This document shows, piece by piece, positions 1 to 64,000 of a stretch of DNA of 64,000 bases. Where the stretch lies: NCBI GenBank assembly GCA_031275735.1, contig JAISOJ010000017.1, positions 1-64,000 of the forward strand. The letters run 5' to 3'. Within the stretch, counting starts at the first letter, position 1. Each line of letters starts with the position of its first letter. The notes under the pieces were generated by a model. It saw only the letters and a list, made by a program, of their open reading frames with translations. It was not told the DNA's origin and did no database searches. Source of the stretch: Dysgonamonadaceae bacterium (GTDB taxonomy: Bacteria; Bacteroidota; Bacteroidia; Bacteroidales; Azobacteroidaceae). The position numbers and the translations under genes were made by a program.

Positions 1-96
1 ACAGGAATAAAAATTAGCGATGAGGAGTTTGAAAAAATAAATATAAAACGATACAAATTTCACGGAGAATGGAACTATATTATTCGACCAAATTGA
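1..96 (+). CDS. C-terminal end of a transposase (ISAzo13-like), cut by window edge
   Basis: The first 31 codons are open from the window edge to a TGA at 94-96. The end of the peptide, FHGEWNYIIRPN, resembles the conserved C-terminus of ISAzo13-type ('Rhodopirellula') DDE transposases, which characteristically end in a WNYTI-P motif. The frame runs straight into the truncated S41 peptidase that follows, so this looks like the right end of an insertion sequence that landed inside that gene. The family call rests on the terminal motif alone because only the tail is visible. Confidence 0.55.
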   Translation, partial: TGIKISDEEFEKINIKRYKFHGEWNYIIRPN

Positions 97-876
97 GTAT
101 TTAATTTATTGACATATCCATTATTAAGAGAGAGAGATACTTTAACTTTTATTTCTAAAAATGAAACCACCTGGGATTTACATCGAGCCAGACTGAAAGT
201 ATTAAAACAAAAAGAAAAGGACATACTGTACAGATGGATTACTCCGGAAATAGCTTATTTGGATTTAGCTTCTTTAACGTCCCAAAACTTTGACAAAAAT
301 TACAATCCGATTAAAGACGCTAAAGCAATTATTTTAGACATAAGATGTTATCCAAGCACTCATGTAATTTTGAATTTAACCAATGCATTTGTACCGCCAC
401 ATTCTTCATTTGTCAAAATATCGTATGCAGATACTCGTTATCCGGGTATGGTGAGAATTCATAACCCGTCTTTTTCGATTGGGAAAAAGAACTACTATAA
501 AGGGAAAATTGTATTATTAGTAAATGAATGGACCGAAAGCTATTCCGAATATTTGACTATGGCGCTGCAGGCAAATCCGCGAACCATAACTATCGGTAAT
601 TCGTCTTCCGGCGCCGACGGAAACATTACCATCTTGGAATTTCCGGGAAAAGTTCAAACCTGTTTTTCGGGTATAGGAATTTATTATCCGGACATGACTC
701 AAACTCAACGTACAGGCGTTAAGATTGACTACATTGTCGAACCAACGCTAGAAAGTATCAAAAACGGGATTGATCTGCCTTTGGAGAAAGCATTAGCCGT
801 TATAAAAGAGGAGTTTGAATCGCCATTGCCACTTTCAAGTATAAATGAGAAGAATATTCCTCACATTATACCTTGA
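97..876 (+). pseudogene. S41-family peptidase, 5' truncated by an insertion sequence
   Basis: This is the C-terminal catalytic domain of a tail-specific (S41/CtpA-like) serine peptidase. The motif NEWTESYSEYLTMAL (about residue 140 of the open frame) corresponds to the family's nucleophile-serine segment. It is followed by GNSSSGADGN and by YYPDMTQTQRTGVKIDY, the usual core of Bacteroidota S41 enzymes. No signal peptide, N-terminal domain or PDZ domain precedes it. The frame is continuous with the stop codon of the upstream transposase, and only an improbable TTG at 109 could start it. A full gene would be roughly twice as long, so it is probably a non-functional remnant. The 3' end is intact. 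Confidence 0.75.
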
Positions 877-1222
877 AAGGCAAGGCAAGAGAGAAAATCT
901 CCTTTTGTATGAAGGCGTTTCCATACCGGACATCAATATAGCCGAAAAAATATTGATTTACAACCGATTAACTTTATTTAAAAGTTAAATTCGTTAAAAA
1001 ACAATAAAATAACACGAGCAACAAAGAAATAACCGGAAAAAGCTTGCAGATTTGTTTGTTTTTTCACAGATCTGTAACCTGGGCAGATTCAAGTTCTAAA
1101 TACAACTTCCTGATTTCGATACATTTAAAAGCTTAATCTTATAAATATATAAGTGTCAATACGTTGCAGATTTTGCGACACCCATTTCGGTATTGCAAGC
1201 CCCCAAATGCTATGTTTGCAGG

Positions 1223-1318
1223 ATGCTTGTACGTAAAAAGATCAACCGGTCAGGCAGCACAAGTATTGTTGTAGTTGACAAGAGTGGCGGCAAAATCCGT
1301 TACCTCAAGACGCATTGA
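1223..1318 (+). pseudogene. N-terminal fragment of an IS1634-like transposase
   Basis: An open frame of 31 codons reads MLVRKKINRSGSTSIVVVDK and goes on to a stop shortly after a GGKIRYLKT segment. This matches the typical start of IS1634/IS4-type transposases of Bacteroidales (M-[FL]-V-R-K-K-x-N-R-S-G-S-x-S-V-x-V). The rest of a gene of roughly 500 codons is missing. The fragment is followed directly by unrelated AT-rich sequence, so it is an internally deleted insertion-sequence remnant. The family name is from recall of the N-terminal pattern. Confidence 0.6.
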
Positions 1319-1426
1319 CTAGCCATTTTTCAGAAGTCAAGATTTTATAAAGTAATCTTATCAAACTATTGAAAATTTAAATGCATAAACCGGTTGGATA
1401 ATTATTTTATTTAATATTTGCCGGTT

Positions 1427-1460
1427 TTTTCAATTAATTTGCTAAAAAATTGTAACTTCG
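1427..1460 (+). promoter_or_regulatory. Weak promoter candidate for the DUF47-PiT operon
   Basis: TAACTTCG at 1453-1460 differs from the Bacteroidota -7 consensus TAnnTTTG at one position. A T-rich block at 1425-1430 could serve as the -33 element, with a spacer of about 22 bp. It lies about 55 bp before the start codon. Confidence 0.3.
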
Positions 1461-1515
1461 TGCCGTAGAAATTTTCTTTTACCTGAATTTTGTATTTGAT
1501 TAAATTATATGTTTC

Positions 1516-2166
1516 ATGAAAATTAATAGTATTTTAAGCATTTTTGCCCCGAAAGACGTCAAGTTTTTTCCTTTATTGAACGAAACAGCCGATATCTTAG
1601 ACCAAGCAGCCATCTTTCTGTTGGAATTATTCTCTTCGGCGGATAAAAACAAAAGAGAAGAATTATGTAAACGAATCAAAAGCGAAGAAACAAAAGGAGA
1701 TAAGGTAACAAGACAAATTTTCAAAGCGCTCAACGATACATTCATTACTCCTTTCGACAGGGAAGATATCGGCGCTTTGGCCGATGACTTGGATGATGCC
1801 ATTGACGCTATCAACCGGGCGGCTCAAAAAGTCTTGCTTTTTTCTCCGGAAGTTTTACCCGGTTCTACCCGTCAATTGGCTGAAATCATCAAAGAAGGTA
1901 CGACAGAGATTAAATACGCTACGGCAGAGTTATCTAATTTAAAAACATCCGATCAACATATCCGAGAACATACGAAAAAAATCAAACAATTGGAAGAAGC
2001 CGCCGACGTCATTTATGAAAAAGGGACTTCGAGCCTCTTCCAAAGCGATATACGAACAATTGAGTTGATTAAACTAAAAGAAATCATACAGGAATTGGAA
2101 AAATCGGCCAATAAAATTAATAATGTAGGTAAATTATTGAAAACCTTTATTGTTAAATATGCATAA
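1516..2166 (+). CDS. DUF47-family PhoU-like phosphate transport accessory protein
   Basis: The 216-residue all-helical cytoplasmic protein belongs to the DUF47 (YkaA/PhoU-like) family. Family members are encoded next to PiT transporters and are thought to regulate or assist them. Supporting features are the length, the N-terminal FFPLLNETADILDQAA segment, the central PFDREDIGALADDLDDAID motif characteristic of DUF47, and a heptad-rich C-terminal half. It lies 14 bp upstream of the PiT transporter in the same direction, so the two are almost certainly co-transcribed. The first ATG, at 1516, gives the family's usual start. Confidence 0.9.
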   Translation: MKINSILSIFAPKDVKFFPLLNETADILDQAAIFLLELFSSADKNKREELCKRIKSEETKGDKVTRQIFKALNDTFITPFDREDIGALADDLDDAIDAINRAAQKVLLFSPEVLPGSTRQLAEIIKEGTTEIKYATAELSNLKTSDQHIREHTKKIKQLEEAADVIYEKGTSSLFQSDIRTIELIKLKEIIQELEKSANKINNVGKLLKTFIVKYA

Positions 2167-2180
2167 CAAAAAATTAACTC

Positions 2181-3182
2181 ATGACTTTATTCATTATCAT
2201 TATTGTTCTTGCCATTATTTTTGATTTTATCAATGGGTTTCACGATGCTGCCAATTCCATATCAACAATCGTTTCGTCGCGAGTGCTCACTCCTTTTCAA
2301 GCTGTATTATGGGCGGCTACATTTAATTTTGCCGCATTCTTTATAGCTAAATATATCATTGGAGAATTTGGTATCGCTAGTACGGTATCGAAAGTAGTAT
2401 TGGAAGATTTCATTTCTCTGCCTATTATTCTTTCCGGATTAATTGCGGCTATTATATGGAATCTGCTTACGTGGCGATTGGGAATTCCATCGTCTTCTTC
2501 TCATACTTTGATTGGCGGGTTTGCCGGAGCGGCCATCTGCGCGGGAGGTTTCCATTCCATTCATGCGGGGGTAATCCTTAAAATTGTTTCATTCATTATA
2601 TTAGCTCCGTTAATCGGATTGGTTATGTCGTCGGTTATTACTATTGGGGTGCTGTGGGCTTTTAGGAAAACCAATGCAAACAAGTCGGAAAAAAGATTCC
2701 GAAAACTTCAATTACTTTCGTCCGGATTGTTTAGTTTAGGGCACGGATTAAACGATTCGCAAAAGGTAATGGGTATCATTGCTACTGCTATGATTGCCAT
2801 GGGAATGATTGAATCGGTTAATAAAGTACCTGATTGGGTTCCCATCTCTTGTTTCGGAGCGATAGGACTAGGTACTATGATGGGAGGATGGCGTATTGTG
2901 AAAACCATGGGTACAAAAATTACGAAAGTCACGCCTTTAGAGGGTGTTTGTGCAGAAACGGCAGGCGCTTTAACCTTATTTCTTACTGAAATATGGAAAA
3001 TTCCCGTGAGTACAACCCATACCATAACCGGTTCTATCATGGGGGTCGGAGCAGTAAAAAGACTGTCAGCCGTACGATGGAATGTTACAATTAACCTGCT
3101 TTGGGCATGGATTCTTACTATACCGGTAAGCGCCGTCTTGGCGGCTATTATTTATGTCATTGCTCATTCTATCGGTATTTGA
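2181..3182 (+). CDS. pit: PiT-family inorganic phosphate transporter
   Basis: This inner-membrane secondary transporter takes up inorganic phosphate, as a metal-phosphate complex coupled to H+ or Na+ in the family. The 333-residue protein has the two inverted signature repeats of PiT proteins: FDFINGFHDAANSIST near the N-terminus and SLGHGLNDSQKVMGII in the second half. Each repeat is followed by a serine/threonine-rich re-entrant segment (GIPSSSSHTLIGG and PVSTTHTITGSIMG). About ten hydrophobic segments are visible. The protein is shorter than E. coli PitA because the central cytoplasmic loop is small, as in other DUF47-linked PiT proteins. It forms an operon with the DUF47 gene. Specificity for phosphate rather than sulfate is inferred from the DUF47 partner. 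Confidence 0.93.
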   Translation: MTLFIIIIVLAIIFDFINGFHDAANSISTIVSSRVLTPFQAVLWAATFNFAAFFIAKYIIGEFGIASTVSKVVLEDFISLPIILSGLIAAIIWNLLTWRLGIPSSSSHTLIGGFAGAAICAGGFHSIHAGVILKIVSFIILAPLIGLVMSSVITIGVLWAFRKTNANKSEKRFRKLQLLSSGLFSLGHGLNDSQKVMGIIATAMIAMGMIESVNKVPDWVPISCFGAIGLGTMMGGWRIVKTMGTKITKVTPLEGVCAETAGALTLFLTEIWKIPVSTTHTITGSIMGVGAVKRLSAVRWNVTINLLWAWILTIPVSAVLAAIIYVIAHSIGI

Positions 3183-3222
3183 CAGCTGTTTTATCTAAAA
3201 ATTTAACCTCAATATTATCATA

Positions 3223-3771
3223 ATGCATCAGATAAAAACACTGAGTAATCGTATCCGGAAAAATACGGGAGTCGATAGCATTCGTTGTTATCAATGCGGA
3301 AAATGTTCGGCAGGTTGCCCTTTAGCTGGAGATATGGATTTCACGCCCAATACAGTCATGCGGATGATTCAAGTAGAAGAAAAAGAAACAGATAAAAAAC
3401 TACTACAATCGGAAGCAATCTGGCTATGCCTTTCTTGCGAAATGTGTATCTCCCGTTGTCCCATGGAAATAGATATTCCCAAAGTAATGGATTTCTTGAG
3501 ACAAGAATCTTTAAAAGAAGGATTGCAGAATAAAAGCGCTAACCATAACATTATTCCTTTTCACCAATCGTTTTTAGACATGATTCGTTTTACGGGACGT
3601 TCGTATGAAATCGGATTAATTGCCGATTACAAACTTCGTAGCAAAAAAATCCTGCAAGACATCACGCTCGCTCCCCAAATGCTTATGCATGGGAAATTAC
3701 CCATTTTCCCTAAAGCGGTAAAAAACAGGAAAAATATCAAAGAAATTTTCAAAAAAACGAATATGCTTTAG
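3223..3771 (+). CDS. hdrC: HdrC-like dicluster ferredoxin subunit
   Basis: This 182-residue protein is the C subunit of a soluble heterodisulfide-reductase-type complex. It carries two [4Fe-4S] clusters that pass electrons between HdrA and HdrB. The ligand motifs are plain: CYQCGKCSAGCP (about residues 23-34) and CLSCEMCISRCP (about 70-81). The second is followed by the family's MEIDIPKVMDFLR segment. It is the first gene of a seven-gene run with spacings of 1-50 bp or short overlaps. A poorly conserved basic tail follows the ferredoxin core, as in other HdrC proteins. Confidence 0.9.
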   Translation: MHQIKTLSNRIRKNTGVDSIRCYQCGKCSAGCPLAGDMDFTPNTVMRMIQVEEKETDKKLLQSEAIWLCLSCEMCISRCPMEIDIPKVMDFLRQESLKEGLQNKSANHNIIPFHQSFLDMIRFTGRSYEIGLIADYKLRSKKILQDITLAPQMLMHGKLPIFPKAVKNRKNIKEIFKKTNML

Positions 3772-3820
3772 CTGTTATTTTAATCCGAAATGACAACTAA
3801 AAATTTAGTTTAATCACTTT

Positions 3821-4741
3821 ATGAAAAAGAAATTAGGATTTTATCCGGGTTGTTCGCTTGAAGGGACTGCGAAAGAATATAGCGAATCGGTTGTATCTCT
3901 TTCCGAACAATTTGATATTGAACTAAAACAAATCCCGGATTGGAATTGTTGTGGAGCCACCGCAGCACATAATCTCAATAAGACATTATCATTGGTCCTT
4001 CCCAGCCGAATATTGGCGCAAGCGCAGAAAAATGAGATGAAAGAGATTGTCGTTCCTTGTGCCGCTTGTTACAACCGGTTATCGGTAACTCAATACGAAT
4101 TACTCAAAAATGATCAATTAAAAGCGACGGTAGAGCAGGCAATAGATATGCCGCTCAATACTTCTATCCGAATTTTGAATGTTATTCAATTTATTCAGGA
4201 ATATATCTTGCCCGAAATACCGGAGAAATTGAGCCATACGTTCGACAAAAAAGTAGCTTGCTATTATGGATGTTTACTGGTTCGTCCGCACAATATTTTA
4301 AAGTTCGACCGTCCGGAAAGCCCTCAATTCATGGACGAAATCATGCAAATGCTGGGTGCAGAAACCATCGATTGGCCATTCAAAACCGAATGTTGCGGAG
4401 CCGGTCTTTCTGTAAGCCGGACGGAATTGGTCGGCAAGTTGTCGGGGAAAATCGTCAGGGAAGCATTAGACCGAAAAGCAGAAGCGATTATTGTTGCTTG
4501 CCCTATGTGCCACGCCAACTTAGACATGCGTCGACCGGCCATTGATCAATACCTGGAAATGAAAACAGAAATACCGGTACTTTATATTACCCAGGCGATC
4601 GGTATGGCTTGTGGATTAAACGAGCGGCAAACAGGTACCCGGAGACATTTGGTTAAAGTGATCGGAAATTATTTCACAAAAACCAGGATTCCCGTAGAAA
4701 ATAATGAAAATAACCCTATAACGGTGGAGGAAATAATTTAA
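3821..4741 (+). CDS. hdrB: HdrB-like CCG-domain heterodisulfide reductase subunit
   Basis: This 306-residue protein has two cysteine-rich CCG domains. The first has CCG at residues 43-45 with CAAC at 80-83. The second has TECCGAG followed by ACPMCHANLDMR. In HdrB proteins such domains bind two noncubane [4Fe-4S] clusters that reduce a disulfide. Length and motif order match the family. The actual disulfide substrate in a bacterium without coenzyme M/B is not evident. In Desulfovibrio the DsrC protein has been proposed for related complexes, but no dsrC lies in this window. The gene ends 1 bp before hdrA. Confidence 0.92.
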   Translation: MKKKLGFYPGCSLEGTAKEYSESVVSLSEQFDIELKQIPDWNCCGATAAHNLNKTLSLVLPSRILAQAQKNEMKEIVVPCAACYNRLSVTQYELLKNDQLKATVEQAIDMPLNTSIRILNVIQFIQEYILPEIPEKLSHTFDKKVACYYGCLLVRPHNILKFDRPESPQFMDEIMQMLGAETIDWPFKTECCGAGLSVSRTELVGKLSGKIVREALDRKAEAIIVACPMCHANLDMRRPAIDQYLEMKTEIPVLYITQAIGMACGLNERQTGTRRHLVKVIGNYFTKTRIPVENNENNPITVEEII

Positions 4742-4742
4742 T

Positions 4743-6743
4743 ATGGCAAGAATAGGCGTTTTTATCTGTCATTGCGGAGAGAATATTGGAGCTACGGTCG
4801 ATTGTTTTAGTGTGGCCGCTGAAGCAGCTAAACTGCCGGGCGTAGTTTACAGCGTCGATTATAAATACATGTGTTCCGATCCCGGACAAAGTAAAATCAA
4901 AGACGCTATCCACGAACATAAGCTGACGGGCGTGGTCGTTTCGGCTTGTTCGCCTCGGATGCACGAACCCACTTTCCGTAAAGCTTGTGCAGAAGCCGGA
5001 TTAAATCCTTATCGTTGCGAAATGGCCAATATCCGCGAACATTGTTCTTGGGTACACGAAAAAGGCGAAGCTACTACTAAAAAGGCTTTCGATTTGGTAC
5101 GTACCTTAGTTGAAAAAGTAAAAAACAATCACTCGTTAGAACCTATCAAAGTTCCGGTAAACAAAACAGCCATCGTGATTGGCGGAGGAGTCGCCGGAAT
5201 ACAAGCTTCTTTGGATATTGCCAACGGAGGACATAAAGTTATATTAGTGGAAAGAGAACCATCCATCGGCGGGCACATGTCGCAACTCTCGGAAACTTTT
5301 CCCACACTCGACTGTTCGCAATGTATCCTGACGCCGCGTATGGTGGAAATCGCCCAACATCCAAACATCACCTTGTACACTTATTCCGAACTTGAAAGCA
5401 TGGACGGATTTATTGGAAATTTTAATGTGAGAATACGCCGAAAAGCCAAAAGTATTGATGAAAAACTTTGTACCGGATGCGGGCTATGTTGTACTAAATG
5501 TCCGACAAAAAAAATTCCAAGTGAATTTGAACAAGGTTTGGCTAACCGGACAGCTATTTATGTTCCTTTTCCACAGGCCGTTCCGAATAAACCGGTAATC
5601 GACCGAACGAATTGCCGGTATTTCCAGACAGGAAAATGCAAGGTCTGCCAAAAATTCTGCCCGACAGGAGCCATTCGTTTTGAGCAAGAAGATGAAATTA
5701 TTGAAGTAAAGGCCGGAGCAATTGTTTTAGCAACCGGTTTTGAAGTAAAAGACGCCGGTTTCTTTCCCGAATACGGTTACGGAAAATACAAAGACGTCAT
5801 CACCGGTTTGCAATTCGAACGCTTGGCTTCTGCGTCCGGACCGACTCAGGGAGAAATCCGCCGCCCTTCGGACGGAAAAATTCCCGAAAAAGTAGTCTTC
5901 ATTGCTTGTGCCGGTTCAAGAGATCCGGCTAAAGGCATTTCCTATTGCTCAAAAATATGCTGCATGTACACGGCTAAACATGCCATGCTCTACAAACATA
6001 AAGTACACGAAGGAACACCTTATGTATTTTACATGGACATCCGGGCGGCCGGAAAAAATTACGATGAATTTACCCGTCGGGCGATTGAGGAAGACGGGGC
6101 TAAATACATTCGAGGCAGGGTGTCCAATCTGTATGAAAAGGACAGGAAATTGATTGTTCGCGGCGCCGATACACTTTTAGGGGGGAAACCTGTAGAAATA
6201 GAAGCCGATATGGTCGTTTTAGCAACGGCAGCCGTCTCTTGCAAAGATTCCGAATCTTTGGCTCAAAAACTCCATGTGTCCTACGACTCATATCATTTTT
6301 TTGCAGAAGCACATCCCAAATTGAAGCCGGTAGAAACGAACACTGCCGGAATTTTTCTTGCCGGCGCCTGCCAAGCGCCGAAAGATATTCCCGAATCGGT
6401 AGCTGCAGCTTCCGGAGCCGCGGCTAAAGTAATTGGTTTGTTCTCCAACAATGAATTGACCAGAGAGCCGGTAGTCGCTAAAATCAATCAGACGCCTCCT
6501 CCCGTATTTTCAACGTGTATGGGATGTGAACTTTGTATGCAAATATGTCCTTATCAGGCGATTGATAAAGAAGAAATTAAAAATAGAAACGGGGAGGTGA
6601 TAAAAACCATTGCAAAAATTAATCCGGGACTTTGTCAGGGTTGTGGCACTTGCGTTGCTTTCTGTAAATCTAAATCTATTGATTTAGAAGGATATAGTAA
6701 TAAACAAATATATGCTGAAGTAATGGCTGTTATCAATGATTAA
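4743..6743 (+). CDS. hdrA: HdrA-like FAD and iron-sulfur core subunit
   Basis: This 666-residue subunit carries the FAD thought to perform flavin-based electron bifurcation in Hdr complexes. Visible parts are an N-terminal HdrA domain with a CHCG motif (9-12), the Rossmann FAD site GGGVAG (147-152) and the HdrA-specific CSQC (191-194). A dicluster region follows with cysteines at 243, 246, 249/250 and 253, and more at 291, 299, 302 and 306. A C-terminal two-[4Fe-4S] ferredoxin has cysteines 592/595/598/602 and 631/634/637/641. The length matches full HdrA with no fused domain. It is the central gene of the operon and all cofactor motifs appear intact. Confidence 0.95.
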   Translation: MARIGVFICHCGENIGATVDCFSVAAEAAKLPGVVYSVDYKYMCSDPGQSKIKDAIHEHKLTGVVVSACSPRMHEPTFRKACAEAGLNPYRCEMANIREHCSWVHEKGEATTKKAFDLVRTLVEKVKNNHSLEPIKVPVNKTAIVIGGGVAGIQASLDIANGGHKVILVEREPSIGGHMSQLSETFPTLDCSQCILTPRMVEIAQHPNITLYTYSELESMDGFIGNFNVRIRRKAKSIDEKLCTGCGLCCTKCPTKKIPSEFEQGLANRTAIYVPFPQAVPNKPVIDRTNCRYFQTGKCKVCQKFCPTGAIRFEQEDEIIEVKAGAIVLATGFEVKDAGFFPEYGYGKYKDVITGLQFERLASASGPTQGEIRRPSDGKIPEKVVFIACAGSRDPAKGISYCSKICCMYTAKHAMLYKHKVHEGTPYVFYMDIRAAGKNYDEFTRRAIEEDGAKYIRGRVSNLYEKDRKLIVRGADTLLGGKPVEIEADMVVLATAAVSCKDSESLAQKLHVSYDSYHFFAEAHPKLKPVETNTAGIFLAGACQAPKDIPESVAAASGAAAKVIGLFSNNELTREPVVAKINQTPPPVFSTCMGCELCMQICPYQAIDKEEIKNRNGEVIKTIAKINPGLCQGCGTCVAFCKSKSIDLEGYSNKQIYAEVMAVIND

Positions 6744-6754
6744 AATAAAATGTC

Positions 6755-7210
6755 ATGACTAACGAATTTGAACCGAAAATAGTTGCTTTTGTCTGTAATT
6801 GGTGTACTTACGCTGGTGCGGACCTTACGGGAACAAGCCGTATCAAATACTCGCCCAACGTGAAAATCATACGTTTCCCTTGTACCGGTCGTATTGATTT
6901 CATGCTGTTACTCAAGGCTTTCTCCAATGGGGCAGATGGCGTTATCGTCTCGGGATGTCATCCCAATGATTGTCATTACACATCCGGCAACTTTCACGCA
7001 CGCCGTCGTTGGATAACTTTCCGTGTACTGCTTGACTTCATGGGAATTGACATAAACCGGATTGTGTTTGCTTGGGTGTCGGCGGCCGAAGGAGCTAAAT
7101 GGGCGGAGGTAGTAAATTCTACTGTCAACAAAATTAAAGAATTAGGTCCTTATGAAAACTATCGGGAAATTATTAATGAAGTATGGGAGGAAGAAAAATG
7201 GGAAATCTGA
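6755..7210 (+). CDS. MvhD/FlxD-like [2Fe-2S] electron-transfer subunit
   Basis: This 151-residue protein belongs to the methyl-viologen-reducing hydrogenase delta (MvhD) family, which links an electron-input module to HdrA through a [2Fe-2S] cluster. The family cysteines are present in CNWCTYAGADLTGTSR near the N-terminus, in CTGRIDFMLLLKAF and in SGCHPNDCHY. In FlxABCD-HdrABC clusters of anaerobic bacteria the corresponding subunit is FlxD. The 3' end overlaps the next gene by 13 bp, which suggests translational coupling. No hydrogenase gene is nearby, so the input module is probably the NAD(P)H-type FlxA below. Confidence 0.9.
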   Translation: MTNEFEPKIVAFVCNWCTYAGADLTGTSRIKYSPNVKIIRFPCTGRIDFMLLLKAFSNGADGVIVSGCHPNDCHYTSGNFHARRRWITFRVLLDFMGIDINRIVFAWVSAAEGAKWAEVVNSTVNKIKELGPYENYREIINEVWEEEKWEI

Positions 7211-8001
7211 ATGAAATAGCCGCCCATTTACTTCAAAACGATGACGTACAACTGATTATTGGTTATGGAGAAGGAAGCGCCGGAAGGGTACGTCCTCTTT
7301 TTGTTTCAAATAAAAAAGCAACGGAGAAGCTCTTATTCGATTCCCGCTGTACGCAAAATCTGGCTTCGTACCTTTACAAAAAAGAGATTACATGTCTTGG
7401 AAAGCCAGCCATTGTCGCCAATATCCGCACGTTGCGGGGGATTATCCGCCTGGCTGCGGAACATCAACTTGAGGATGAAACAATCATTGCTTTGGCTGTT
7501 TCTACGGGCGACGATGTAAAAGAACTTCGCCGATTGGAAGATATGGAGCAATACCTTTCGGAAGCGGATCTTCAATTGAAAAAAGAAGATAAAGCATTAT
7601 TAGACAAACTAAATGCAATGACGATCGCTGATCGTTGGGCCTTCTGGCAACAAGAAATGGCACATTGCATCAAATGTTATGCTTGTCGTCAAGCTTGTCC
7701 GCTGTGTTATTGTACACAATGTACGGTGGAAATAAATCAACCGCAATGGATTCCGGTCGCTTCAAGCAAATTGGGTAATATGGAATGGCACATCATGCGT
7801 TCCATGCACCTGGCAGGTCGCTGCATTGAATGTGGCCAATGTGGGGAAGCTTGTCCGGCTAATATTCCGATTCATCTTTTACCGATACGCTTGGCGGAAG
7901 AAATCAGAGAATTGTATGGTTCCGTTACGGGCATAAGCAAGAGAGAAAGTTGTGAAATGTCGTCCTTCCAACCGGATGATAAAGAGAAATTTATCACTTA
8001 A
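7198..8001 (+). CDS. FlxC-like dicluster ferredoxin subunit
   Basis: This is a predicted electron-transfer protein of about 267 residues in the Flx-Hdr complex. The C-terminal half has CIKCYACRQACPLCYCTQC and CIECGQCGEACPANIP, giving two [4Fe-4S] clusters with extra cysteines. The N-terminal half has no cluster motif and resembles the FrhB/HdrD-associated ferredoxins found in Flx clusters. I chose the ATG at 7198 over an in-frame ATG at 7183 because a GGAGG lies about 8 bp before it, one of the few Shine-Dalgarno-like sites in this window. Assignment to FlxC follows from gene order and domain make-up. Confidence 0.8.
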   Translation: MGNLNEIAAHLLQNDDVQLIIGYGEGSAGRVRPLFVSNKKATEKLLFDSRCTQNLASYLYKKEITCLGKPAIVANIRTLRGIIRLAAEHQLEDETIIALAVSTGDDVKELRRLEDMEQYLSEADLQLKKEDKALLDKLNAMTIADRWAFWQQEMAHCIKCYACRQACPLCYCTQCTVEINQPQWIPVASSKLGNMEWHIMRSMHLAGRCIECGQCGEACPANIPIHLLPIRLAEEIRELYGSVTGISKRESCEMSSFQPDDKEKFIT

Positions 8002-8005
8002 ACGC

Positions 8006-9019
8006 ATGAAAAATCCATTCAAACTATTGCGTAAAGCGCTTTATACGCAATGGATAGAAAAACTATTGAGCACACAGCAAGTGTATGGACCCGTACAGCA
8101 AGGGAAACGGGTCAATTACCGTCGCATCGCTTCGCCGGCGGAATTGACGGACGATTTTATCATTCCGGAAAACTCTGTCAAGTCGTTTGTTTTCCCTCGT
8201 ATTGAAAAATTATTTTCCTTTACCGGAAATAAAGAAGGAGTAAGCATTGAAGATAAAAATTTAGAAGCCATTCCGTATAAAGTGATTCTGGGTGTTCGTC
8301 CTTGCGACGCTTATGGTATCCTTAATCTGGGAGCCATTTTCGGGTGGAATCCGGCAGATCCGATTTTCAGTAAACGCTTAGAAAGAACAACCTTCATCGG
8401 TTCTGCCTGCAACAAGACTGATGATTATTGTTTCTGTTCTTCGATTGGAGGCGGACCGGGCAATACGCAAGGAAGCGATATTTTTCTGACAAAAATGGAA
8501 ACCGGCGATTACATTGCCGAAATCATCACGCCTAAAGGGGAAACGCTTATCGCGTCTGATCTCGAATTATTCGAAGAAGCAACCGGTTTGGAAAAAGAAA
8601 AATATTTAGCCGTCCTTCCGCGACGATTTGACGATTCCCATATGGAAGAAAAAATAAATGTAGTTTTTGATACCCCGATCTTTGACGAATACGCCTTACG
8701 CTGCTTGGGATGTTCCGCTTGTGCATACGTATGTCCGGTTTGCGGTTGCTTTGATATTCAGGACGAAACCAGAGGCGGCAAGGGACAACGTATTCGCTGT
8801 TGGGACAGTTGCGGGTCGAAACTATTCACGCTTCATACTTCCGGGCATAACCCGCGGAACACGCAAGGCGTCCGCTGGCGCCAACGACTGATGCACAAAT
8901 TTTCGTATATGCCCGAACGATTGGGAGTGCGCGGATGCGTCGGTTGCGGACGCTGTTCCCGGCATTGTCCCGTCGATATGAATATCAGCGAACAGTTATC
9001 TCTCATTAGTGAATGCTAA
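8006..9019 (+). CDS. FlxB-like 4Fe-4S subunit (AsrA/HydB family)
   Basis: The protein of about 337 residues is related to the beta subunit of sulfhydrogenases and to anaerobic sulfite reductase subunit A. These pair with an FAD/NAD(P)-binding partner, here the next gene. Supporting motifs are GVRPCDAYGILNL, the EYALRCLGCSACAYVCPVC cluster motif and the C-terminal CVGCGRCSRHCPVDMN. A longer open frame begins at 7952 inside the previous gene. The ATG at 8006 (MKNPFKLLRKALY) leaves a 4-bp gap and gives the family's usual start. Confidence 0.85.
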   Translation: MKNPFKLLRKALYTQWIEKLLSTQQVYGPVQQGKRVNYRRIASPAELTDDFIIPENSVKSFVFPRIEKLFSFTGNKEGVSIEDKNLEAIPYKVILGVRPCDAYGILNLGAIFGWNPADPIFSKRLERTTFIGSACNKTDDYCFCSSIGGGPGNTQGSDIFLTKMETGDYIAEIITPKGETLIASDLELFEEATGLEKEKYLAVLPRRFDDSHMEEKINVVFDTPIFDEYALRCLGCSACAYVCPVCGCFDIQDETRGGKGQRIRCWDSCGSKLFTLHTSGHNPRNTQGVRWRQRLMHKFSYMPERLGVRGCVGCGRCSRHCPVDMNISEQLSLISEC

Positions 9020-9037
9020 ACAAACAGGAAACAATCT

Positions 9038-9874
9038 ATGTCAAACAATATTTATCTACCTTATCTCGTAACCATTGAAAAGATTACGGAAGAAGCGCCC
9101 GGAGTAAAAACCTTCCGGTTAAAATTCAACAATGAAGAAGAAGGATTGAATTTTCAATTCAAGACCGGTCAATTTGCCGAATATTCAGTATTTGGAGAAG
9201 GAGAATCTACTTTTTGCATTGCTTCGCCTCATACAAGAAACGGGTATGTAGAATGTACTTTCCGGCAGTCGGGAAGAGTAACTACCGCTTTGGCGAATTT
9301 GGAAGAAGGAGACGTTATCGGATTTCGAGGACCGTATGGAAATACTTTTCCCATAGATAGATGGAAAGGGAAAAATCTGGTATTTATCGCCGGTGGAATC
9401 GCTTTGCCTCCCATGCGTAGCGTGATATGGTCGTGCTTGGATAATCGTCCGGACCACAACGAAATCACTATTTTTTACGGAGCAAAAACAGTTAGTGATT
9501 TGGTTTACAAACACGAGTTGGAAGAATGGAAAAACCGTCCCGATGTCAATCTTTATTTAACGGTCGACCCCGGCGGGCAAACGGCCGAATGGAAAGGCGA
9601 GGTGGGGTTTGTTCCTTCCGTTGTTGAAAAAGCAGCGCCGGATTCCGTAAATACGATCGCCATTGTATGCGGTCCTCCGATCATGATTAAGAACACATTT
9701 CCCGTCCTGAAAAAATTGGGATTTACAGACGACAACATCTTTACTACCCTTGAAAATCGGATGAAATGCGGATTCGGTAAATGTGGAAGGTGCAATGTAG
9801 GAAAAACATATGTCTGTAAAGACGGTCCGGTTTTTACGGCGGCGCAATTAGCGAAATTACCCAACGAGTATTAA
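9038..9874 (+). CDS. FlxA-like FAD/NAD(P)H oxidoreductase subunit with [2Fe-2S] end
   Basis: This 278-residue member of the ferredoxin-NADP reductase/dihydroorotate dehydrogenase electron-transfer (PyrK, AsrB, HydG) family has an FAD-binding beta barrel followed by an NAD(P)-binding half containing VFIAGGIALPPMRSV and VCGPPIMI. It ends in a [2Fe-2S] motif, MKCGFGKCGRCNVGKTYVCKDG. It is the likely entry point for NADH electrons into the Hdr module, as proposed for FlxABCD-HdrABC of Desulfovibrio. It closes the seven-gene run. NADH versus NADPH cannot be decided from the sequence. Confidence 0.88.
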   Translation: MSNNIYLPYLVTIEKITEEAPGVKTFRLKFNNEEEGLNFQFKTGQFAEYSVFGEGESTFCIASPHTRNGYVECTFRQSGRVTTALANLEEGDVIGFRGPYGNTFPIDRWKGKNLVFIAGGIALPPMRSVIWSCLDNRPDHNEITIFYGAKTVSDLVYKHELEEWKNRPDVNLYLTVDPGGQTAEWKGEVGFVPSVVEKAAPDSVNTIAIVCGPPIMIKNTFPVLKKLGFTDDNIFTTLENRMKCGFGKCGRCNVGKTYVCKDGPVFTAAQLAKLPNEY

Positions 9875-9900
9875 TCTGAAATATACCAATTACATTCGCA

Positions 9901-12192
9901 ATGGCAAATACCGTTACTAATAAAAAAACCAGTTTCTCTGTATTAAAAATGTCTTGTGCGGGATGCGCCGCTAATGTTCAGAAAATACTGCAAAAACAAC
10001 CGGGCGTGAAAAATGCGAGTGTCAATTTCGCCAATAAAACAGCTTTAGTAGAATATAATGCGGCTATCGTCCATACGGAAAAGTTGCAAGCGGCTGTCCG
10101 TTCGGCCGGTTATGACCTTGTCGTTAATTCGGACGATGAATCTTCCGACAATGTCTATGAACGATTGGAGGAAGAAGAAAAACGACAGTACCGCCGATTG
10201 AAAATGATAACTTTCACGGCAATATTCTTATCTACCGGACTAATCATCTTATCCATGACACCCTTCATGCACCAAACGTGGGCAAGGTATGCAATGGGTG
10301 TACTTTCAACTCCGATTCTTTTCGTATGTGGAAGCTCCTTTTTTATTGGTGCATACAAACGAGCTAAACGCTTACATGCAAGTATGGATACGCTGGTTGC
10401 GCTTAGTACGGCGACAGCTTATTTATTTAGCGTATTCAGTCTTTTGTTTCCCCATTTTTGGAATCGTTACGGACTGCATTCGGAGGTTTACTTCGAAACT
10501 TCCGGAGTACTCATTACTTTTGTTCTTATTGGAAAATTGTTGGAAGAACGAGCGAAGCAAAAAACGTCCGTGTCTATTAAAAAATTAATAAGTTTGCAAC
10601 CCCAAACAGCAACAATTGTCCGTCCCGAAGGAAAGTTAGAAGAATTATCTATTAAAAGCATCCAAATCGACGATATTGTTTTTGTAAAAGCAGGAGAAAA
10701 AGTTCCTGTGGATGGGATTATTACCGAAGGTTATTCTTTTGTGGACGAGAGTATGATTACCGGAGAGCCTATCCCTATTGAAAAGAATCCGGATACTAAT
10801 GTTTTTGCCGGAACGATTAATCAACAGGGTAGTTTTAAATTTCGTGCTACGAAAATCGGTAAAGAAACGCTGCTTGCTCAAATTATCCAACTGGTAACTG
10901 AGGCTCAAAGCACTAAAGCTCCTATACAGAAATTAGTCGATAAAGTAGCCGGAATTTTTGTGCCTTTAGTAGTAAGCGTCGCTTTGCTTTCGGCTTTATT
11001 ATGGTTGTTTTTAGGAGAAGAAAATGTCTTGGTTCACGCGCTTTTATCATTTATTACCGTACTGATTGTAGCTTGTCCTTGCGCTTTGGGTTTGGCTACT
11101 CCAACTGCTATTATGGTTGGAATGGGAAAAGGAGCGGAAGATGGCATCTTGGTGAAAAATATGGATGGTTTGGAAATTTTGCGAAAAGTAAATACCATTG
11201 TATTAGATAAAACAGGAACTATTACGAAAGGGATTCCCGTAGTGACGGACATGAAATGGTTAACAGCTGAAACAGAAGAACTTTATAATATTTTATTCAG
11301 CATGGAAAAAGCGTCGAACCATCCTTTAGCAGATGCAATTATATCGGTTCTTCCTCCTGCTGAACTGAAAAGTTCGTTGGCTTTAGAGATTGTGCCGGGA
11401 CTTGGAGTACAGGCTACCATCGGCAAAAATACTTTTTATGTAGGTAATTTCCATTTATTTCAATCAATACCCAAAGAGAATGAAATTATAGAATGGATAA
11501 CCGAAAAAGAGAATGAAGGTAAGACTGTCGTTTTATTTGGTTCTGATCAACAGTTATTTGCCCTCTTTGCGTTATCCGACGAGATAAAAGAATCGGCGCG
11601 ACAAACGGTAGAACAATTACAAGCGATGGGAATAAAAGTTGTTATGGCAACAGGGGATAGTGAAGGTTCCGCTAAAACAATCGCACGACAAGCCGGAATA
11701 AGGGAATACTTTGCTTCTGCTTTGCCCAACGATAAGTTACGGTTAATAAAAAAAGAACAACAAGCGGGAAAAGTGGTGGCCATGATTGGAGACGGTATCA
11801 ACGACAGCGCCGCATTAGCTCAGGCTGATGTTAGTATTGCTATGGGCAAAGGCAATGATATGGCTATCGACGTTGCTGCCATCACTATTATTTCCGACGA
11901 CTTAAGAAAGATAAGTACGGCTATCCATTTGTCCAAAAATACAGTTGCAACTATCCGTCAAAACCTGTTCTGGGCTTTTATCTATAATTTGATCGGCATT
12001 CCCATTGCCGCAGGCATTCTTTATCCTTTTAATGGATTCTTACTCAATCCGATGATTGCAGGAGGCGCTATGGCGTTGAGCAGTGTAAGCGTAGTGGTTA
12101 ACAGCCTTCGCTTTAATCGTTCCTATCGCAGAAAACGCGATTTACATTCCGGCAATGGGAATATTATTAAAGTCTTCTTTCTTGTTTCTTGA
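9901..12192 (+). CDS. copA: Copper-type P1B ATPase
   Basis: This 763-residue inner-membrane ATPase probably exports Cu(I). It has one N-terminal HMA domain with the MSCAGC metal site (C19, C22) and the transmembrane metal motif CPC (C392, C394). The phosphorylation motif DKTGT starts at D436 and the hinge is GDGINDSAALAQAD. The final helices, with YN, P-AAG and M--SS-SVV-NSLR residues, are typical of the copper subgroup (P1B-1) rather than the Zn/Cd subgroup. It begins 26 bp after the Flx-Hdr operon in the same direction, so co-transcription is possible though a functional link is not obvious. The C-terminus carries a short basic tail. Confidence 0.93.
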   Translation: MANTVTNKKTSFSVLKMSCAGCAANVQKILQKQPGVKNASVNFANKTALVEYNAAIVHTEKLQAAVRSAGYDLVVNSDDESSDNVYERLEEEEKRQYRRLKMITFTAIFLSTGLIILSMTPFMHQTWARYAMGVLSTPILFVCGSSFFIGAYKRAKRLHASMDTLVALSTATAYLFSVFSLLFPHFWNRYGLHSEVYFETSGVLITFVLIGKLLEERAKQKTSVSIKKLISLQPQTATIVRPEGKLEELSIKSIQIDDIVFVKAGEKVPVDGIITEGYSFVDESMITGEPIPIEKNPDTNVFAGTINQQGSFKFRATKIGKETLLAQIIQLVTEAQSTKAPIQKLVDKVAGIFVPLVVSVALLSALLWLFLGEENVLVHALLSFITVLIVACPCALGLATPTAIMVGMGKGAEDGILVKNMDGLEILRKVNTIVLDKTGTITKGIPVVTDMKWLTAETEELYNILFSMEKASNHPLADAIISVLPPAELKSSLALEIVPGLGVQATIGKNTFYVGNFHLFQSIPKENEIIEWITEKENEGKTVVLFGSDQQLFALFALSDEIKESARQTVEQLQAMGIKVVMATGDSEGSAKTIARQAGIREYFASALPNDKLRLIKKEQQAGKVVAMIGDGINDSAALAQADVSIAMGKGNDMAIDVAAITIISDDLRKISTAIHLSKNTVATIRQNLFWAFIYNLIGIPIAAGILYPFNGFLLNPMIAGGAMALSSVSVVVNSLRFNRSYRRKRDLHSGNGNIIKVFFLVS

Positions 12193-12360
12193 ATTTGCAT
12201 AGTAAAAAAAGAAGAATTAATTTTGGGCTCTTGATTTATAAAATGAACAATGCTATTTTAAATTTATTAAAATATTGAAAATCATTATTATATATTTAGA
12301 TGTAATTGGTGATAAAAGCGCTTTTAGAGGTAAAATTTATAATAATTCATTATTTTTCTT

Positions 12361-13242
12361 ATGGAATTAATTGATGGAAAAGCCGTTGCCGCTCAAATAA
12401 AATCGGAAATAGCCGAAGAAGTAAGACAAATCCTCGTTTCCGGCGGGAAAAGGCCTCATTTGGCGGCCATTCTGGTTGGACACGACGGTGGAAGCGAAAC
12501 CTACGTAGCAAGTAAAGTCCGTACTTGCGAAGAATTGGGATTTCAATCCACATTGATTCGCTACGAAGACAATGCGACTGAAAAGGAACTTTTGGACAAG
12601 GTCGTTGAATTGAACAACGACCCGGACATCGACGGATTTATTGTGCAATTGCCGCTTCCCAAACACATTTCCGAACAAAAAGTAATCGAAACCATTGATT
12701 ACCGGAAGGATGTGGATGGCTTTCATCCCGTCAACACAGGACGGATGGCGATTGGATTGCCCTGTTTTGTTTCCGCTACGCCTGCCGGAATCCTTGAATT
12801 GCTGAAAAGATATCGTATCGAAACGGCAGGAAAACATTGCGTCGTATTGGGCCGGAGCAATATCGTCGGAAAGCCCGTTGCCTCCCTGTTGATGCAAAAA
12901 AGTGATCCGGGCAACTGCACCGTTACGGTTTGTCACAGCCGCACCCGAAACATCGAAGCATATTGTCGGGAAGCCGATATTATCATTGCAGCGCTGGGTT
13001 CGCCGGGATTTTTGAAAGGAAATATGGTCAGGGAAGGCGTCGTCGTGATTGACGTGGGGACGACCCGTATTCCATCCGATAAAACCAAGTCGGGATTCAA
13101 ACTGAGCGGCGACGTGGATTTTAACGCCGTTGCGCCGAAATGTTCCCACATTACACCCGTTCCCGGCGGAGTAGGCCCCATGACAATCATCTCGCTGATG
13201 AAAAATACGTTGTTGGCGGGGAAAAAAGCCATTTATCAATAA
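12361..13242 (+). CDS. folD: FolD bifunctional methylene-THF dehydrogenase/cyclohydrolase
   Basis: This 293-residue cytoplasmic enzyme interconverts 5,10-methylene-, methenyl- and 10-formyl-tetrahydrofolate with NADP+. It has the catalytic [15 protein letters not shown] segment (the Y-x-x-x-K lysine motif), VQLPLPKH, the [11 protein letters not shown] signature, the Rossmann [16 protein letters not shown] and the C-terminal [15 protein letters not shown]. Length and motif spacing are standard. The start ATG is preceded by 168 bp of AT-rich spacer with no clear promoter. The gene is unusually open on the antisense strand, where a 295-codon false frame runs through its whole length. Confidence 0.97.
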
Positions 13243-13271
13243 ATCTAAACCCATATTCTTCGGTTCGAATC

Positions 13272-14402
13272 ATGACAATTACGAAACATTCTCCAGGCTT
13301 GCCGTTGATTGGCCTGTTAATACATTCTTTGTTTTTTCCCTTGCAGGCACAAGAAGTTACGTTGCTTTTTGCAGGCGACGCCATGCAGCACCAATCCCAA
13401 ATCGACCATGCTTTCCGTAACGGACAGTACGATTATTCCTCTTATTTTCAATACCTGAAAGAAGAAATAACTTCGGCGGATTTGGCCATTGTTAATTTGG
13501 AAGCAACCTTAGCGGGCGAACCTTATAAAGGTTATCCCCGTTTCAGCGCTCCCGACGAATATGCCCGGGCATTGAAAGAAGCCGGTTTCGATATTTTCCT
13601 GAATGCCAACAATCACATTGTTGACCGGGGAAATGCCGGAGTTTTGCGTACCCTTTCCGCGTTGGATTCGATGACGATTTTACACACCGGCGTATTCGGG
13701 AGTATAATGGAAAAAGAACAAAATTACCCGTTAATCGTTGAAAAAGAAGGCATTCGTTTTGCCTTCCTGAATTATACATACGGAACCAACGGATTTTACG
13801 CTTCGCCCCCCGTTATCGTCAATTATATCCAAAAAGATTCTATCCGGAAAGATATTCAAAAGGCGAAAGCGCTGGGTGCGGACGTGATTATTGCCAATAT
13901 GCACTGGGGGTTGGAATACAAAATGATACAGAACAAAACGCAGGAAAATCTGGCGGAATTCATGATGGAAGAAGGCGTGGACCTGGTCGTTGGCGCACAT
14001 CCGCATGTGGTTCAGCCTTCGAAAGTTGTAACCGATTCTTTGGGCAATATCAAACGGGTTATTGTTTATTCTTTGGGAAATTTGGTTTCCGGCATGATTG
14101 CTCCGAATACCGAAGGCGGTCAACTGGTAAAAGCGACGTTTCGGAAAATTCGGGATAAAGTCCGGATTCAATCTGCTGAATATGCCTTGATTTACAGACA
14201 TAAAGCGAAAAAAGGGAAAAAGATTGACTTTACGGTGGTGCCGGTTGCATTAGCCGAAAAAAATGATTCCTTGCCGGATAAAACAATCATTCCCCTGGAT
14301 GCGGCGGATTACAGGAAGATGAAAACATTTTCCGGAAACGCCCGAGCCGTTCTGCTCAAGCACAATAAGGGGGTGTCTGAATACAAGCCGTGTAAAAAAT
14401 GA
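13272..14402 (+). CDS. CapA-family (poly-gamma-glutamate synthesis-like) exported metallophosphatase
   Basis: The exported protein of 376 residues has the CapA/PgsA fold, a calcineurin-like phosphatase relative. Motifs are LLFAGDAMQHQSQI after the signal peptide, VNLEATLAGEP, NANNHIVDRGN and VVGAHPHVVQP. The ATG at 13272 gives a normal signal peptide (PLIGLLIHSLFFPLQAQ). The longer frame back to 13140 lies inside folD and is not the start. No capB or capC is nearby, so a role in poly-gamma-glutamate capsule is not supported. Lone CapA proteins are common in Bacteroidales and their substrate is unknown. It sits 29 bp after folD. Confidence 0.85.
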   Translation: MTITKHSPGLPLIGLLIHSLFFPLQAQEVTLLFAGDAMQHQSQIDHAFRNGQYDYSSYFQYLKEEITSADLAIVNLEATLAGEPYKGYPRFSAPDEYARALKEAGFDIFLNANNHIVDRGNAGVLRTLSALDSMTILHTGVFGSIMEKEQNYPLIVEKEGIRFAFLNYTYGTNGFYASPPVIVNYIQKDSIRKDIQKAKALGADVIIANMHWGLEYKMIQNKTQENLAEFMMEEGVDLVVGAHPHVVQPSKVVTDSLGNIKRVIVYSLGNLVSGMIAPNTEGGQLVKATFRKIRDKVRIQSAEYALIYRHKAKKGKKIDFTVVPVALAEKNDSLPDKTIIPLDAADYRKMKTFSGNARAVLLKHNKGVSEYKPCKK

Positions 14403-14543
14403 TAAATAATCTTCCCGCCTCCCGGAGGAATATCCGTAAAGGTTCCATATTGGCTACAATCAACTGTTTTTATTATTCTTTTTACATCCGAGCCGGGGTT
14501 AGTAAATCTTCCTTGACGTTTTTCCGAAACCTCCCGGCTTGGC

Positions 14544-15593
14544 TTATTGCAGATTGGAAGGTGTGTCATACATTGCATCAACTCCGTCGCCGGCTGATCC
14601 ATCTATTTCTCCATTACCCATTCTTCCTCTGATGTCATATTCGCTGGATATCATGGACTTGTTAACAATCAGTGTATAAATAAGCCATTTATAACCAATA
14701 GTGGATTTGGCAGGCGACGCTTGTGCATAATCGGCGCGTATATGCCAGGTGCCGGCGTTTTCAAAGGCATAAATCTGAGTCGTTCCAAATGTGTCGGTTT
14801 CCGATCCTTTCATAAGCGCTCCCGTACTGGTGGAATCATCTTGCTGAAAAGCCGAACCGATAATTGTCATGACAAACTTGTCCGAACTTATCTTGGTATT
14901 GAAATCATTTACCCAGTCGAAATGTCCCGGAAATCCTTTGTCCGTATCCGTATAGATAGTGAACTTGATGTAGGTAAACGGTTTTGTATCGTAGTCGTTG
15001 GCCTCGTCTACAACAGCAAACAGTTGCCCTTTTTCGTTAATTTGAACAGGTACCGTTCCCGCTTCCGGAGCCGGAGGTAAATTCTTCAGATATATTTCTC
15101 CGTCTTGCTTACCCAAAACCATTTTCTCGTTTCCATTCGTAACAAGGGATAAAGAATCGTTGCTCAGCGTTCCCAAAACAGGTTTGGTAGCGTTCATACT
15201 GTTTCCGCCTATTGTCCAGTTCCTGTCTTCGGCAGACTGCCACTGCGATCCGTCCCAGTAATAAACACCTGCTTTTAAACCGTTGGTAATGCTCAGGTTA
15301 TAGACCTCCAACCCTGTATGTTTCTTTTTCAAATCTTCTCCCCAGTCCGGATCCGTGGTTGGAATGAAAGGCTCGAGGGTTTTCCTGTCTACTAAAAATA
15401 CTCTGGGAAGCTGAAGCCCTCCACCTCCAAGATCGGTAGTTGGCCCATCAGGCGTAGAAGGAGCCTGGGTTTTTAGATCCAGTAAAGCGGCTCTATTAGG
15501 CTCTTCAATCATACCGATCGTTACTTGTGCGACTGCTTTGCAAGAAAAAAACACAAGTAAGACTATAAAAAATAATTTACTTATATTGTTCAT
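14544..15593 (-). CDS. Exported Bacteroidales protein of unknown function
   Basis: This 349-residue protein starts at MNNISKLFF and has a signal peptide ending near CKAVAQ. After it comes VTIGMIEEPNRAALLDLKTQ, then a GGGGLQLPRVFLVD segment and GVYYWDGSQWQSA. These segments recur in many Bacteroidales cell-surface proteins, often just before a C-terminal variable domain. I recognise no catalytic motif. The C-terminal part from about residue 210 looks like a beta-rich domain. The gene stands alone, flanked by a decayed transposase, and could be a surface adhesin-like protein, but that is a guess. Confidence 0.7.
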   Translation of the reverse strand: MNNISKLFFIVLLVFFSCKAVAQVTIGMIEEPNRAALLDLKTQAPSTPDGPTTDLGGGGLQLPRVFLVDRKTLEPFIPTTDPDWGEDLKKKHTGLEVYNLSITNGLKAGVYYWDGSQWQSAEDRNWTIGGNSMNATKPVLGTLSNDSLSLVTNGNEKMVLGKQDGEIYLKNLPPAPEAGTVPVQINEKGQLFAVVDEANDYDTKPFTYIKFTIYTDTDKGFPGHFDWVNDFNTKISSDKFVMTIIGSAFQQDDSTSTGALMKGSETDTFGTTQIYAFENAGTWHIRADYAQASPAKSTIGYKWLIYTLIVNKSMISSEYDIRGRMGNGEIDGSAGDGVDAMYDTPSNLQ

Positions 15594-15626
15594 AATATAA
15601 TAACAACTCAAAAAAACGAAAATATG

Positions 15627-16500
15627 TTAATTAAAAGTAAAGAAAGAAAAGAATGATCTATTTATCGTGCAAAATTTTACCTGTATTTTAGTTAGCCTAT
15701 AAATAAAAAATGGTATGTTTCTTAGTCCCCTAAACTGAGCCCTAAAGGCTTTGACTTTTGCATTAAATGATTCTGCTGAGGCCTTCGTCGCTCTTCTTTG
15801 GAAGTAGTTTGCTATAGTCATAGAGTTGTTTTGCATTGTTTCTATGACTGATTTAACATAGTTGAGATTTAGTTTTTCTACTTTCTCGTACCAGTCTGCC
15901 AGTTTAGTAAGGGCTATATTAGGTGTTATTTGGGGGTTATATATATTTGTAAGTTCCATCGATATCTGATACGCTTCCTGTAAATCGGGATACTCTCTGA
16001 AGAGTATTGCTGCTCTTGGTTGTTGGGGTAAGCTCCACTTGCTTTCGTTTTTTAGGATGAGGAGCCTGCTTCTGGCCAGTAGCTGTCTTCCGGTATCTCC
16101 ATTGGCGAAAACATGTGAAATGTACTTCCGAGCGTTCTCTTTGGACAGTTCTATTTCTGCATTCTCCAGATCAATAACTTCCCGTCGCTGACTAACTCTC
16201 AGTTCACTGATTGCCTATCCCATAAGCCTTTGTGCATGAAACCCGTCATTGACAAGGGTCGCATTCGGAAAACAGCGTTTTGCAATCAGTCGCATAGATG
16301 GGGACAAGGCAAGCGTAATTTCTTTGACTTTCAGTCGCTTACATCGAGGCATCTTGCAAAGTGAACGAATGCTACTTCTGCTTTACTACCTTCAACCATA
16401 GCCACCAACATACCTTTACAGCCTCTTTAGCCCTCTCAATACAGTATAGGGTAGATCGATAGATACCGCATCTTATAGCTGCTTTTGTTACTGATCTTAG
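15627..16500 (-). pseudogene. Decayed ISL3/ISAon1-like transposase
   Basis: Reading the minus strand, pieces of a DDE transposase appear in changing frames. A KGMLVAMVEGSKAEVAFVHF piece around 16410 is followed by VKEITLALSPSMRLIAKRCF. An in-frame TAG at 16215-16217 interrupts it, then a long intact C-terminal piece ends with SAESFNAKVKAFRAQFRGLR. The last motif is the typical C-terminal signature of ISL3-superfamily transposases (ISAon1-type in Bacteroidota). At least two frameshifts plus the nonsense codon make it non-functional. Only the final 110 codons read as an intact frame. The 5' limit is unclear. Confidence 0.8.
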
Positions 16501-16533
16501 CTGTTCGTAGGTTTGATGCCACTTTTATCTTGT

Positions 16534-16575
16534 TTTTATATTTCGTTCTGTTTATTTTATAGACGAAATATAAAA
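16534..16575. repeat. 13-bp inverted repeat downstream of serS
   Basis: TTTTATATTTCGT at 16534-16546 is perfectly inverted at 16563-16575 around a 16-nt loop. It lies 60 bp beyond the serS stop and just upstream of the transposase remnant. It could be a weak serS terminator or part of an insertion-sequence end. Confidence 0.45.
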
Positions 16576-16636
16576 CTTTTCTCTGATTATGCAAATTCAA
16601 AAATGTATCGTATCTATGGATATGTTACAGTTTTAC

Positions 16637-17908
16637 CTATTTGATCCAATCAAAGTTTGTGTAAGGTTGCAATGCTTTGGGAATACGAATACCTTCCTGC
16701 GTCTGGTTATTTTCCAATAAGGAGGCAACAATACGAGGTAAAGCTAAGGCGCTCCCGTTCAGAGTATGGCATAATTGTATTTTTTTGTTTTCATCTCGAT
16801 ACCTGCATTTTAAGCGGTTAGCCTGATAACTTTCGAAATTGGAAACCGAGCTGACTTCCAACCATCGTTCTTGTGCAACTGAAAACACTTCAAAATCAAA
16901 AGTCAAGGCAGATGTAAAGCTCATATCTCCTCCGCAAAGACGCAAGATTCGCCAAGGCAATTCCAATTGTTCCACTAACGATTGTACATAATCGACCATT
17001 TCCTTTAGCGACTCGTAGGAATGTTCCGGTTTGTCGATACGGACGATTTCCACTTTGTCGAACTGATGCAAGCGATTTAGTCCGCGCACTCCTTTCCCGT
17101 AGGAACCGGCTTCGCGACGAAAACAAGCTGAATAAGCCGCATTTTTGATCGGCAAATCTTTTTCGTCTAAAATAATGTCGCGATAAATATTCGTAACCGG
17201 AACTTCAGCTGTGGGGATCAAATATAAATCATCGCCGGGGCAATGATACATTTGACCTTCTTTATCAGGTAATTGCCCCGTTCCATAAGCGGAATCGGCA
17301 TTCACTACATAGGGTGGTTGAATTTCAATGTAACCGGCGTCACGTGCTTTATCCATAAAAAAATTGATCAAAGCTCGCTGTAATTGAGCGCCTTTTTGTT
17401 TATAAACGGGAAAGCCTGCTCCGGCGATTTTAACTCCTAATTCAAAATCAATTAAATCGTATTTTTGGGCTAATTCCCAATGAGGAAGTGCTCCTGAATG
17501 TAAAACCGGAACTGTGCCGCCCGTTTTTTCAATGACGTTGTCTTCGGCATGTTTTCCTTCGGGAACGTTGTCGGAGGGTAGATTCGGAATCTGGCAAAGA
17601 AGCTCGGTCAATTTATTTTCCGTTTCTTTCATGCTTGTTTCCAATTGTTTATTGGTTTCTTTCATTGCCGCCACCCGTTGGCGGGCAGATTCGGCTGCTT
17701 CTTTCCGGCCTTCCTTCATCAATTGTCCAATAGATTTTGACAATTGATTTACTTCAGACAAATTTTTGTCTAACGACTGTTGCGTATTTTTCCTTCTTTT
17801 ATCGGTTTCAATTATTTCATTAATGATTGTTCGAGCATCAAAATGCTTTTTTGCCAGTCTATTGATTACATCCTGGGTATCTTCTGTAATTATTTTGAGT
17901 GTAAGCAT
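16637..17908 (-). CDS. serS: Seryl-tRNA synthetase
   Basis: This 423-residue class II synthetase charges tRNA-Ser and, with SelA, could feed selenocysteine synthesis. It has the N-terminal coiled-coil tRNA-binding arm (about residues 20-110, rich in K/E heptads), motif 2 in FRREAGSYGKGVRGLNRLHQF, and motif 3 in NGSALALPRIVASLLENNQ. Length and domain order are standard. The start at 17908 gives MLTLKIITEDTQDVINRLAKK, the normal beginning. The gene is monocistronic in appearance. Confidence 0.97.
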   Translation of the reverse strand: MLTLKIITEDTQDVINRLAKKHFDARTIINEIIETDKRRKNTQQSLDKNLSEVNQLSKSIGQLMKEGRKEAAESARQRVAAMKETNKQLETSMKETENKLTELLCQIPNLPSDNVPEGKHAEDNVIEKTGGTVPVLHSGALPHWELAQKYDLIDFELGVKIAGAGFPVYKQKGAQLQRALINFFMDKARDAGYIEIQPPYVVNADSAYGTGQLPDKEGQMYHCPGDDLYLIPTAEVPVTNIYRDIILDEKDLPIKNAAYSACFRREAGSYGKGVRGLNRLHQFDKVEIVRIDKPEHSYESLKEMVDYVQSLVEQLELPWRILRLCGGDMSFTSALTFDFEVFSVAQERWLEVSSVSNFESYQANRLKCRYRDENKKIQLCHTLNGSALALPRIVASLLENNQTQEGIRIPKALQPYTNFDWIK

Positions 17909-17966
17909 AATTGTTTGTATTAAAAAAAATTAATTTACTTTCGATATCGTCAGCGTTTCGAGGCTG

Positions 17967-17974
17967 CAAAGATA
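17967..17974 (-). promoter_or_regulatory. -7 element of the serS promoter
   Basis: On the minus strand TATCTTTG matches the Bacteroidota -7 consensus exactly, about 60 bp before the serS start. A convincing TTTG -33 box at 19-21 bp is missing (the region has TTCGG), so only the -7 box is called. Confidence 0.5.
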
Positions 17975-18076
17975 GCACTTTTGCTTGTGTATTGGACCGA
18001 AGAAGGCAAAAAATTTTAGAATGTAGATTCAACCGCTGAATGCAATTTAATCAGAATTATTTTATGACATAGAAAA

Positions 18077-18105
18077 GAAAGCCTTTCTTATGCAGAAAGG
18101 CTTTC
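18077..18105 (-). terminator. Intrinsic terminator overlapping the last codons of the RNase gene
   Basis: The minus strand carries GAAAGCCTTTCT, then a short loop holding the stop codon, then AGAAAGGCTTTC and a TTTTCT run (18071-18076). The 12-bp perfect stem is formed in part by the codons for the last residues of the upstream RNase E/G gene, with TAA in the loop. Confidence 0.75.
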
Positions 18106-19659
18106 ATCTTTCATATCCAATTCATTCTTATTCCTGTCGAAAAACTTGTATTCGAGGAATCCTAAATTTTGATCGGGTATGATTTGTATCCCCCATGAAT
18201 ATTTGAGTTTCCATCTTATATTCAAGGAATAAAGCCCTTTCTTAATAAAAGCTGCAATATATGGGTGTACATACAATTTGAATTTCTTCACTTTCAACGT
18301 TTTTACAACATCGTGGATTTTATTATCCAAGACATCCGTAAAAAAAATAGATGGTTTAATTTCTCCTTTTCCAAAACAAACGGGACAAGTTTCCGCCGTA
18401 ATAAAATTCATTACCGGTCTTACCCTTTGTCTGGTAATTTGCATTAACCCGAATTTGCTTAACGGAAGAATGTTGTGTTTTGCCCTGTCATTTACCATAA
18501 TTTTGCGCATATGATCGAACAATTTCTGACGGTTATCCGACTCATGCATATCAATAAAATCAATAACAATAATGCCGCCCATATCGCGTAAACGCAATTG
18601 ACGGGCGATTTCATCGGCTGCGGCAAGATTTACTTCCATTGCCGTATTTTCCTGGCCTGCGCTTGATTTGGATCGATTACCACTATTCACATCAATGACA
18701 TGCATAGCTTCGGTATGTTCAATAATAAGGTAGGCGCCGTTTTTGAAAGTTACTGTTTTACCAAATCCGGATTTAAGTTGCTTGGTTATTGCGAAATTAT
18801 CAAAAATTGGAAGTTCTCCGGTATAATGTTCAACAATTTTAGCTCTTTCAGGGTCGATAAGCGTTACATAATCTTTAATTTCGCGATAAACGTCTTTATC
18901 ATTGATATGAATGTGTTCGAATGAAGAATTATAAATATCTCTCAATAAAGCGACCGTTCGTCCTGTTTCCTCATAAATGAGAAGAGGAGCTTTATTTTTG
19001 AGAACTTTCGTCATATTGTCTTCCCAACGTTTAACCAATGTTTTCAATTCCGTATCCAATTCAGCTACTCGTTTATCTTCGGCTGAAGTTCGTACAATAA
19101 CGCCAAAATTTTTAGGTTTAATACTCAAAATCAACTGCCTGAGCCTTGCTCTTTCTTCGTTTGATTTGATTTTTTGGGAAACAGAAATTTTATCGCCAAA
19201 AGGGATAATTACCAAATAACGACCGGCAAAAGAAATCTCTGAGGTTAAACGTGGTCCTTTAGTTGAAATTGGTTCTTTAACAACCTGTACCAAAATATTA
19301 TCCCCTTGCTTTAAGACATCCGTAATACTTCCATCTTTGGGACTATTTGGCAAATGCGCAAATTTGTTTAAAGAAGGCAATTTTTTTTTGTCAGAGATCG
19401 CTGTTTCAAGGAATTTATTCAAGCTATTGAAGTTAGCTCCTAAATCCTGATAGTGAAGAAATGCGTCTTTTTTGTAACCAACATCTACAAATGCAGCATT
19501 TAACCCCGGCATTAATTTTTTAATTTTACCGAGATAGACGTTTCCTACCGAAAACGAAAGGTTACGAGCCTCTTTTTGTAACTCTACAAGTTTTTTATCT
19601 TCGAGGAACGCAATAGATATTTCGTCGGTTTGAACATCAATTACTAATTCGCTAATCAC
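18088..19659 (-). CDS. rng: RNase E/G family endoribonuclease
   Basis: This 523-residue endoribonuclease of the RNase G type processes rRNA and mRNA. It has the S1 domain near residues 38-70 (VGNVYLGKIKKLMPGLNAAF), the catalytic-aspartate region with MHVIDVNSG and IIVIDFIDMHESDNRQKLF, and the zinc-link motif CPVCFGKGE. Its length fits RNase G rather than RNase E because the long unstructured C-terminus is absent. Upstream lie a strong hairpin (19697-19751) and a 30-codon gene, which may share its transcript. The terminator is built into its 3' end. Confidence 0.95.
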   Translation of the reverse strand: MISELVIDVQTDEISIAFLEDKKLVELQKEARNLSFSVGNVYLGKIKKLMPGLNAAFVDVGYKKDAFLHYQDLGANFNSLNKFLETAISDKKKLPSLNKFAHLPNSPKDGSITDVLKQGDNILVQVVKEPISTKGPRLTSEISFAGRYLVIIPFGDKISVSQKIKSNEERARLRQLILSIKPKNFGVIVRTSAEDKRVAELDTELKTLVKRWEDNMTKVLKNKAPLLIYEETGRTVALLRDIYNSSFEHIHINDKDVYREIKDYVTLIDPERAKIVEHYTGELPIFDNFAITKQLKSGFGKTVTFKNGAYLIIEHTEAMHVIDVNSGNRSKSSAGQENTAMEVNLAAADEIARQLRLRDMGGIIVIDFIDMHESDNRQKLFDHMRKIMVNDRAKHNILPLSKFGLMQITRQRVRPVMNFITAETCPVCFGKGEIKPSIFFTDVLDNKIHDVVKTLKVKKFKLYVHPYIAAFIKKGLYSLNIRWKLKYSWGIQIIPDQNLGFLEYKFFDRNKNELDMKDESLSA

Positions 19660-19696
19660 AATGTTGTTATAAGTTTGATGAATAATAATTTACGAC

Positions 19697-19751
19697 TAAA
19701 CACGAAAGGTTAAAAGCGCAGAATTAACGCACATTTAACCTTCAGTGTTTA
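19697..19751 (-). other. Long imperfect hairpin in the leader of the RNase gene
   Basis: TAAACAC at 19697-19703 pairs with GTGTTTA at 19745-19751. The stem continues inward through GAAAGGTTAAA against TTTAACCTTC with a single bulge, and then GCG against CGC. It lies between the 30-codon gene and the RNase gene, 38 bp before the start codon of the latter. No long T run follows on the minus strand, so a simple terminator is less likely than a structured leader. Confidence 0.6.
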
Positions 19752-19771
19752 ATCTTCAAAGAAGAACAATT

Positions 19772-19864
19772 TTATTTTTTCTTTTTGTGTCTGTTCTTTC
19801 TTAGTCTTTTTTTGCGTTTGTGAGTTGACATTTTATGTCTCTTCCGTTTTTTTCCGCTTGGCAT
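19772..19864 (-). CDS. 30-residue AURKAIP1/COX24-domain (mS38-like) ribosome-associated protein
   Basis: A 30-codon gene encodes a protein that begins MPSGKKRKRHKMSTHKRKKR and ends in LRKNRHKKKK. More than half of the residues are lysine or arginine. The same short peptide, nearly unchanged, occurs across Bacteroidota, where it is annotated as an AURKAIP1/COX24-domain protein. The domain is that of mitochondrial ribosomal protein mS38, so a small-subunit ribosomal role is likely. The extreme conservation, not a long frame, is the evidence. It stands between the HU gene and the RNase gene on the same strand. Confidence 0.85.
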   Translation of the reverse strand: MPSGKKRKRHKMSTHKRKKRLRKNRHKKKK

Positions 19865-19907
19865 TTTTTTCGCTAATATTTTTATTAATAAATTATTTGA
19901 ACTGGCA

Positions 19908-20198
19908 TTATTTCCCTTCCATTCCTTTTCTCAAGTTTTCGGCGAAATACTGAGAAGGTTTAAAAGTAGGAACGTAGCGTTCTGGAATAATAATAGTTGT
20001 TTCATTTTTGATGTGGCGAGCAGCTTTAGCAGCTCTTTTTTTCACAACGAAAGAACCAAAACCTCTTAAATACACATTTTCCCCACTATTCATTGACTTC
20101 ATTACTTCAGCCATGAAACCTTCTACTGATGCAAGAACGCTTGCCCTGTCAATACCTGTGCTCTTAGCAATTGCACTAACAATATCTGCTTTTGTCAT
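19908..20198 (-). CDS. hup: HU-family DNA-binding protein
   Basis: This 96-residue nucleoid protein of the HU/IHF fold forms dimers that bend DNA. The N-terminal helices begin MTKADIVSAIAKSTGI and the beta-arm region contains LRGFGSFVVKKRAAKAARH, followed by IPERYVPTFKPSQYFAENLR. Length and motifs are those of the common HU class. It is divergent from mutY, with a good promoter of its own at 20243-20273. Confidence 0.95.
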   Translation of the reverse strand: MTKADIVSAIAKSTGIDRASVLASVEGFMAEVMKSMNSGENVYLRGFGSFVVKKRAAKAARHIKNETTIIIPERYVPTFKPSQYFAENLRKGMEGK

Positions 20199-20242
20199 GA
20201 TTATAAATATTTAATAACTACTAACTAAAATTTTTTGAGCTG

Positions 20243-20273
20243 CAAATATACGGTAATTATTTGTTATAAAAAA
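20243..20273 (-). promoter_or_regulatory. Promoter of the HU gene
   Basis: On the minus strand TATATTTG (20243-20250) matches the Bacteroidota -7 consensus and is preceded at about 19-20 bp by a T-rich -33 box (TTTT near 20270). It lies 45 bp before the HU start codon. Confidence 0.6.
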
Positions 20274-20343
20274 AGTTTTATAGATGATTTTTAAAAAAAA
20301 GAACAATTCGCATCAATTATCTATGTATTTTTGTATCCGGATT

Positions 20344-21456
20344 ATGGAAAATGCATGTTTTATTAGTAAAAATTTAATCGATTGGTACGAATCGAATAAA
20401 AGATATCTGCCTTGGAGGGACACATACAATCCTTACAAAATTTGGGTATCGGAAATTATCCTTCAACAAACGCGAGTGATACAAGGATTGGATTATTATT
20501 TGCGATTTATTGAACGCTTCCCAGACGTAAAATCTTTGGCAGATGCCGATGAACAGGAAGTTTTAAAGTATTGGCAGGGATTAGGATATTATTCCAGGGC
20601 TCGAAATCTCCATGCTGCTGCCCGGACTATCAGGGACAACTATATGGGAACATTTCCTAAAGACTACGAATCGATATTAAAGTTAAAGGGAATAGGCGAA
20701 TATACAGCGGCTGCGATTACTTCTTTTGCGTGGAATCTGCCTCATCCGGTAGTTGACGGAAACGTTTTTCGATTCTTATCACGCCTTTTTATGATAGATG
20801 AACCTATTGATACGCAAAAAGGAAAAAAGTATTTTATCGAATTGGCAGGGAAAATTATGGGCGATTCTAAGCCGGGTTTGTTCAATCAAGCTATTATGGA
20901 ATTTGGGGCATTGCAATGTATTCCCTCTTCGCCCAATTGTCAGGCTTGTCTATTTTCAACTAATTGTTTAGCTTATAACCGGCAGGTAGTTTCCAATTAT
21001 CCCGTCAAACAGAACAAAACAAAAACAAAAGATCTTTATTTGTATTATTTTCATATTCACTGGGAAACGTTTACTTACATACATATAAGGAAAGAAAAGG
21101 GCATCTGGCAGAACTTGTTCGAATTTCCGCTTATTGAATCGGAAAAAATAATTAAACCGGAAGAATTGATCAAAAATTTTATTTTCCCTGAATTTATAAC
21201 CACAGAAAACATCAATTCTTTCCGATTTATTATCCAAAACCGGAAACATGTACTTTCGCACAGGATATTATATGCAACTTTCGTAGAAGTGTTTTTAAAA
21301 GAAGAACCAGCAATACCTGAGTCAGTTATCCGGATTAGAGAAGAAGATATAGAGCAATATCCTGTACATCGTTTAATGGAATATTACATAGAAAAACAAA
21401 TAAACCGAACGCGAGAAAACGGAATACAGGAGAATGGACTCTTCCCTGAATTATAA
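20344..21456 (+). CDS. mutY: A/G-specific adenine glycosylase MutY
   Basis: This base-excision repair enzyme of 370 residues removes adenine paired with 8-oxoguanine. It has the helix-hairpin-helix region GIGEYTAAAI, the catalytic glutamate in WVSEIILQQTRV, the aspartate in VVDGNVFRFLSRLF and an iron-sulfur site spaced C-x6-C-x2-C-x5-C (IPSSPNCQACLFSTNC part). A MutT-like C-terminal domain recognises the oxidised base. The frame is open back to 20284, but the ATG at 20344 (MENACFISKNLIDWYE) fits the family. A TATTTTTG box ends only 10 bp before it, which would give a very short or absent leader. Confidence 0.95.
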   Translation: MENACFISKNLIDWYESNKRYLPWRDTYNPYKIWVSEIILQQTRVIQGLDYYLRFIERFPDVKSLADADEQEVLKYWQGLGYYSRARNLHAAARTIRDNYMGTFPKDYESILKLKGIGEYTAAAITSFAWNLPHPVVDGNVFRFLSRLFMIDEPIDTQKGKKYFIELAGKIMGDSKPGLFNQAIMEFGALQCIPSSPNCQACLFSTNCLAYNRQVVSNYPVKQNKTKTKDLYLYYFHIHWETFTYIHIRKEKGIWQNLFEFPLIESEKIIKPEELIKNFIFPEFITTENINSFRFIIQNRKHVLSHRILYATFVEVFLKEEPAIPESVIRIREEDIEQYPVHRLMEYYIEKQINRTRENGIQENGLFPEL

Positions 21457-21628
21457 ATCCCAAATCTAAATCCATTTCTCTTTATTTCCGTCTTTCTTTC
21501 CTCCGTTTTTATTTTTTTTTGATTATTATGCTATTTTTTACATTTTAAATAATTTATTGCTTATCAATTTTTTTGAAGGCATTTTCGTACAAGTTTTCAA
21601 CAGTTACGTTAAATTTATGTCAAACCGG

Positions 21629-21659
21629 TTTGAAATACGTAACTTTATTTCTACATTTG
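21629..21659 (+). promoter_or_regulatory. Promoter of ssb, full Bacteroidota consensus
   Basis: TTTG at 21629-21632, a 19-bp spacer, and TACATTTG at 21652-21659. Both boxes match the Bacteroidota sigma-ABfr consensus exactly. The expected start of transcription is about 28 bp before the ssb ATG. Confidence 0.85.
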
Positions 21660-21694
21660 AAGCGAAATCTTAACTTTCTAAAATTACTTATATT

Positions 21695-22195
21695 ATGTCA
21701 GTAAATAAAATTATTCTAATTGGAAATGTGGGTAAAGAACCCGACATAAGGTATTTTGACAATGGCGGAGCCGTTGCTAATTTTACTTTAGCTACAACTG
21801 AAAGAGGCTATACTGCTGCTAATGGAACTCAAGTCCCCGACCGCACGGAATGGCACAACATTGTTTTGTGGAGAGGATTGGCAGAAATTGCCGAAAAATA
21901 TGTCCACAAAGGAACTAAATTATATATTGAGGGAAAAATAAGAACCCGTAGTTACGACGATTCTCAAGGAAACAAGCGTTATATTACAGAAGTTTGGGGA
22001 GATCAAATAGAGCTATTGGGAGCTAAGCAGGAAAACCCAAATCCAAATGTCCCGTTCTCGGCGGCGTCTCCCGTAAAAAATCAGTCACAGACTCTTGCAG
22101 AAACGCCCTTACCGCAAGCACAAATGAAAACGGGCGTCGCTTCACAGGAAAATCTTTCTCTAAATGCCGATGAAAGTGACGATTTGCCATTCTAA
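21695..22195 (+). CDS. ssb: Single-stranded DNA-binding protein
   Basis: This 166-residue tetrameric OB-fold protein coats single-stranded DNA in replication and repair. It has the N-terminal MSVNKIILIGNVGKEPDIRY, the WHNIVLWRGLAEIAEKYVHK core and a variable linker of about 45 residues. It ends with the acidic partner-binding tip DESDDLPF. The length is typical. A full-consensus promoter precedes it, and gldE and gldD follow closely in the same direction, an order conserved among Bacteroidota. Confidence 0.97.
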   Translation: MSVNKIILIGNVGKEPDIRYFDNGGAVANFTLATTERGYTAANGTQVPDRTEWHNIVLWRGLAEIAEKYVHKGTKLYIEGKIRTRSYDDSQGNKRYITEVWGDQIELLGAKQENPNPNVPFSAASPVKNQSQTLAETPLPQAQMKTGVASQENLSLNADESDDLPF

Positions 22196-22227
22196 AGAAT
22201 TATAAATTTTCTAATTCATATATTAAT

Positions 22228-23529
22228 TTGGTTTTGGACTCTGAGCTATTTTTAAACATACAATTTTATCCTGTTTCAACAAATGTCATAGTTGTTTTCG
22301 TTTGTGTGGTTGTATTGTTATGTATTTCGGCAATGATTTCTGCCTCGGAGATCGCTTTTTTCTCTTTATCTCCAATAGATAAAAGTGAGGTGGAAGAAAG
22401 TAATTCTTCTTCCGATGCAATTATTACTTCTTTGCTGCAACGATCCGATAAGTTATTAGCAACCTTGTTGATATGGGGTAATTTTGTGAATGTGGGCATT
22501 GTTATATTAACAACTTATGCTCTCTGTCAATTCATTGATTTTTCGAATGCACCGCTGGTTGGTTTTATTTTTGAAATCACCCTTTTAACCTTTTTAATTT
22601 TACTTTTTGGCGAAATTATTCCAAAAATCTATGCGCAAAACAACCCGTTGAAGTTTACTCGGAGAATAGCCCCTCTGCTTAATAGTATGGAAAAAATTAC
22701 TCGTCCTTTTTCTTTTTTATTTATAAAATCTTCATTTTCTGTAAGTACGGTAATGAGAAAAAAATCTAACGATTTGTCGGTAGATGAATTATCGAAAGCG
22801 TTAGAATTGACATCAAAAGAATTGCCGGAAGAAAAAGACATGTTGGAAGGAATTATTTCTATGTACAATAAAACGGCAGTTGAAATCATGACGCCTCGCG
22901 TGGATGTAGCAGACTTAGATATTACTACCGGATTCAAAAAGATTATTTCCTATATCGTTGAAGTATCTTATTCGCGGATTCCGGTTTATTCGGGAAACCA
23001 AGACGATATCCGCGGTATTCTTTATATCAAAGATTTACTTCCATATTTGGACCAACCGGATAGTTTTCATTGGCAGAAATTGATCCGACCGGCATTTTTT
23101 GTTCCTGAAACAAAAAAAATCGACGATTTGCTGGAAGAGTTTCGTACGAATAAAATCCATATGGCTGTGGTTGTAGATGAATTTGGAGGAACGTCGGGAA
23201 TTGTTACTATGGAAGACATATTGGAAGAAATTGTAGGAGAAATCAATGACGAATACGACGAAGAAGATACCAAATTTACCCGTCTTGCCGATGGTTCATA
23301 TATCTTTGACGCTAAAATATTGCTAATCGATTTTTTTAGAGCAACCGGATTGGATTCGAAAACGTTCGGTAAATTAACCGACGAAGTCGATACTATAGCC
23401 GGCTTAGTTCTGGAAATTAAAGGCGATTTCCCTGAAAATAAAGAAATTGTCCAATATGGAAATTATGCTTTCCAAATATTGGAAATGGATAAAAAAAGGA
23501 TACTCAAAATTAAATTCAATATAAATTAA
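22228..23529 (+). CDS. gldE: GldE-like CNNM/CBS-domain membrane protein
   Basis: This 433-residue protein has an N-terminal CNNM (DUF21) membrane domain of about four helices with SASEIAFFSLSPIDK. A CBS pair follows, with IMTPRVDVADLD and VVVDEFGGTSGIVTMEDILEEIVGEI, and a C-terminal CorC_HlyC domain ends it. In Bacteroidota this gene precedes gldD and is named gldE for its effect on gliding when overexpressed in Flavobacterium. In non-gliding Bacteroidales it may act in lipoprotein export or divalent-ion handling. The start is a TTG. The TTG at 22234 is an equally good alternative, as no ATG is available at the right place. Confidence 0.88.
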   Translation: MVLDSELFLNIQFYPVSTNVIVVFVCVVVLLCISAMISASEIAFFSLSPIDKSEVEESNSSSDAIITSLLQRSDKLLATLLIWGNFVNVGIVILTTYALCQFIDFSNAPLVGFIFEITLLTFLILLFGEIIPKIYAQNNPLKFTRRIAPLLNSMEKITRPFSFLFIKSSFSVSTVMRKKSNDLSVDELSKALELTSKELPEEKDMLEGIISMYNKTAVEIMTPRVDVADLDITTGFKKIISYIVEVSYSRIPVYSGNQDDIRGILYIKDLLPYLDQPDSFHWQKLIRPAFFVPETKKIDDLLEEFRTNKIHMAVVVDEFGGTSGIVTMEDILEEIVGEINDEYDEEDTKFTRLADGSYIFDAKILLIDFFRATGLDSKTFGKLTDEVDTIAGLVLEIKGDFPENKEIVQYGNYAFQILEMDKKRILKIKFNIN

Positions 23530-23546
23530 AACTCGAGAGAAAAATC

Positions 23547-26140
<2,594 letters not shown>

Positions 26141-26150
26141 AAGTTTTATT

Positions 26151-26690
26151 ATGCATAACTTATTGATTAATTACAAAATAAAAAAAGCGGTAGAAAAGAG
26201 GGAAGCTCATAAAAAAAATTTTCTTACACTTAGAAAGATACGTAATATTATTGTGTTCCTTGACACAGAAGATTACGAAGAAGCGGATGTCTTTATCGAC
26301 CATTTGGAAAGAATGGGCAAAAAAGTGACATCCTATGCTTATAAAAGTAAGAAAGATATATATGATTATTCGGAAACTCCCTATATAATAATTGATTACA
26401 AAGATACGTCCAAATGGTTTGAAAATAAGTTAGAGAAAATTGCAAATGAGATAAAACAAGTTCATTATGATGCGTTGTTTGATTTAACCATTGAAAGAAA
26501 TCCCACTCTCGAATTTCTTGTTGCCTGTGCCAACGCTACATTCAAAGTGGGACATAAAAAAAGAAATAATATACGACTTTATGACTTTACTATTAGTGCA
26601 TTAAAAGTAAATAACAACAATGAAAATTTGAGAACTCGCGAATTTGGTAAACAGATATTGCACTATCTATCTACTATTAAAACAAATTAA
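26151..26690 (+). CDS. DUF6913-like conserved Bacteroidota protein
   Basis: This 179-residue protein has no signal peptide or membrane segment. It begins with a basic helix rich in lysine (KIKKAVEKREAHKKNF), then an alpha/beta core with NIIVFLDTEDYEEADVFIDHL and a WFEN segment. A conserved-looking LFDLTIERNPTLEFLVACANATFKVG (given here only by its ends, residues about 108-133) resembles the DUF6913 family restricted to Bacteroidota. The function is unknown. It follows ligA by 10 bp and precedes lgt by 45 bp. Confidence 0.65.
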   Translation: MHNLLINYKIKKAVEKREAHKKNFLTLRKIRNIIVFLDTEDYEEADVFIDHLERMGKKVTSYAYKSKKDIYDYSETPYIIIDYKDTSKWFENKLEKIANEIKQVHYDALFDLTIERNPTLEFLVACANATFKVGHKKRNNIRLYDFTISALKVNNNNENLRTREFGKQILHYLSTIKTN

Positions 26691-26735
26691 CGGACATTAA
26701 CTCACAAAAATAATAATAACCTTTATATTATAAGT

Positions 26736-27563
26736 ATGACTTTCAACTATATACATTGGGACGTTGACCCTGAAATTATCAAAATCTGGGGTATTTCGTT
26801 ACGATACTACAGTATGCTGTTTGTTAGCGGGCTTATTCTCAGTATTTATATTCTTAAAAAAGTCTTTATAAAAGATGATATTTCTGCCGGAAATTTCGAA
26901 AAATTGACGATTTACGGGCTGATTGGCATTTTTGCAGGAGCGCGATTCGGTCACTGCTTATTTTATGAACCCTCGTACTATTTAACGCATCCGTTGGAAA
27001 TGCTTCTACCCATCCAACCGACTCCGGAGGGAGGTTATACGTTTTCCGGATATCAAGGTTTAGCCAGTCATGGCGGAGCAATCGGATTGCTGATTGCCTT
27101 GATTGTTTATTCATTTAAAACCAAAGAAAATACGATTAAGCTATTGGATTGGGTCGGCGTAATAACGCCTTTAGCCGGTTGTTTCATCCGGCTGGCCAAT
27201 CTGATGAATTCCGAAATCATCGGGATTCCGACAACCTTGCCTTGGGGATTTATTTTTGCGCGGGAAGATAATTTGCCGCGACATCCGGCACAATTGTACG
27301 AAGCAATCGCTTATTTACTTATTTTCGGAGTGAATTATTTTTTATATAAAATAAAATCCGGCAAGCTCAAACCGGGATTCTTTTTCGGATTGTCGGTTGC
27401 ACTGATTTTTACCGCACGTTTTTTAATTGAGTTTGTCAAAGAGCGACAAGTTCCGTTCGAAGAACAAATGAGTTTAGGTATGGGGCAATTACTAAGTTTA
27501 CCTTTCATCGTCTTAGGGACAGGGTTTATGGCGTCGGGATATTTTATAAATCGACGCCGGTAA
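26736..27563 (+). CDS. lgt: Prolipoprotein diacylglyceryl transferase
   Basis: This 275-residue inner-membrane enzyme transfers diacylglycerol from phosphatidylglycerol to the lipobox cysteine of prolipoproteins. It has about seven membrane segments and the N-terminal GISLRYYSMLFVSG. The FSGYQGLASHGGAIGLLIAL segment carries the conserved serine/histidine-glycine region. Further on come RLANLMNSEIIGIPT (the essential asparagine/glutamate motif) and RHPAQLYEA. It is needed for the several lipoproteins in this window. It meets the next gene tail to tail, with a gap of only 2 bp. Confidence 0.95.
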   Translation: MTFNYIHWDVDPEIIKIWGISLRYYSMLFVSGLILSIYILKKVFIKDDISAGNFEKLTIYGLIGIFAGARFGHCLFYEPSYYLTHPLEMLLPIQPTPEGGYTFSGYQGLASHGGAIGLLIALIVYSFKTKENTIKLLDWVGVITPLAGCFIRLANLMNSEIIGIPTTLPWGFIFAREDNLPRHPAQLYEAIAYLLIFGVNYFLYKIKSGKLKPGFFFGLSVALIFTARFLIEFVKERQVPFEEQMSLGMGQLLSLPFIVLGTGFMASGYFINRRR

Positions 27564-27565
27564 TG

Positions 27566-30487
27566 TTAGAAATTTTGTAAGAAATCCGTTAAATTATTTT
27601 CTCTATTCAAATACAATTTTTTTCGTAACCGGTAACGGTGCATCTCCACACTTCGGAACGACATGTTTGATAACGGCGCTATATCTTTTGAACTCAGTCC
27701 CATTTTGAGGTAAGCGCACAATTTCAAATCGCTTTTGGAAAGCGAAGGAAACTGTTCTTTGAGCCTTTTCAGATAGTTTTCGTAAATCATATCGAAATTT
27801 TCGGCAAACTTCTTCCAATTATCGTCCCGCTCAATATTTTGCCTGATTTCCTGCTGCATATTTTGAAGACGTTTTTTTACCGTATGAATGAAATTTGCAG
27901 CATCTGATTTGTTTATTTCTTCATATATCTTTTCAATATTGTTATTTAATTCCAACAACATTTCGTTTTTACGGATGACATTCATTGTCGAATTAGCCAA
28001 TTCTTGCGATTTATGTCTCAATTCATAATGAAGCCGTTGATTTTTCAAGGCAACAATTTCTTGTTCCTTTTCCTTTGCATCGGCTTTGAATATTTTTTCC
28101 TGTTCCAACATTTCCTTTTCTTTTTGTATTTCCATTTCCCTGGCGCCTTTTTCCGACCTTCTTTTTATGTACAACAAGAGGAAGAACAGAGCCACAACAA
28201 ATAGACTAATATAGAGGATAATAAAAATTGTAGTTTCGTACCAGGGCGAAAGTATTGTAAACGAATAAGAAGTTTCGGCCGTTTTCGATTCCAGTAAATT
28301 ACGCGCTTTTACCCTGAAGGTATAATTTCCTTTAGGTAGTTTGGTATATTCCTTCGTGTTGGCGCTCGAATAAACAGACCAATCGGTATCGTAATTTTCT
28401 AGAATATAACTATAACTAATCGACTGATCATCGCGATATTCCGGAGCAACAAACTCGAAACGGATAGAATTATGCGCATATTCAAACAGTGTTGCTTTGC
28501 TATGATCTAATTGGAAACTACCTACCAAAGAATCTCCTTCATTAGTAATATATACGCTTCTTATAGATACTTTGAAGGACGCATTTGATTTTTTCATAAT
28601 TTGAGCTTTTTTAAGATCCAACCATGAAAAACCATCTTCCGTACTTACCAAAATATTGGAATTATCAATAGGATTAAAATTTTCAAATCCGATAAACAAT
28701 TTATTTTTCAAGTAAGAAAAAGAAGAAGTATCTATCCGGTAATTTCCGTTAGCCTCTTTGTAAGCTATTGCGAAATAATCGGGCGAAAGACACCAGATAT
28801 CCCCGGAAGGCATCACCGCCAAGCGGAGGGAGTAAGAATGAAAACCGAAAAGTTGTTCATATTTTTCCGCATGTTCCATTTTATTTTTTTCCGGATGGTA
28901 GCGGAAAAAACCGTCTTCATTTGAAATGATGATTTCATTATCTATTTTGACTAAGAAATTGTTTCGGTTTGTGAGTAATCCTTTGGAAGGATCAAACATC
29001 TCTACAGAAAAACGATCCATTTCTTCATTGAGCTTCAATTTGTAAAGTCCTTTCATCCAATGACAAAACCAAATATTTCCATCCGTATCTTCTTCAATCA
29101 TTCCGCCATGCTCATCAAATCCTTTGATCGTGCGAAAGTAAGTCCATCGATTATGCTCTTTTTTCAACAAGAAAAAACCCTTATACGAAGATCCCAGTAT
29201 GTAACCGGGATGCGATTGAAGTTGGATTAATTTCCATGTGCCGTCGATATACGGAATTTGTTCGGCTCGGTCGTCTTTGACAATAAATGTTCCCCGGTCT
29301 GCTCCGCAAAAAAGCGTGTGGTCAATTTCGCTCAAATGCCATACTTGTCCTACAATCGGATCGATCAGTTGTGTTTGAAAAGGATCCGGAGAAGTAGAAA
29401 CAGGAAAAGCAGTCATATACAAACCTTGATTTGTTCCCAGATACAACCGATTATTCCTCACTTGCGAACAATATCCTGTGCCATACAAACGATTGTTGCC
29501 GAAAAGATCATACATCGGCGAATAAATCATCACATAATCGATGCCTTTATCCAAGCCTAACCATAAATTCTTTTGTTTATCGAAAGCCATACTCAAGACC
29601 GTATTGTTTTGGAGACCTGAATTTACGTTGACAAAAATGGTTTCGTTGGTATGCAAATCTTTTATTACTACGCCGTTTCGTATCGTTCCTAATGCTAATT
29701 TTGAATCATTTATTTCGGCGCAAAAAATATGGTTTTCATAAAGAAAATTATCAATATCCGTGTGATAAGGTTTTATATTTTTGCCGTTGTACAGAAACAT
29801 GCCGTGAAGAACGGTAACGAAAAGAATATCTTGCTCATTGACAGGTAAGATAGAGCAAACTTTCTTATCTTTCAATAGTTCCCCGCCCGGCAAGGAGATA
29901 AACAAATCGCCATTTAAAGTTAATGCGCCGTCTTCCATGGTCGATATCACTAAGATATCGTAAACCATTCCGGAACATTCGATTTTATGAGGAACATTCA
30001 GCTTTTTTATGCGGTCGCCTTTCATTCGGAATACTTCTCGGTCTCCCTGAAAAAAGAAAGATTCGCTGTTCCGGTGAATATGCCAGATTTCATTGAAATT
30101 TACATCTGCGGGAGGTAAATTATCCGCTATAGAATGATATTTCAGCAATCCGCACTTGTCTCGATAGTAGTATCCGAATTCGTTGAAAGCGCCGGCATAA
30201 ATCCGGTCTTCCTCTTCATCGTAGAGCAAAGAACGGGTATTAGTTTGATTTTTAATCGGATAAATATTCCAGTGATACCCATCGTATTCAAGTAAACCGC
30301 TGTTGTTGGCAAAATACATCCAATTGTTCTGATGTTGAATAATATCCCAGTTTTGCGTTCCCGCATTAGACTCTTTCCTTGAAAAATTATGCACCATAGG
30401 GTAGATGGCAAAGACGCACTCCGGAATAAAAAAAAATGCCCAAAACAAGATAAAGCCCTTTTTCATTTTTTGATATTTCATATCCAC
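27566..30487 (-). CDS. SusR-like propeller/Y_Y_Y/LuxR-HTH transmembrane regulator
   Basis: This 973-residue one-component sensor-regulator has a signal peptide (FILFWAFFFIPECVFA), a long two-component-regulator-propeller domain with repeated W-x-x-x-x-x-G-L-x-K-type blades and a Y_Y_Y domain (YILENYDTDWSVY, LPKGNYTFRVKARN). Then come a single membrane helix (IILYISLFVVALFFLLLYI), a coiled coil of about 100 residues and a LuxR-type helix-turn-helix ending in SFRSVEMHRYRLRKKL. It lacks histidine kinase and receiver domains, so it is not a hybrid two-component system. It is divergent from the GH3-SusCD-GH16 genes and probably senses a glucan oligosaccharide in the periplasm. Confidence 0.88.
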   Translation of the reverse strand: MDMKYQKMKKGFILFWAFFFIPECVFAIYPMVHNFSRKESNAGTQNWDIIQHQNNWMYFANNSGLLEYDGYHWNIYPIKNQTNTRSLLYDEEEDRIYAGAFNEFGYYYRDKCGLLKYHSIADNLPPADVNFNEIWHIHRNSESFFFQGDREVFRMKGDRIKKLNVPHKIECSGMVYDILVISTMEDGALTLNGDLFISLPGGELLKDKKVCSILPVNEQDILFVTVLHGMFLYNGKNIKPYHTDIDNFLYENHIFCAEINDSKLALGTIRNGVVIKDLHTNETIFVNVNSGLQNNTVLSMAFDKQKNLWLGLDKGIDYVMIYSPMYDLFGNNRLYGTGYCSQVRNNRLYLGTNQGLYMTAFPVSTSPDPFQTQLIDPIVGQVWHLSEIDHTLFCGADRGTFIVKDDRAEQIPYIDGTWKLIQLQSHPGYILGSSYKGFFLLKKEHNRWTYFRTIKGFDEHGGMIEEDTDGNIWFCHWMKGLYKLKLNEEMDRFSVEMFDPSKGLLTNRNNFLVKIDNEIIISNEDGFFRYHPEKNKMEHAEKYEQLFGFHSYSLRLAVMPSGDIWCLSPDYFAIAYKEANGNYRIDTSSFSYLKNKLFIGFENFNPIDNSNILVSTEDGFSWLDLKKAQIMKKSNASFKVSIRSVYITNEGDSLVGSFQLDHSKATLFEYAHNSIRFEFVAPEYRDDQSISYSYILENYDTDWSVYSSANTKEYTKLPKGNYTFRVKARNLLESKTAETSYSFTILSPWYETTIFIILYISLFVVALFFLLLYIKRRSEKGAREMEIQKEKEMLEQEKIFKADAKEKEQEIVALKNQRLHYELRHKSQELANSTMNVIRKNEMLLELNNNIEKIYEEINKSDAANFIHTVKKRLQNMQQEIRQNIERDDNWKKFAENFDMIYENYLKRLKEQFPSLSKSDLKLCAYLKMGLSSKDIAPLSNMSFRSVEMHRYRLRKKLYLNRENNLTDFLQNF

Positions 30488-30837
30488 ACAATATTAGAGC
30501 CTAAATTTTACTTTTTTTTTTCGTTAAATTCACTTGTGAAATATGTTATACAGCATATTGTATTTTAATATATTAATTTATAACGATTTAAAAATTATAA
30601 TGTAGAATTAATGTTGAGTTTTTTATAGGGCTTTTATGAATTATTGTGAAGGTTTTTATTAGGATTAATCATAAATAAACTCTATTTTTGTAGAATATTT
30701 AAGTGCGTATAGTAAGTGCAATTTAATCCTAAAAATATAATGAAAAACATTCATATGTCATTCGCCATTGTTCAAAAAATAAATTTATGAAACAATCCTC
30801 ATAATGTGTGCGGAATGTTCCCTGTAAAAATATATTA
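30488..30837. promoter_or_regulatory. Divergent control region between the regulator and the GH3 gene
   Basis: This 350-bp AT-rich spacer must hold the promoters of both flanking transcripts. TATTTTTG at 30683-30690 on the plus strand matches the -7 consensus and lies about 150 bp before the GH3 start, with no clear -33 TTTG. The operator of the SusR-like regulator is expected here, but I see no obvious dyad. Confidence 0.45.
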
Positions 30838-33111
30838 ATGATGAAACACAAGAAATTTGTAACAAAAGATCTATTTCAGCTTGCAAATCAGTGGCTCGGA
30901 ATTTTGTCTTTCCTCTTTTTAATTGCCTGCGGCGATCAATCGATCAACGATCCCGTAGAAAAGAAAGTAAGCGGCTTGTTATCCAAAATGACTTTGGAAG
31001 AAAAAATCGGGCAACTGATACAACAGAACTCCGAAGGGTATTCCGACAACAAGATCGGGCAGATCAAAAACAGCGCTATCGGCTCTATCCTGAACGAAAC
31101 AAACCCGGAAACAATCAATGCTTTGCAGAAAATCGCCGTCGAAGAAAGCCGTTTAGGCATTCCCATTCTTTTTGGCCGCGACGTCATTCACGGTTTCAAA
31201 ACCATTTTTCCCGTTCCATTGGGACAGGGCGCATCCTGGAATCCGCAAATAGTAGAAGAAGGTGCCCGGATAGCCGCTATCGAAGCCGCTTCGACCGGTA
31301 TTCGCTGGACATTCGCTCCAATGCTGGATATTGGCCGCGACCAACGCTGGGGACGCATCGTTGAAGGATTCGGCGAAGATCCTTACCTGACTTCCGCTTT
31401 GGGCGCCGCCATGATCCGCGGATTTCAGGGCGAACGATTAAACGATCCGACCTCCCTGGCTGCCTGTGCCAAGCACTTTGCCGGTTACGGCGCAGCAGAA
31501 GGCGGACGCGATTACAACACGTCTATCATTTCCGGCGAACAGTTGAGAAACACGTATTTACCCCCGTTCAAAGCGGCTGTCGATGCAGGAGCGGCCACGT
31601 TCATGGTCTCTTTCAATGAAATCAACGGCGTACCCAATTCGGGAAACCCCTGGCTTACTCAACAACTCCTTCGGAAAGAATGGGGATACGACGGCATGGT
31701 GGTAAGCGACTGGAACTCCGTCGGCGAAATGATCAATCACGGATATGTAAAAGATCCGGAAGAAGCCGCGCTGGTAGCATTAAAAGCCGGAATAGACATG
31801 GATATGGAAAATCATGTTTTCTCTCATTTGACTAATTTAGTGAAAAACAAAAAAATAAAAGAATCGGAAATTGACGAAGCCGTCCGGAGAGTATTAAGGC
31901 TCAAATTCAAACTGGGACTTTTCGAAAATCCGTATCTTGCAACTACGCAGCCCGTTTTCTACGCGGAAGAACATTTGGCCATTGCCCAAAAAGCCGCCGT
32001 AGAAAGCGTCGTATTGCTGAAAAATGAAAATAATCTCCTGCCATTGGCCAATACAATTAAATCGGTAGCCGTGATCGGCCCAATGGCCGATGCTCCGCAC
32101 GATCAGTTGGGAACCTGGGTGTTCGACGGAGAAAAATCCCATACCGTCACGCCGTTGACAACGCTCCGCGAAGAATACGGATCAACATTGAAAATCAACT
32201 ACGCTCAGGGACTTAACTTCAGCCGCGACAAGGATACCAAACAATTTGCCCAAGCAATCGCTGCCGCCAAAGCCAGCGACGCCGTTCTGTTCTTTGCCGG
32301 CGAAGAAGCCATCCTTTCAGGAGAAGCCCACAGCCGCGCCGACATTTCCCTGCCCGGCGCACAAAAAGAATTATTGGCCGAAGTCGCCAAAACGGGAAAA
32401 CCCATTGTATTGATTGTTATGGCAGGCAGAACCACCGAAATCTACAAAGAATTGCCGCTGGTAAACGCCTGTCTTTTCTCCTTTCATCCCGGAACGATGG
32501 GCGGACCGGCACTGGTGGATTTGATTTTTGGAAAAGCCGTTCCTTCGGGAAAACTTCCGGTTACTTATCCCAAAATGGTTGGTCAAAGTCCCATCTATTA
32601 TAACCATAAAAATACAGGACGTCCGCCCGTAGGCAATATAGAAAATATCGACGACATCCCGTTGGAAGCAGGACAGGTATCGTTGGGAAACACCAGTCAT
32701 TACCTGGACGCAGGGAAAGATCCGCTGTTCCCGTTCGGTTACGGGCTTTCATACACCACTTTCCAATACAGCGATTTGAAACTTTCCGCCAAGGAGATAG
32801 GAAAAGATGAACAACTCGTTGCCTCTTGTGTGGTTACGAATACAGGAACGTTCGAAGGCGCAGAAACCGTTCAATTATATATCCGCGATTGGGTTGGCTC
32901 TATCACCCGTCCGGTGAAAGAACTGAAAGCCTTTGACAAAATCACGCTGAAAGCGGGAGAATCCCGTACCGTTTCGTTCACGCTGACTGCCGACGATTTG
33001 AAATTCTGGAACAACGACAATCAACAACTGCTGGAAGCCGGCGATTTCACCCTATGGATCGGACCAAACAGCGCCGAAGGATTGGAAACAAACTTCAAAC
33101 TAAAAGAGTAG
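30838..33111 (+). CDS. bglX: GH3 beta-glucosidase lipoprotein
   Basis: This 757-residue glycoside hydrolase removes glucose from the non-reducing end of beta-glucan oligosaccharides. The signal peptide ends in a lipobox (FLFLIACGDQ), so the enzyme is lipid-anchored. The GH3 N-terminal barrel has GRDVIHGFKTIFP, GRDQRWGRIVEGFGEDPYL and KHFAGYGAAEGGRDYN. The nucleophile is Asp291 in MVVSDW. The GH3 C domain and a fibronectin-III-like end follow. The start is one of the two adjacent ATGs at 30838 and 30841; the GTG at 30808 is less likely. Activity on beta-1,3 or beta-1,6 linkages cannot be read from the sequence. Confidence 0.93.
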   Translation: MMKHKKFVTKDLFQLANQWLGILSFLFLIACGDQSINDPVEKKVSGLLSKMTLEEKIGQLIQQNSEGYSDNKIGQIKNSAIGSILNETNPETINALQKIAVEESRLGIPILFGRDVIHGFKTIFPVPLGQGASWNPQIVEEGARIAAIEAASTGIRWTFAPMLDIGRDQRWGRIVEGFGEDPYLTSALGAAMIRGFQGERLNDPTSLAACAKHFAGYGAAEGGRDYNTSIISGEQLRNTYLPPFKAAVDAGAATFMVSFNEINGVPNSGNPWLTQQLLRKEWGYDGMVVSDWNSVGEMINHGYVKDPEEAALVALKAGIDMDMENHVFSHLTNLVKNKKIKESEIDEAVRRVLRLKFKLGLFENPYLATTQPVFYAEEHLAIAQKAAVESVVLLKNENNLLPLANTIKSVAVIGPMADAPHDQLGTWVFDGEKSHTVTPLTTLREEYGSTLKINYAQGLNFSRDKDTKQFAQAIAAAKASDAVLFFAGEEAILSGEAHSRADISLPGAQKELLAEVAKTGKPIVLIVMAGRTTEIYKELPLVNACLFSFHPGTMGGPALVDLIFGKAVPSGKLPVTYPKMVGQSPIYYNHKNTGRPPVGNIENIDDIPLEAGQVSLGNTSHYLDAGKDPLFPFGYGLSYTTFQYSDLKLSAKEIGKDEQLVASCVVTNTGTFEGAETVQLYIRDWVGSITRPVKELKAFDKITLKAGESRTVSFTLTADDLKFWNNDNQQLLEAGDFTLWIGPNSAEGLETNFKLKE

Positions 33112-33236
33112 ATATTTATTGATTAATCTTTTATTTAATTACATTCATGAAAAAACAAGCATGCGCATCGGTTGTGTTTTTTGAACGTTGGAAAAGTTTT
33201 TTTAACGTTGTAGATTTGTGTATGTCAGACATTTAC

Positions 33237-33290
<54 letters not shown>

Positions 33291-33328
33291 CTCGCGCGCG
33301 TAATTTATATAAAGAATATCACATATCC

Positions 33329-33373
33329 AAACACAGCTTGCCCCCTTATACGGGGAGGCAAGCTGTGTTTTTT
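33329..33373 (+). terminator. Strong intrinsic terminator after the GH3 gene
   Basis: AAACACAGCTTGCC (33329-33342) pairs perfectly over 14 bp with 33357-33370. Further C:G pairs extend it toward the loop, and a run of six T follows (33368-33373). It separates the GH3 transcript from susC. Confidence 0.85.
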
Positions 33374-33425
33374 GTACCCTTGCCGGATTCATGCTTGCAA
33401 AACCCCGGCACGATAATGACTTATC

Positions 33426-33460
33426 CATAACTCATAATTCATAACTCATAATTTATAATT
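33426..33460. repeat. Tandem heptamer array in front of susC (CATAACT family)
   Basis: Five 7-bp units run without a gap: CATAACT, CATAATT, CATAACT, CATAATT, TATAATT. They end 39 bp before the susC start. The same heptamers, inverted, follow murE at 53201-53228, and related ones precede ftsW at 55954-56002. Confidence 0.85.
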
Positions 33461-33499
33461 CACAGTAATATTGGTTTTTAAATTTTAAATTTTTTACGC

Positions 33500-36400
33500 A
33501 TGAAAAAAAATCTTTTAAGTTTCCTGTTGCTTTTATTCCTGTTGGGGAATATGGCAGCGCAGAACACCTCCATCAGAGGGGTAGTTCGATCGGCCACTGA
33601 TTCAGAGCCGTTGATTGGAGTAAGTGTAATGGTAAAAGGGACGTCAAACGGTACCGTAACGGACATAGATGGCGCCTTTACCCTTTCGGTTCGACAGGGA
33701 GATGTGCTGACGTTTAATTATTTGGGCTATCAAACGCAGGAAATCCCGGTTGGAAACCAGACTGTTTTTGATGTAGCGATGCAGGAAGACGATCAAGTCC
33801 TGGACGAGGTCGTTGTCATCGGTTACGGAGTTCAGAAGAAGAGCCTTGTATCGGGCGCTATTACAAAGGTAACATCAGCCGACCTTGAAAAAGCAATGCC
33901 GACTCGCCTGGAAGACGTATTGAACGGTAGAGTTGCCGGATTGGCAGTTATGCAGAGCAACGGGCAACCGGGCGCCGGATCCGATATGCTAATTCGCGGC
34001 ATCGGCTCCGTAAACAATTCCAGTCCGCTGTATGTTGTTGACGGGATGCAAATCGAAGGCAGCATCTCTTACCTCAACCCGAAAGACATTGCCTCTGTCG
34101 AAGTATTAAAAGATGCAGCCTCGGCTGCCATATACGGTACACGCGGTGCAAACGGCGTTATCATTATCAATACCAAACAGGGCGAAAAAGGCAAAAAAAT
34201 CATTAACTACGACTTCTCCTACGGCTGGCAAAATCCGTGGAAGAAAAGGGAAGTTCTCAATGCCCGGGAATATATGACATTGATGAACGAAATGCAGGTG
34301 AACGACGGCAACATGATTCGATTTACAGCCGATGAGATTGCCAACGCCCAAACCACCGACTGGCAGAACGAAGTTTTCAATTACGACGCCCCCATTGTCA
34401 ATCACAACGTAAGTATGACCGGAGGAAGCGAAACAAATTCCTATGCTTTTTCGTTCGGCTATTTGAATCAGGAAGGTATCGTAGGCGGTAATTACGGAAA
34501 ATCGAATCTGGAACGCTACAATTTCCGCATCAACGACAAACAAACGGTATTTGAAACGGATACCCGTAATTTCCTCAACCGCCTGAAAGTAGGCGTAAAT
34601 CTGGGATACACGCATGGAAGCAACACAGGCATCGAAGCAAACAGCGAGTTCGGTTCGGTTCTGGGCAGTGCAATGGTTTTTGCCCCTCACCTGCCTGTTT
34701 ACGCAAGCGATCCCGATGCGACACTGAGCGCTTATCCCAATGCGGTGAAAGATAAAAACGGAAAAGTATTCACGATTCCGCTTGCCTCCGATAAATATCA
34801 GGAAATCGGCAATCCCGTTGCCATGCTCAACAATACCGCCCAATATCAAATCAATGAAGAAGACGTATTTGTCGGCGGCGTATGGGGCGAACTCGATATA
34901 TGGAAAGGGCTGAAATTCCATACCGGTTATTCCGTCGACATGTCGTTCTGGGGAAACAACGGTTACAATATGCCCTATTATATAGCGCCGCAAGGCAAAC
35001 ATATCGACGATTTGGAACACTCCAACATCTATGGAGAAAAAAACAAACGCTTCACCTGGCAAACCGAAAATTATTTGTCGTGGACAGAAACGTTTGCTGA
35101 TAAGCACAACGTTGAAGTCATGCTGGGCCAGTCGGCGCTGAAGACTACAACCAACCAGATTGGCGGTTCGCGCGGCGTGCCTCTTTTCGACGAACACGAT
35201 TTACTGCTTTCCATGAATAATACCCTTGCCGACAACACCTATTACAATGTTTACGGGTATTATAACGGCGGAGAGGTAAATTTCTATGCGCTGGCTTCGT
35301 ATTTCGGACGTTTCAACTACAATTTCGACGAACGGTACATCCTTTCCGCCTCACTCCGCCGCGACGGATCGTCCCGTTTCGGACCCGACAAAAAATGGGG
35401 CTTGTTTCCGGCCGTATCCGCAGCGTGGAACATCCTGAACGAGCCGTACATTTACAATAAACCGCAATGGATGGAAGCAGCCAAATTGCGTGCAAGCTGG
35501 GGACGCAACGGTAACGACCGGATTGGCGATTTGAGATACATGACAAACTATGCCCGCGGAGGCGCTTACGATTACTATTTCGGCGGCGGTTTCGACCCTG
35601 CAACAAATTCCTGGACAGGCTCGCGCGTTTCGGGTGTACAACCCGGCGCCATCGAAAACCGCCTGCTCGCATGGGAAGAGTCCGAACAAATCAATATCGG
35701 TTTCGACCTGCTCTTGTGGCGCGGTGCATTCAATTTCTCTTTCGACGGGTACAAAAAATCAACTATCGGCATGTTGCAAACAGCTATCATTGCCCCTTCG
35801 ACAGGGCAAGGCGCGCCGATCGGCAACGTCGGCTCCATGTCCAACAAGGGGTTTGAAATAAACGCCGGCTACAAAGGCAGAATAGGAAAATTCAATTTTT
35901 TTGTCGATGCAAACGCCACCTATGTCAAGACCGTTTTGGATAAATATGCCAACGCAACCGGTATTCAAACCAATATCGAAAATCAGGGCAATACCGGCGT
36001 CGGCGAATATATGCGCGGACAAACAGGCGAAGTTTATCCTTTCTTCTTCGGTTTGAAAACCGACGGATTGTTCCAGACAACCGACGAGATAAACAATTAT
36101 ACTTATACAACCGTCGACGAAGCAACCGGACTGGAAACAACCCAACTGATTCAACCCAATGCCCGCCCCGGCGATATCCGTTTTGTGGATACCAATAATG
36201 ACGGACAAATTACGGCTGCCGATAAAGTTAAAATCGGTAAACCGATGCCCGATTACCTGTTCGGCGTCACAATCGGCGGCGACTGGAAAGGATTCGACTT
36301 TAACCTGTTCTTCAAGAGTGCGATCGGTTTCCAAATTTTCGACTATGCACAACGGGGCGACGTTACGGCGCTGAACCGTCCGGCATGGATACTTCAACGC

Positions 36401-36718
36401 TGGCATGGAGAAGGAACTTCAAACACTGTGCCCCGCATGACGGCGGAAAATCCGAACGGCAACTACAATTCTTCGGACATGTATTTGAAAGACGGTTCGT
36501 ATCTCCGGTTGAAAACGGCGCAAATCGGATATACGCTGCCCTCGCAGTATACTCAAAAAATATCGGTACAGAAATTGCGTCTATATGTTGCAGCATACAA
36601 CCTCCTGACCTTTACCGGTTACGACGGTTTCGATATAGAAATGGGAAGTCACAGTGTGGACAGGGGTATTTATCCCCAGGCACGTACTGTTGCATTAGGA
36701 GCAAGCATTACTTTCTAA
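33500..36718 (+). CDS. susC: SusC/RagA-family TonB-dependent outer-membrane transporter
   Basis: This 1072-residue outer-membrane channel imports oligosaccharides with its SusD lid, powered by TonB. It has a signal peptide (LLSFLLLLFLLGNMAAQ) and a carboxypeptidase-regulatory-like domain with SIRGVVRSATDSEPLIGVSV. The TonB-box region and plug contain VVVIGYGVQKKS and PLYVVDGMQIEG. The plug continues with LKDAASAAIYGTRGANGVI, and a 22-strand-type barrel ends in GASITF. The length is normal and no frameshift is seen. It starts the susCD-lipoprotein-GH16 operon. Confidence 0.96.
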   Translation: MKKNLLSFLLLLFLLGNMAAQNTSIRGVVRSATDSEPLIGVSVMVKGTSNGTVTDIDGAFTLSVRQGDVLTFNYLGYQTQEIPVGNQTVFDVAMQEDDQVLDEVVVIGYGVQKKSLVSGAITKVTSADLEKAMPTRLEDVLNGRVAGLAVMQSNGQPGAGSDMLIRGIGSVNNSSPLYVVDGMQIEGSISYLNPKDIASVEVLKDAASAAIYGTRGANGVIIINTKQGEKGKKIINYDFSYGWQNPWKKREVLNAREYMTLMNEMQVNDGNMIRFTADEIANAQTTDWQNEVFNYDAPIVNHNVSMTGGSETNSYAFSFGYLNQEGIVGGNYGKSNLERYNFRINDKQTVFETDTRNFLNRLKVGVNLGYTHGSNTGIEANSEFGSVLGSAMVFAPHLPVYASDPDATLSAYPNAVKDKNGKVFTIPLASDKYQEIGNPVAMLNNTAQYQINEEDVFVGGVWGELDIWKGLKFHTGYSVDMSFWGNNGYNMPYYIAPQGKHIDDLEHSNIYGEKNKRFTWQTENYLSWTETFADKHNVEVMLGQSALKTTTNQIGGSRGVPLFDEHDLLLSMNNTLADNTYYNVYGYYNGGEVNFYALASYFGRFNYNFDERYILSASLRRDGSSRFGPDKKWGLFPAVSAAWNILNEPYIYNKPQWMEAAKLRASWGRNGNDRIGDLRYMTNYARGGAYDYYFGGGFDPATNSWTGSRVSGVQPGAIENRLLAWEESEQINIGFDLLLWRGAFNFSFDGYKKSTIGMLQTAIIAPSTGQGAPIGNVGSMSNKGFEINAGYKGRIGKFNFFVDANATYVKTVLDKYANATGIQTNIENQGNTGVGEYMRGQTGEVYPFFFGLKTDGLFQTTDEINNYTYTTVDEATGLETTQLIQPNARPGDIRFVDTNNDGQITAADKVKIGKPMPDYLFGVTIGGDWKGFDFNLFFKSAIGFQIFDYAQRGDVTALNRPAWILQRWHGEGTSNTVPRMTAENPNGNYNSSDMYLKDGSYLRLKTAQIGYTLPSQYTQKISVQKLRLYVAAYNLLTFTGYDGFDIEMGSHSVDRGIYPQARTVALGASITF

Positions 36719-36746
36719 ATTTATATTCATTAAAAAAAACAATAAA

Positions 36747-38357
36747 ATGAAAACGTTAAAAATTTTATTTATAACAATCATAACCGCAGGATTTTTCAGT
36801 TCCTGCAATGACGAGTTTCTGACGGCAAGTTCCACCAACTCAAAACCATACGGAACGGAACCGATAACAGAGGAAAGTGTTAATGAAAACTTGGCTGCCG
36901 CTTATCACATCTTGTTGCGCGACAATTATGCAAGCGGATACAACAGTACGATATTTACTTCCGACCTCCGTTCCGACGATGTTTTCAAGGGCGGCGGCGA
37001 CGCTGCCGATCAACAGCAATTCGAAAATCTGGCTACATTTACCTGCGACCCGTCCCTCAATCTGGGCGGCTTTTGGGAGTTGTATTACAGGGGAGTTGCC
37101 CGCTGCAACGAAACAATAGCCAATGCCGATCAATTTATTGCCGCAGGAACAGGCAACCTGGATTTGGTTTCGCAATACAAGGAAGAAGCCATTTTCCTGC
37201 GTGCCTATTACATGTACTGGATTTGGTTAAACTGGGGCAATGTTCCCTATCCCAAACAATTAGTTACTCAAGAAACCGAGTTTATCGCCGTACAGTACAC
37301 TGCCGACGAAGTCTATAACCATTTAATGGAAGACATAGCCGAATGTGAAAGAATCGGTAAGCTGGGGCTGAAATCGCCCGAAATCGGCCGCACAAACCTC
37401 GCTGCTGTCTATATGCTTAAAGCCGCTATTGTAATGTATCAGAAAGACAATTCGAAATACAACGAAGTAGCCGCAAACATGGCTGCAATTATCAAAAGCG
37501 AGGATTATGACCTGATGAACAACTTTGACGAAATGTGGTTGCAGGAAAACGAGTTTTGCAAGGAAAACATCTTTGAATCCAATATGGGTTCCGGCGAATT
37601 GGACTGGAGCGGATCCGCAGGCAATCCCTATGGTATGGGCACCAACCTGCCGTGTTATCTTTCGCCGCGTTCATTGAACGATCCTTCGGGCGTATTTGAA
37701 GGCGGATGGTGCTTTGCGCCGGTTCGCCCGTATCTTTACAAGCTGACAGGCGACGCCGTTGACAGCGACGGAAAACAGCCGATTTTCGAAGCAAACGACG
37801 TCAGACGTGAAGCTTCCATTAATCACTGGTCGTTTGCTGCCGGCGAATACTCGCCGGGCTATCAAGACACAAGAGGCTACTTCCTGCGCAAATATGCCGC
37901 CCGCAAGGGTTACAGTGTGTCCGGAGAGATAACGTTGAACTATTGCAACAACGTGCGTATTTACCGCTACGCCGAAACACTGCTCAACTATGCCGAACTG
38001 GTCGGCGTACTCGGAGCCGGCGCATCGGGCGGCGTTACCGCACAAAGCTGTCTGGACAAGGTACGCTCGCGTGCCGGTGTCGGCTCCGTTCCAGTCAATC
38101 AGGACAATATCGAAAAAGAACGTCATCGCGAATTTATCGGCGAAGGCAAACGCTACTGGGATTTGGTGCGCTGGGGAAAAGCGGCACAAACACTGACCGA
38201 AGACTTTCTTCAACCGTCGCTTAGCGGAAGCGGGAGCGAATCGACTTTCAGGTGGAAACGTACATGGACGGAAAAAAACAAATATCTGCCCATTCCCAAA
38301 GAAGAAGTGGACGCCCGCTTGGGTACCGCTTACGAAATTATTCAAAATCTGTATTAA
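36747..38357 (+). CDS. susD: SusD/RagB-family surface glycan-binding lipoprotein
   Basis: This 536-residue lipoprotein forms the lid on the SusC barrel. The signal peptide ends in a lipobox at FFSSCND. The protein has the TPR-like helices of the family, with EEAIFLRAYYMYWIWLNWGNVP and the C-terminal RHREFIGEGKRYWDLVRWGKA signature. A YLPIPKEEVDA motif lies near the end. It lies 28 bp after susC and partners it. Ligand residues cannot be identified by eye. Confidence 0.95.
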   Translation: MKTLKILFITIITAGFFSSCNDEFLTASSTNSKPYGTEPITEESVNENLAAAYHILLRDNYASGYNSTIFTSDLRSDDVFKGGGDAADQQQFENLATFTCDPSLNLGGFWELYYRGVARCNETIANADQFIAAGTGNLDLVSQYKEEAIFLRAYYMYWIWLNWGNVPYPKQLVTQETEFIAVQYTADEVYNHLMEDIAECERIGKLGLKSPEIGRTNLAAVYMLKAAIVMYQKDNSKYNEVAANMAAIIKSEDYDLMNNFDEMWLQENEFCKENIFESNMGSGELDWSGSAGNPYGMGTNLPCYLSPRSLNDPSGVFEGGWCFAPVRPYLYKLTGDAVDSDGKQPIFEANDVRREASINHWSFAAGEYSPGYQDTRGYFLRKYAARKGYSVSGEITLNYCNNVRIYRYAETLLNYAELVGVLGAGASGGVTAQSCLDKVRSRAGVGSVPVNQDNIEKERHREFIGEGKRYWDLVRWGKAAQTLTEDFLQPSLSGSGSESTFRWKRTWTEKNKYLPIPKEEVDARLGTAYEIIQNLY

Positions 38358-38374
38358 TTTATAAATTAACGAAT

Positions 38375-39796
38375 ATGAAAAACATAATAAAATTCACATT
38401 TATGGCTTTGGCCGTCATTTTTGCGTTGACGGCTTGCACGCCGCAGGAATTTGATGAGTACACACTGGGAGGTTCCTATACAATCACTCAGGAGCAGTTC
38501 ACTTTTGATATAACTCGCGGAAGCGACGAATTTACCTACAATTTCACTGCTTCTTTCAGTGTTGACCCTACCCAATATCCCTATACTTACGAAATTCATT
38601 TCGGCGACGGACAGGTAACTAAAGATCTGACCGGAAGTCACGAATACATTGTTTTCAAAGGGACCTACACGGCTCAATGCCTTGTTTACGTTCCAAACGG
38701 TGATGTGGTTATCAAAGAAAAAACAATTACTTTTGCGAACGACAATCCGAATATCTATCAAGACGATCCGGCGAGTCCGCAGTTTGCGTTAGCGGGAGGA
38801 AAAGACAATGCAGCAGGGAAAACATGGGTACTGCTCAGTAGTTCCGGTTTGGGTCCCGTCGACGCTACTTGGGGCGAATGGTGGCAATTTAGCGAAGCTG
38901 CCCTGTTCGATGATGAATTTACTTTCCAACCCAACAGTATTGAACCGAACGGCAAGTTCAGCCATAACATCAACGGCGCTACTTTCATGAATGAATCGCT
39001 GGGCAATTTGTTCCCCGACGGCGACCCTGAAAATTCGTTTGTAACGACGGCCTACACTCCGCCGTCCGACGCATCCTGGGAAATCGCATTAAAGGATGGA
39101 AAATACTGGTTGACCGTTAAGAAGGGATTTATCGGCTACGCCGTAACTCCCAACGATTTGGATAAGACGGAATATGAAATCCTGTCGTTCACTCCGGAGG
39201 AAATTCAGCTTAAGTATTATTCTCCGGACAACAATGCATGGTTTTTCTTCCTCGGCTCCGATGTTCCTTCCAGTCCGTTGACGGGTGAAGGTTCCAAAAC
39301 ATGGGTTATCGACGGATATAATACGCAAACATCAAAAGTAGCTGCCGAAACCGGACTGAATATAAAAGGATTCATGGGCTTGGGTCCCCTCAATTCGTAC
39401 GGACAGGAATGGTGGGGAGCCGGCGCCGGCGAGAAATCCGAATGGACGCTCTCTGACTGGAAAATCACGTTTACATCGTCCAATCAGTTGAAAATCGAAA
39501 CGGCAGGAGAAGGTTACGGTAGAAAGGCTTTCGACGGGGAAGGGTTTACTTCCACGTCCGTCGTCGGCGACGATATGACGTTTGCCTACGACGGCGGCGA
39601 TTATACTTATACGCTTACCGATGCAACGCCTTATCCGAAATTGACCCTTTCGGGAAATGCTTTTCTGGGTTATTATGTCGGTACACAGGAATATGAAATC
39701 GTCTATTTAGCGGACGACGTCCTGGCCGTAGCGGCGCACAATGCACGGGAAGAGCAGGATTGGGTACTTGTATTTATTCCGGAAGGTGAGCAATAA
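38375..39796 (+). CDS. Surface glycan-binding-type lipoprotein with PKD-like domain
   Basis: This 473-residue lipoprotein has a lipobox at FALTACTPQ. After it comes an Ig/PKD-like segment (YTYEIHFGDGQVTKDL) and then two W-rich repeats, each beginning with a TW-V segment: KTWVLLSSSGLGPVDATWGE and KTWVIDGYNTQTSKVAAETG. Position after susD and before GH16 matches non-enzymatic glycan-binding proteins of Bacteroidales beta-glucan loci. Direct evidence for binding is absent. A longer frame opens inside susD at 38252, but the ATG at 38375 gives a clean lipoprotein signal. Confidence 0.8.
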   Translation: MKNIIKFTFMALAVIFALTACTPQEFDEYTLGGSYTITQEQFTFDITRGSDEFTYNFTASFSVDPTQYPYTYEIHFGDGQVTKDLTGSHEYIVFKGTYTAQCLVYVPNGDVVIKEKTITFANDNPNIYQDDPASPQFALAGGKDNAAGKTWVLLSSSGLGPVDATWGEWWQFSEAALFDDEFTFQPNSIEPNGKFSHNINGATFMNESLGNLFPDGDPENSFVTTAYTPPSDASWEIALKDGKYWLTVKKGFIGYAVTPNDLDKTEYEILSFTPEEIQLKYYSPDNNAWFFFLGSDVPSSPLTGEGSKTWVIDGYNTQTSKVAAETGLNIKGFMGLGPLNSYGQEWWGAGAGEKSEWTLSDWKITFTSSNQLKIETAGEGYGRKAFDGEGFTSTSVVGDDMTFAYDGGDYTYTLTDATPYPKLTLSGNAFLGYYVGTQEYEIVYLADDVLAVAAHNAREEQDWVLVFIPEGEQ

Positions 39797-40917
39797 TGTT
39801 CATCATGAAAAATATGGGTTATTTATTTATCACCTTGTTGACGCTATTCGGATGCGGTTCCAATGAGCCTTCGGGAGTGGAACCGCCTCCCGTAGCGGAG
39901 ACCTATCTGTCTGTCAGTCCGGACGAGGTATCTATTCAAGAAAACGGCACTACGCAAATCGTAGTTACTTCCAATACGGAGTGGACGGTTTCTTCCGACG
40001 CAGAATGGTGCAGTTGCTCGCCTAAATCAGGCAGTATGGGAAGTACCAATATCTTGATTACGGCTACTTCCAATTATACCGGAAGTAGCCGGTCGGCAGA
40101 ATTGACCTTTACGGCGGGTTCGGTCGGCAAGAAATGTACTGTCCGGCAAAAATCCACTCAAGTTGTCAACCATGTGCCGGAAGGTTACAGTCTGGTTTGG
40201 CAGGATGAGTTCAACGACGCTCGACCAGATAACGGGAAAGCAGTGTTGCCTAATACCTCTCGGTGGTGGTACGAAACAGGAGCCAGCGGTTGGGGAAATC
40301 ACGAATTGCAAAACTATATTCCCGGTGTATCCGGTAATGATACGTGTGCGGCCATCTCCGATGGTACGTTGAAAATCACCGCTAAAAAAGTAGGCGGACA
40401 GGTGTTATCCGTTCGAATGAATACCCAGCAGGGCTGGACTTACGGCTATTTCGAAGCGCGACTGAAACTTCCGCAAGGCAAAGGCACTTGGCCTGCTTTC
40501 TGGATGATGCCCAAAAACTTTCAGGCATGGCCCGAAGATGGGGAAATAGACATCATGGAAGAAGTGGGTTACCGTCCGAACTGGGTTTCTTCGTCCATCC
40601 ATTGCAAAGCATACTATCATTCCATCGGGACGCAAAAAACGGGGGAAAAGTTCGTTCCCACAGCCGAATCCGATTTCCACATCTATGCTGTAGAATGGAC
40701 GGCGGATGTTATTCGAGGATTTGTGGACGGCGACAAGTATTTTGAGTTTTCCAACGATAAAAAAGGCGACAAGAACACATGGCCTTTTTATACGCCGTTC
40801 TACCTGAAGCTGAACTTGGCATGGGGAGGCGACTGGGGAGGTTCGCAAGGAGTGGATGAGAGCAAATTACCAGCTACTTATGAAATAGATTATGTTCGCG
40901 TTTATCAAAAAGAATAA
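39796..40917 (+). CDS. BACON-GH16 endo-beta-glucanase lipoprotein
   Basis: This 373-residue lipoprotein (lipobox LFGCGSN) has a BACON domain (residues about 35-120, with NTEWTVSSDAEWCSCSPKSG) followed by a GH16 domain. The catalytic signature E-I-D-I-M-E starts at E250 with D252 and E255 (nucleophile and acid/base). Sugar-binding tryptophans are in WWYETGASGWGNHELQNY. The pattern is that of laminarinase/lichenase-type GH16 enzymes acting on beta-1,3- or mixed-linkage glucans. Its ATG overlaps the stop of the previous gene by one base. An ATG at 39805 is an alternative start. Confidence 0.92.
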   Translation: MFIMKNMGYLFITLLTLFGCGSNEPSGVEPPPVAETYLSVSPDEVSIQENGTTQIVVTSNTEWTVSSDAEWCSCSPKSGSMGSTNILITATSNYTGSSRSAELTFTAGSVGKKCTVRQKSTQVVNHVPEGYSLVWQDEFNDARPDNGKAVLPNTSRWWYETGASGWGNHELQNYIPGVSGNDTCAAISDGTLKITAKKVGGQVLSVRMNTQQGWTYGYFEARLKLPQGKGTWPAFWMMPKNFQAWPEDGEIDIMEEVGYRPNWVSSSIHCKAYYHSIGTQKTGEKFVPTAESDFHIYAVEWTADVIRGFVDGDKYFEFSNDKKGDKNTWPFYTPFYLKLNLAWGGDWGGSQGVDESKLPATYEIDYVRVYQKE

Positions 40918-40950
40918 ATAGGTAGTATTAGTTCAAAGGCAATTTTATAT

Positions 40951-40983
40951 TCGGATGATGCCGGTTTTATCCGGCTCATCCGA
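40951..40983 (+). terminator. Hairpin after the GH16 gene
   Basis: TCGGATGA and TCATCCGA, with GCCGG and CCGGC inside, form a stem of 13 bp with a single bulged T and a TTTTAT loop. It begins 34 bp after the GH16 stop. No long T tract follows at once, so termination may need the second hairpin too. Confidence 0.6.
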
Positions 40984-40987
40984 TAAT

Positions 40988-41018
40988 TTCCAGGGCAACC
41001 TTAAGGGTTGCCCTGGAA
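40988..41018. repeat. Second perfect hairpin after the GH16 gene
   Basis: TTCCAGGGCAACC (40988-41000) is inverted without mismatch at 41006-41018 around TTAAG. There is no T tract. It borders the recombinase remnant and may belong to the locus terminator or mark the element boundary. Confidence 0.65.
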
Positions 41019-41030
41019 TGATTAGCGTCC

Positions 41031-41408
41031 AATGATGTCCGTGAGCCTTGCCCGGATTACTATTTTTCAGTTGCGCCTTTATGAATTCGACCACCGAATA
41101 AGTAGAAGGTTAGGCTCTGTTCCAATTTTTCACATCCTCAAGCGAACGGCATTTTCCGGAAAGAATGAAAGCCTCTATTTCCCGGAACATCCGGCGAACT
41201 TTCCCATTAATCAGCATGGCTGAATCGTGGTTTTTACAGGTAAACTGTTTCTGTCCGAAAACTGGTTTTTGTAGAGTTTTATTCCCGTTGAAATAAATGC
41301 TCTTTTATTCGTTCCTTCTTTACGGACTCCTATTTGCAAAACTCCTTTTTTTGTTTCGCTTGCCTGTCTTTTTCTGTCAAAGACAAATCGAATAAATAAA
41401 TTTTTCAT
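41031..41408 (-). pseudogene. 5' remnant of a tyrosine recombinase (integrase)
   Basis: The minus strand reads MKNLFIRFVFDRKRQASETK, then KGVLQIGVRKEGTNKRAFIS, the arm-binding N-terminal domain of Bacteroidales conjugative-element integrases. The frame is lost near 41211 and resumes in another frame with NGKVRRMFREIEAFILSGKC and a stop, then VVEFIKAQLKNSNPGKA. Only about 125 of some 400 codons remain. The catalytic domain is missing. It points away from the 3' end of the tRNA-Lys gene, as integrases inserted at tRNA genes often do. Confidence 0.75.
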
Positions 41409-41504
41409 CTTTTTACATGTAAATTAGTTAGTTTTTTGATATCTTTGTTGATACCTTTTTGAATGGAGGTATCAAAAGTCGGCGTAAACCGATGTAAAAA
41501 GATG
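41406..41504. repeat. Inverted 13-bp repeats, possible integrase arm sites
   Basis: CATCTTTTTACAT at 41406-41418 (overlapping the remnant's start codon) is perfectly inverted at 41492-41504. Between them TTGATACC and GGTATCAA form another dyad. Position between int and the tRNA end fits recombination-directing sites. Confidence 0.5.
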
Positions 41505-41578
41505 TCAATTAGCGTAGATTAAATCCCTGCAAAATAAGTGATCGTAAATTAAATACCTTGCTTACAGGTAGTTATTTG

Positions 41579-41651
41579 TGATCCATCTGGGGCTCGAACC
41601 CAGGACCCCATCCTTAAAAGGGATGTGCTCTACCGGCTGAGCTAATGAATC
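41579..41651 (-). tRNA. tRNA-Lys (anticodon TTT)
   Basis: The minus strand folds as a complete 73-nt cloverleaf. The acceptor stem is GATTCAT/ATGGATC with one G-T pair and an A discriminator, and the D arm has AGCTCAGCCGGTAGAGCA. The anticodon stem CATCC/GGATG encloses CTTTTAA, and the T arm is CTGGG-TTCGAGC-CCCAG. CCA is not encoded. It is transcribed from its own promoter at 41678-41708. Confidence 0.93.
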
Positions 41652-41677
41652 TCCGGTCGCTTTTTTAAAAGCGACGG

Positions 41678-41708
41678 CAAAGGTAGATAAATTATTTTAT
41701 TATACAAA
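41678..41708 (-). promoter_or_regulatory. Promoter of tRNA-Lys, full Bacteroidota consensus
   Basis: On the minus strand TTTG (41705-41708), a 19-bp spacer and TACCTTTG (41678-41685). The -33 box ends 2 bp from the start codon of the divergent dacB. A GTCGCTTTT/AAAAGCGAC hairpin (41656-41675) lies in the short leader. Confidence 0.8.
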
Positions 41709-41710
41709 AG

Positions 41711-43117
41711 ATGAAGAAGAACATTTATTTTTTATTCATTACTGGTTTACTATTCATCGGTATCCGGGAAATGCCGGCACAGACGCCATCCGCCCTTAAA
41801 TCTTTTATTCGGAAAGGAAGCCTTCGCCATGCTGTGGTTAGTTTCAAAGCGGTCGAGCTAACTTCCGGTACAACGGTCGCAGATTACAATAGCCAGCTTT
41901 CTCTGACTCCTGCCTCCAATATGAAAATAGTAACAACAGCTACAGCATTAGATGTTTTGGGAAAAGATTTTAATTTCGAAACACTTCTGTTTTACGACGG
42001 TTTCATTGATGCTTCCACCTTGGAAGGCAATTTATACATACAAGGAAACGGCGATCCTACATTAGGTTCGGAACACTTTGAAGGTGATAGAGAAGCTTTC
42101 CTGAACGAATGGTTGATAGGTATTCAAAAGGTTGGTATCCAAAAAGTTTCGGGAGATATAATCGTTTTAGATCAATTGTTTGGTTATGAAGGCGTTTCTT
42201 TTAAATGGCTATGGGAAGACTTGGGAAATTATTATGCACCGGGTATTTACGGGATCAGCGTATTCGACAATATGTATCGCCTTTATTTACAATCGTATTC
42301 TATCGGTACACAAGCTGTCATTCTTTCAATGAAACCTGCAATAGAAGAAATTATCTTTACCAATGATATAATAACGGGTGATACAAATAATGAACCGGCT
42401 ATTTCCGGTGTCCCCTTTTCGTATGAAAGACGGTTATACGGAACAGTGCCGCCCAATAAGACATCATTTGTAATAAAAGGAGATATTCCCGATCCCGGAT
42501 TGTTTCTGGCAAAATATTTAAAAACGCATTTACAAAAAAACGGTATTGTTATAAAAGGAGAGGCCAATACTTTTCGATTAAATCCGCAATTTCCCGAAAT
42601 TCAAAATATTTTAGCGACAGTTCGGTCTCCGTCGCTGGCGTCTATCGTACGCGTGGTGAATGTAAAAAGTAATAATCATTTTGCCGAGCATTTGTTTCAA
42701 ACGTTGAAAATTGTTAAAGGACTGGATATTCCGACTTATTGGTTTGAAAAAGGATTGGATTCGTCGGCATTGTTCATGTATGACGGAAGCGGAATAGCTC
42801 CTGCTAATGCCGTGTCGGCTGGTTTTTTAACGGATTTGCTGGTGTATATGGATAAAAAAGAAGAACAAACAGGCGCTTTTTTTCGATCGTTGCCGGTAGC
42901 CGGAAAGGAAGGAACAGTGGCTTCTTTTCTAAAAAACACGCCCTTGGAAGGCAAATCCCATATCAAATCGGGAAGCATCACGGACGTCCAATCGTATAGC
43001 GGTTATATTGAAAAAGGGGATAAACGATACGCTTTTGCATTAATAATCAACCGTTTTACCGGTAAACGAGCCGACTTACGGAAAGACATCGAACAGTTGT
43101 TGGTGGATCTTTTTTAA
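41711..43117 (+). CDS. dacB: PBP4-type D-Ala-D-Ala carboxypeptidase/endopeptidase
   Basis: This 468-residue periplasmic enzyme trims or cleaves peptidoglycan cross-links. The signal peptide ends near MPAQ. The active-site motifs are S-x-x-K at S69-K72 (PASNMKIVTT), S-x-N in KSNNHFAEHLF, and K-S-G in IKSGSITDVQSYSGYI, which replaces the usual KTG as in many class C low-molecular-weight PBPs. The length and large insertion between motifs 1 and 2 fit the PBP4/DacB group. A candidate terminator follows at 43154-43180. Confidence 0.95.
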   Translation: MKKNIYFLFITGLLFIGIREMPAQTPSALKSFIRKGSLRHAVVSFKAVELTSGTTVADYNSQLSLTPASNMKIVTTATALDVLGKDFNFETLLFYDGFIDASTLEGNLYIQGNGDPTLGSEHFEGDREAFLNEWLIGIQKVGIQKVSGDIIVLDQLFGYEGVSFKWLWEDLGNYYAPGIYGISVFDNMYRLYLQSYSIGTQAVILSMKPAIEEIIFTNDIITGDTNNEPAISGVPFSYERRLYGTVPPNKTSFVIKGDIPDPGLFLAKYLKTHLQKNGIVIKGEANTFRLNPQFPEIQNILATVRSPSLASIVRVVNVKSNNHFAEHLFQTLKIVKGLDIPTYWFEKGLDSSALFMYDGSGIAPANAVSAGFLTDLLVYMDKKEEQTGAFFRSLPVAGKEGTVASFLKNTPLEGKSHIKSGSITDVQSYSGYIEKGDKRYAFALIINRFTGKRADLRKDIEQLLVDLF

Positions 43118-43153
43118 TAAGCTTAACTGTTTGTTTTTTAAAATATTATGGCT

Positions 43154-43180
43154 AAAAAATTATTTCCGGCATAATTTTTT
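43154..43180 (+). terminator. AT-stem hairpin after dacB
   Basis: AAAAAATTAT (43154-43163) is inverted at 43171-43180 around TTCCGGC; the T run forms the 3' arm. The remaining spacer to 43418 (about 240 bp) shows no gene or clear promoter. Confidence 0.5.
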
Positions 43181-43418
43181 ATGATTATCTGTAAAGCGAT
43201 CGATTGTAAATTTTCGACTTGAAATCGGAAGGATAAGTTGCAGCAACAAGCACAAGGCGGTCGAAGCGTTTTGCACCAAAATACCGGGGGGTAAATTTGT
43301 AACAAAACTCGTTGAGATAATACTATAAATATTCTAATTCCTTATACTAATTTTTCCCAAACAACGTTTGTTATACTATGCCGCGTGAAGTATAATAAGA
43401 TAACTAGGTATAAATTTT

Positions 43419-43871
43419 ATGATTAAAAAAATTTTCATAAGCATTTTTCTTGTTTTTGTTGCGCTACAATCCTGTAACGATGAAATTTTTTCGCCGGTTC
43501 CTTATGCTCCCGTTCAATTAACATTGGATTTGCGCTACAAAGATAGCGAATTGAACAATGTGTGGGCATATAAAAAATTCATTACCAAACGTTTGGAAAT
43601 AGAAAAATTAGGATTTGGAGGAATTTTAGTGATTAATGGGGGAGGCATAGATATGCTTAATCTTTTTGCTTATGATTTAGCTTGCCCGATGGAACTGAAC
43701 AGGGAAATCCGAATTGAACCGGACAGTACAGGAAGAGCAACTTGTCCTCAGTGCAAATCTGTTTATAATATAGCGAATGGTAGCGGAGCCCCTCTTTCAG
43801 GAAGTAAATATTTTTTAAAAGCATACAGAGTTTCTTCTTTAGGAAACGATTGCTATTTAGTTTCCAATTAG
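43419..43871 (+). CDS. Lipoprotein with degenerate Rieske-like domain
   Basis: This 150-residue lipoprotein (lipobox VALQSCND) ends in a segment laid out like a Rieske fold: LACPMELNREI, then TCPQCKSVYNIANGSGAP, then FLKAYRVS. Canonical Rieske centres need C-x-H and C-x-x-H. Here both histidines are absent and the motifs read CPM and CPQC, so a [2Fe-2S] Rieske cluster cannot form. Similar lipoproteins occur in Bacteroidales. The function is unknown. It meets the next gene tail to tail with a 3-bp gap. Confidence 0.7.
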   Translation: MIKKIFISIFLVFVALQSCNDEIFSPVPYAPVQLTLDLRYKDSELNNVWAYKKFITKRLEIEKLGFGGILVINGGGIDMLNLFAYDLACPMELNREIRIEPDSTGRATCPQCKSVYNIANGSGAPLSGSKYFLKAYRVSSLGNDCYLVSN

Positions 43872-43874
43872 CCG

Positions 43875-44558
43875 TTAGAATTTCGCCTTATAAGCGACTC
43901 CCAGCGATAGAATATGCGGATCATTGCCGGATAAGTATTCGTCAAGCCGCACGAAAAATTCCATATAAGTAGTACGGTCTATCCGCCAACTCGCGCCTCC
44001 TTCGTAGCGAATCCGCAAAAGTTCATGACCCATGACCGGATCGTTTAAGCTCGTTGAAAGATCGCATGAAATATAAGGCTTCCAAGGGGAACCCCATATT
44101 AGATAAGCCGCTTCAAATTTGTTCTTCATCACGTACTTGGGATTAATTTTGTATTCACCCCTGTTTTCATCTCTATAAGTACATTGCAATCGTCCTCGCC
44201 ACGATAAAACATAGGGTTCGAATGTTTCTTTATACGATAGATTTAAATAATAACGATGCCTGGCCTCATAAAGATAATCGTTGTTGTAAAGATAGATAAA
44301 AGCATAGTAAATTCCCGTCTTTAGTTTTTTATCTAAAAACGAATAATCTAAACCGAAAGAAGTTATACTCCGGTCAAAGCCTATATTATTATTGGTAAAC
44401 CGTATTTCCTCGTCTATCGCCAGCGCCAGGAATCTGTTCAAATCTTTCTCTCCTGCCAGCGAGAAAGAAGCGCCTACATCCATCTCCCTTTGACTTTGAG
44501 CGAAAGAAGAAAATGAAATAAAGAATAAGAATAGTGTATATTTGATTTTTTCTGTCAT
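43875..44558 (-). CDS. DUF2490-like outer-membrane beta-barrel protein
   Basis: This 227-residue protein has a signal peptide (FLFFISFSSFAQ) and many alternating beta strands typical of a small outer-membrane barrel, such as WRGRLQCTYR and MEFFVRLDEYLSG, and ends LGVAYKAKF with a terminal phenylalanine. It matches the DUF2490 pattern from memory. The ATG at 44558 is preferred to 44597, which lies inside the previous gene. It is the last gene of the VTC-centred operon. Confidence 0.75.
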   Translation of the reverse strand: MTEKIKYTLFLFFISFSSFAQSQREMDVGASFSLAGEKDLNRFLALAIDEEIRFTNNNIGFDRSITSFGLDYSFLDKKLKTGIYYAFIYLYNNDYLYEARHRYYLNLSYKETFEPYVLSWRGRLQCTYRDENRGEYKINPKYVMKNKFEAAYLIWGSPWKPYISCDLSTSLNDPVMGHELLRIRYEGGASWRIDRTTYMEFFVRLDEYLSGNDPHILSLGVAYKAKF

Positions 44559-44571
44559 TCCGATTCGTATT

Positions 44572-45279
44572 TCAAGAAAAGCGCGTAATGCTGTCAATCG
44601 TATTTATCTCGTTTGAACCGGCTTTATAATAGACTTTTAAAAAAGCCACATCCCTCAAAAAATCAATATGTCCCACCTCAACTTTAGTAATATCCAAACC
44701 GGTACGCTCTTCTAAATCAGCTACCAGTTCGTCGTACCTGTCGGGCTTGATCAGATTTATCTTTTCGTAAAGAATAATCTTGTTTGAAGTATGCCGGAGG
44801 AATTTATTACTTTCGAGAATCCATATGACAAGCAAGAAAAGCAAGTTGGCTGCAACTACCGACAAATAAGGAATTTCCATAGATAAACCATTGACGACCG
44901 AAATACCGATAACAACAAATAAATAAGTCATTTCCCTGATTTGTACGGTTTCCGTCCTGTACCGGATCATACCGAAAATAGCAAAAAGTCCCAGTGCAAA
45001 TCCAATTTGCATTGGAATACTTTGCAAAAGGAATAACAAAAGGAAGATGGTTACGCTAAAAAGCATAAAAGTGAAATAATAATCTTTCCTACGGCTTTTT
45101 TTATAATAAAAAAACTGGATAATCAGCCAACATACCAAGAGATTAAAACTAAACCGCAAGATAAGCATCCAAAAATCAGTTGGGTCGTAAACGTCCACGC
45201 CCATGAAAGTAAGCCCTTTTTCTGCTAATTCGGAGGCATGCTCGGAGGCAATTTGAGGATCGTAATCGGATTGAATCAT
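44572..45279 (-). CDS. DUF4956 membrane protein
   Basis: This 235-residue protein has about four membrane helices in its first 150 residues, including FWMLILRFSFNLLVCWLIIQ and MQIGFALGLFAIFGMIRYRT. A cytoplasmic alpha/beta tail follows. The FGMIRYRTE motif after the third helix is characteristic of DUF4956. Genes of this family frequently neighbour VTC-domain polyphosphate polymerases, exactly as here (6-bp gap), so a membrane partner for polymer synthesis or translocation is plausible but unproven. Confidence 0.85.
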   Translation of the reverse strand: MIQSDYDPQIASEHASELAEKGLTFMGVDVYDPTDFWMLILRFSFNLLVCWLIIQFFYYKKSRRKDYYFTFMLFSVTIFLLLFLLQSIPMQIGFALGLFAIFGMIRYRTETVQIREMTYLFVVIGISVVNGLSMEIPYLSVVAANLLFLLVIWILESNKFLRHTSNKIILYEKINLIKPDRYDELVADLEERTGLDITKVEVGHIDFLRDVAFLKVYYKAGSNEINTIDSITRFS

Positions 45280-45285
45280 GAAATT

Positions 45286-46059
45286 TTATCGTATTAATTT
45301 ATTAATTGTAGACCATTTACCCTTAAAGCGATTGTATTTGACGCAGGGATCTGTCAGTACGATCCCCATGCAATATTTACTAAAAGACAAAGGTTTAATG
45401 TTCAATTCGTGCAATATTTCCCTAAAATCGGAATGTTGCCGGCCGCTTTGTTTCAATTCGAGAATCATTAATTCGTCTAAAGCGACTTTATTCCCTGTTC
45501 TGTAATTCGCAAAAGAAAGATTAATATCGATTGTAACCCGTTCTGTAGCTTTATTATTAACAAAGGTAATCCGTTGGAATTGGTTAGCTAAAGATGGTTT
45601 CAAATTGCTACTGCTAAACATCGAGTTTTTTTCGACAAACTGTTTTTTTTCGTTTAAATCATCGACGGAAGCTAAATGGGAAAGTGGAACGGGAACACGC
45701 ATTTTGCTTGTTCTCCCTTTATTATTTTTATTTTTTATTTCCAGAAACGAAAGATTTGACTCGACATACGAACGAATACGAATTTTTTGCCGGTTTAATT
45801 TTCCGTTTTGATGCATGACAAACATTTCCAAATCGGGTGTGTCTAAATATTGGGTACAATAAGGCGCAATTTGTTTACCCTCGGTTTTTTGTACTTTGAA
45901 ATAAGGATTCATTTCTTCCAAAAGTTGGGGAAGAAGAGAAACCGCCGCGACGAATTTCGAATCAATCCGATCCATTAAACGGATATTCTCCATTTCTTCT
46001 AATGAAATGGTTTTCATTTTGTCTAAAAGGGCGTTAATTCTTGTTAATTCGACATCCAT
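45286..46059 (-). CDS. VTC-domain (polyphosphate polymerase-like) protein
   Basis: This 257-residue cytoplasmic protein has the tunnel-fold VTC domain of the yeast polyphosphate polymerase Vtc4 and its bacterial relatives. It carries basic and acidic motifs in the expected order: R31-x-D-x-K35, YLDT (71-74), RQKIRIR (90-96), LEIKNK (106-111), ERVTID (173-178), ELK (201-203) and SKYCMG (227-232). Polyphosphate synthesis from ATP is predicted from the fold and residues. No SPX domain is present. It is central to a five-gene operon with a DUF4956 partner. Confidence 0.88.
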   Translation of the reverse strand: MDVELTRINALLDKMKTISLEEMENIRLMDRIDSKFVAAVSLLPQLLEEMNPYFKVQKTEGKQIAPYCTQYLDTPDLEMFVMHQNGKLNRQKIRIRSYVESNLSFLEIKNKNNKGRTSKMRVPVPLSHLASVDDLNEKKQFVEKNSMFSSSNLKPSLANQFQRITFVNNKATERVTIDINLSFANYRTGNKVALDELMILELKQSGRQHSDFREILHELNIKPLSFSKYCMGIVLTDPCVKYNRFKGKWSTINKLIR

Positions 46060-46062
46060 CCC

Positions 46063-46530
46063 TTATTTATATGAATATTCGTAAATTTTAGTGGAATATA
46101 ATTTTCCGTCCGGATTATAATTGTATTGGATTTTTTTTCTTCCATTCGAATTATATTCGTATTTGCGAATGCGGTATAACTTATTTTTATCATTATAAAC
46201 ATTTTCTCGGATGCACTTGCCAAGGGAATCATATTCAAAAGTTACCCGTTCTCTTTGTCCGTAAACAGCATATTCGATTTCTTCTAATTTATAACCATTT
46301 TCATCCCAGACTGTTAGGTGATCCATCCATTTCCTTTTTCCTTTGGAGTCGGCATTCATTTCTTTGACTACCAGATTTTTTCTAAATTCCCGTTTTTCTT
46401 CCGGAGTCAAAAAAGGCGTTTGTGCTTGAGAAAGTACAGGCGCGACCGATTTTTGATCTTGAGCAATACTATTAATTAAATAAACACCAATTAAAAACGC
46501 CACTATCAGGGTTACTTTCTGTTTTTTCAT
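46063..46530 (-). CDS. Exported protein with YD-repeat-like pattern
   Basis: This 155-residue protein has a signal peptide (VTLIVAFLIGVYLINSIA) and a C-terminal half built of short strand pairs, as in VTFEYDSLGKCIRENVYNDK and IRKYEYNSNGRKKIQYNYN. The pattern recalls RHS/YD-type or toxin-immunity-like repeats. I do not recognise a family. It sits 3 bp upstream of the VTC gene in the same operon, so an envelope role linked to it is possible. Confidence 0.65.
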   Translation of the reverse strand: MKKQKVTLIVAFLIGVYLINSIAQDQKSVAPVLSQAQTPFLTPEEKREFRKNLVVKEMNADSKGKRKWMDHLTVWDENGYKLEEIEYAVYGQRERVTFEYDSLGKCIRENVYNDKNKLYRIRKYEYNSNGRKKIQYNYNPDGKLYSTKIYEYSYK

Positions 46531-46541
46531 TTTATTATTAT

Positions 46542-47342
46542 CTAATTGTTCAATATGATGGTAAATTCCAACCTTTCTTCATTTTCTAATGGATAAATTC
46601 GGTAAGGATCGCGCACTTCTATTTTTTTATAAATTGGAAATAATATGTTTTTGTGTTCTTCTCCCGGTATTTCCGTATTTACATATACTTCGTATAGTTT
46701 ATCGGGATGAATTTTCTGAAAAACAAAAATACCTTTATCACCTACCCTTACGTCATCGAAATGAGTATCTTCACCTTCATATTTGATATAAACGCGGTTT
46801 TCTACGGCAGGTATGGAGTCCTGTCCATCAATACTAACAAGACGCCCCTTATTATAATATTTGACCCAAACCATACCTTTAATTATTGCTGTTTCGACTG
46901 CATCGCCGGTATGAATAAAAATAGTATCCGCTTTATTCAGATTACCGCTTACTTTAACATTTTTAGATACCACTTTTTTTTGTTCTCCGATAGATTTAGA
47001 CAGAGCATAAACCGTGTAATTGCCTTTCCTAAGGTAATCGAAACGATAATATCCTTCCCTACCTGTCCTCACTCGTTCGCCAATGCTGGCGTCATCGCCA
47101 AATTCGATAAAGACGTCGGCGTCCAAAGAAGGGAAAATATGGGTTTGAAAAGAGTAATTATCGTCTAAGTGTTCAATTTCATACACATAGCCTTCCAACG
47201 AAGATGAACCGCCCAAACCTTCGCCTTTATTGCAAGCGTTGCATAAAAATATTATTGAAAATAAGACAAACGGAGAATAGAAAATGAAAAATGGAAAATT
47301 ACTTTTCTTTTTCAGGAAATTATGTATACGCAAGTGCTTCAT
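46542..47342 (-). CDS. Lipoprotein with carboxypeptidase-regulatory-like domains
   Basis: This 266-residue predicted lipoprotein has a long hydrophobic leader (FIFYSPFVLFSIIFLCNAC) with the lipobox cysteine in CNACNKG. Two beta-sandwich segments follow: DVFIEFGDDASIGERVRTGR with YYRFDYLRKGNYTVYALSKS, and a second with VGDKGIFVFQKIHPDKLYEV. These look like carboxypeptidase-regulatory or SdrD-B-like repeats. It is the first gene of the VTC operon. The function is unknown. Confidence 0.65.
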   Translation of the reverse strand: MKHLRIHNFLKKKSNFPFFIFYSPFVLFSIIFLCNACNKGEGLGGSSSLEGYVYEIEHLDDNYSFQTHIFPSLDADVFIEFGDDASIGERVRTGREGYYRFDYLRKGNYTVYALSKSIGEQKKVVSKNVKVSGNLNKADTIFIHTGDAVETAIIKGMVWVKYYNKGRLVSIDGQDSIPAVENRVYIKYEGEDTHFDDVRVGDKGIFVFQKIHPDKLYEVYVNTEIPGEEHKNILFPIYKKIEVRDPYRIYPLENEERLEFTIILNN

Positions 47343-47425
47343 GATAAATATTATTGTGTTAGCAATTACTCAAATATTTTTTCTTTTCTCTTAAACTTGA
47401 TAAAGTAAAATCGCAAAGAATTAGG

Positions 47426-47433
47426 CAAAGGTA
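47426..47433 (-). promoter_or_regulatory. -7 element of the VTC operon promoter
   Basis: TACCTTTG on the minus strand matches the -7 consensus exactly, about 85 bp before the first gene of the operon. No TTTG stands at the usual 19-21 bp, so the -33 box is unclear. Confidence 0.5.
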
Positions 47434-47706
47434 AAAATTTTTATCAATTCTCTATCTAAACAAAATGCAAAAAAAACATAATTCAGATTATAAACGTAAA
47501 AAACGATCGAACTTACTTGATTAGTTTCCATACTTTGCGGTTTTCACAATATCCAACAATCAATCATCATTATTTTGAGAAGAATGTTTTTTTGTTAAAA
47601 TGAAAAAATTAGGACTTTTAATTTGGATAGCAACACAGAAATTCCGATTAATGATTCAATCATTCCCCCACTTTTCATTTAAAATAAACATATTGTTTAT
47701 CAATTA

Positions 47707-47738
47707 TTTGGATATATACAAACTTCTTTGTAACTTTG
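47707..47738 (+). promoter_or_regulatory. Promoter of the mraZ-led dcw operon
   Basis: TTTG at 47707-47710, a 20-bp spacer and TAACTTTG at 47731-47738, both full Bacteroidota consensus. Transcription should begin near 47745, giving a leader of about 75 nt before the mraZ ATG. The last G of the -7 box is the first base of a GTGGA box. Confidence 0.85.
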
Positions 47739-47791
47739 TGGAAAATTTTTTTGCGAAAAAAGTGGAGAATTGTGGAGAATTGTGTAACTTT
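47738..47791 (+). promoter_or_regulatory. Candidate MraZ operator: tandem GTGGA boxes
   Basis: GTGGAAAATT at 47738-47747 touches the -7 box. Two perfect copies of GTGGAGAATT follow in direct tandem at 47762-47771 and 47772-47781, and a partial copy (GTGTAACTTT) at 47782-47791. MraZ proteins are known to repress their own operon by binding short G-rich direct repeats near its promoter, and the 10-bp period here places the boxes on one DNA face. Confidence 0.75.
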
Positions 47792-47819
47792 ACGCTTTAA
47801 AACAAGCGACTATTAATTT

Positions 47820-48266
47820 ATGGATAGATTCATCGGCAATATAGACGCAAAAGCAGATGCAAAAGGAAGAGTTTTCGTTCCCGCAGCATTCCGTAAAATC
47901 CTGCAAGCAGCAGGAAACACGCAGCTAATATTGCGCAAGGACATCTATCAGGAATGTCTCGTTTTGTATCCCGCAGACGCATGGAATACAGAACTGGACC
48001 TTCTACGCTCCAGGCTGAACAAGTACGACGAAGAACAACAGCAAACCTTCCGGCAATTCGTGTGGGAATCGGAAACATTGGACATGGACGCAAACGGACG
48101 CATCCTAATCCCGAAACGCTACCTGCAAGCTGCGCACATCGGCGCCGAAATCAGGTTTATAGGAATGAACGACACCATCGAAATATGGAATCGCAGCAAT
48201 GCCGAAAAACCGCTCATGGACGCCGGCACATTCAGGACAAACATACGCAAATTCTTAATATCGTGA
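47820..48266 (+). CDS. mraZ: Transcriptional regulator MraZ
   Basis: This 148-residue protein has two tandem SpoVT-AbrB-like domains and forms ring oligomers that bind repeats upstream of its own operon. It starts MDRFIGNIDAKADAKGRVFV and shows the duplicated D-A-K/N-G-R motif, at DAKGRVFVPAAFRK and DANGRILIPKRYL. The length is usual. It heads the division and cell-wall cluster and lies 3 bp before rsmH. The likely operator is the GTGGA box array just upstream. Confidence 0.95.
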   Translation: MDRFIGNIDAKADAKGRVFVPAAFRKILQAAGNTQLILRKDIYQECLVLYPADAWNTELDLLRSRLNKYDEEQQQTFRQFVWESETLDMDANGRILIPKRYLQAAHIGAEIRFIGMNDTIEIWNRSNAEKPLMDAGTFRTNIRKFLIS

Positions 48267-48269
48267 AGT

Positions 48270-49178
48270 ATGAACAAGCAACCCTATCACGTACCCGTTC
48301 TTTTAAAAGAAAGCGTGGATGCATTGAATATCCGGCCCGACGGCATATACATTGACGCCACTTTCGGAGGAGGAGGACATGCTGCCGAAATCCTGAACCG
48401 ACTGGACAAGAAAGGACGCCTATACGCCTTTGACTGCGACGCCGACGCCGAACAGAACATCCTACCCGACAAACGTCTCACTTTCATACAAAGCAACTTC
48501 CGCTACCTCGCCAACTTCATGGACTGGCACCAGGAAAAAGCAATCGACGGAATACTGGCCGATTTGGGAGTATCCTCCCGCCATTTCGACGACGAAACGA
48601 GGGGATTTTCCTTCCGTTTCGACGCCAATCTGGACATGCGCATGAATAAAAAAAGCGGAAAAACAGCTTCCGACATTCTGAACACATACAGCGAAGAAGC
48701 TTTAGCCGACGTATTTTACCGGCAAGGCGAACTGCGAAACGCCCGACAAATAGCAAAAACAATTCTCAAAAAAAGAAACACGAAAAAAATACAAACAACA
48801 CCCGAATTTCTGGACACCATCAAACCCTGCTTCAATCGGGAAAAAGAAAAAAAACAATGGGCACAAGCCTTTCAAGCGCTGCGAATGGAAGTAAACGGAG
48901 AAATCGACGCCCTGAAAGAACTCTTGACGCAAGCCCGAGAATACCTGAAACCCGAAGGACGAATCGCAATCATCACCTACCATTCGTTGGAAGACCGGCT
49001 AGTAAAACACTTCTTCAAAACAGGAAACTTCCAGGGCGAAATGGAAAAGGACTTTTTCGGAAATAGCCGGCAACCTTTCAATGTAATCAATAACAAAGTG
49101 ATTACCCCCTCCCAAGAGGAAATTGAACAAAATCCGCGCTCGCGAAGTGCAAAACTGCGGATTGCAGAAAAAAAATAA
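48270..49178 (+). CDS. rsmH: 16S rRNA (cytosine-1402-N4)-methyltransferase RsmH
   Basis: This 302-residue SAM-dependent enzyme methylates C1402 of 16S rRNA. It has the N-terminal HVPVLLKESVDALNI, the SAM-binding IDATFGGGGHAAEIL, the DGILADLGVSSRHFDDETRG signature, FRFDANLDMRM and a C-terminal ITYHSLEDRLVKHFF. The length and second place in the dcw cluster are standard. Gaps to neighbours are 3 and 2 bp. Confidence 0.97.
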   Translation: MNKQPYHVPVLLKESVDALNIRPDGIYIDATFGGGGHAAEILNRLDKKGRLYAFDCDADAEQNILPDKRLTFIQSNFRYLANFMDWHQEKAIDGILADLGVSSRHFDDETRGFSFRFDANLDMRMNKKSGKTASDILNTYSEEALADVFYRQGELRNARQIAKTILKKRNTKKIQTTPEFLDTIKPCFNREKEKKQWAQAFQALRMEVNGEIDALKELLTQAREYLKPEGRIAIITYHSLEDRLVKHFFKTGNFQGEMEKDFFGNSRQPFNVINNKVITPSQEEIEQNPRSRSAKLRIAEKK

Positions 49179-49180
49179 AT

Positions 49181-49564
49181 ATGGAAGAAAATACAGAAAT
49201 AATTTCAACGGAAAAAAAAGGACAGGATACGGAAAAAAAGAAAAGCGGAAAAAAGAAAAACTCCCTCCTGAAAATCCTGATAGGAGACATCCTGACTGAA
49301 AACTACGTCATCAAACAGTCGAAACTGCTCCTCTGGATCGTACTCCTCGTATTGATCTTCATCAGCAACCGCTACTCCTGCGTAAAAAAACTGGCCGAAA
49401 TACAGGAACTAAACGATTCACTAAAACTCCTGCAATACGAAAACCTGGCCCTCTCAACCAAGTTGACAACGCACAGCAGGCAACTCCAAATAGAAAACCT
49501 GCTGAAAGAAAAAGGAATCGAACTATCCGTATCAAAAACACCGGCCATCGAAATACACAAATAA
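49181..49564 (+). CDS. ftsL: FtsL-like cell-division membrane protein
   Basis: This 127-residue single-pass protein has a lysine-rich cytoplasmic N-terminus of about 45 residues, one membrane helix (KLLLWIVLLVLIFISNRYS) and a periplasmic coiled coil (LAEIQELNDSLKLLQYENLA). Sequence similarity of FtsL proteins is weak, so the call rests on topology and on the place between rsmH and ftsI. In Bacteroidota this FtsL-like family is usually found here. Confidence 0.85.
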   Translation: MEENTEIISTEKKGQDTEKKKSGKKKNSLLKILIGDILTENYVIKQSKLLLWIVLLVLIFISNRYSCVKKLAEIQELNDSLKLLQYENLALSTKLTTHSRQLQIENLLKEKGIELSVSKTPAIEIHK

Positions 49565-49567
49565 AAC

Positions 49568-51739
49568 ATGACATCGGAAAAACTAAATAACAAAATCAAA
49601 GAAAAATACTTTATCATAACAGCTCTCCTCATTTTAATCGTGATAGCCGTTCTGGGAAGGGCATCCTATATCTCCTTCGTGGAAGGAAGCGCCTGGAAAA
49701 AACTGGGAAACACACAAACAAAACAGGAAATCCCCGTTTCACCCCTCAGAGGAAACATCTACTCCTCCGACCACCAACTCATGGCAACCTTCGAACCACG
49801 CTACTACCTCGCCATCGACTTTTGCGCACAAGGAGTCAACATCGACACCCTTAACAAATACATAGAACCACTTTCCATCCAACTGCACAAAATGTTCCCC
49901 AACAAATCCCCCGCAGAATACAAAAAACACCTGATAAACGGATGGAAAAACAGAGAAAAAAAAGACGCCAAAGGAAAAATACGCAAAAACAGAAGCTACA
50001 GACTACTCGACCATTACGTAGACTACATCCAATGGAAAGAAATAGAAAAAATGCCCTATTTCGAAAAAGGACGCTATAAAACCGGATTGCACAAAGACAC
50101 CGTATCCATGCGCGTAAACCCCTACGGAACACTGGCGCTACGCACAATAGGAAGCATCAGCAAGGAAAAAAACGAAAACGGAAAAACAGGACAATCCGGG
50201 CTGGAACTTTACTACGACTCCATACTCGCCGGCGAATACGGAACCGCCGTCCGACGGAAAGTCAACGGACAAACCATCGACGTAATCAACAAAAAACCCG
50301 TAAACGGAAAAGACATCATCACAACAATCGACATCACCATACAGGACATCACCGAAAAATACCTGACAAACAAACTCAAAGAACTGAACGCCGAATCAGG
50401 AACCGCAGTCGTAATGGAAGTAACCACCGGCGAAATCAAAGCCATCACAAACATGGGACGAACAGAACGCGGATACAGCGAATCACTAAGAAACTACGCC
50501 GTAGCCGACCTAAGCGAACCCGGATCCACATTCAAGATCATATCCATGCTCGTAGCCCTGGAAGACGGACTCATACACCCCGACGACTCGGTAGACACAG
50601 GAAACGGCGTAGAACGCATCGCGGGAGAAGAACTGAAAGACCACAACGCCAATCGAGGAGGATACGGAAAAATAAGCGCCGCCCAAAGCATACAATACTC
50701 CTCCAACATCGGAATAGCCAAACTAATCCTGAAAGCCTACGCCGACAACCCCGCACGATTCGTGGACGGCATTTACAGGACAGGACTAAACAAGGACCTC
50801 GAACTGGAAATACCCGGTTACGCCGTCCCGCGCATACGCCACCCACAAACCGCAAAAAACACCTGGTACAAAACAACACTACCCTGGATGTCATTCGGAT
50901 ACGAAACACGCATCCCCCCCATTTACATACTAACCTTCTTCAACGCCATCGCAAACAACGGAAAAATGGTAAAACCAATATTCGTAAAAGAAATACAAGA
51001 AAACGGAAAAACCATCGAAAAAAGAAAACCCCAAATCATCAACAAACGCATCGCCTCCGAAAACACGCTAAACGCCATTCGGCAAATGATGGACAGCGTC
51101 GTAAACCACCCCAAAGGAACAGGAAAACCCGCACACTCCGACTACATCCGAATAGCAGGAAAAACAGGAACAGCACAAATCTCACAAGGAGCAGCCGGAT
51201 ACACCGCAGCCGGAAAAATGCACCAAGTCTCCTTCTGCGGATTTTTCCCCGCCGAAAACCCCCGCTACTCCTGCATCGTAGTCATCCGAAACCCCGCAGC
51301 AGCAGGCGCATCCGGAGGACAAATGTGCGGAACCGTTTTCAAGCAAATCGCCGAAGAAATATACGCACAAAACAAGATTCCAAACACCAACATACTCCCC
51401 GTCGACACCCTGCACCCGTTGGTTCCCAAAGTAAAAAACGGACGGAGCGAACAATCCATATACGCACTGAAAAAACTCGACATCAAATACAAAGACAGCT
51501 TGGACGGACAATGGGCAAGCTCCCGCCTCCGAAACAACCAACTGGTACTGAAAAAAGGAGAAATCGCACAAAACTCAGTTCCAAACGTAATCGGAATGGG
51601 AGCAAAAGACGCCGTATACGCAATGGAATCCTCAGGCCTAAAAGTTTCCCTCGCAGGAAAAGGAACCGTAGTAGAACAATCCATCAGCAGCGGAACAAAA
51701 ATAATCAAAGGACAAACAGTAACATTAACACTTAAATAA
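49568..51739 (+). CDS. ftsI: Septal penicillin-binding protein FtsI (PBP3) with PASTA domain
   Basis: This 723-residue transpeptidase makes cross-links at the septum with FtsW. One N-terminal membrane helix is followed by a dimerisation domain (VSPLRGNIYSSDHQLMATFE). The transpeptidase domain has S-x-x-K in EPGSTFKIISML, S-x-N in QYSSNIGIAKL and K-T-G in GKTGTAQISQG. A C-terminal PASTA domain begins SVPNVIGMGAKDAVYAMESS. A PASTA tail is common in Bacteroidota FtsI. The coding strand here is very poor in T. Confidence 0.96.
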   Translation: MTSEKLNNKIKEKYFIITALLILIVIAVLGRASYISFVEGSAWKKLGNTQTKQEIPVSPLRGNIYSSDHQLMATFEPRYYLAIDFCAQGVNIDTLNKYIEPLSIQLHKMFPNKSPAEYKKHLINGWKNREKKDAKGKIRKNRSYRLLDHYVDYIQWKEIEKMPYFEKGRYKTGLHKDTVSMRVNPYGTLALRTIGSISKEKNENGKTGQSGLELYYDSILAGEYGTAVRRKVNGQTIDVINKKPVNGKDIITTIDITIQDITEKYLTNKLKELNAESGTAVVMEVTTGEIKAITNMGRTERGYSESLRNYAVADLSEPGSTFKIISMLVALEDGLIHPDDSVDTGNGVERIAGEELKDHNANRGGYGKISAAQSIQYSSNIGIAKLILKAYADNPARFVDGIYRTGLNKDLELEIPGYAVPRIRHPQTAKNTWYKTTLPWMSFGYETRIPPIYILTFFNAIANNGKMVKPIFVKEIQENGKTIEKRKPQIINKRIASENTLNAIRQMMDSVVNHPKGTGKPAHSDYIRIAGKTGTAQISQGAAGYTAAGKMHQVSFCGFFPAENPRYSCIVVIRNPAAAGASGGQMCGTVFKQIAEEIYAQNKIPNTNILPVDTLHPLVPKVKNGRSEQSIYALKKLDIKYKDSLDGQWASSRLRNNQLVLKKGEIAQNSVPNVIGMGAKDAVYAMESSGLKVSLAGKGTVVEQSISSGTKIIKGQTVTLTLK

Positions 51740-51748
51740 AAAAACAAT

Positions 51749-53200
51749 ATGGACTTAGCCAGGCTTCTCGACAATACCGCCACCCTCGGAATCGAAGGAA
51801 ATCCGAATAAAAACATCACGGGAATCCATTTCGACTCCCGTAAAATCAAGAAAGGACACCTGTTCATCGCCGTACAAGGAACACAATCCGACGGACACGA
51901 CTACATTGGCAAAGCAATCGAAAACGGCGCAACCGCCATCGTATGCCAAACCCTGCCCGACGCCGTTCAGCAAAACATCACCTACATTCAGGTAAAAGAC
52001 AGCGCCGACGCTTTAGGACACTTAGCCTCCACATGGAACGGCAACCCCTCGCAAAAACTGACACTGGTAGGAGTCACAGGAACCAACGGAAAAACAACAA
52101 CCGCCACCCTGCTCTACCTCCTCTTCAAAAAACAAGGACACAAAACCGGACTACTCTCCACCGTCTGCAACTACATCAACGACCGCACAATCTCAGCCAC
52201 GCACACCACGCCCGACGCCATCGAACTGAACGCCCTCCTCGCACAAATGCTCGCCGAAGAATGCAAATACGTCTTCATGGAAATCAGTTCCCACGCAGTC
52301 GCCCAAAAACGAATAAACGGATTACAATTCAAAGGCGGAATATTCACCAACCTGACGCGCGACCACTTGGACTACCACGAAACAGTGGAAGCCTATCGCG
52401 ACGCCAAAAAGGGATTTTTCGACCTGCTCCCCACCGACGCATTCGCACTGACAAACAGAGACGACAAAAACGGACTCTTCATGCTGCAAAACACGAAAGC
52501 AAGCAAACAAACCTACTCGCTCAAAACACTCGCCGAATTCAAGGGAAAAATACTGGAATCCCATTTCGACGGAACCTTAATGACCGTCAACGACAGGGAA
52601 ATCCTCACGCAATTCGTAGGCAAATTCAACGCCTACAACCTATTGGCCGTTTACGGAGCAGCCGTCCTCCTGGGCGGAAACCCCGAAGAAATTTTGATAC
52701 AACTAAGCACCCTACAATCGGTTTCAGGCCGTTTTCAAACCTTCCCCTCACCCGAAGGATATACGGCAATCGTCGATTACGCCCACACACCCGACGCCCT
52801 AACCAACGTCCTGAACGCAATTCAGGAAATACAGGAAGAATCGGGAAAAACACTGACCGTCGTCGGATGCGGCGGAAACCGCGACAAAGGAAAACGACCC
52901 ATCATGGCAAGAGAAGCAGTGCGCTTGAGCGACCTGGTCATCCTGACCTCCGACAATCCACGCTTCGAAAAACCCGCCGACATCATCCAGGACATGCTCA
53001 ACGGTCTGGGCGACGTGGAAAGAAAAAAAGTCATCTGCATCACCGACCGTCGAGAAGCAATCCGAACAGCCTGCCTGCTTGCACAAAAAGGCGACGTCGT
53101 ACTCATTGCAGGAAAAGGACACGAAGACTACCAGGAAATCGAAGGCGTAAAACATCACTTCGACGACAGGGAAATTGTACGGAAAATAACCGGACAATAA
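51749..53200 (+). CDS. murE: UDP-MurNAc-tripeptide ligase MurE
   Basis: This 483-residue Mur ligase adds the third residue to UDP-MurNAc-L-Ala-D-Glu. It has the ATP site [28 protein letters not shown] and the DYAHTPDAL segment. The DNPR motif in [10 protein letters not shown] is diagnostic for meso-diaminopimelate rather than lysine. A heptamer repeat array starts at the base after its stop codon. A false 423-codon frame overlaps it in a second frame, a result of base composition. Confidence 0.97.
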
Positions 53201-53228
53201 GTTATGAATTATAAATTATGAGTGATGA
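53201..53228. repeat. Tandem heptamer array between murE and mraY
   Basis: Four 7-bp units, GTTATGA, ATTATAA, ATTATGA, GTGATGA, begin at the base after the murE stop. They are the reverse complement (rotated) of the CATAACT/CATAATT units in front of susC. The array fills about half of the 51-bp gap to mraY. Confidence 0.8.
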
Positions 53229-53251
53229 ATCGACTATAAAAACAAAAACAA

Positions 53252-54508
53252 ATGCTGTACGAATTTTTTAAATACCTCAACCAATTGGACGTACCCGGAG
53301 CAGGAATGTTTCACTACATCTCCTTTCGATCATCCATGGCGCTGATTCTCTCCCTGCTGTTTTCCACAATCGTCGGCAGACAAATCATCGACAAACTCCA
53401 AAAACTTCAGATCGGAGAAACCGTCCGGAATTTAGGTTTGGAAGGACAAATGCAAAAGAAGGGAACACCAACGATGGGAGGCGTAATCATCATCCTCTCC
53501 ATCCTAACCTCCGTTTTACTGCTGGCCCGGCTATCCAATATCTACATCATCCTGATGCTGACAACCATGCTCTGGCTCGGAGCCATCGGCTTTACCGACG
53601 ACTACATCAAAGTCGTCAAAAAAAACAAGGCCGGCATCAGCGGAAAACTCAAAATTGCAGGACAAATCGGACTGGGACTAATCGTCGGATTAACCCTTTA
53701 CCTAAGCCCGCAAGCCGTCATGCGCGAAAACGTCGAAATCAGGAAAGAAGGAAAAATTACCGAAGTACATCACAGCCCGCAGGTAAAATCAACACAAACA
53801 ACAATTCCATTCCTGAAAAACAACAACTTCGACTACCGCGATCTGGCTCGCTTCATGCCCAAACACCGAACAGCAGTCACATGGATTATATTCGTGCTGG
53901 TCACGATCTTCATTGTGACGGCAGTTTCCAACGGAGCCAATCTGACCGACGGACTGGACGGACTGGCAGCAGGAAGTTCGGCGATCATCGGAGTAGCATT
54001 GGGAATACTCGCCTACGTATCAAGCCACCTCGAATACGCCGCCTACCTCAACATCATGTACATCCCCGGCAGCGGCGAACTGGCCGTTTTTGCCTGCGCC
54101 CTTATCGGAGCCACGATCGGATTCCTGTGGTACAACGCCTTTCCCGCCCAGATTTTTATGGGCGACACCGGCTCGCTGACTTTGGGCGGACTAATTGCCG
54201 TATTCGCCATCATCATCCACAAAGAACTGCTGCTGCCCATCCTCTGCGGCATTTTCCTGGTCGAAAACGTATCGGTCATGCTGCAAGTTTCCTATTTCAA
54301 ATACACCAAAGCGAAATACGGAACAGGAAAACGCATTTTCAAGATGACGCCCCTCCACCACCATTTTCAAAAAGCAGGAAATGCAGGAATCAACGCGATC
54401 ATTCAAAAACCGCTTCTCCCCATTCCCGAATCGAAAATCGTGGTACGCTTCTGGCTGATTGGAATCATCCTCGCCGCATTAGCAATCGCCACATTGAAAA
54501 TGAGATAA
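53252..54508 (+). CDS. mraY: Phospho-MurNAc-pentapeptide translocase MraY
   Basis: This 418-residue polytopic enzyme transfers phospho-MurNAc-pentapeptide to undecaprenyl phosphate, making lipid I. Motifs are [13 protein letters not shown], the aspartate pair in [39 protein letters not shown] and the C-terminal [12 protein letters not shown]. About ten membrane helices are seen. The periplasmic/cytoplasmic loop with [16 protein letters not shown] is longer than in E. coli, as usual in Bacteroidales. Confidence 0.97.
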
Positions 54509-54522
54509 ACACGCAATGAAAA

Positions 54523-55899
54523 ATGAAAAAGAAAAGCATGAAAAAGAAAAAAAACATACCCCCCGATTTCCGCATCGCCGTTTTGGGAGCAGGCGAGAGC
54601 GGCGTAGGAGCAGCAGTCCTGGCGAAAAAACAAGGATTCGACATTTTTGTCTCCGATTTTTCCGAAATAAAAGAAAAATACAAAAAAACATTGAAAAAAT
54701 ACGCCATTACCCATGAAGAAAACCGTCACACCGAAGATCTGATTCTGAATGCAGACGAAATAATCAAAAGCCCCGGAATCCCCGACAAATCACCCATAAT
54801 AAAAAAAATAAAAGAAAAGAAAATACCCATTATCTCGGAAATCGAATTTGCAGGACGCTACACGAAAGCAAAAACCATTTGTATTACAGGCAGCAACGGT
54901 AAAACCACCACAACGATGCTCACCTGTCATATTTTAAGGAAAGCAGGATTAAACGTCGGCATGACAGGAAACATAGGAAACAGCTTTGCCCTGCAAGTAG
55001 CCGAAAACGATTGCGACTATTACGTAATCGAATTAAGCAGCTTTCAATTGGACGACATGTACAATTTCAAGGCCGACATTGCGGTTATACTGAATATCAC
55101 CCCCGACCACCTCGACCGTTACAATTACAAAATGCAAAACTACATCGACTCGAAACTGCGCATTTTGCAAAACCAAACGGAAAAAGACGCTTTCATCTAC
55201 TGGAACGAAGACCCCCACATCACGTCGGAAATCGCAAAACGAAAACCCGCAGCCGCCCTCTATCCCTTTGCCGCAACAAAAGCGGAAAACGTAAAAGCTT
55301 ATGTAGAAAACAATCAAATAATAATAGAAACACCTAACGGATCATTCACAATGGAAGAAGAACAAATAGCATTAACAGGACAGCACAATTTATACAATTC
55401 CCTGGCGTCAGGCATTGCCGCCAAACTGCTGGACATAAAAAACGACAAAATACGGAAATCACTAAGCGATTTCAAAGGAGTAGAACACCGGCTGGAAAAA
55501 GTAGCCCGCGTCAAAGGAGTAGAATACATCAACGACTCCAAAGCAACCAACGTCAATTCCTGCTGGTATGCCCTGCAAAGCATGAAAATGCCTACCATAT
55601 TGATACTCGGCGGAACAGACAAGGGAAACGATTACAGGGAAATTGAAACTTTGGTCAAGAAGAAATGCCGGGCATTAATCTTTCTGGGAACAGACAATAC
55701 CAAGCTCCACGAATTTTTCGACGGAAAAATAAGCACAATCCGCGACGCCCGTTCCATGCAGGAAGCAGTAAAACAAGCCTACGAAATAGCCGAACTGGGA
55801 GACACCGTACTCCTTTCGCCCTGTTGCGCAAGTTTCGATTTATTTCAAAACTACGAAGACCGCGGCAAACAATTCAAGGAATGTGTCAGGCATTTGTAG
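54523..55899 (+). CDS. murD: UDP-MurNAc-L-Ala-D-Glu ligase MurD
   Basis: This 458-residue Mur ligase adds D-glutamate. It has a Rossmann start (RIAVLGAGESGVGAAVLAKK), the ATP site CITGSNGKTTTTMLTCHIL, NITPDHLDRY, EHRLEKVARVKGVEYINDSK and LLSPCCASFDLFQNYEDRG. A lysine-rich N-terminus offers two close starts (54523 and 54538); the first is kept. Its stop codon TAG overlaps the first base of a heptamer array. Confidence 0.97.
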   Translation: MKKKSMKKKKNIPPDFRIAVLGAGESGVGAAVLAKKQGFDIFVSDFSEIKEKYKKTLKKYAITHEENRHTEDLILNADEIIKSPGIPDKSPIIKKIKEKKIPIISEIEFAGRYTKAKTICITGSNGKTTTTMLTCHILRKAGLNVGMTGNIGNSFALQVAENDCDYYVIELSSFQLDDMYNFKADIAVILNITPDHLDRYNYKMQNYIDSKLRILQNQTEKDAFIYWNEDPHITSEIAKRKPAAALYPFAATKAENVKAYVENNQIIIETPNGSFTMEEEQIALTGQHNLYNSLASGIAAKLLDIKNDKIRKSLSDFKGVEHRLEKVARVKGVEYINDSKATNVNSCWYALQSMKMPTILILGGTDKGNDYREIETLVKKKCRALIFLGTDNTKLHEFFDGKISTIRDARSMQEAVKQAYEIAELGDTVLLSPCCASFDLFQNYEDRGKQFKECVRHL

Positions 55900-55947
55900 T
55901 GACAAGTGACAAATAACAAGTGACGAGTGACAAGTGACAAGTGACAG
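55899..55947. repeat. Tandem heptamer array after murD (GTGACAA family)
   Basis: Seven 7-bp units run without a gap: GTGACAA, GTGACAA, ATAACAA, GTGACGA, GTGACAA, GTGACAA, GTGACAG. The first base is the last base of the murD stop codon. The array is an inverted copy of the ACTTGTC array at 60911-60973. Confidence 0.9.
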
Positions 55948-55953
55948 AAAATC

Positions 55954-56002
55954 AGTTCATAGTTCATAGTTTATAGTTTATAGTTTATAGTTCATAACTC
56001 AT
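55954..56002. repeat. Tandem heptamer array before ftsW (AGTTCAT family)
   Basis: Seven 7-bp units: AGTTCAT, AGTTCAT, AGTTTAT three times, AGTTCAT, AACTCAT. AACTCAT is a rotation of the CATAACT unit found before susC. It lies 6 bp after the GTGACAA array and ends 12 bp before the ftsW start. Confidence 0.9.
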
Positions 56003-56014
56003 AATTAAAAAAAA

Positions 56015-57412
56015 GTGGATTTTATCAATAAAATGTTTCGCGGCGATCGGGTAATATGGATAATATTCATATTCCTGGGATTAATTTCCATAATGGAAGT
56101 ATACAGCGCTTCAAGTACGTTGACCTTCGACGACGACATCAACTATTGGGACCCCATCATGCGGCATACCACCTTCCTGCTGATCGGAACACTACTCATT
56201 CTGGTTGTACACGCCATCGAACCCAAATACTTTTCCATTCTGGCCGTCTTCCTCGTATTTGCCATAATCATGCTGATAGCAACACGCATCTGGGGAAAAC
56301 CCATCAACGGCTCTTACCGATGGATTCAAATTGCAGGAATCAGCTTTCAACCCTCGGAAATCGCCAAACTATGCCTGGTCGCCTTCACAGCCTTCCTTCT
56401 AAGCAAAAGAAAAGAAAACAAAAACGACAAAACACTCACATGGATATACATCGCCACAGCCGTCACCTGCGGAATTATCCTCCGCGACAACGGATCGACG
56501 GCGCTCCTGCTGGCAGGGATCATCATCCTCCTGCTGTTTGTAGGCCAAGTACGGCTGGACAAGGAAGCATGGAAACTGATTTCAGGCGTCGCAAGCGGTT
56601 TCCTCTTCTGCATCCTCTATTTCTTCCCCGACGAAAAACTTCGGACATCCTTCCCCAAAATACTGCAATGGAAAAACCGCTTCAAAAAAGGATTAATCAC
56701 CTTTTCCCTATTCATTGCCCTGTCAGGATGCATCCTGGCCGTCATGCACTTCGCCTCGAACGACAGGAAGAACAATACCGAAAAGATCAGCGGAGAAGAA
56801 AACTACATCTCGGAAGAAAAAACAGGAACATGGAAAAACCGGATTAAAAATTTCTTTTCGGAAGTCAACATACTGGGAGAAGAAAACTACAAAGTCACAG
56901 ACAAAAACTTTCAGTCCGCACACGCATGCATGGCCATTGCCAACGGCGGCGTTTTCGGAAAATTGCCCGGAAACGGACGCGAAAGAGACATCCTCCCACA
57001 AGCCTATTCCGATTTCATTTACGCCATCATCATTGAAGAAATGGGACTGATCGGCGGCATTGCCGTCATTCTCCTCTACCTGATTCTCTTCATCCGAACA
57101 GGAATCATCGCGAACCGCTGCAACAAACTATTTCCCAAATTTCTCGCAATGGGATGCGCCATGGTACTCGTCATACACGCCCTATCCAACATGGCCGTAG
57201 CCGTACACCTGATACCCGTCACAGGACAACCCATGCCCCTCGTCAGTCGTGGAGGAACATCCACCCTGATAAACTGCATCTACATCGGTATCATACTAAG
57301 CGTAAGCCGCTACGAAAACCAAAAAGGAGTAAAGCGCGAAGAAGAAATTGTACACGAATTGGAAGAAGAACGGAGAATGGAAGAAGAAGAATGGAGAACC
57401 GAAGAAGAATAA
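56015..57412 (+). CDS. ftsW: Septal peptidoglycan polymerase FtsW
   Basis: This 465-residue SEDS-family glycosyltransferase polymerises septal glycan with FtsI. It has about ten membrane helices, with WGKPINGSYRWIQIAGISFQ, PSEIAKLCLVAF, the long periplasmic loop and the C-terminal IPVTGQPMPLVSRGGTSTLI. A GTG at 56015 (MDFINKMFRGDRVIWII) gives the family's start; ATG 56033 is possible. The last 35 residues form an unusual glutamate/arginine-rich tail (VHELEEERRMEEEEWRTEEE) encoded by a purine-only tract. Confidence 0.95.
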   Translation: MDFINKMFRGDRVIWIIFIFLGLISIMEVYSASSTLTFDDDINYWDPIMRHTTFLLIGTLLILVVHAIEPKYFSILAVFLVFAIIMLIATRIWGKPINGSYRWIQIAGISFQPSEIAKLCLVAFTAFLLSKRKENKNDKTLTWIYIATAVTCGIILRDNGSTALLLAGIIILLLFVGQVRLDKEAWKLISGVASGFLFCILYFFPDEKLRTSFPKILQWKNRFKKGLITFSLFIALSGCILAVMHFASNDRKNNTEKISGEENYISEEKTGTWKNRIKNFFSEVNILGEENYKVTDKNFQSAHACMAIANGGVFGKLPGNGRERDILPQAYSDFIYAIIIEEMGLIGGIAVILLYLILFIRTGIIANRCNKLFPKFLAMGCAMVLVIHALSNMAVAVHLIPVTGQPMPLVSRGGTSTLINCIYIGIILSVSRYENQKGVKREEEIVHELEEERRMEEEEWRTEEE

Positions 57413-57510
57413 CGAAAAAAATAAAGGAAAAAGAATAAAGAACAAAAAAAAGAAACGGAATTAAAGAAAAAGGAAAACAGAGGTTAATATAAAATAAATA
57501 CGAAACAATC

Positions 57511-58767
57511 ATGTTTAACAAACGTTCAAATACTGTAAATAAGGAGATTGCATCGACTTCCGCACCCGCAATGCCGAAGCCCCCGTTTACCATGAATAAA
57601 AAAGACACACCGGCCAATACAGCGGCGTCCATCCCCGCAAGCCCTTCCCCCCGAATAATACTTGGCGGAGGCGGCACAGGAGGGCATATTTTCCCCGCCA
57701 TATCCATTGCAAACGAAATAAAAAACCGCTATCCCGACGCAGAAATCCTTTTCGTAGGAGCAAAAAACCGTATGGAAATGGAAAAAGTACCCGACGCAGG
57801 ATACCGAATCATCGGACTACCCGTCGTCGGTTTCGACCGTAAAAACCCCTGGAAAAACCTTTCCCTCCCCTTCAAACTCCATAAAAGCCTGTCGATAGCA
57901 AAAAAAACATTAAAAACATTCCGTCCCGACGCAGTAATCGGCGTAGGCGGATACGCAAGCGCTCCCATCCTAAAAGCAGCAACCAAAAGAAAAATACCCA
58001 CACTCATTCAAGAACAAAACTCACACGCAGGCCTCACAAACAAGCTTCTGGCAAAAAAAGCAATCAAAATATGCGTAGCCTACGAAGGCATGGAACAATT
58101 TTTCCCTCAAGACAAAATCATACTGACAGGCAACCCGATCCGCAGCAACCTGACTTGCAGCAAAGAAAAACGGCAAGAAGCCGGCAACCACTTCAAACTC
58201 GACCCCCTGAAAAAAACCATACTCATCATAGGAGGAAGTCTCGGCGCACGCACAATCAACGAAAGCATACAAAATTCGCTGAACACCATTCGCGAAAGCG
58301 AAATACAATTCATCTGGCAGACAGGAAAACAATACTATCGGGAAATCACCCGACAAATCCCCGCAACAAAAAACCTTTACATAACGGAATTCATCTCCCG
58401 CATGGACCTGGCCTTTTCCATAGCCGACCTGACCATTTCCCGCGCAGGAGCAGGATCCATATCCGAATTTTGCAACCTGGGCAAAGCCGTCATCCTCGTC
58501 CCCTCCCCCAACGTAGCCGAAGACCACCAAACCAAAAACGCACAAGCCCTGGTACGGAAAAAAGCGGCGCTGATGATTCCCGACAACGAAGCACCAAAAA
58601 GACTGATCCCCGAATCACTGCAAACAGTTCGAAACGACACCCTGCTCCACGAACTGCAAACAAACATCCGCCAAATGGCCCTCCCGAATGCAGCCGCCAA
58701 AATCGTCGACGAAATGGAAAAAATGCTCCACCCCCGAAAAAAAAACAACACAACAAACCAACAATGA
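57511..58767 (+). CDS. murG: Lipid II synthase MurG
   Basis: This 418-residue membrane-associated glycosyltransferase adds GlcNAc to lipid I. It has the GGGGTGGHIFPAISIANEI lipid-binding loop, VIGVGGYASAPIL, IQEQNSHAGLTNKLLAK, ILIIGGSLGARTINESI and the ISRAGAGSISEF sugar-nucleotide site. The open frame carries about 48 extra residues, rich in proline, alanine and serine, before the usual start. An ATG at 57592 would remove 27 of them. It overlaps murC by 4 bp. Confidence 0.95.
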   Translation: MFNKRSNTVNKEIASTSAPAMPKPPFTMNKKDTPANTAASIPASPSPRIILGGGGTGGHIFPAISIANEIKNRYPDAEILFVGAKNRMEMEKVPDAGYRIIGLPVVGFDRKNPWKNLSLPFKLHKSLSIAKKTLKTFRPDAVIGVGGYASAPILKAATKRKIPTLIQEQNSHAGLTNKLLAKKAIKICVAYEGMEQFFPQDKIILTGNPIRSNLTCSKEKRQEAGNHFKLDPLKKTILIIGGSLGARTINESIQNSLNTIRESEIQFIWQTGKQYYREITRQIPATKNLYITEFISRMDLAFSIADLTISRAGAGSISEFCNLGKAVILVPSPNVAEDHQTKNAQALVRKKAALMIPDNEAPKRLIPESLQTVRNDTLLHELQTNIRQMALPNAAAKIVDEMEKMLHPRKKNNTTNQQ

Positions 58768-60149
58768 AAGATCCGAACAACATACAATCCACATACTTCA
58801 TCGGCGCAGGAGGCATCGGCATGAGCGCCCTCATCCGCTACTTCCTCGCAAAAGGAAAAAACGTAGCCGGATACGACCGCACCGAATCGGATTTGACTCG
58901 CCAGCTAAACAGCGAGGGCGCTTCCATCCATTACGAAGACAACCCGGCGCTGATTCCGTCTGCTTGCCGGGACAAAGAATCCACGCTGGTCGTTTACACG
59001 CCGGCCGTTCCCGCCGGCCATTCGGAACTCGCCTACTTCCGTCAAAACGGCTTCGAAATCATGAAACGCGCGCAAATTTTAGGCGAAATCACGCGCACAA
59101 ATCGGGGAATATGCGTATCCGGAACACATGGCAAAACCACAACATCAGCCATGATCGCCCATTTACTAAAACAATCCACAGTCGATTGCAACGCCTTCCT
59201 CGGAGGCATACTGAAAAACTACAACACCAACCTCCTCCTCTCCGACAAAAGCGACTGGACAGTAATTGAAGCCGACGAATACGACCGCTCCTTCCACTGG
59301 CTCTCACCCGCAATCGCCGTAATCACATCCGTAGCCCCCGATCACCTGGACATATACGGAACCGAAGAAGCCTACCGCGAAGCATTCGTACATTTTACCT
59401 CCCTGATTCGGAAAAACGGCATCCTCCTGATGGAATCGCAAGTAGACATCATCCCCCAAACACAGGAAAACGTCAGGACATACCGTTACGCAGCATCAAA
59501 AACAGCGGGAAAAACCGATTTCCACGCTCAAAACATACGCATCCAAAACGGAGAAATCCATTTCGACTGCGTCATGCCCGACACAATCATTCGGGACATT
59601 CAGCTGGGCGTTCCCGTCGAAATCAACATAGTCAACGCCGTAGCAGCACTGGCAGTAGCCCGGCTAAACGGCGTTTCGGAAAACGAACTGCGCCGCGGCA
59701 TGGCCACCTTCCAAGGAGCCGCACGAAGATTCGACTTCCACATCAAAACCGGCGACCTCGTGTTGATCGACGACTATGCACACCACCCCCAAGAACTGGA
59801 AGCCAGCATCACCTCCGTCAGGAAACTGTATCCCGACAAAAAACTGACCGTAATCTTTCAGCCGCACCTCTATTCCCGCACCAACGACTTCCATCGCGAA
59901 TTTGCACAAGCGCTCTCGGCCGCAGACGAAGTAATACTGATCCCCATCTACCCCGCCCGCGAAAAACCCATCGAAGGCGTCTCGTCGCAAATGATTCTGG
60001 ACAAGGTAACAAGTCCCGTAAAAAAACTGTATTCAAAAGAAGAACTCCTTCTGCAACTGAAAAAAGAAGAAACAGAAATACTCCTAATCGCCGGAGCAGG
60101 CGACATCGAATTGTTAGTTGAACCTATTAAAAATAAATTGTATGCTTAA
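58764..60149 (+). CDS. murC: UDP-MurNAc-L-alanine ligase MurC
   Basis: This 461-residue Mur ligase adds L-alanine to UDP-MurNAc. It has YFIGAGGIGMSALIRYFLAK, the ATP site VSGTHGKTTTSAMIAHLL, EADEYDRSFHWL, SVAPDHLDIYG and DDYAHHPQELEASI. The ATG at 58764 overlaps the murG stop (ATGA). A longer in-frame opening back to 58071 is the wrong frame of murG and should not be used. The end overlaps ftsQ by 8 bp. Confidence 0.97.
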   Translation: MKDPNNIQSTYFIGAGGIGMSALIRYFLAKGKNVAGYDRTESDLTRQLNSEGASIHYEDNPALIPSACRDKESTLVVYTPAVPAGHSELAYFRQNGFEIMKRAQILGEITRTNRGICVSGTHGKTTTSAMIAHLLKQSTVDCNAFLGGILKNYNTNLLLSDKSDWTVIEADEYDRSFHWLSPAIAVITSVAPDHLDIYGTEEAYREAFVHFTSLIRKNGILLMESQVDIIPQTQENVRTYRYAASKTAGKTDFHAQNIRIQNGEIHFDCVMPDTIIRDIQLGVPVEINIVNAVAALAVARLNGVSENELRRGMATFQGAARRFDFHIKTGDLVLIDDYAHHPQELEASITSVRKLYPDKKLTVIFQPHLYSRTNDFHREFAQALSAADEVILIPIYPAREKPIEGVSSQMILDKVTSPVKKLYSKEELLLQLKKEETEILLIAGAGDIELLVEPIKNKLYA

Positions 60150-60876
60150 AAATGTATCCATTCTATCAGTAACCATCCTCCTGCTGGTATATTTCGGACT
60201 CGCCCTGGTTTATCCAGGAGCGCACGAGGATAAACAGTACTTATGTACAAACGTACAAGTCGAAATCAAACAGGAAGAAGAAAACCGTTACATTACGGAA
60301 AAAGACATCAACCGCCTCCTGCAGCAGTCGGGGCTTGATCCCGTTGGAAAAAACCTTTCGGAAATCAACACCGACCGCATAGAAGCGGCTTTGGAAGCAA
60401 ACGACTTGATACGGCGCGCCGAATGTTACAAAACAGCCGCAGGAAGCGTCAAATTGAAAATCTACCAGCGCACACCCCTCCTTCGAGTAATTGCCAACAA
60501 GGGAAATTACTACATCGACACAGAAGGAAAAAAAATGCCGGTACCCGCCAACTTCAGCGCCTACGTACCCGTTGCAACAGGCTTCATCGAAGACGACTTC
60601 GCCCGGACAGAACTGTTCCACTTCGCCCTGTTCTTACAGAAAAACAAATTCTGGAACGCTCAAATCGAACAAATCCACGTAACACCCGTCCGCGACATCG
60701 AACTGACGCCGCGCGTAGGCAGTCATCAAATCATTCTGGGAAAAATAGAAGACCACAGGGAAAACCTGGACAAACTGAAACTCTTTTACAAAGAAGGATT
60801 AAGCAAAGTAGGCTGGAACAAATATTCAAAAATCAATTTAAAATACAAGAACCAGATAGTTTGCACTAAAAACTAA
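60142..60876 (+). CDS. ftsQ: FtsQ-like cell-division protein
   Basis: This 244-residue protein has a short cytoplasmic tip, one membrane helix (SVTILLLVYFGLALVY) and a periplasmic POTRA/FtsQ region containing NRYITEKDINRLLQQSGLDP and RRAECYKTAAGSVKLKIYQR. A KWG-free C-terminus with VGWNKYSKINLKYKNQIVC matches Bacteroidota FtsQ. The ATG at 60142 is preferred to the TTG at 60118 since it leaves an 8-bp overlap with murC. Its last codons lie inside a heptamer array. Confidence 0.9.
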   Translation: MLKNVSILSVTILLLVYFGLALVYPGAHEDKQYLCTNVQVEIKQEEENRYITEKDINRLLQQSGLDPVGKNLSEINTDRIEAALEANDLIRRAECYKTAAGSVKLKIYQRTPLLRVIANKGNYYIDTEGKKMPVPANFSAYVPVATGFIEDDFARTELFHFALFLQKNKFWNAQIEQIHVTPVRDIELTPRVGSHQIILGKIEDHRENLDKLKLFYKEGLSKVGWNKYSKINLKYKNQIVCTKN

Positions 60877-60892
60877 GAACTAAAAACTAAGA
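60865..60892. repeat. Tandem heptamer array across the ftsQ stop codon
   Basis: Four 7-bp units: ACTAAAA, ACTAAGA, ACTAAAA, ACTAAGA. The ftsQ stop TAA (60874-60876) lies in the second unit, so the last three residues T-K-N are encoded by the repeat. Confidence 0.75.
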
Positions 60893-60910
60893 GTTGCGCG
60901 AAGTAAAGTA

Positions 60911-60973
60911 ACTTGTCACCTGTCACTTGTCTCTCGTCACTTGTCACTCGTCACTTGTCACTCGTCACTCGCA
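60911..60973. repeat. Tandem heptamer array before ftsA (ACTTGTC family)
   Basis: Nine 7-bp units: ACTTGTC, ACCTGTC, ACTTGTC, TCTCGTC, ACTTGTC, ACTCGTC, ACTTGTC, ACTCGTC, ACTCGCA. ACTTGTC is the reverse complement (rotated) of GTGACAA, so this array mirrors that at 55899-55947. It ends 27 bp before ftsA. Confidence 0.9.
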
Positions 60974-61000
60974 AAAATTCATTATTAAATAAACAAAGAT

Positions 61001-62308
61001 ATGAATCGAACGGAATATGTAGCTGCATTAGACATCGGAACCTCCAAAATAGTCGCGGCGGTTGCCCGTAAAAACGAAAAAGGCATCCTGACCATCCTGG
61101 CCTCCGAAAAGGAAGAAACCGAAAACTGCATCCGAAGAGGATACATTTACAACGCAGACACGACACTGAACAAAATTTCCCGCATAATCAGGAAACTAAA
61201 CGACAAACTCAGAAACCGTTCACTTCCGAACATTGAACAAATATATGCGGGAATCGGCGGACAATCCATTCACATCGAATGGCATTGCATAAAAAAAGAA
61301 ATCAACACGCGAGTAACCCGGGAACTGCTCGATACCATTGATGAAGAAATATGCCGGTACGCACCCGAACTGGTAGAAATCCTGGAAATCCTCCCGCCCG
61401 AATTTTACCTGGACGGACAGTTGGAAAACAACCCCAAAGGCGCCGCCGGCTCCGTCATCGAAGCCCGTTACCCACTGATAACCAACGACCTGTTTTTAAG
61501 AAGAAATTTGAAATCGCTTTTGGAAGGCAAAATCAACATTGCAGGATTTCACATTTCACCCTTAGCAACAGCCGAAGCAGTCCTGACGGCAGAAGACAAG
61601 GAAGCAGGTTGCGCCCTGATTGAACTCGGCGCCGGCCTCACCTACCTCTCCATCTACAAGAACAGCAAACTGAAACACCTGTTTACCATTCCCCTCGGAG
61701 CTTCCACCATAACCAAAGACATCGGCAGCCTGAACATATCGGAAAAGGAAGCGGAAGAATTGAAAATCAAATACGGAAGCGCGCTGATCGAATACGACAA
61801 CGACGGAAAAATCACAGCCCGCGAAATTGCCCAACGCGAAGAACTGAAAGACTTCGACAACGTAGTAGAAGCCCGTTCCGACGAAATCATTGCCAACATA
61901 AAATACCAAATCGAACAATCGGGATACAAATCCGCTTTGGGCGCCGGCATTATCATCACCGGAGGAGGAGCATTACTGAAGAACATCCAAACTTCGCTCA
62001 AACAAAAAATCGGCATCCGCGTTTCCCTTGCCCCAAACAGATGCCTCGACGCAGCCGACGCAGAAACGGCAACTCAATCGGGATATGCAACCGTCACAGG
62101 CCTGCTGCTTCTAAGCAAAGCAAACTGCGCCAAAGAAACAAGGCAGGAAAAACCGACCGAAAACGATCTGTTCGGAGATAAAGAAAATACGGGAAATCCT
62201 CCAGTGAAACCTGCACCGGAAAAAGAGCCGCACGCACAAGGAAACACAGGAGGAAAGAAAAAGAAAAAAAGCTTCATAAACTGGGGCAGCAGTCTTTTCG
62301 ACAATTAA
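61001..62308 (+). CDS. ftsA: Cell-division actin-like protein FtsA
   Basis: This 435-residue ATPase tethers FtsZ to the membrane. It has the actin-fold phosphate motifs AALDIGTSKIVAAVARK and ALIELGAGLTYLSIY, and GAGIIITGGGALLKNI in the second half. The 1C/SHS2 region lies between residues about 85 and 165. The C-terminus is a proline/lysine-rich linker followed by a short amphipathic tip (KSFINWGSSLFDN), as expected for membrane binding. Confidence 0.95.
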   Translation: MNRTEYVAALDIGTSKIVAAVARKNEKGILTILASEKEETENCIRRGYIYNADTTLNKISRIIRKLNDKLRNRSLPNIEQIYAGIGGQSIHIEWHCIKKEINTRVTRELLDTIDEEICRYAPELVEILEILPPEFYLDGQLENNPKGAAGSVIEARYPLITNDLFLRRNLKSLLEGKINIAGFHISPLATAEAVLTAEDKEAGCALIELGAGLTYLSIYKNSKLKHLFTIPLGASTITKDIGSLNISEKEAEELKIKYGSALIEYDNDGKITAREIAQREELKDFDNVVEARSDEIIANIKYQIEQSGYKSALGAGIIITGGGALLKNIQTSLKQKIGIRVSLAPNRCLDAADAETATQSGYATVTGLLLLSKANCAKETRQEKPTENDLFGDKENTGNPPVKPAPEKEPHAQGNTGGKKKKKSFINWGSSLFDN

Positions 62309-62352
62309 AAAAAATACCAACGGACAATCCGGAAAAATAAAAGCAAACAGTT

Positions 62353-63750
62353 ATGGAAGAAGACATTATTTTCAATACGGAAGACAATCGGGCCGAAGCG
62401 TATTCCTTTGTAAAAGACGGCGTCGTAACACTCGTCAACAACAAGCCGGCAAAAGAACCAACCATCATCAAGGTAGTAGGCGTGGGCGGCGGCGGCGGCA
62501 ACGCAGTCACCCACATGTACAAGGAAGGCATTCACAACGTTTCGTTCGTACTCTGCAACACCGACAACCAAGTGTTGGCAGGAAGCGAAATTCCGACCAA
62601 AGTACAATTGGGCATAAAAACAACGGAAGGACTGGGCGCCGGCGGCATACCCGAAGTAGCCAAAAAAGCGGCGGAAGAAAGCCTCGAAGACCTGAAAAAA
62701 ATGCTGAGCGACGGCACCAAAATGGTATTCATCACCGCCGGAATGGGAGGCGGCACAGGAACAGGCGCCGCGCCCGTAATCGCCGGCATAGCCAAAAAAA
62801 TGGGAATCCTCACCGTCGGCATCGTCACCATCCCCTTCGTATTCGAAGGCGTAGACAAAATACTGAAAGCCCTGAAAGGCGTCGAAGAAATGGAAAAAAA
62901 CGTGGACGCCCTCCTCGTCATCAACAACGAACGCCTGCGCGAAATCTATTCCGACCTCCCGCTGGCAATCGCATTCAAAAAGGCAGACGACACACTGACC
63001 GTTGCCGCAAAAAGCATTGCCGAAATCATCACGATTCGGGGAATCATCAATTTGGATTTTGCCGACGTCAACACCACCCTCCGCGAAGGAGGAGTAGCCA
63101 TCATGAGCAGCGGCCTGGGCAAGGGCGAAAACAGAGTCTCGCTGGCTATCGAAAACGCCCTGAAATCGCCGCTCCTGAACAGCAACAACATCTTCAAGTC
63201 GAAAAGAGTATTGTTCAATATCTACGACAGCCAAACAAAACCCCTAATGACGGAAGAAATGGACGAAGTACACGAATTTATGGCCAAATTCGATTCCGGA
63301 ATCAAACTGATTTGGGGCGCCGCCAGGGACGAAAACCTGGGAGAAAACGTCAAAATGACCATTCTGGCAACAGGATTCGGCATTGAAAACATCCCCTTGT
63401 CCCCCGAAGTAGTCGACGCGCAAAGGCAGCTGACCGAAAAAGACCTGAACGACCGGATGCAGGACGACAACGAAAAACGAATCGAGAAAGAGCGGCAACT
63501 GGCTTACGAAGCCAAGCTCCTGAGCAAATATTATCCGGACGAAGTCGCAGCGCTAACCAAAGGCGGAAAAACCATCCGTCCCAAGCCATTCATCTTCACG
63601 ATTGAAAACATGAACGACAACGAAACGATTGAAGCCCTAATTGCTCACCCCGCCTACAACCGCAGTTCGAAAATAATGCTCGACATCGCGAAAAAAGCGG
63701 AAAACCGCCGGAAAGAACGGCAGCAGCACAATTGTGCAGATGAAACATGA
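62353..63750 (+). CDS. ftsZ: Cell-division tubulin-like GTPase FtsZ
   Basis: This 465-residue protein polymerises into the division ring. It has the nucleotide loop VVGVGGGGGNAVTHM, the tubulin signature GGGTGTG (132-138), the NLDFADVNTTLR T7-loop and the usual GTPase and C-terminal domains. A linker of about 80 residues rich in charged amino acids leads to the C-terminal IEALIAHPAYNRSS region and a basic tip (AENRRKERQQHNC). It lies 44 bp after ftsA. Confidence 0.97.
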   Translation: MEEDIIFNTEDNRAEAYSFVKDGVVTLVNNKPAKEPTIIKVVGVGGGGGNAVTHMYKEGIHNVSFVLCNTDNQVLAGSEIPTKVQLGIKTTEGLGAGGIPEVAKKAAEESLEDLKKMLSDGTKMVFITAGMGGGTGTGAAPVIAGIAKKMGILTVGIVTIPFVFEGVDKILKALKGVEEMEKNVDALLVINNERLREIYSDLPLAIAFKKADDTLTVAAKSIAEIITIRGIINLDFADVNTTLREGGVAIMSSGLGKGENRVSLAIENALKSPLLNSNNIFKSKRVLFNIYDSQTKPLMTEEMDEVHEFMAKFDSGIKLIWGAARDENLGENVKMTILATGFGIENIPLSPEVVDAQRQLTEKDLNDRMQDDNEKRIEKERQLAYEAKLLSKYYPDEVAALTKGGKTIRPKPFIFTIENMNDNETIEALIAHPAYNRSSKIMLDIAKKAENRRKERQQHNCADET

Positions 63751-63802
63751 ACGCGGATAAACAAAAACGAATATATAACAAACATTTTTAATTAATTTTA
63801 TC

Positions 63803-64000
63803 ATGAACTTATTTGATACAATCAGTAACGACATTAAAGCGGCCATGCTGGCCAAAGACAAAATCCGCCTGGAAGCCCTGCGCGGCGTAAAGAAAGAATT
63901 TCTGGAAGCCCGGACGGCCAAAGGCGCCGACGGCAATCTAAGCGACGAAACGGCCTTGAAGATTCTTCAGAAAATGGTGAAGCAACGCAAGGAAAGCGCT
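63803..64000 (+). CDS. GatB/YqeY-domain protein, 3' end beyond window
   Basis: The first 66 codons read MNLFDTISNDIKAAMLAKDK and continue with IRLEALRGVKKEFLEARTAK. This is the N-terminal half of a YqeY-type protein (GatB C-terminal-like domain), of about 150 residues in full. Its place after ftsZ is usual in Bacteroidales. Function may involve tRNA or amidotransferase-like binding, but is not established. Confidence 0.88.
   Translation, partial: MNLFDTISNDIKAAMLAKDKIRLEALRGVKKEFLEARTAKGADGNLSDETALKILQKMVKQRKESA

Follow-up and report, generated by a model that had tools for sequence, protein, structure and literature searches.

Does an operon that joins a polyphosphate polymerase domain to membrane and envelope proteins encode a system working across the cell envelope? 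The question was raised by five genes in a Dysgonamonadaceae bacterium, on contig JAISOJ010000017.1 of assembly GCA_031275735.1, of which the first 64,000 nucleotides were analysed (the window). The source organism is a gut-symbiont-like member of the Bacteroidales, and the same five-gene order is found in dozens of related genomes. A preliminary description of the window had reported five same-strand open reading frames with gaps of 3-13 bp; all five were located on the minus strand (Table 1), with intergenic gaps in transcription order of 11, 3, 6, and 13 bp, the last of which presumes that DUF2490 starts at the ATG at 44558. An alternative TTG start at 44597 would make this gene overlap that of DUF4956. 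The operon is probably a real system sending a phosphate polymer or a phosphate donor towards the cell surface. The more specific reading that we favour, and to which we give an even chance, is that of a VTC-type, SPX-free polyphosphate synthase which feeds its product via DUF4956 to an envelope module.

Table 1. Features of the five-gene operon, listed in order of transcription.
Feature	Position	Strand	Remarks
Operon, five genes	47342-43875	minus	order: lipoprotein, YD-like, VTC, DUF4956, DUF2490
Lipoprotein, 266 aa, two plausible carboxypeptidase-regulatory-like sandwiches	46542..47342	minus	transcribed first in the operon
Exported YD-like protein, 155 aa	46063..46530	minus	weak TIGR01643; N-terminal hydrophobic signal
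VTC-domain protein, 257 aa, SPX-free putative polyphosphate polymerase	45286..46059	minus	PF09359; Vtc4-like model
DUF4956 inner-membrane protein, 235 aa	44572..45279	minus	PF16316; about five membrane helices, cytoplasmic alpha/beta domain (predicted)
DUF2490 putative outer-membrane barrel, 227 aa	43875..44558	minus	PF10677

The VTC family is the only one to score over its cut-off in the presumed enzyme (family profile search, E 1.5e-33, 116.7 bits against a cut-off of 23); there is neither an SPX domain nor a transmembrane-like segment, and membrane helices are not fused to the catalytic subunit. A phmmer search with the single protein matched no solved structure, and a profile of the VTC alignment matched Vtc4 (3g3q) at 1.2e-11. 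The expected catalytic residues, which had been claimed from the sequence, are indeed in place: R31, K35, R94, and R96 correspond to Vtc4 R196, K200, R264, and R266; E107, K109, R163, and R174 to E279, K281, R361, and R373; and E201, K203, S227, and K228 to E426, K428, S457, and K458, each identical in 42/42 sequences. R264, R266, and E426 are the residues that were mutated to inactivate Vtc4 (PMC9911596), and K458 has been termed catalytic (PMC4641920). Departures from Vtc4 are D33 for T198, F161 for Y359, and K111 for H283. The structural model (pLDDT 96.4) has the tunnel fold, and its best PDB match is 3g3r, Vtc4 with AppNHp-Mn (Z 19.1, rmsd 2.8 over 220 residues). Judged by its residues and its model the protein seems equipped to polymerise phosphate, and such an activity is likely.

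Conservation of the neighbourhood had been proposed as a check, and its absence as a refutation; the searches found the neighbourhood conserved. The complete five-gene order was found in 28 of 109 VTC loci in Bacteroidales genomes other than the window (six-frame profile count) and in 37 of 68 named loci retrieved with the window's VTC protein as query, two sets which share some members. Within the genus it occurs in 21 of the 23 VTC-positive members, that is, in all 21 that carry DUF4956. The five genes are kept as a unit, since their order persists while the flanking genes differ, and the arrangement is far beyond chance. The VTC-DUF4956 core pair is widespread and occurs in several gene settings: VTC adjoins DUF4956 in 107/109 loci, and across 295 genomes both families were found in 139, VTC only in 5, DUF4956 only in 12, and neither in 139 (odds ratio 322, p 4e-62, phylogeny being ignored). 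The coupling is not absolute, because DUF4956 was not detected in two genus mates, G193 and G327, both of which keep the VTC gene with its active site (in G327 with one conservative change, K111R).

The membrane partner is a clear member of DUF4956 (PF16316, E 2.6e-57, 193.7 bits against a cut-off of 30.6) with about five membrane segments. Its alignment shows invariant G97, R108, and F121 and the signature GLFxIFGxxRYRT...EMTYLF, and signal-like N-termini in 13 of 47 proteins, which point to a periplasmic N-terminus. Fold searches with the model (pLDDT 84.8) returned no confident relative; middling matches to AcrB segments, MscS, and Orai were taken as common helical arrangements. This protein is central to an alternative in which VTC makes an internal polyphosphate store or signal that balances cytoplasmic phosphate or ATP, DUF4956 is an MgtC/ACT-like regulator, and the envelope proteins act as sensors or just share the transcript. 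The DUF4956-like SIR_1592 of Streptococcus intermedius has been described as an MgtC membrane domain plus an ACT domain (PMC12345266), and the C-terminal domain of our model gave weak matches to ACT-type regulators. The adjacent genes BT3498-BT3499 (DUF4956 and DUF2490) of B. thetaiotaomicron, a cultured gut Bacteroides with the same adjacency as in the operon, were reported together as altered under iron limitation, as an expression record only (PMC10434189). However, kinship to MgtC, for which a motif had been seen by eye, was not significant in an hhalign comparison limited to two MgtC sequences (probability 1.9%, E 0.025), exported proteins make up three of the five conserved genes, and the neighbours mostly encode surface proteins. 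We regard this alternative as unlikely, although it keeps a real share of the probability.

The envelope proteins are less uniformly assigned. While the preliminary family calls stood for VTC, DUF4956, and DUF2490 (PF10677, E 9e-12, 45.5 bits against a cut-off of 29.8), CarboxypepD_reg fell below its cut-off in the lipoprotein (E 6e-5, 23.7 bits against 32.3), where a carboxypeptidase-regulatory-like fold is nevertheless plausible, and the YD call is weak: the NCBIfam model TIGR01643 reached 19.2 bits against 15.8 with no single stretch passing alone, and PF05593 stayed below cut-off. Both proteins have N-terminal hydrophobic signals. The lipid-bearing Cys37 is invariant, and the CxKExGxGG-type tether behind it conserved, in 28 aligned lipoproteins, some of whose relatives are of a shorter, single-domain form of about 135 aa; G79 and G91 are invariant in 25 aligned YD-like proteins. 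The DUF2490 family is listed as a putative porin, TC 1.B.81 (PMC4827864). The compartments first assigned to this real conserved unit are borne out: it spans the cytoplasm, the inner membrane, and, going by family membership, the outer membrane.

The best functional clue lies outside the coordinates originally described, in the CotH and Cthe_2159 neighbours of related operons. One or the other, CotH or a Cthe_2159 beta-helix gene, flanks about half of the class-b operons, usually directly adjacent and nearly always on the same strand, and this flanking is what is new here. Core pairs beside CotH are already in print, as the CotH-VTC-DUF4956 set of Gram-positive pel loci (PMC7112168); NELoc-2 of C. 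perfringens likewise holds CotH and VTC together with a DUF4956-sized membrane gene, whose identity as DUF4956 is by inference (PMC2879425). These sets (PMC7112168, PMC12345266, PMC2879425) resemble ours in that VTC stands beside the same kind of membrane protein, and CotH is near VTC-DUF4956 in many Bacteroidales relatives too; they differ in that our pair lies between the lipoprotein and YD genes and the DUF2490 barrel, with CotH not adjacent. Neither CotH nor Cthe_2159 adjoins the operon in the window, and the single CotH match of the source genome, an exported protein, is on another contig. Pel families are absent from the 25 commonest neighbour families of the relatives, the list that was inspected, and among the neighbours pointing the same way the type IX secretion tail leads the Pfam matches (26/116).

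Such neighbours invite the interpretation that the product is chiefly a phosphoryl donor, exported to let secreted CotH-type kinases phosphorylate proteins of the surface in surroundings poor in ATP. It is supported by CotH genes lying close to the operon in 25 of 93 class-b loci, counts that combine partly overlapping genome samples, and in 8 of 34 other loci, by the VTC-CotH co-occurrence over 295 genomes (odds ratio 8.4, p 1e-15, uncorrected for phylogeny, which persists at 8.5, p 3e-7, in a subset of about one genome per family), by the clostridial and pel loci, and by the exported CotH of the source genome; the ATP source for CotH in the spore coat has been called unanswered (PMC7821199). 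On the other hand, established CotH activity runs on ATP, and many operons are flanked by Cthe_2159 or by neither gene. In S. intermedius, deletion of SIR_1592 or of the CotH-like SIR_1594 altered Pel and aggregation, whereas no such effect is reported for deletion of the VTC gene SIR_1593 (PMC12345266). As a main function, donor supply to kinases is distinctly unlikely in our view.

It could also be argued that VTC, as a tunnel enzyme, hydrolyses or transfers other triphosphates without polymerising phosphate, as phosphatases or cyclases are common among TTM enzymes, an acidic residue, D33, takes the place of Vtc4 T198, and the literature searched, which covered few subscription journals, yielded no functional study or assay of a VTC protein from bacteria. 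Against this, R31 and K203 share the basic character of their Vtc4 equivalents, where TTM phosphatases have glutamate, these residues and the lysine equivalent to catalytic K458 are invariant, and TTM phosphatases and cyclases score below Vtc4 against the model (Z <=14.5), so that we give this possibility little weight. That the gene order reflects chance or inheritance with no joint function is scarcely credible: some synteny would be expected because Bacteroidales share ancestry, but the order is kept across many families with differing flanks, and both this and the VTC-DUF4956 odds ratio already contradict it.

In the favoured reading of synthesis coupled to export, the cytoplasmic VTC domain would transfer gamma-phosphates of ATP to a polyphosphate chain growing in its tunnel. 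DUF4956, with its RYRT motif and C-terminal alpha/beta domain on the cytoplasmic side, would dock VTC at the inner membrane and may take the product across; the lipoprotein, the YD-like protein, and the DUF2490 barrel may then hold, gate, or present it in the periplasm and outer membrane. The product would be used on surface components, in many relatives perhaps with a neighbour-encoded secreted CotH kinase or Cthe_2159 beta-helix as the surface partner. Behind this reading stand the kept gene order, the preserved catalytic residues and fold, the tie of VTC to DUF4956, the many surface-protein neighbours with the VTC-CotH co-occurrence, and the opening of the yeast tunnel onto a pore. Export and surface use are what we infer from this arrangement. 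A full relay, with VTC as polymerase, DUF4956 as conduit, and the other three as an outer module yielding surface polyphosphate that replaces ATP for secreted CotH or is bound by Cthe_2159 matrix proteins, is a long shot. Counted against the favoured reading were the lack of a confident DUF4956 fold match, the two genus mates without detected DUF4956, D33 in place of T198, the presence of PPK1 in the genome, the SIR_1593 result (PMC12345266), and the lack of CotH or Cthe_2159 beside the window's operon.

PPK1, which belongs to an unrelated family, would make the same polymer as VTC. The window has no ppk, as was originally stated, and the one PPK1 of the source genome lies on a different contig, which leaves the organism with a second possible source of polyphosphate besides the operon. 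VTC and PPK1 are statistically independent across the order (p 0.54), and a replacement of or partnership with PPK1 was rejected on this lack of association in the 295 genomes.

The closest known system is the eukaryotic VTC complex (Vtc4 with Vtc1, Vtc2/3, and Vtc5), with which the operon shares a TTM tunnel domain, its active-site residues, and the pairing of a cytoplasmic enzyme with a membrane subunit; in yeast the tunnel exit opens onto a membrane pore (PMC9911596). The eukaryotic enzyme differs in having SPX and fused membrane helices, both missing from the operon's VTC; the membrane partner here is DUF4956, for which no match to the Vtc membrane domain was seen, and the three envelope proteins have no counterpart in that complex. 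If VTC-DUF4956 does make polyphosphate and move it across the membrane, bacteria would have their own version of the yeast VTC machine and, apart from PPK, a route dedicated to polyphosphate export, and the CotH link would make the phosphate donor of kinases outside the cytoplasm a testable question. As VTC is present in 144 of the 295 sampled Bacteroidales genomes, about half, this would be relevant to many gut bacteria.

The operon is a real, conserved five-gene form of the known VTC-DUF4956 module and this form is, as far as the literature searched shows, undescribed. The five closely spaced, same-strand genes reported in the preliminary description are present where it placed them, with gaps of 11, 3, 6, and 13 bp in transcription order. 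The upstream neighbour, mraZ of the division cluster, is divergent from the operon, and downstream lie two convergent genes, one for a small lipoprotein and one for a PBP4-type carboxypeptidase. A homologue of the small lipoprotein gene is found in the same position in several other members of the genus (L032, L214, L220).

Operon genes and other features observed in the window
Feature	Position	Strand	Remarks
Lipoprotein	47342-46542	-	First gene transcribed; weak match to suggested family (Pfam)
Exported YD-like protein	46530-46063	-	Second gene; weak match to suggested family
VTC-domain protein	46059-45286	-	Third gene; Pfam E 1.5e-33
DUF4956	45279-44572	-	Fourth gene; Pfam E 2.6e-57
DUF2490	44558-43875	-	Fifth gene; Pfam E 9e-12
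Small lipoprotein	43419-43871	+	C-P...C-P-x-C pattern; by eye recalls Rieske fold with cysteine ligands
PhoU-like DUF47 protein, then PHO4/Pit-type phosphate transporter	1516-3182	+	About 40 kb from operon
Heterodisulfide-reductase-like iron-sulfur/FAD protein cluster	3223-9874	+	Last gene flavin reductase-like; names by eye, one member checked in Pfam
Propeller-type sensor-like gene	27566-30487	-	Strand opposite to GH3/SusC/SusD-like locus
GH3, SusC/SusD-like, PKD, GH16 (BACON) genes	30808-40917	+	Resembles beta-glucan utilisation locus

The five genes are a conserved unit. Of the 295 Bacteroidales genomes sampled, 144 carried VTC (139 of them together with DUF4956 and 5 without it), 12 had DUF4956 alone, and 139 had neither, a nearly perfect co-occurrence. 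In a six-frame profile search DUF4956 adjoined VTC in 107 of 109 loci. The neighbourhood proved to be conserved in other genomes, since the full five-gene order recurs in 28 of these 109 loci, the window not counted, and in 37 of the 68 named loci retrieved by a search with the VTC protein of the window, while the flanking genes vary between loci. Among the latter, most of the nearest named relatives are Bacteroidales MAGs that bear the name Dysgonamonadaceae, Candidatus Symbiothrix, or Tannerella; these relatives, like the window genome, probably come from termite guts. Within the genus of the window VTC was found in 23 and DUF4956 in 21 of 41 genomes, and all 21 DUF4956-bearing members, window included, show the five-gene order; the small-genome members G091 and G313 have neither gene. 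Among 14 control genomes both were found in the same three.

The expected catalytic residues attributed to the VTC protein were borne out. Searched against solved structures, a profile of 42 relatives hit Vtc4 (3g3q, E 1.2e-11), and twelve Vtc4 tunnel residues, mapped via the profile alignment, are identical in 42/42 sequences, including R264, R266, and E426, mutated to inactivate the enzyme (PMC9911596), and K458, named catalytic (PMC4641920). Two positions that are glutamates in TTM phosphatases are basic, as in Vtc4, whereas the T198 position of Vtc4 is an aspartate. The predicted structure (pLDDT 96.4) matches Vtc4 with AppNHp-Mn (Z 19.1, rmsd 2.8 over 220 residues) with scores above those of phosphatases. 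The profile match, the invariant tunnel residues, and a predicted fold closest to Vtc4 make polyphosphate polymerase activity likely. Unlike the eukaryotic complex, which is defined by an SPX domain and fused membrane helices, the window protein lacks both (Pfam; membrane-segment check). The literature searched yielded no functional study of any bacterial VTC protein.

In the DUF4956 model, five membrane helices precede an alpha/beta domain at the C-terminus. Positively charged loops, together with signal-like N-termini in 13 of 47 aligned proteins, point to the N-terminus being outside and the C-terminal domain inside. The inner end of helix 3, with the invariant R108 in RYRT, is the most strongly conserved part. 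The model had no confident match among solved folds, and comparison of the DUF4956 profile with two MgtC proteins did not support the MgtC kinship stated for a streptococcal relative (PMC12345266). By analogy with the yeast complex, in which the VTC tunnel leads to a membrane pore (PMC9911596), DUF4956 may carry the polymer across the membrane.

In 93 operons of the window type with sufficient flanking DNA, the flanks held CotH in 25, Cthe_2159 in 23, either in 47, and both in one, nearly always on the operon's strand and mostly less than 100 bases away. The commonest Pfam match among 116 co-directional neighbours was a type IX secretion tail (26), followed by CotH (10), Reg_prop (9), Cthe_2159, histidine kinase, response regulator, and lamin-tail (7 each), and LytTR (6). 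At L047:8655-13576 and similar loci the operon is preceded by a run of type IX secreted-protein genes (arylsulfotransferase, propeller, CotH with lamin-tail domain), each of which has a secretion tail. Separately, a second class of VTC-DUF4956 pair has, immediately upstream, a gene for a protein of about 355 aa that matches nothing in Pfam (L004:430-1497, about 20 further loci). Genome-wide, CotH was present in 123 of 144 VTC genomes compared with 62 of 151 without VTC, a ratio that was similar after thinning to about one genome per family; the Cthe_2159 link was weaker, in the same direction. The window genome has one CotH, on another contig, which carries a signal peptide and whose C-terminal domain weakly resembles DUF6383; large YD/RHS-like proteins are encoded near it (L187:10664-17886). 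Cthe_2159 was not detected in this assembly, which is 76% complete. PPK1 was found there, and across the order its presence is independent of VTC.

The combination of CotH, a VTC-type polymerase, and DUF4956 is known from Gram-positive pel loci (PMC7112168), and that of VTC, 'tubulin', and CotH from NELoc-2 of C. perfringens (PMC2879425), where size and place suggest that the 'tubulin' genes are DUF4956. In S. intermedius deletion of the DUF4956-like or the CotH gene altered Pel amount and aggregation, and no such change was reported for the VTC gene (PMC12345266). The same study did not find this synteny outside pel; in contrast, Bacteroidales loci put CotH beside VTC-DUF4956 in other settings. 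DUF2490 is a putative porin family (PMC4827864), and BT3498-99 respond to iron limitation (PMC10434189). The envelope-spanning anionic-polymer system initially proposed is reasonable and now better supported, with export and purpose being what we infer.

In G193 and G327, two members of the genus, the VTC gene lies downstream of enolase with its active site kept (L032:8112-8876 and L211:5991-6737; one K111R change in G327), no other operon gene is beside it, and DUF4956 was not found in either genome. This suggests either that VTC can benefit the cell in the absence of DUF4956 or that the two genes are recent remnants, and the two genomes are a natural test of VTC function without the partner.
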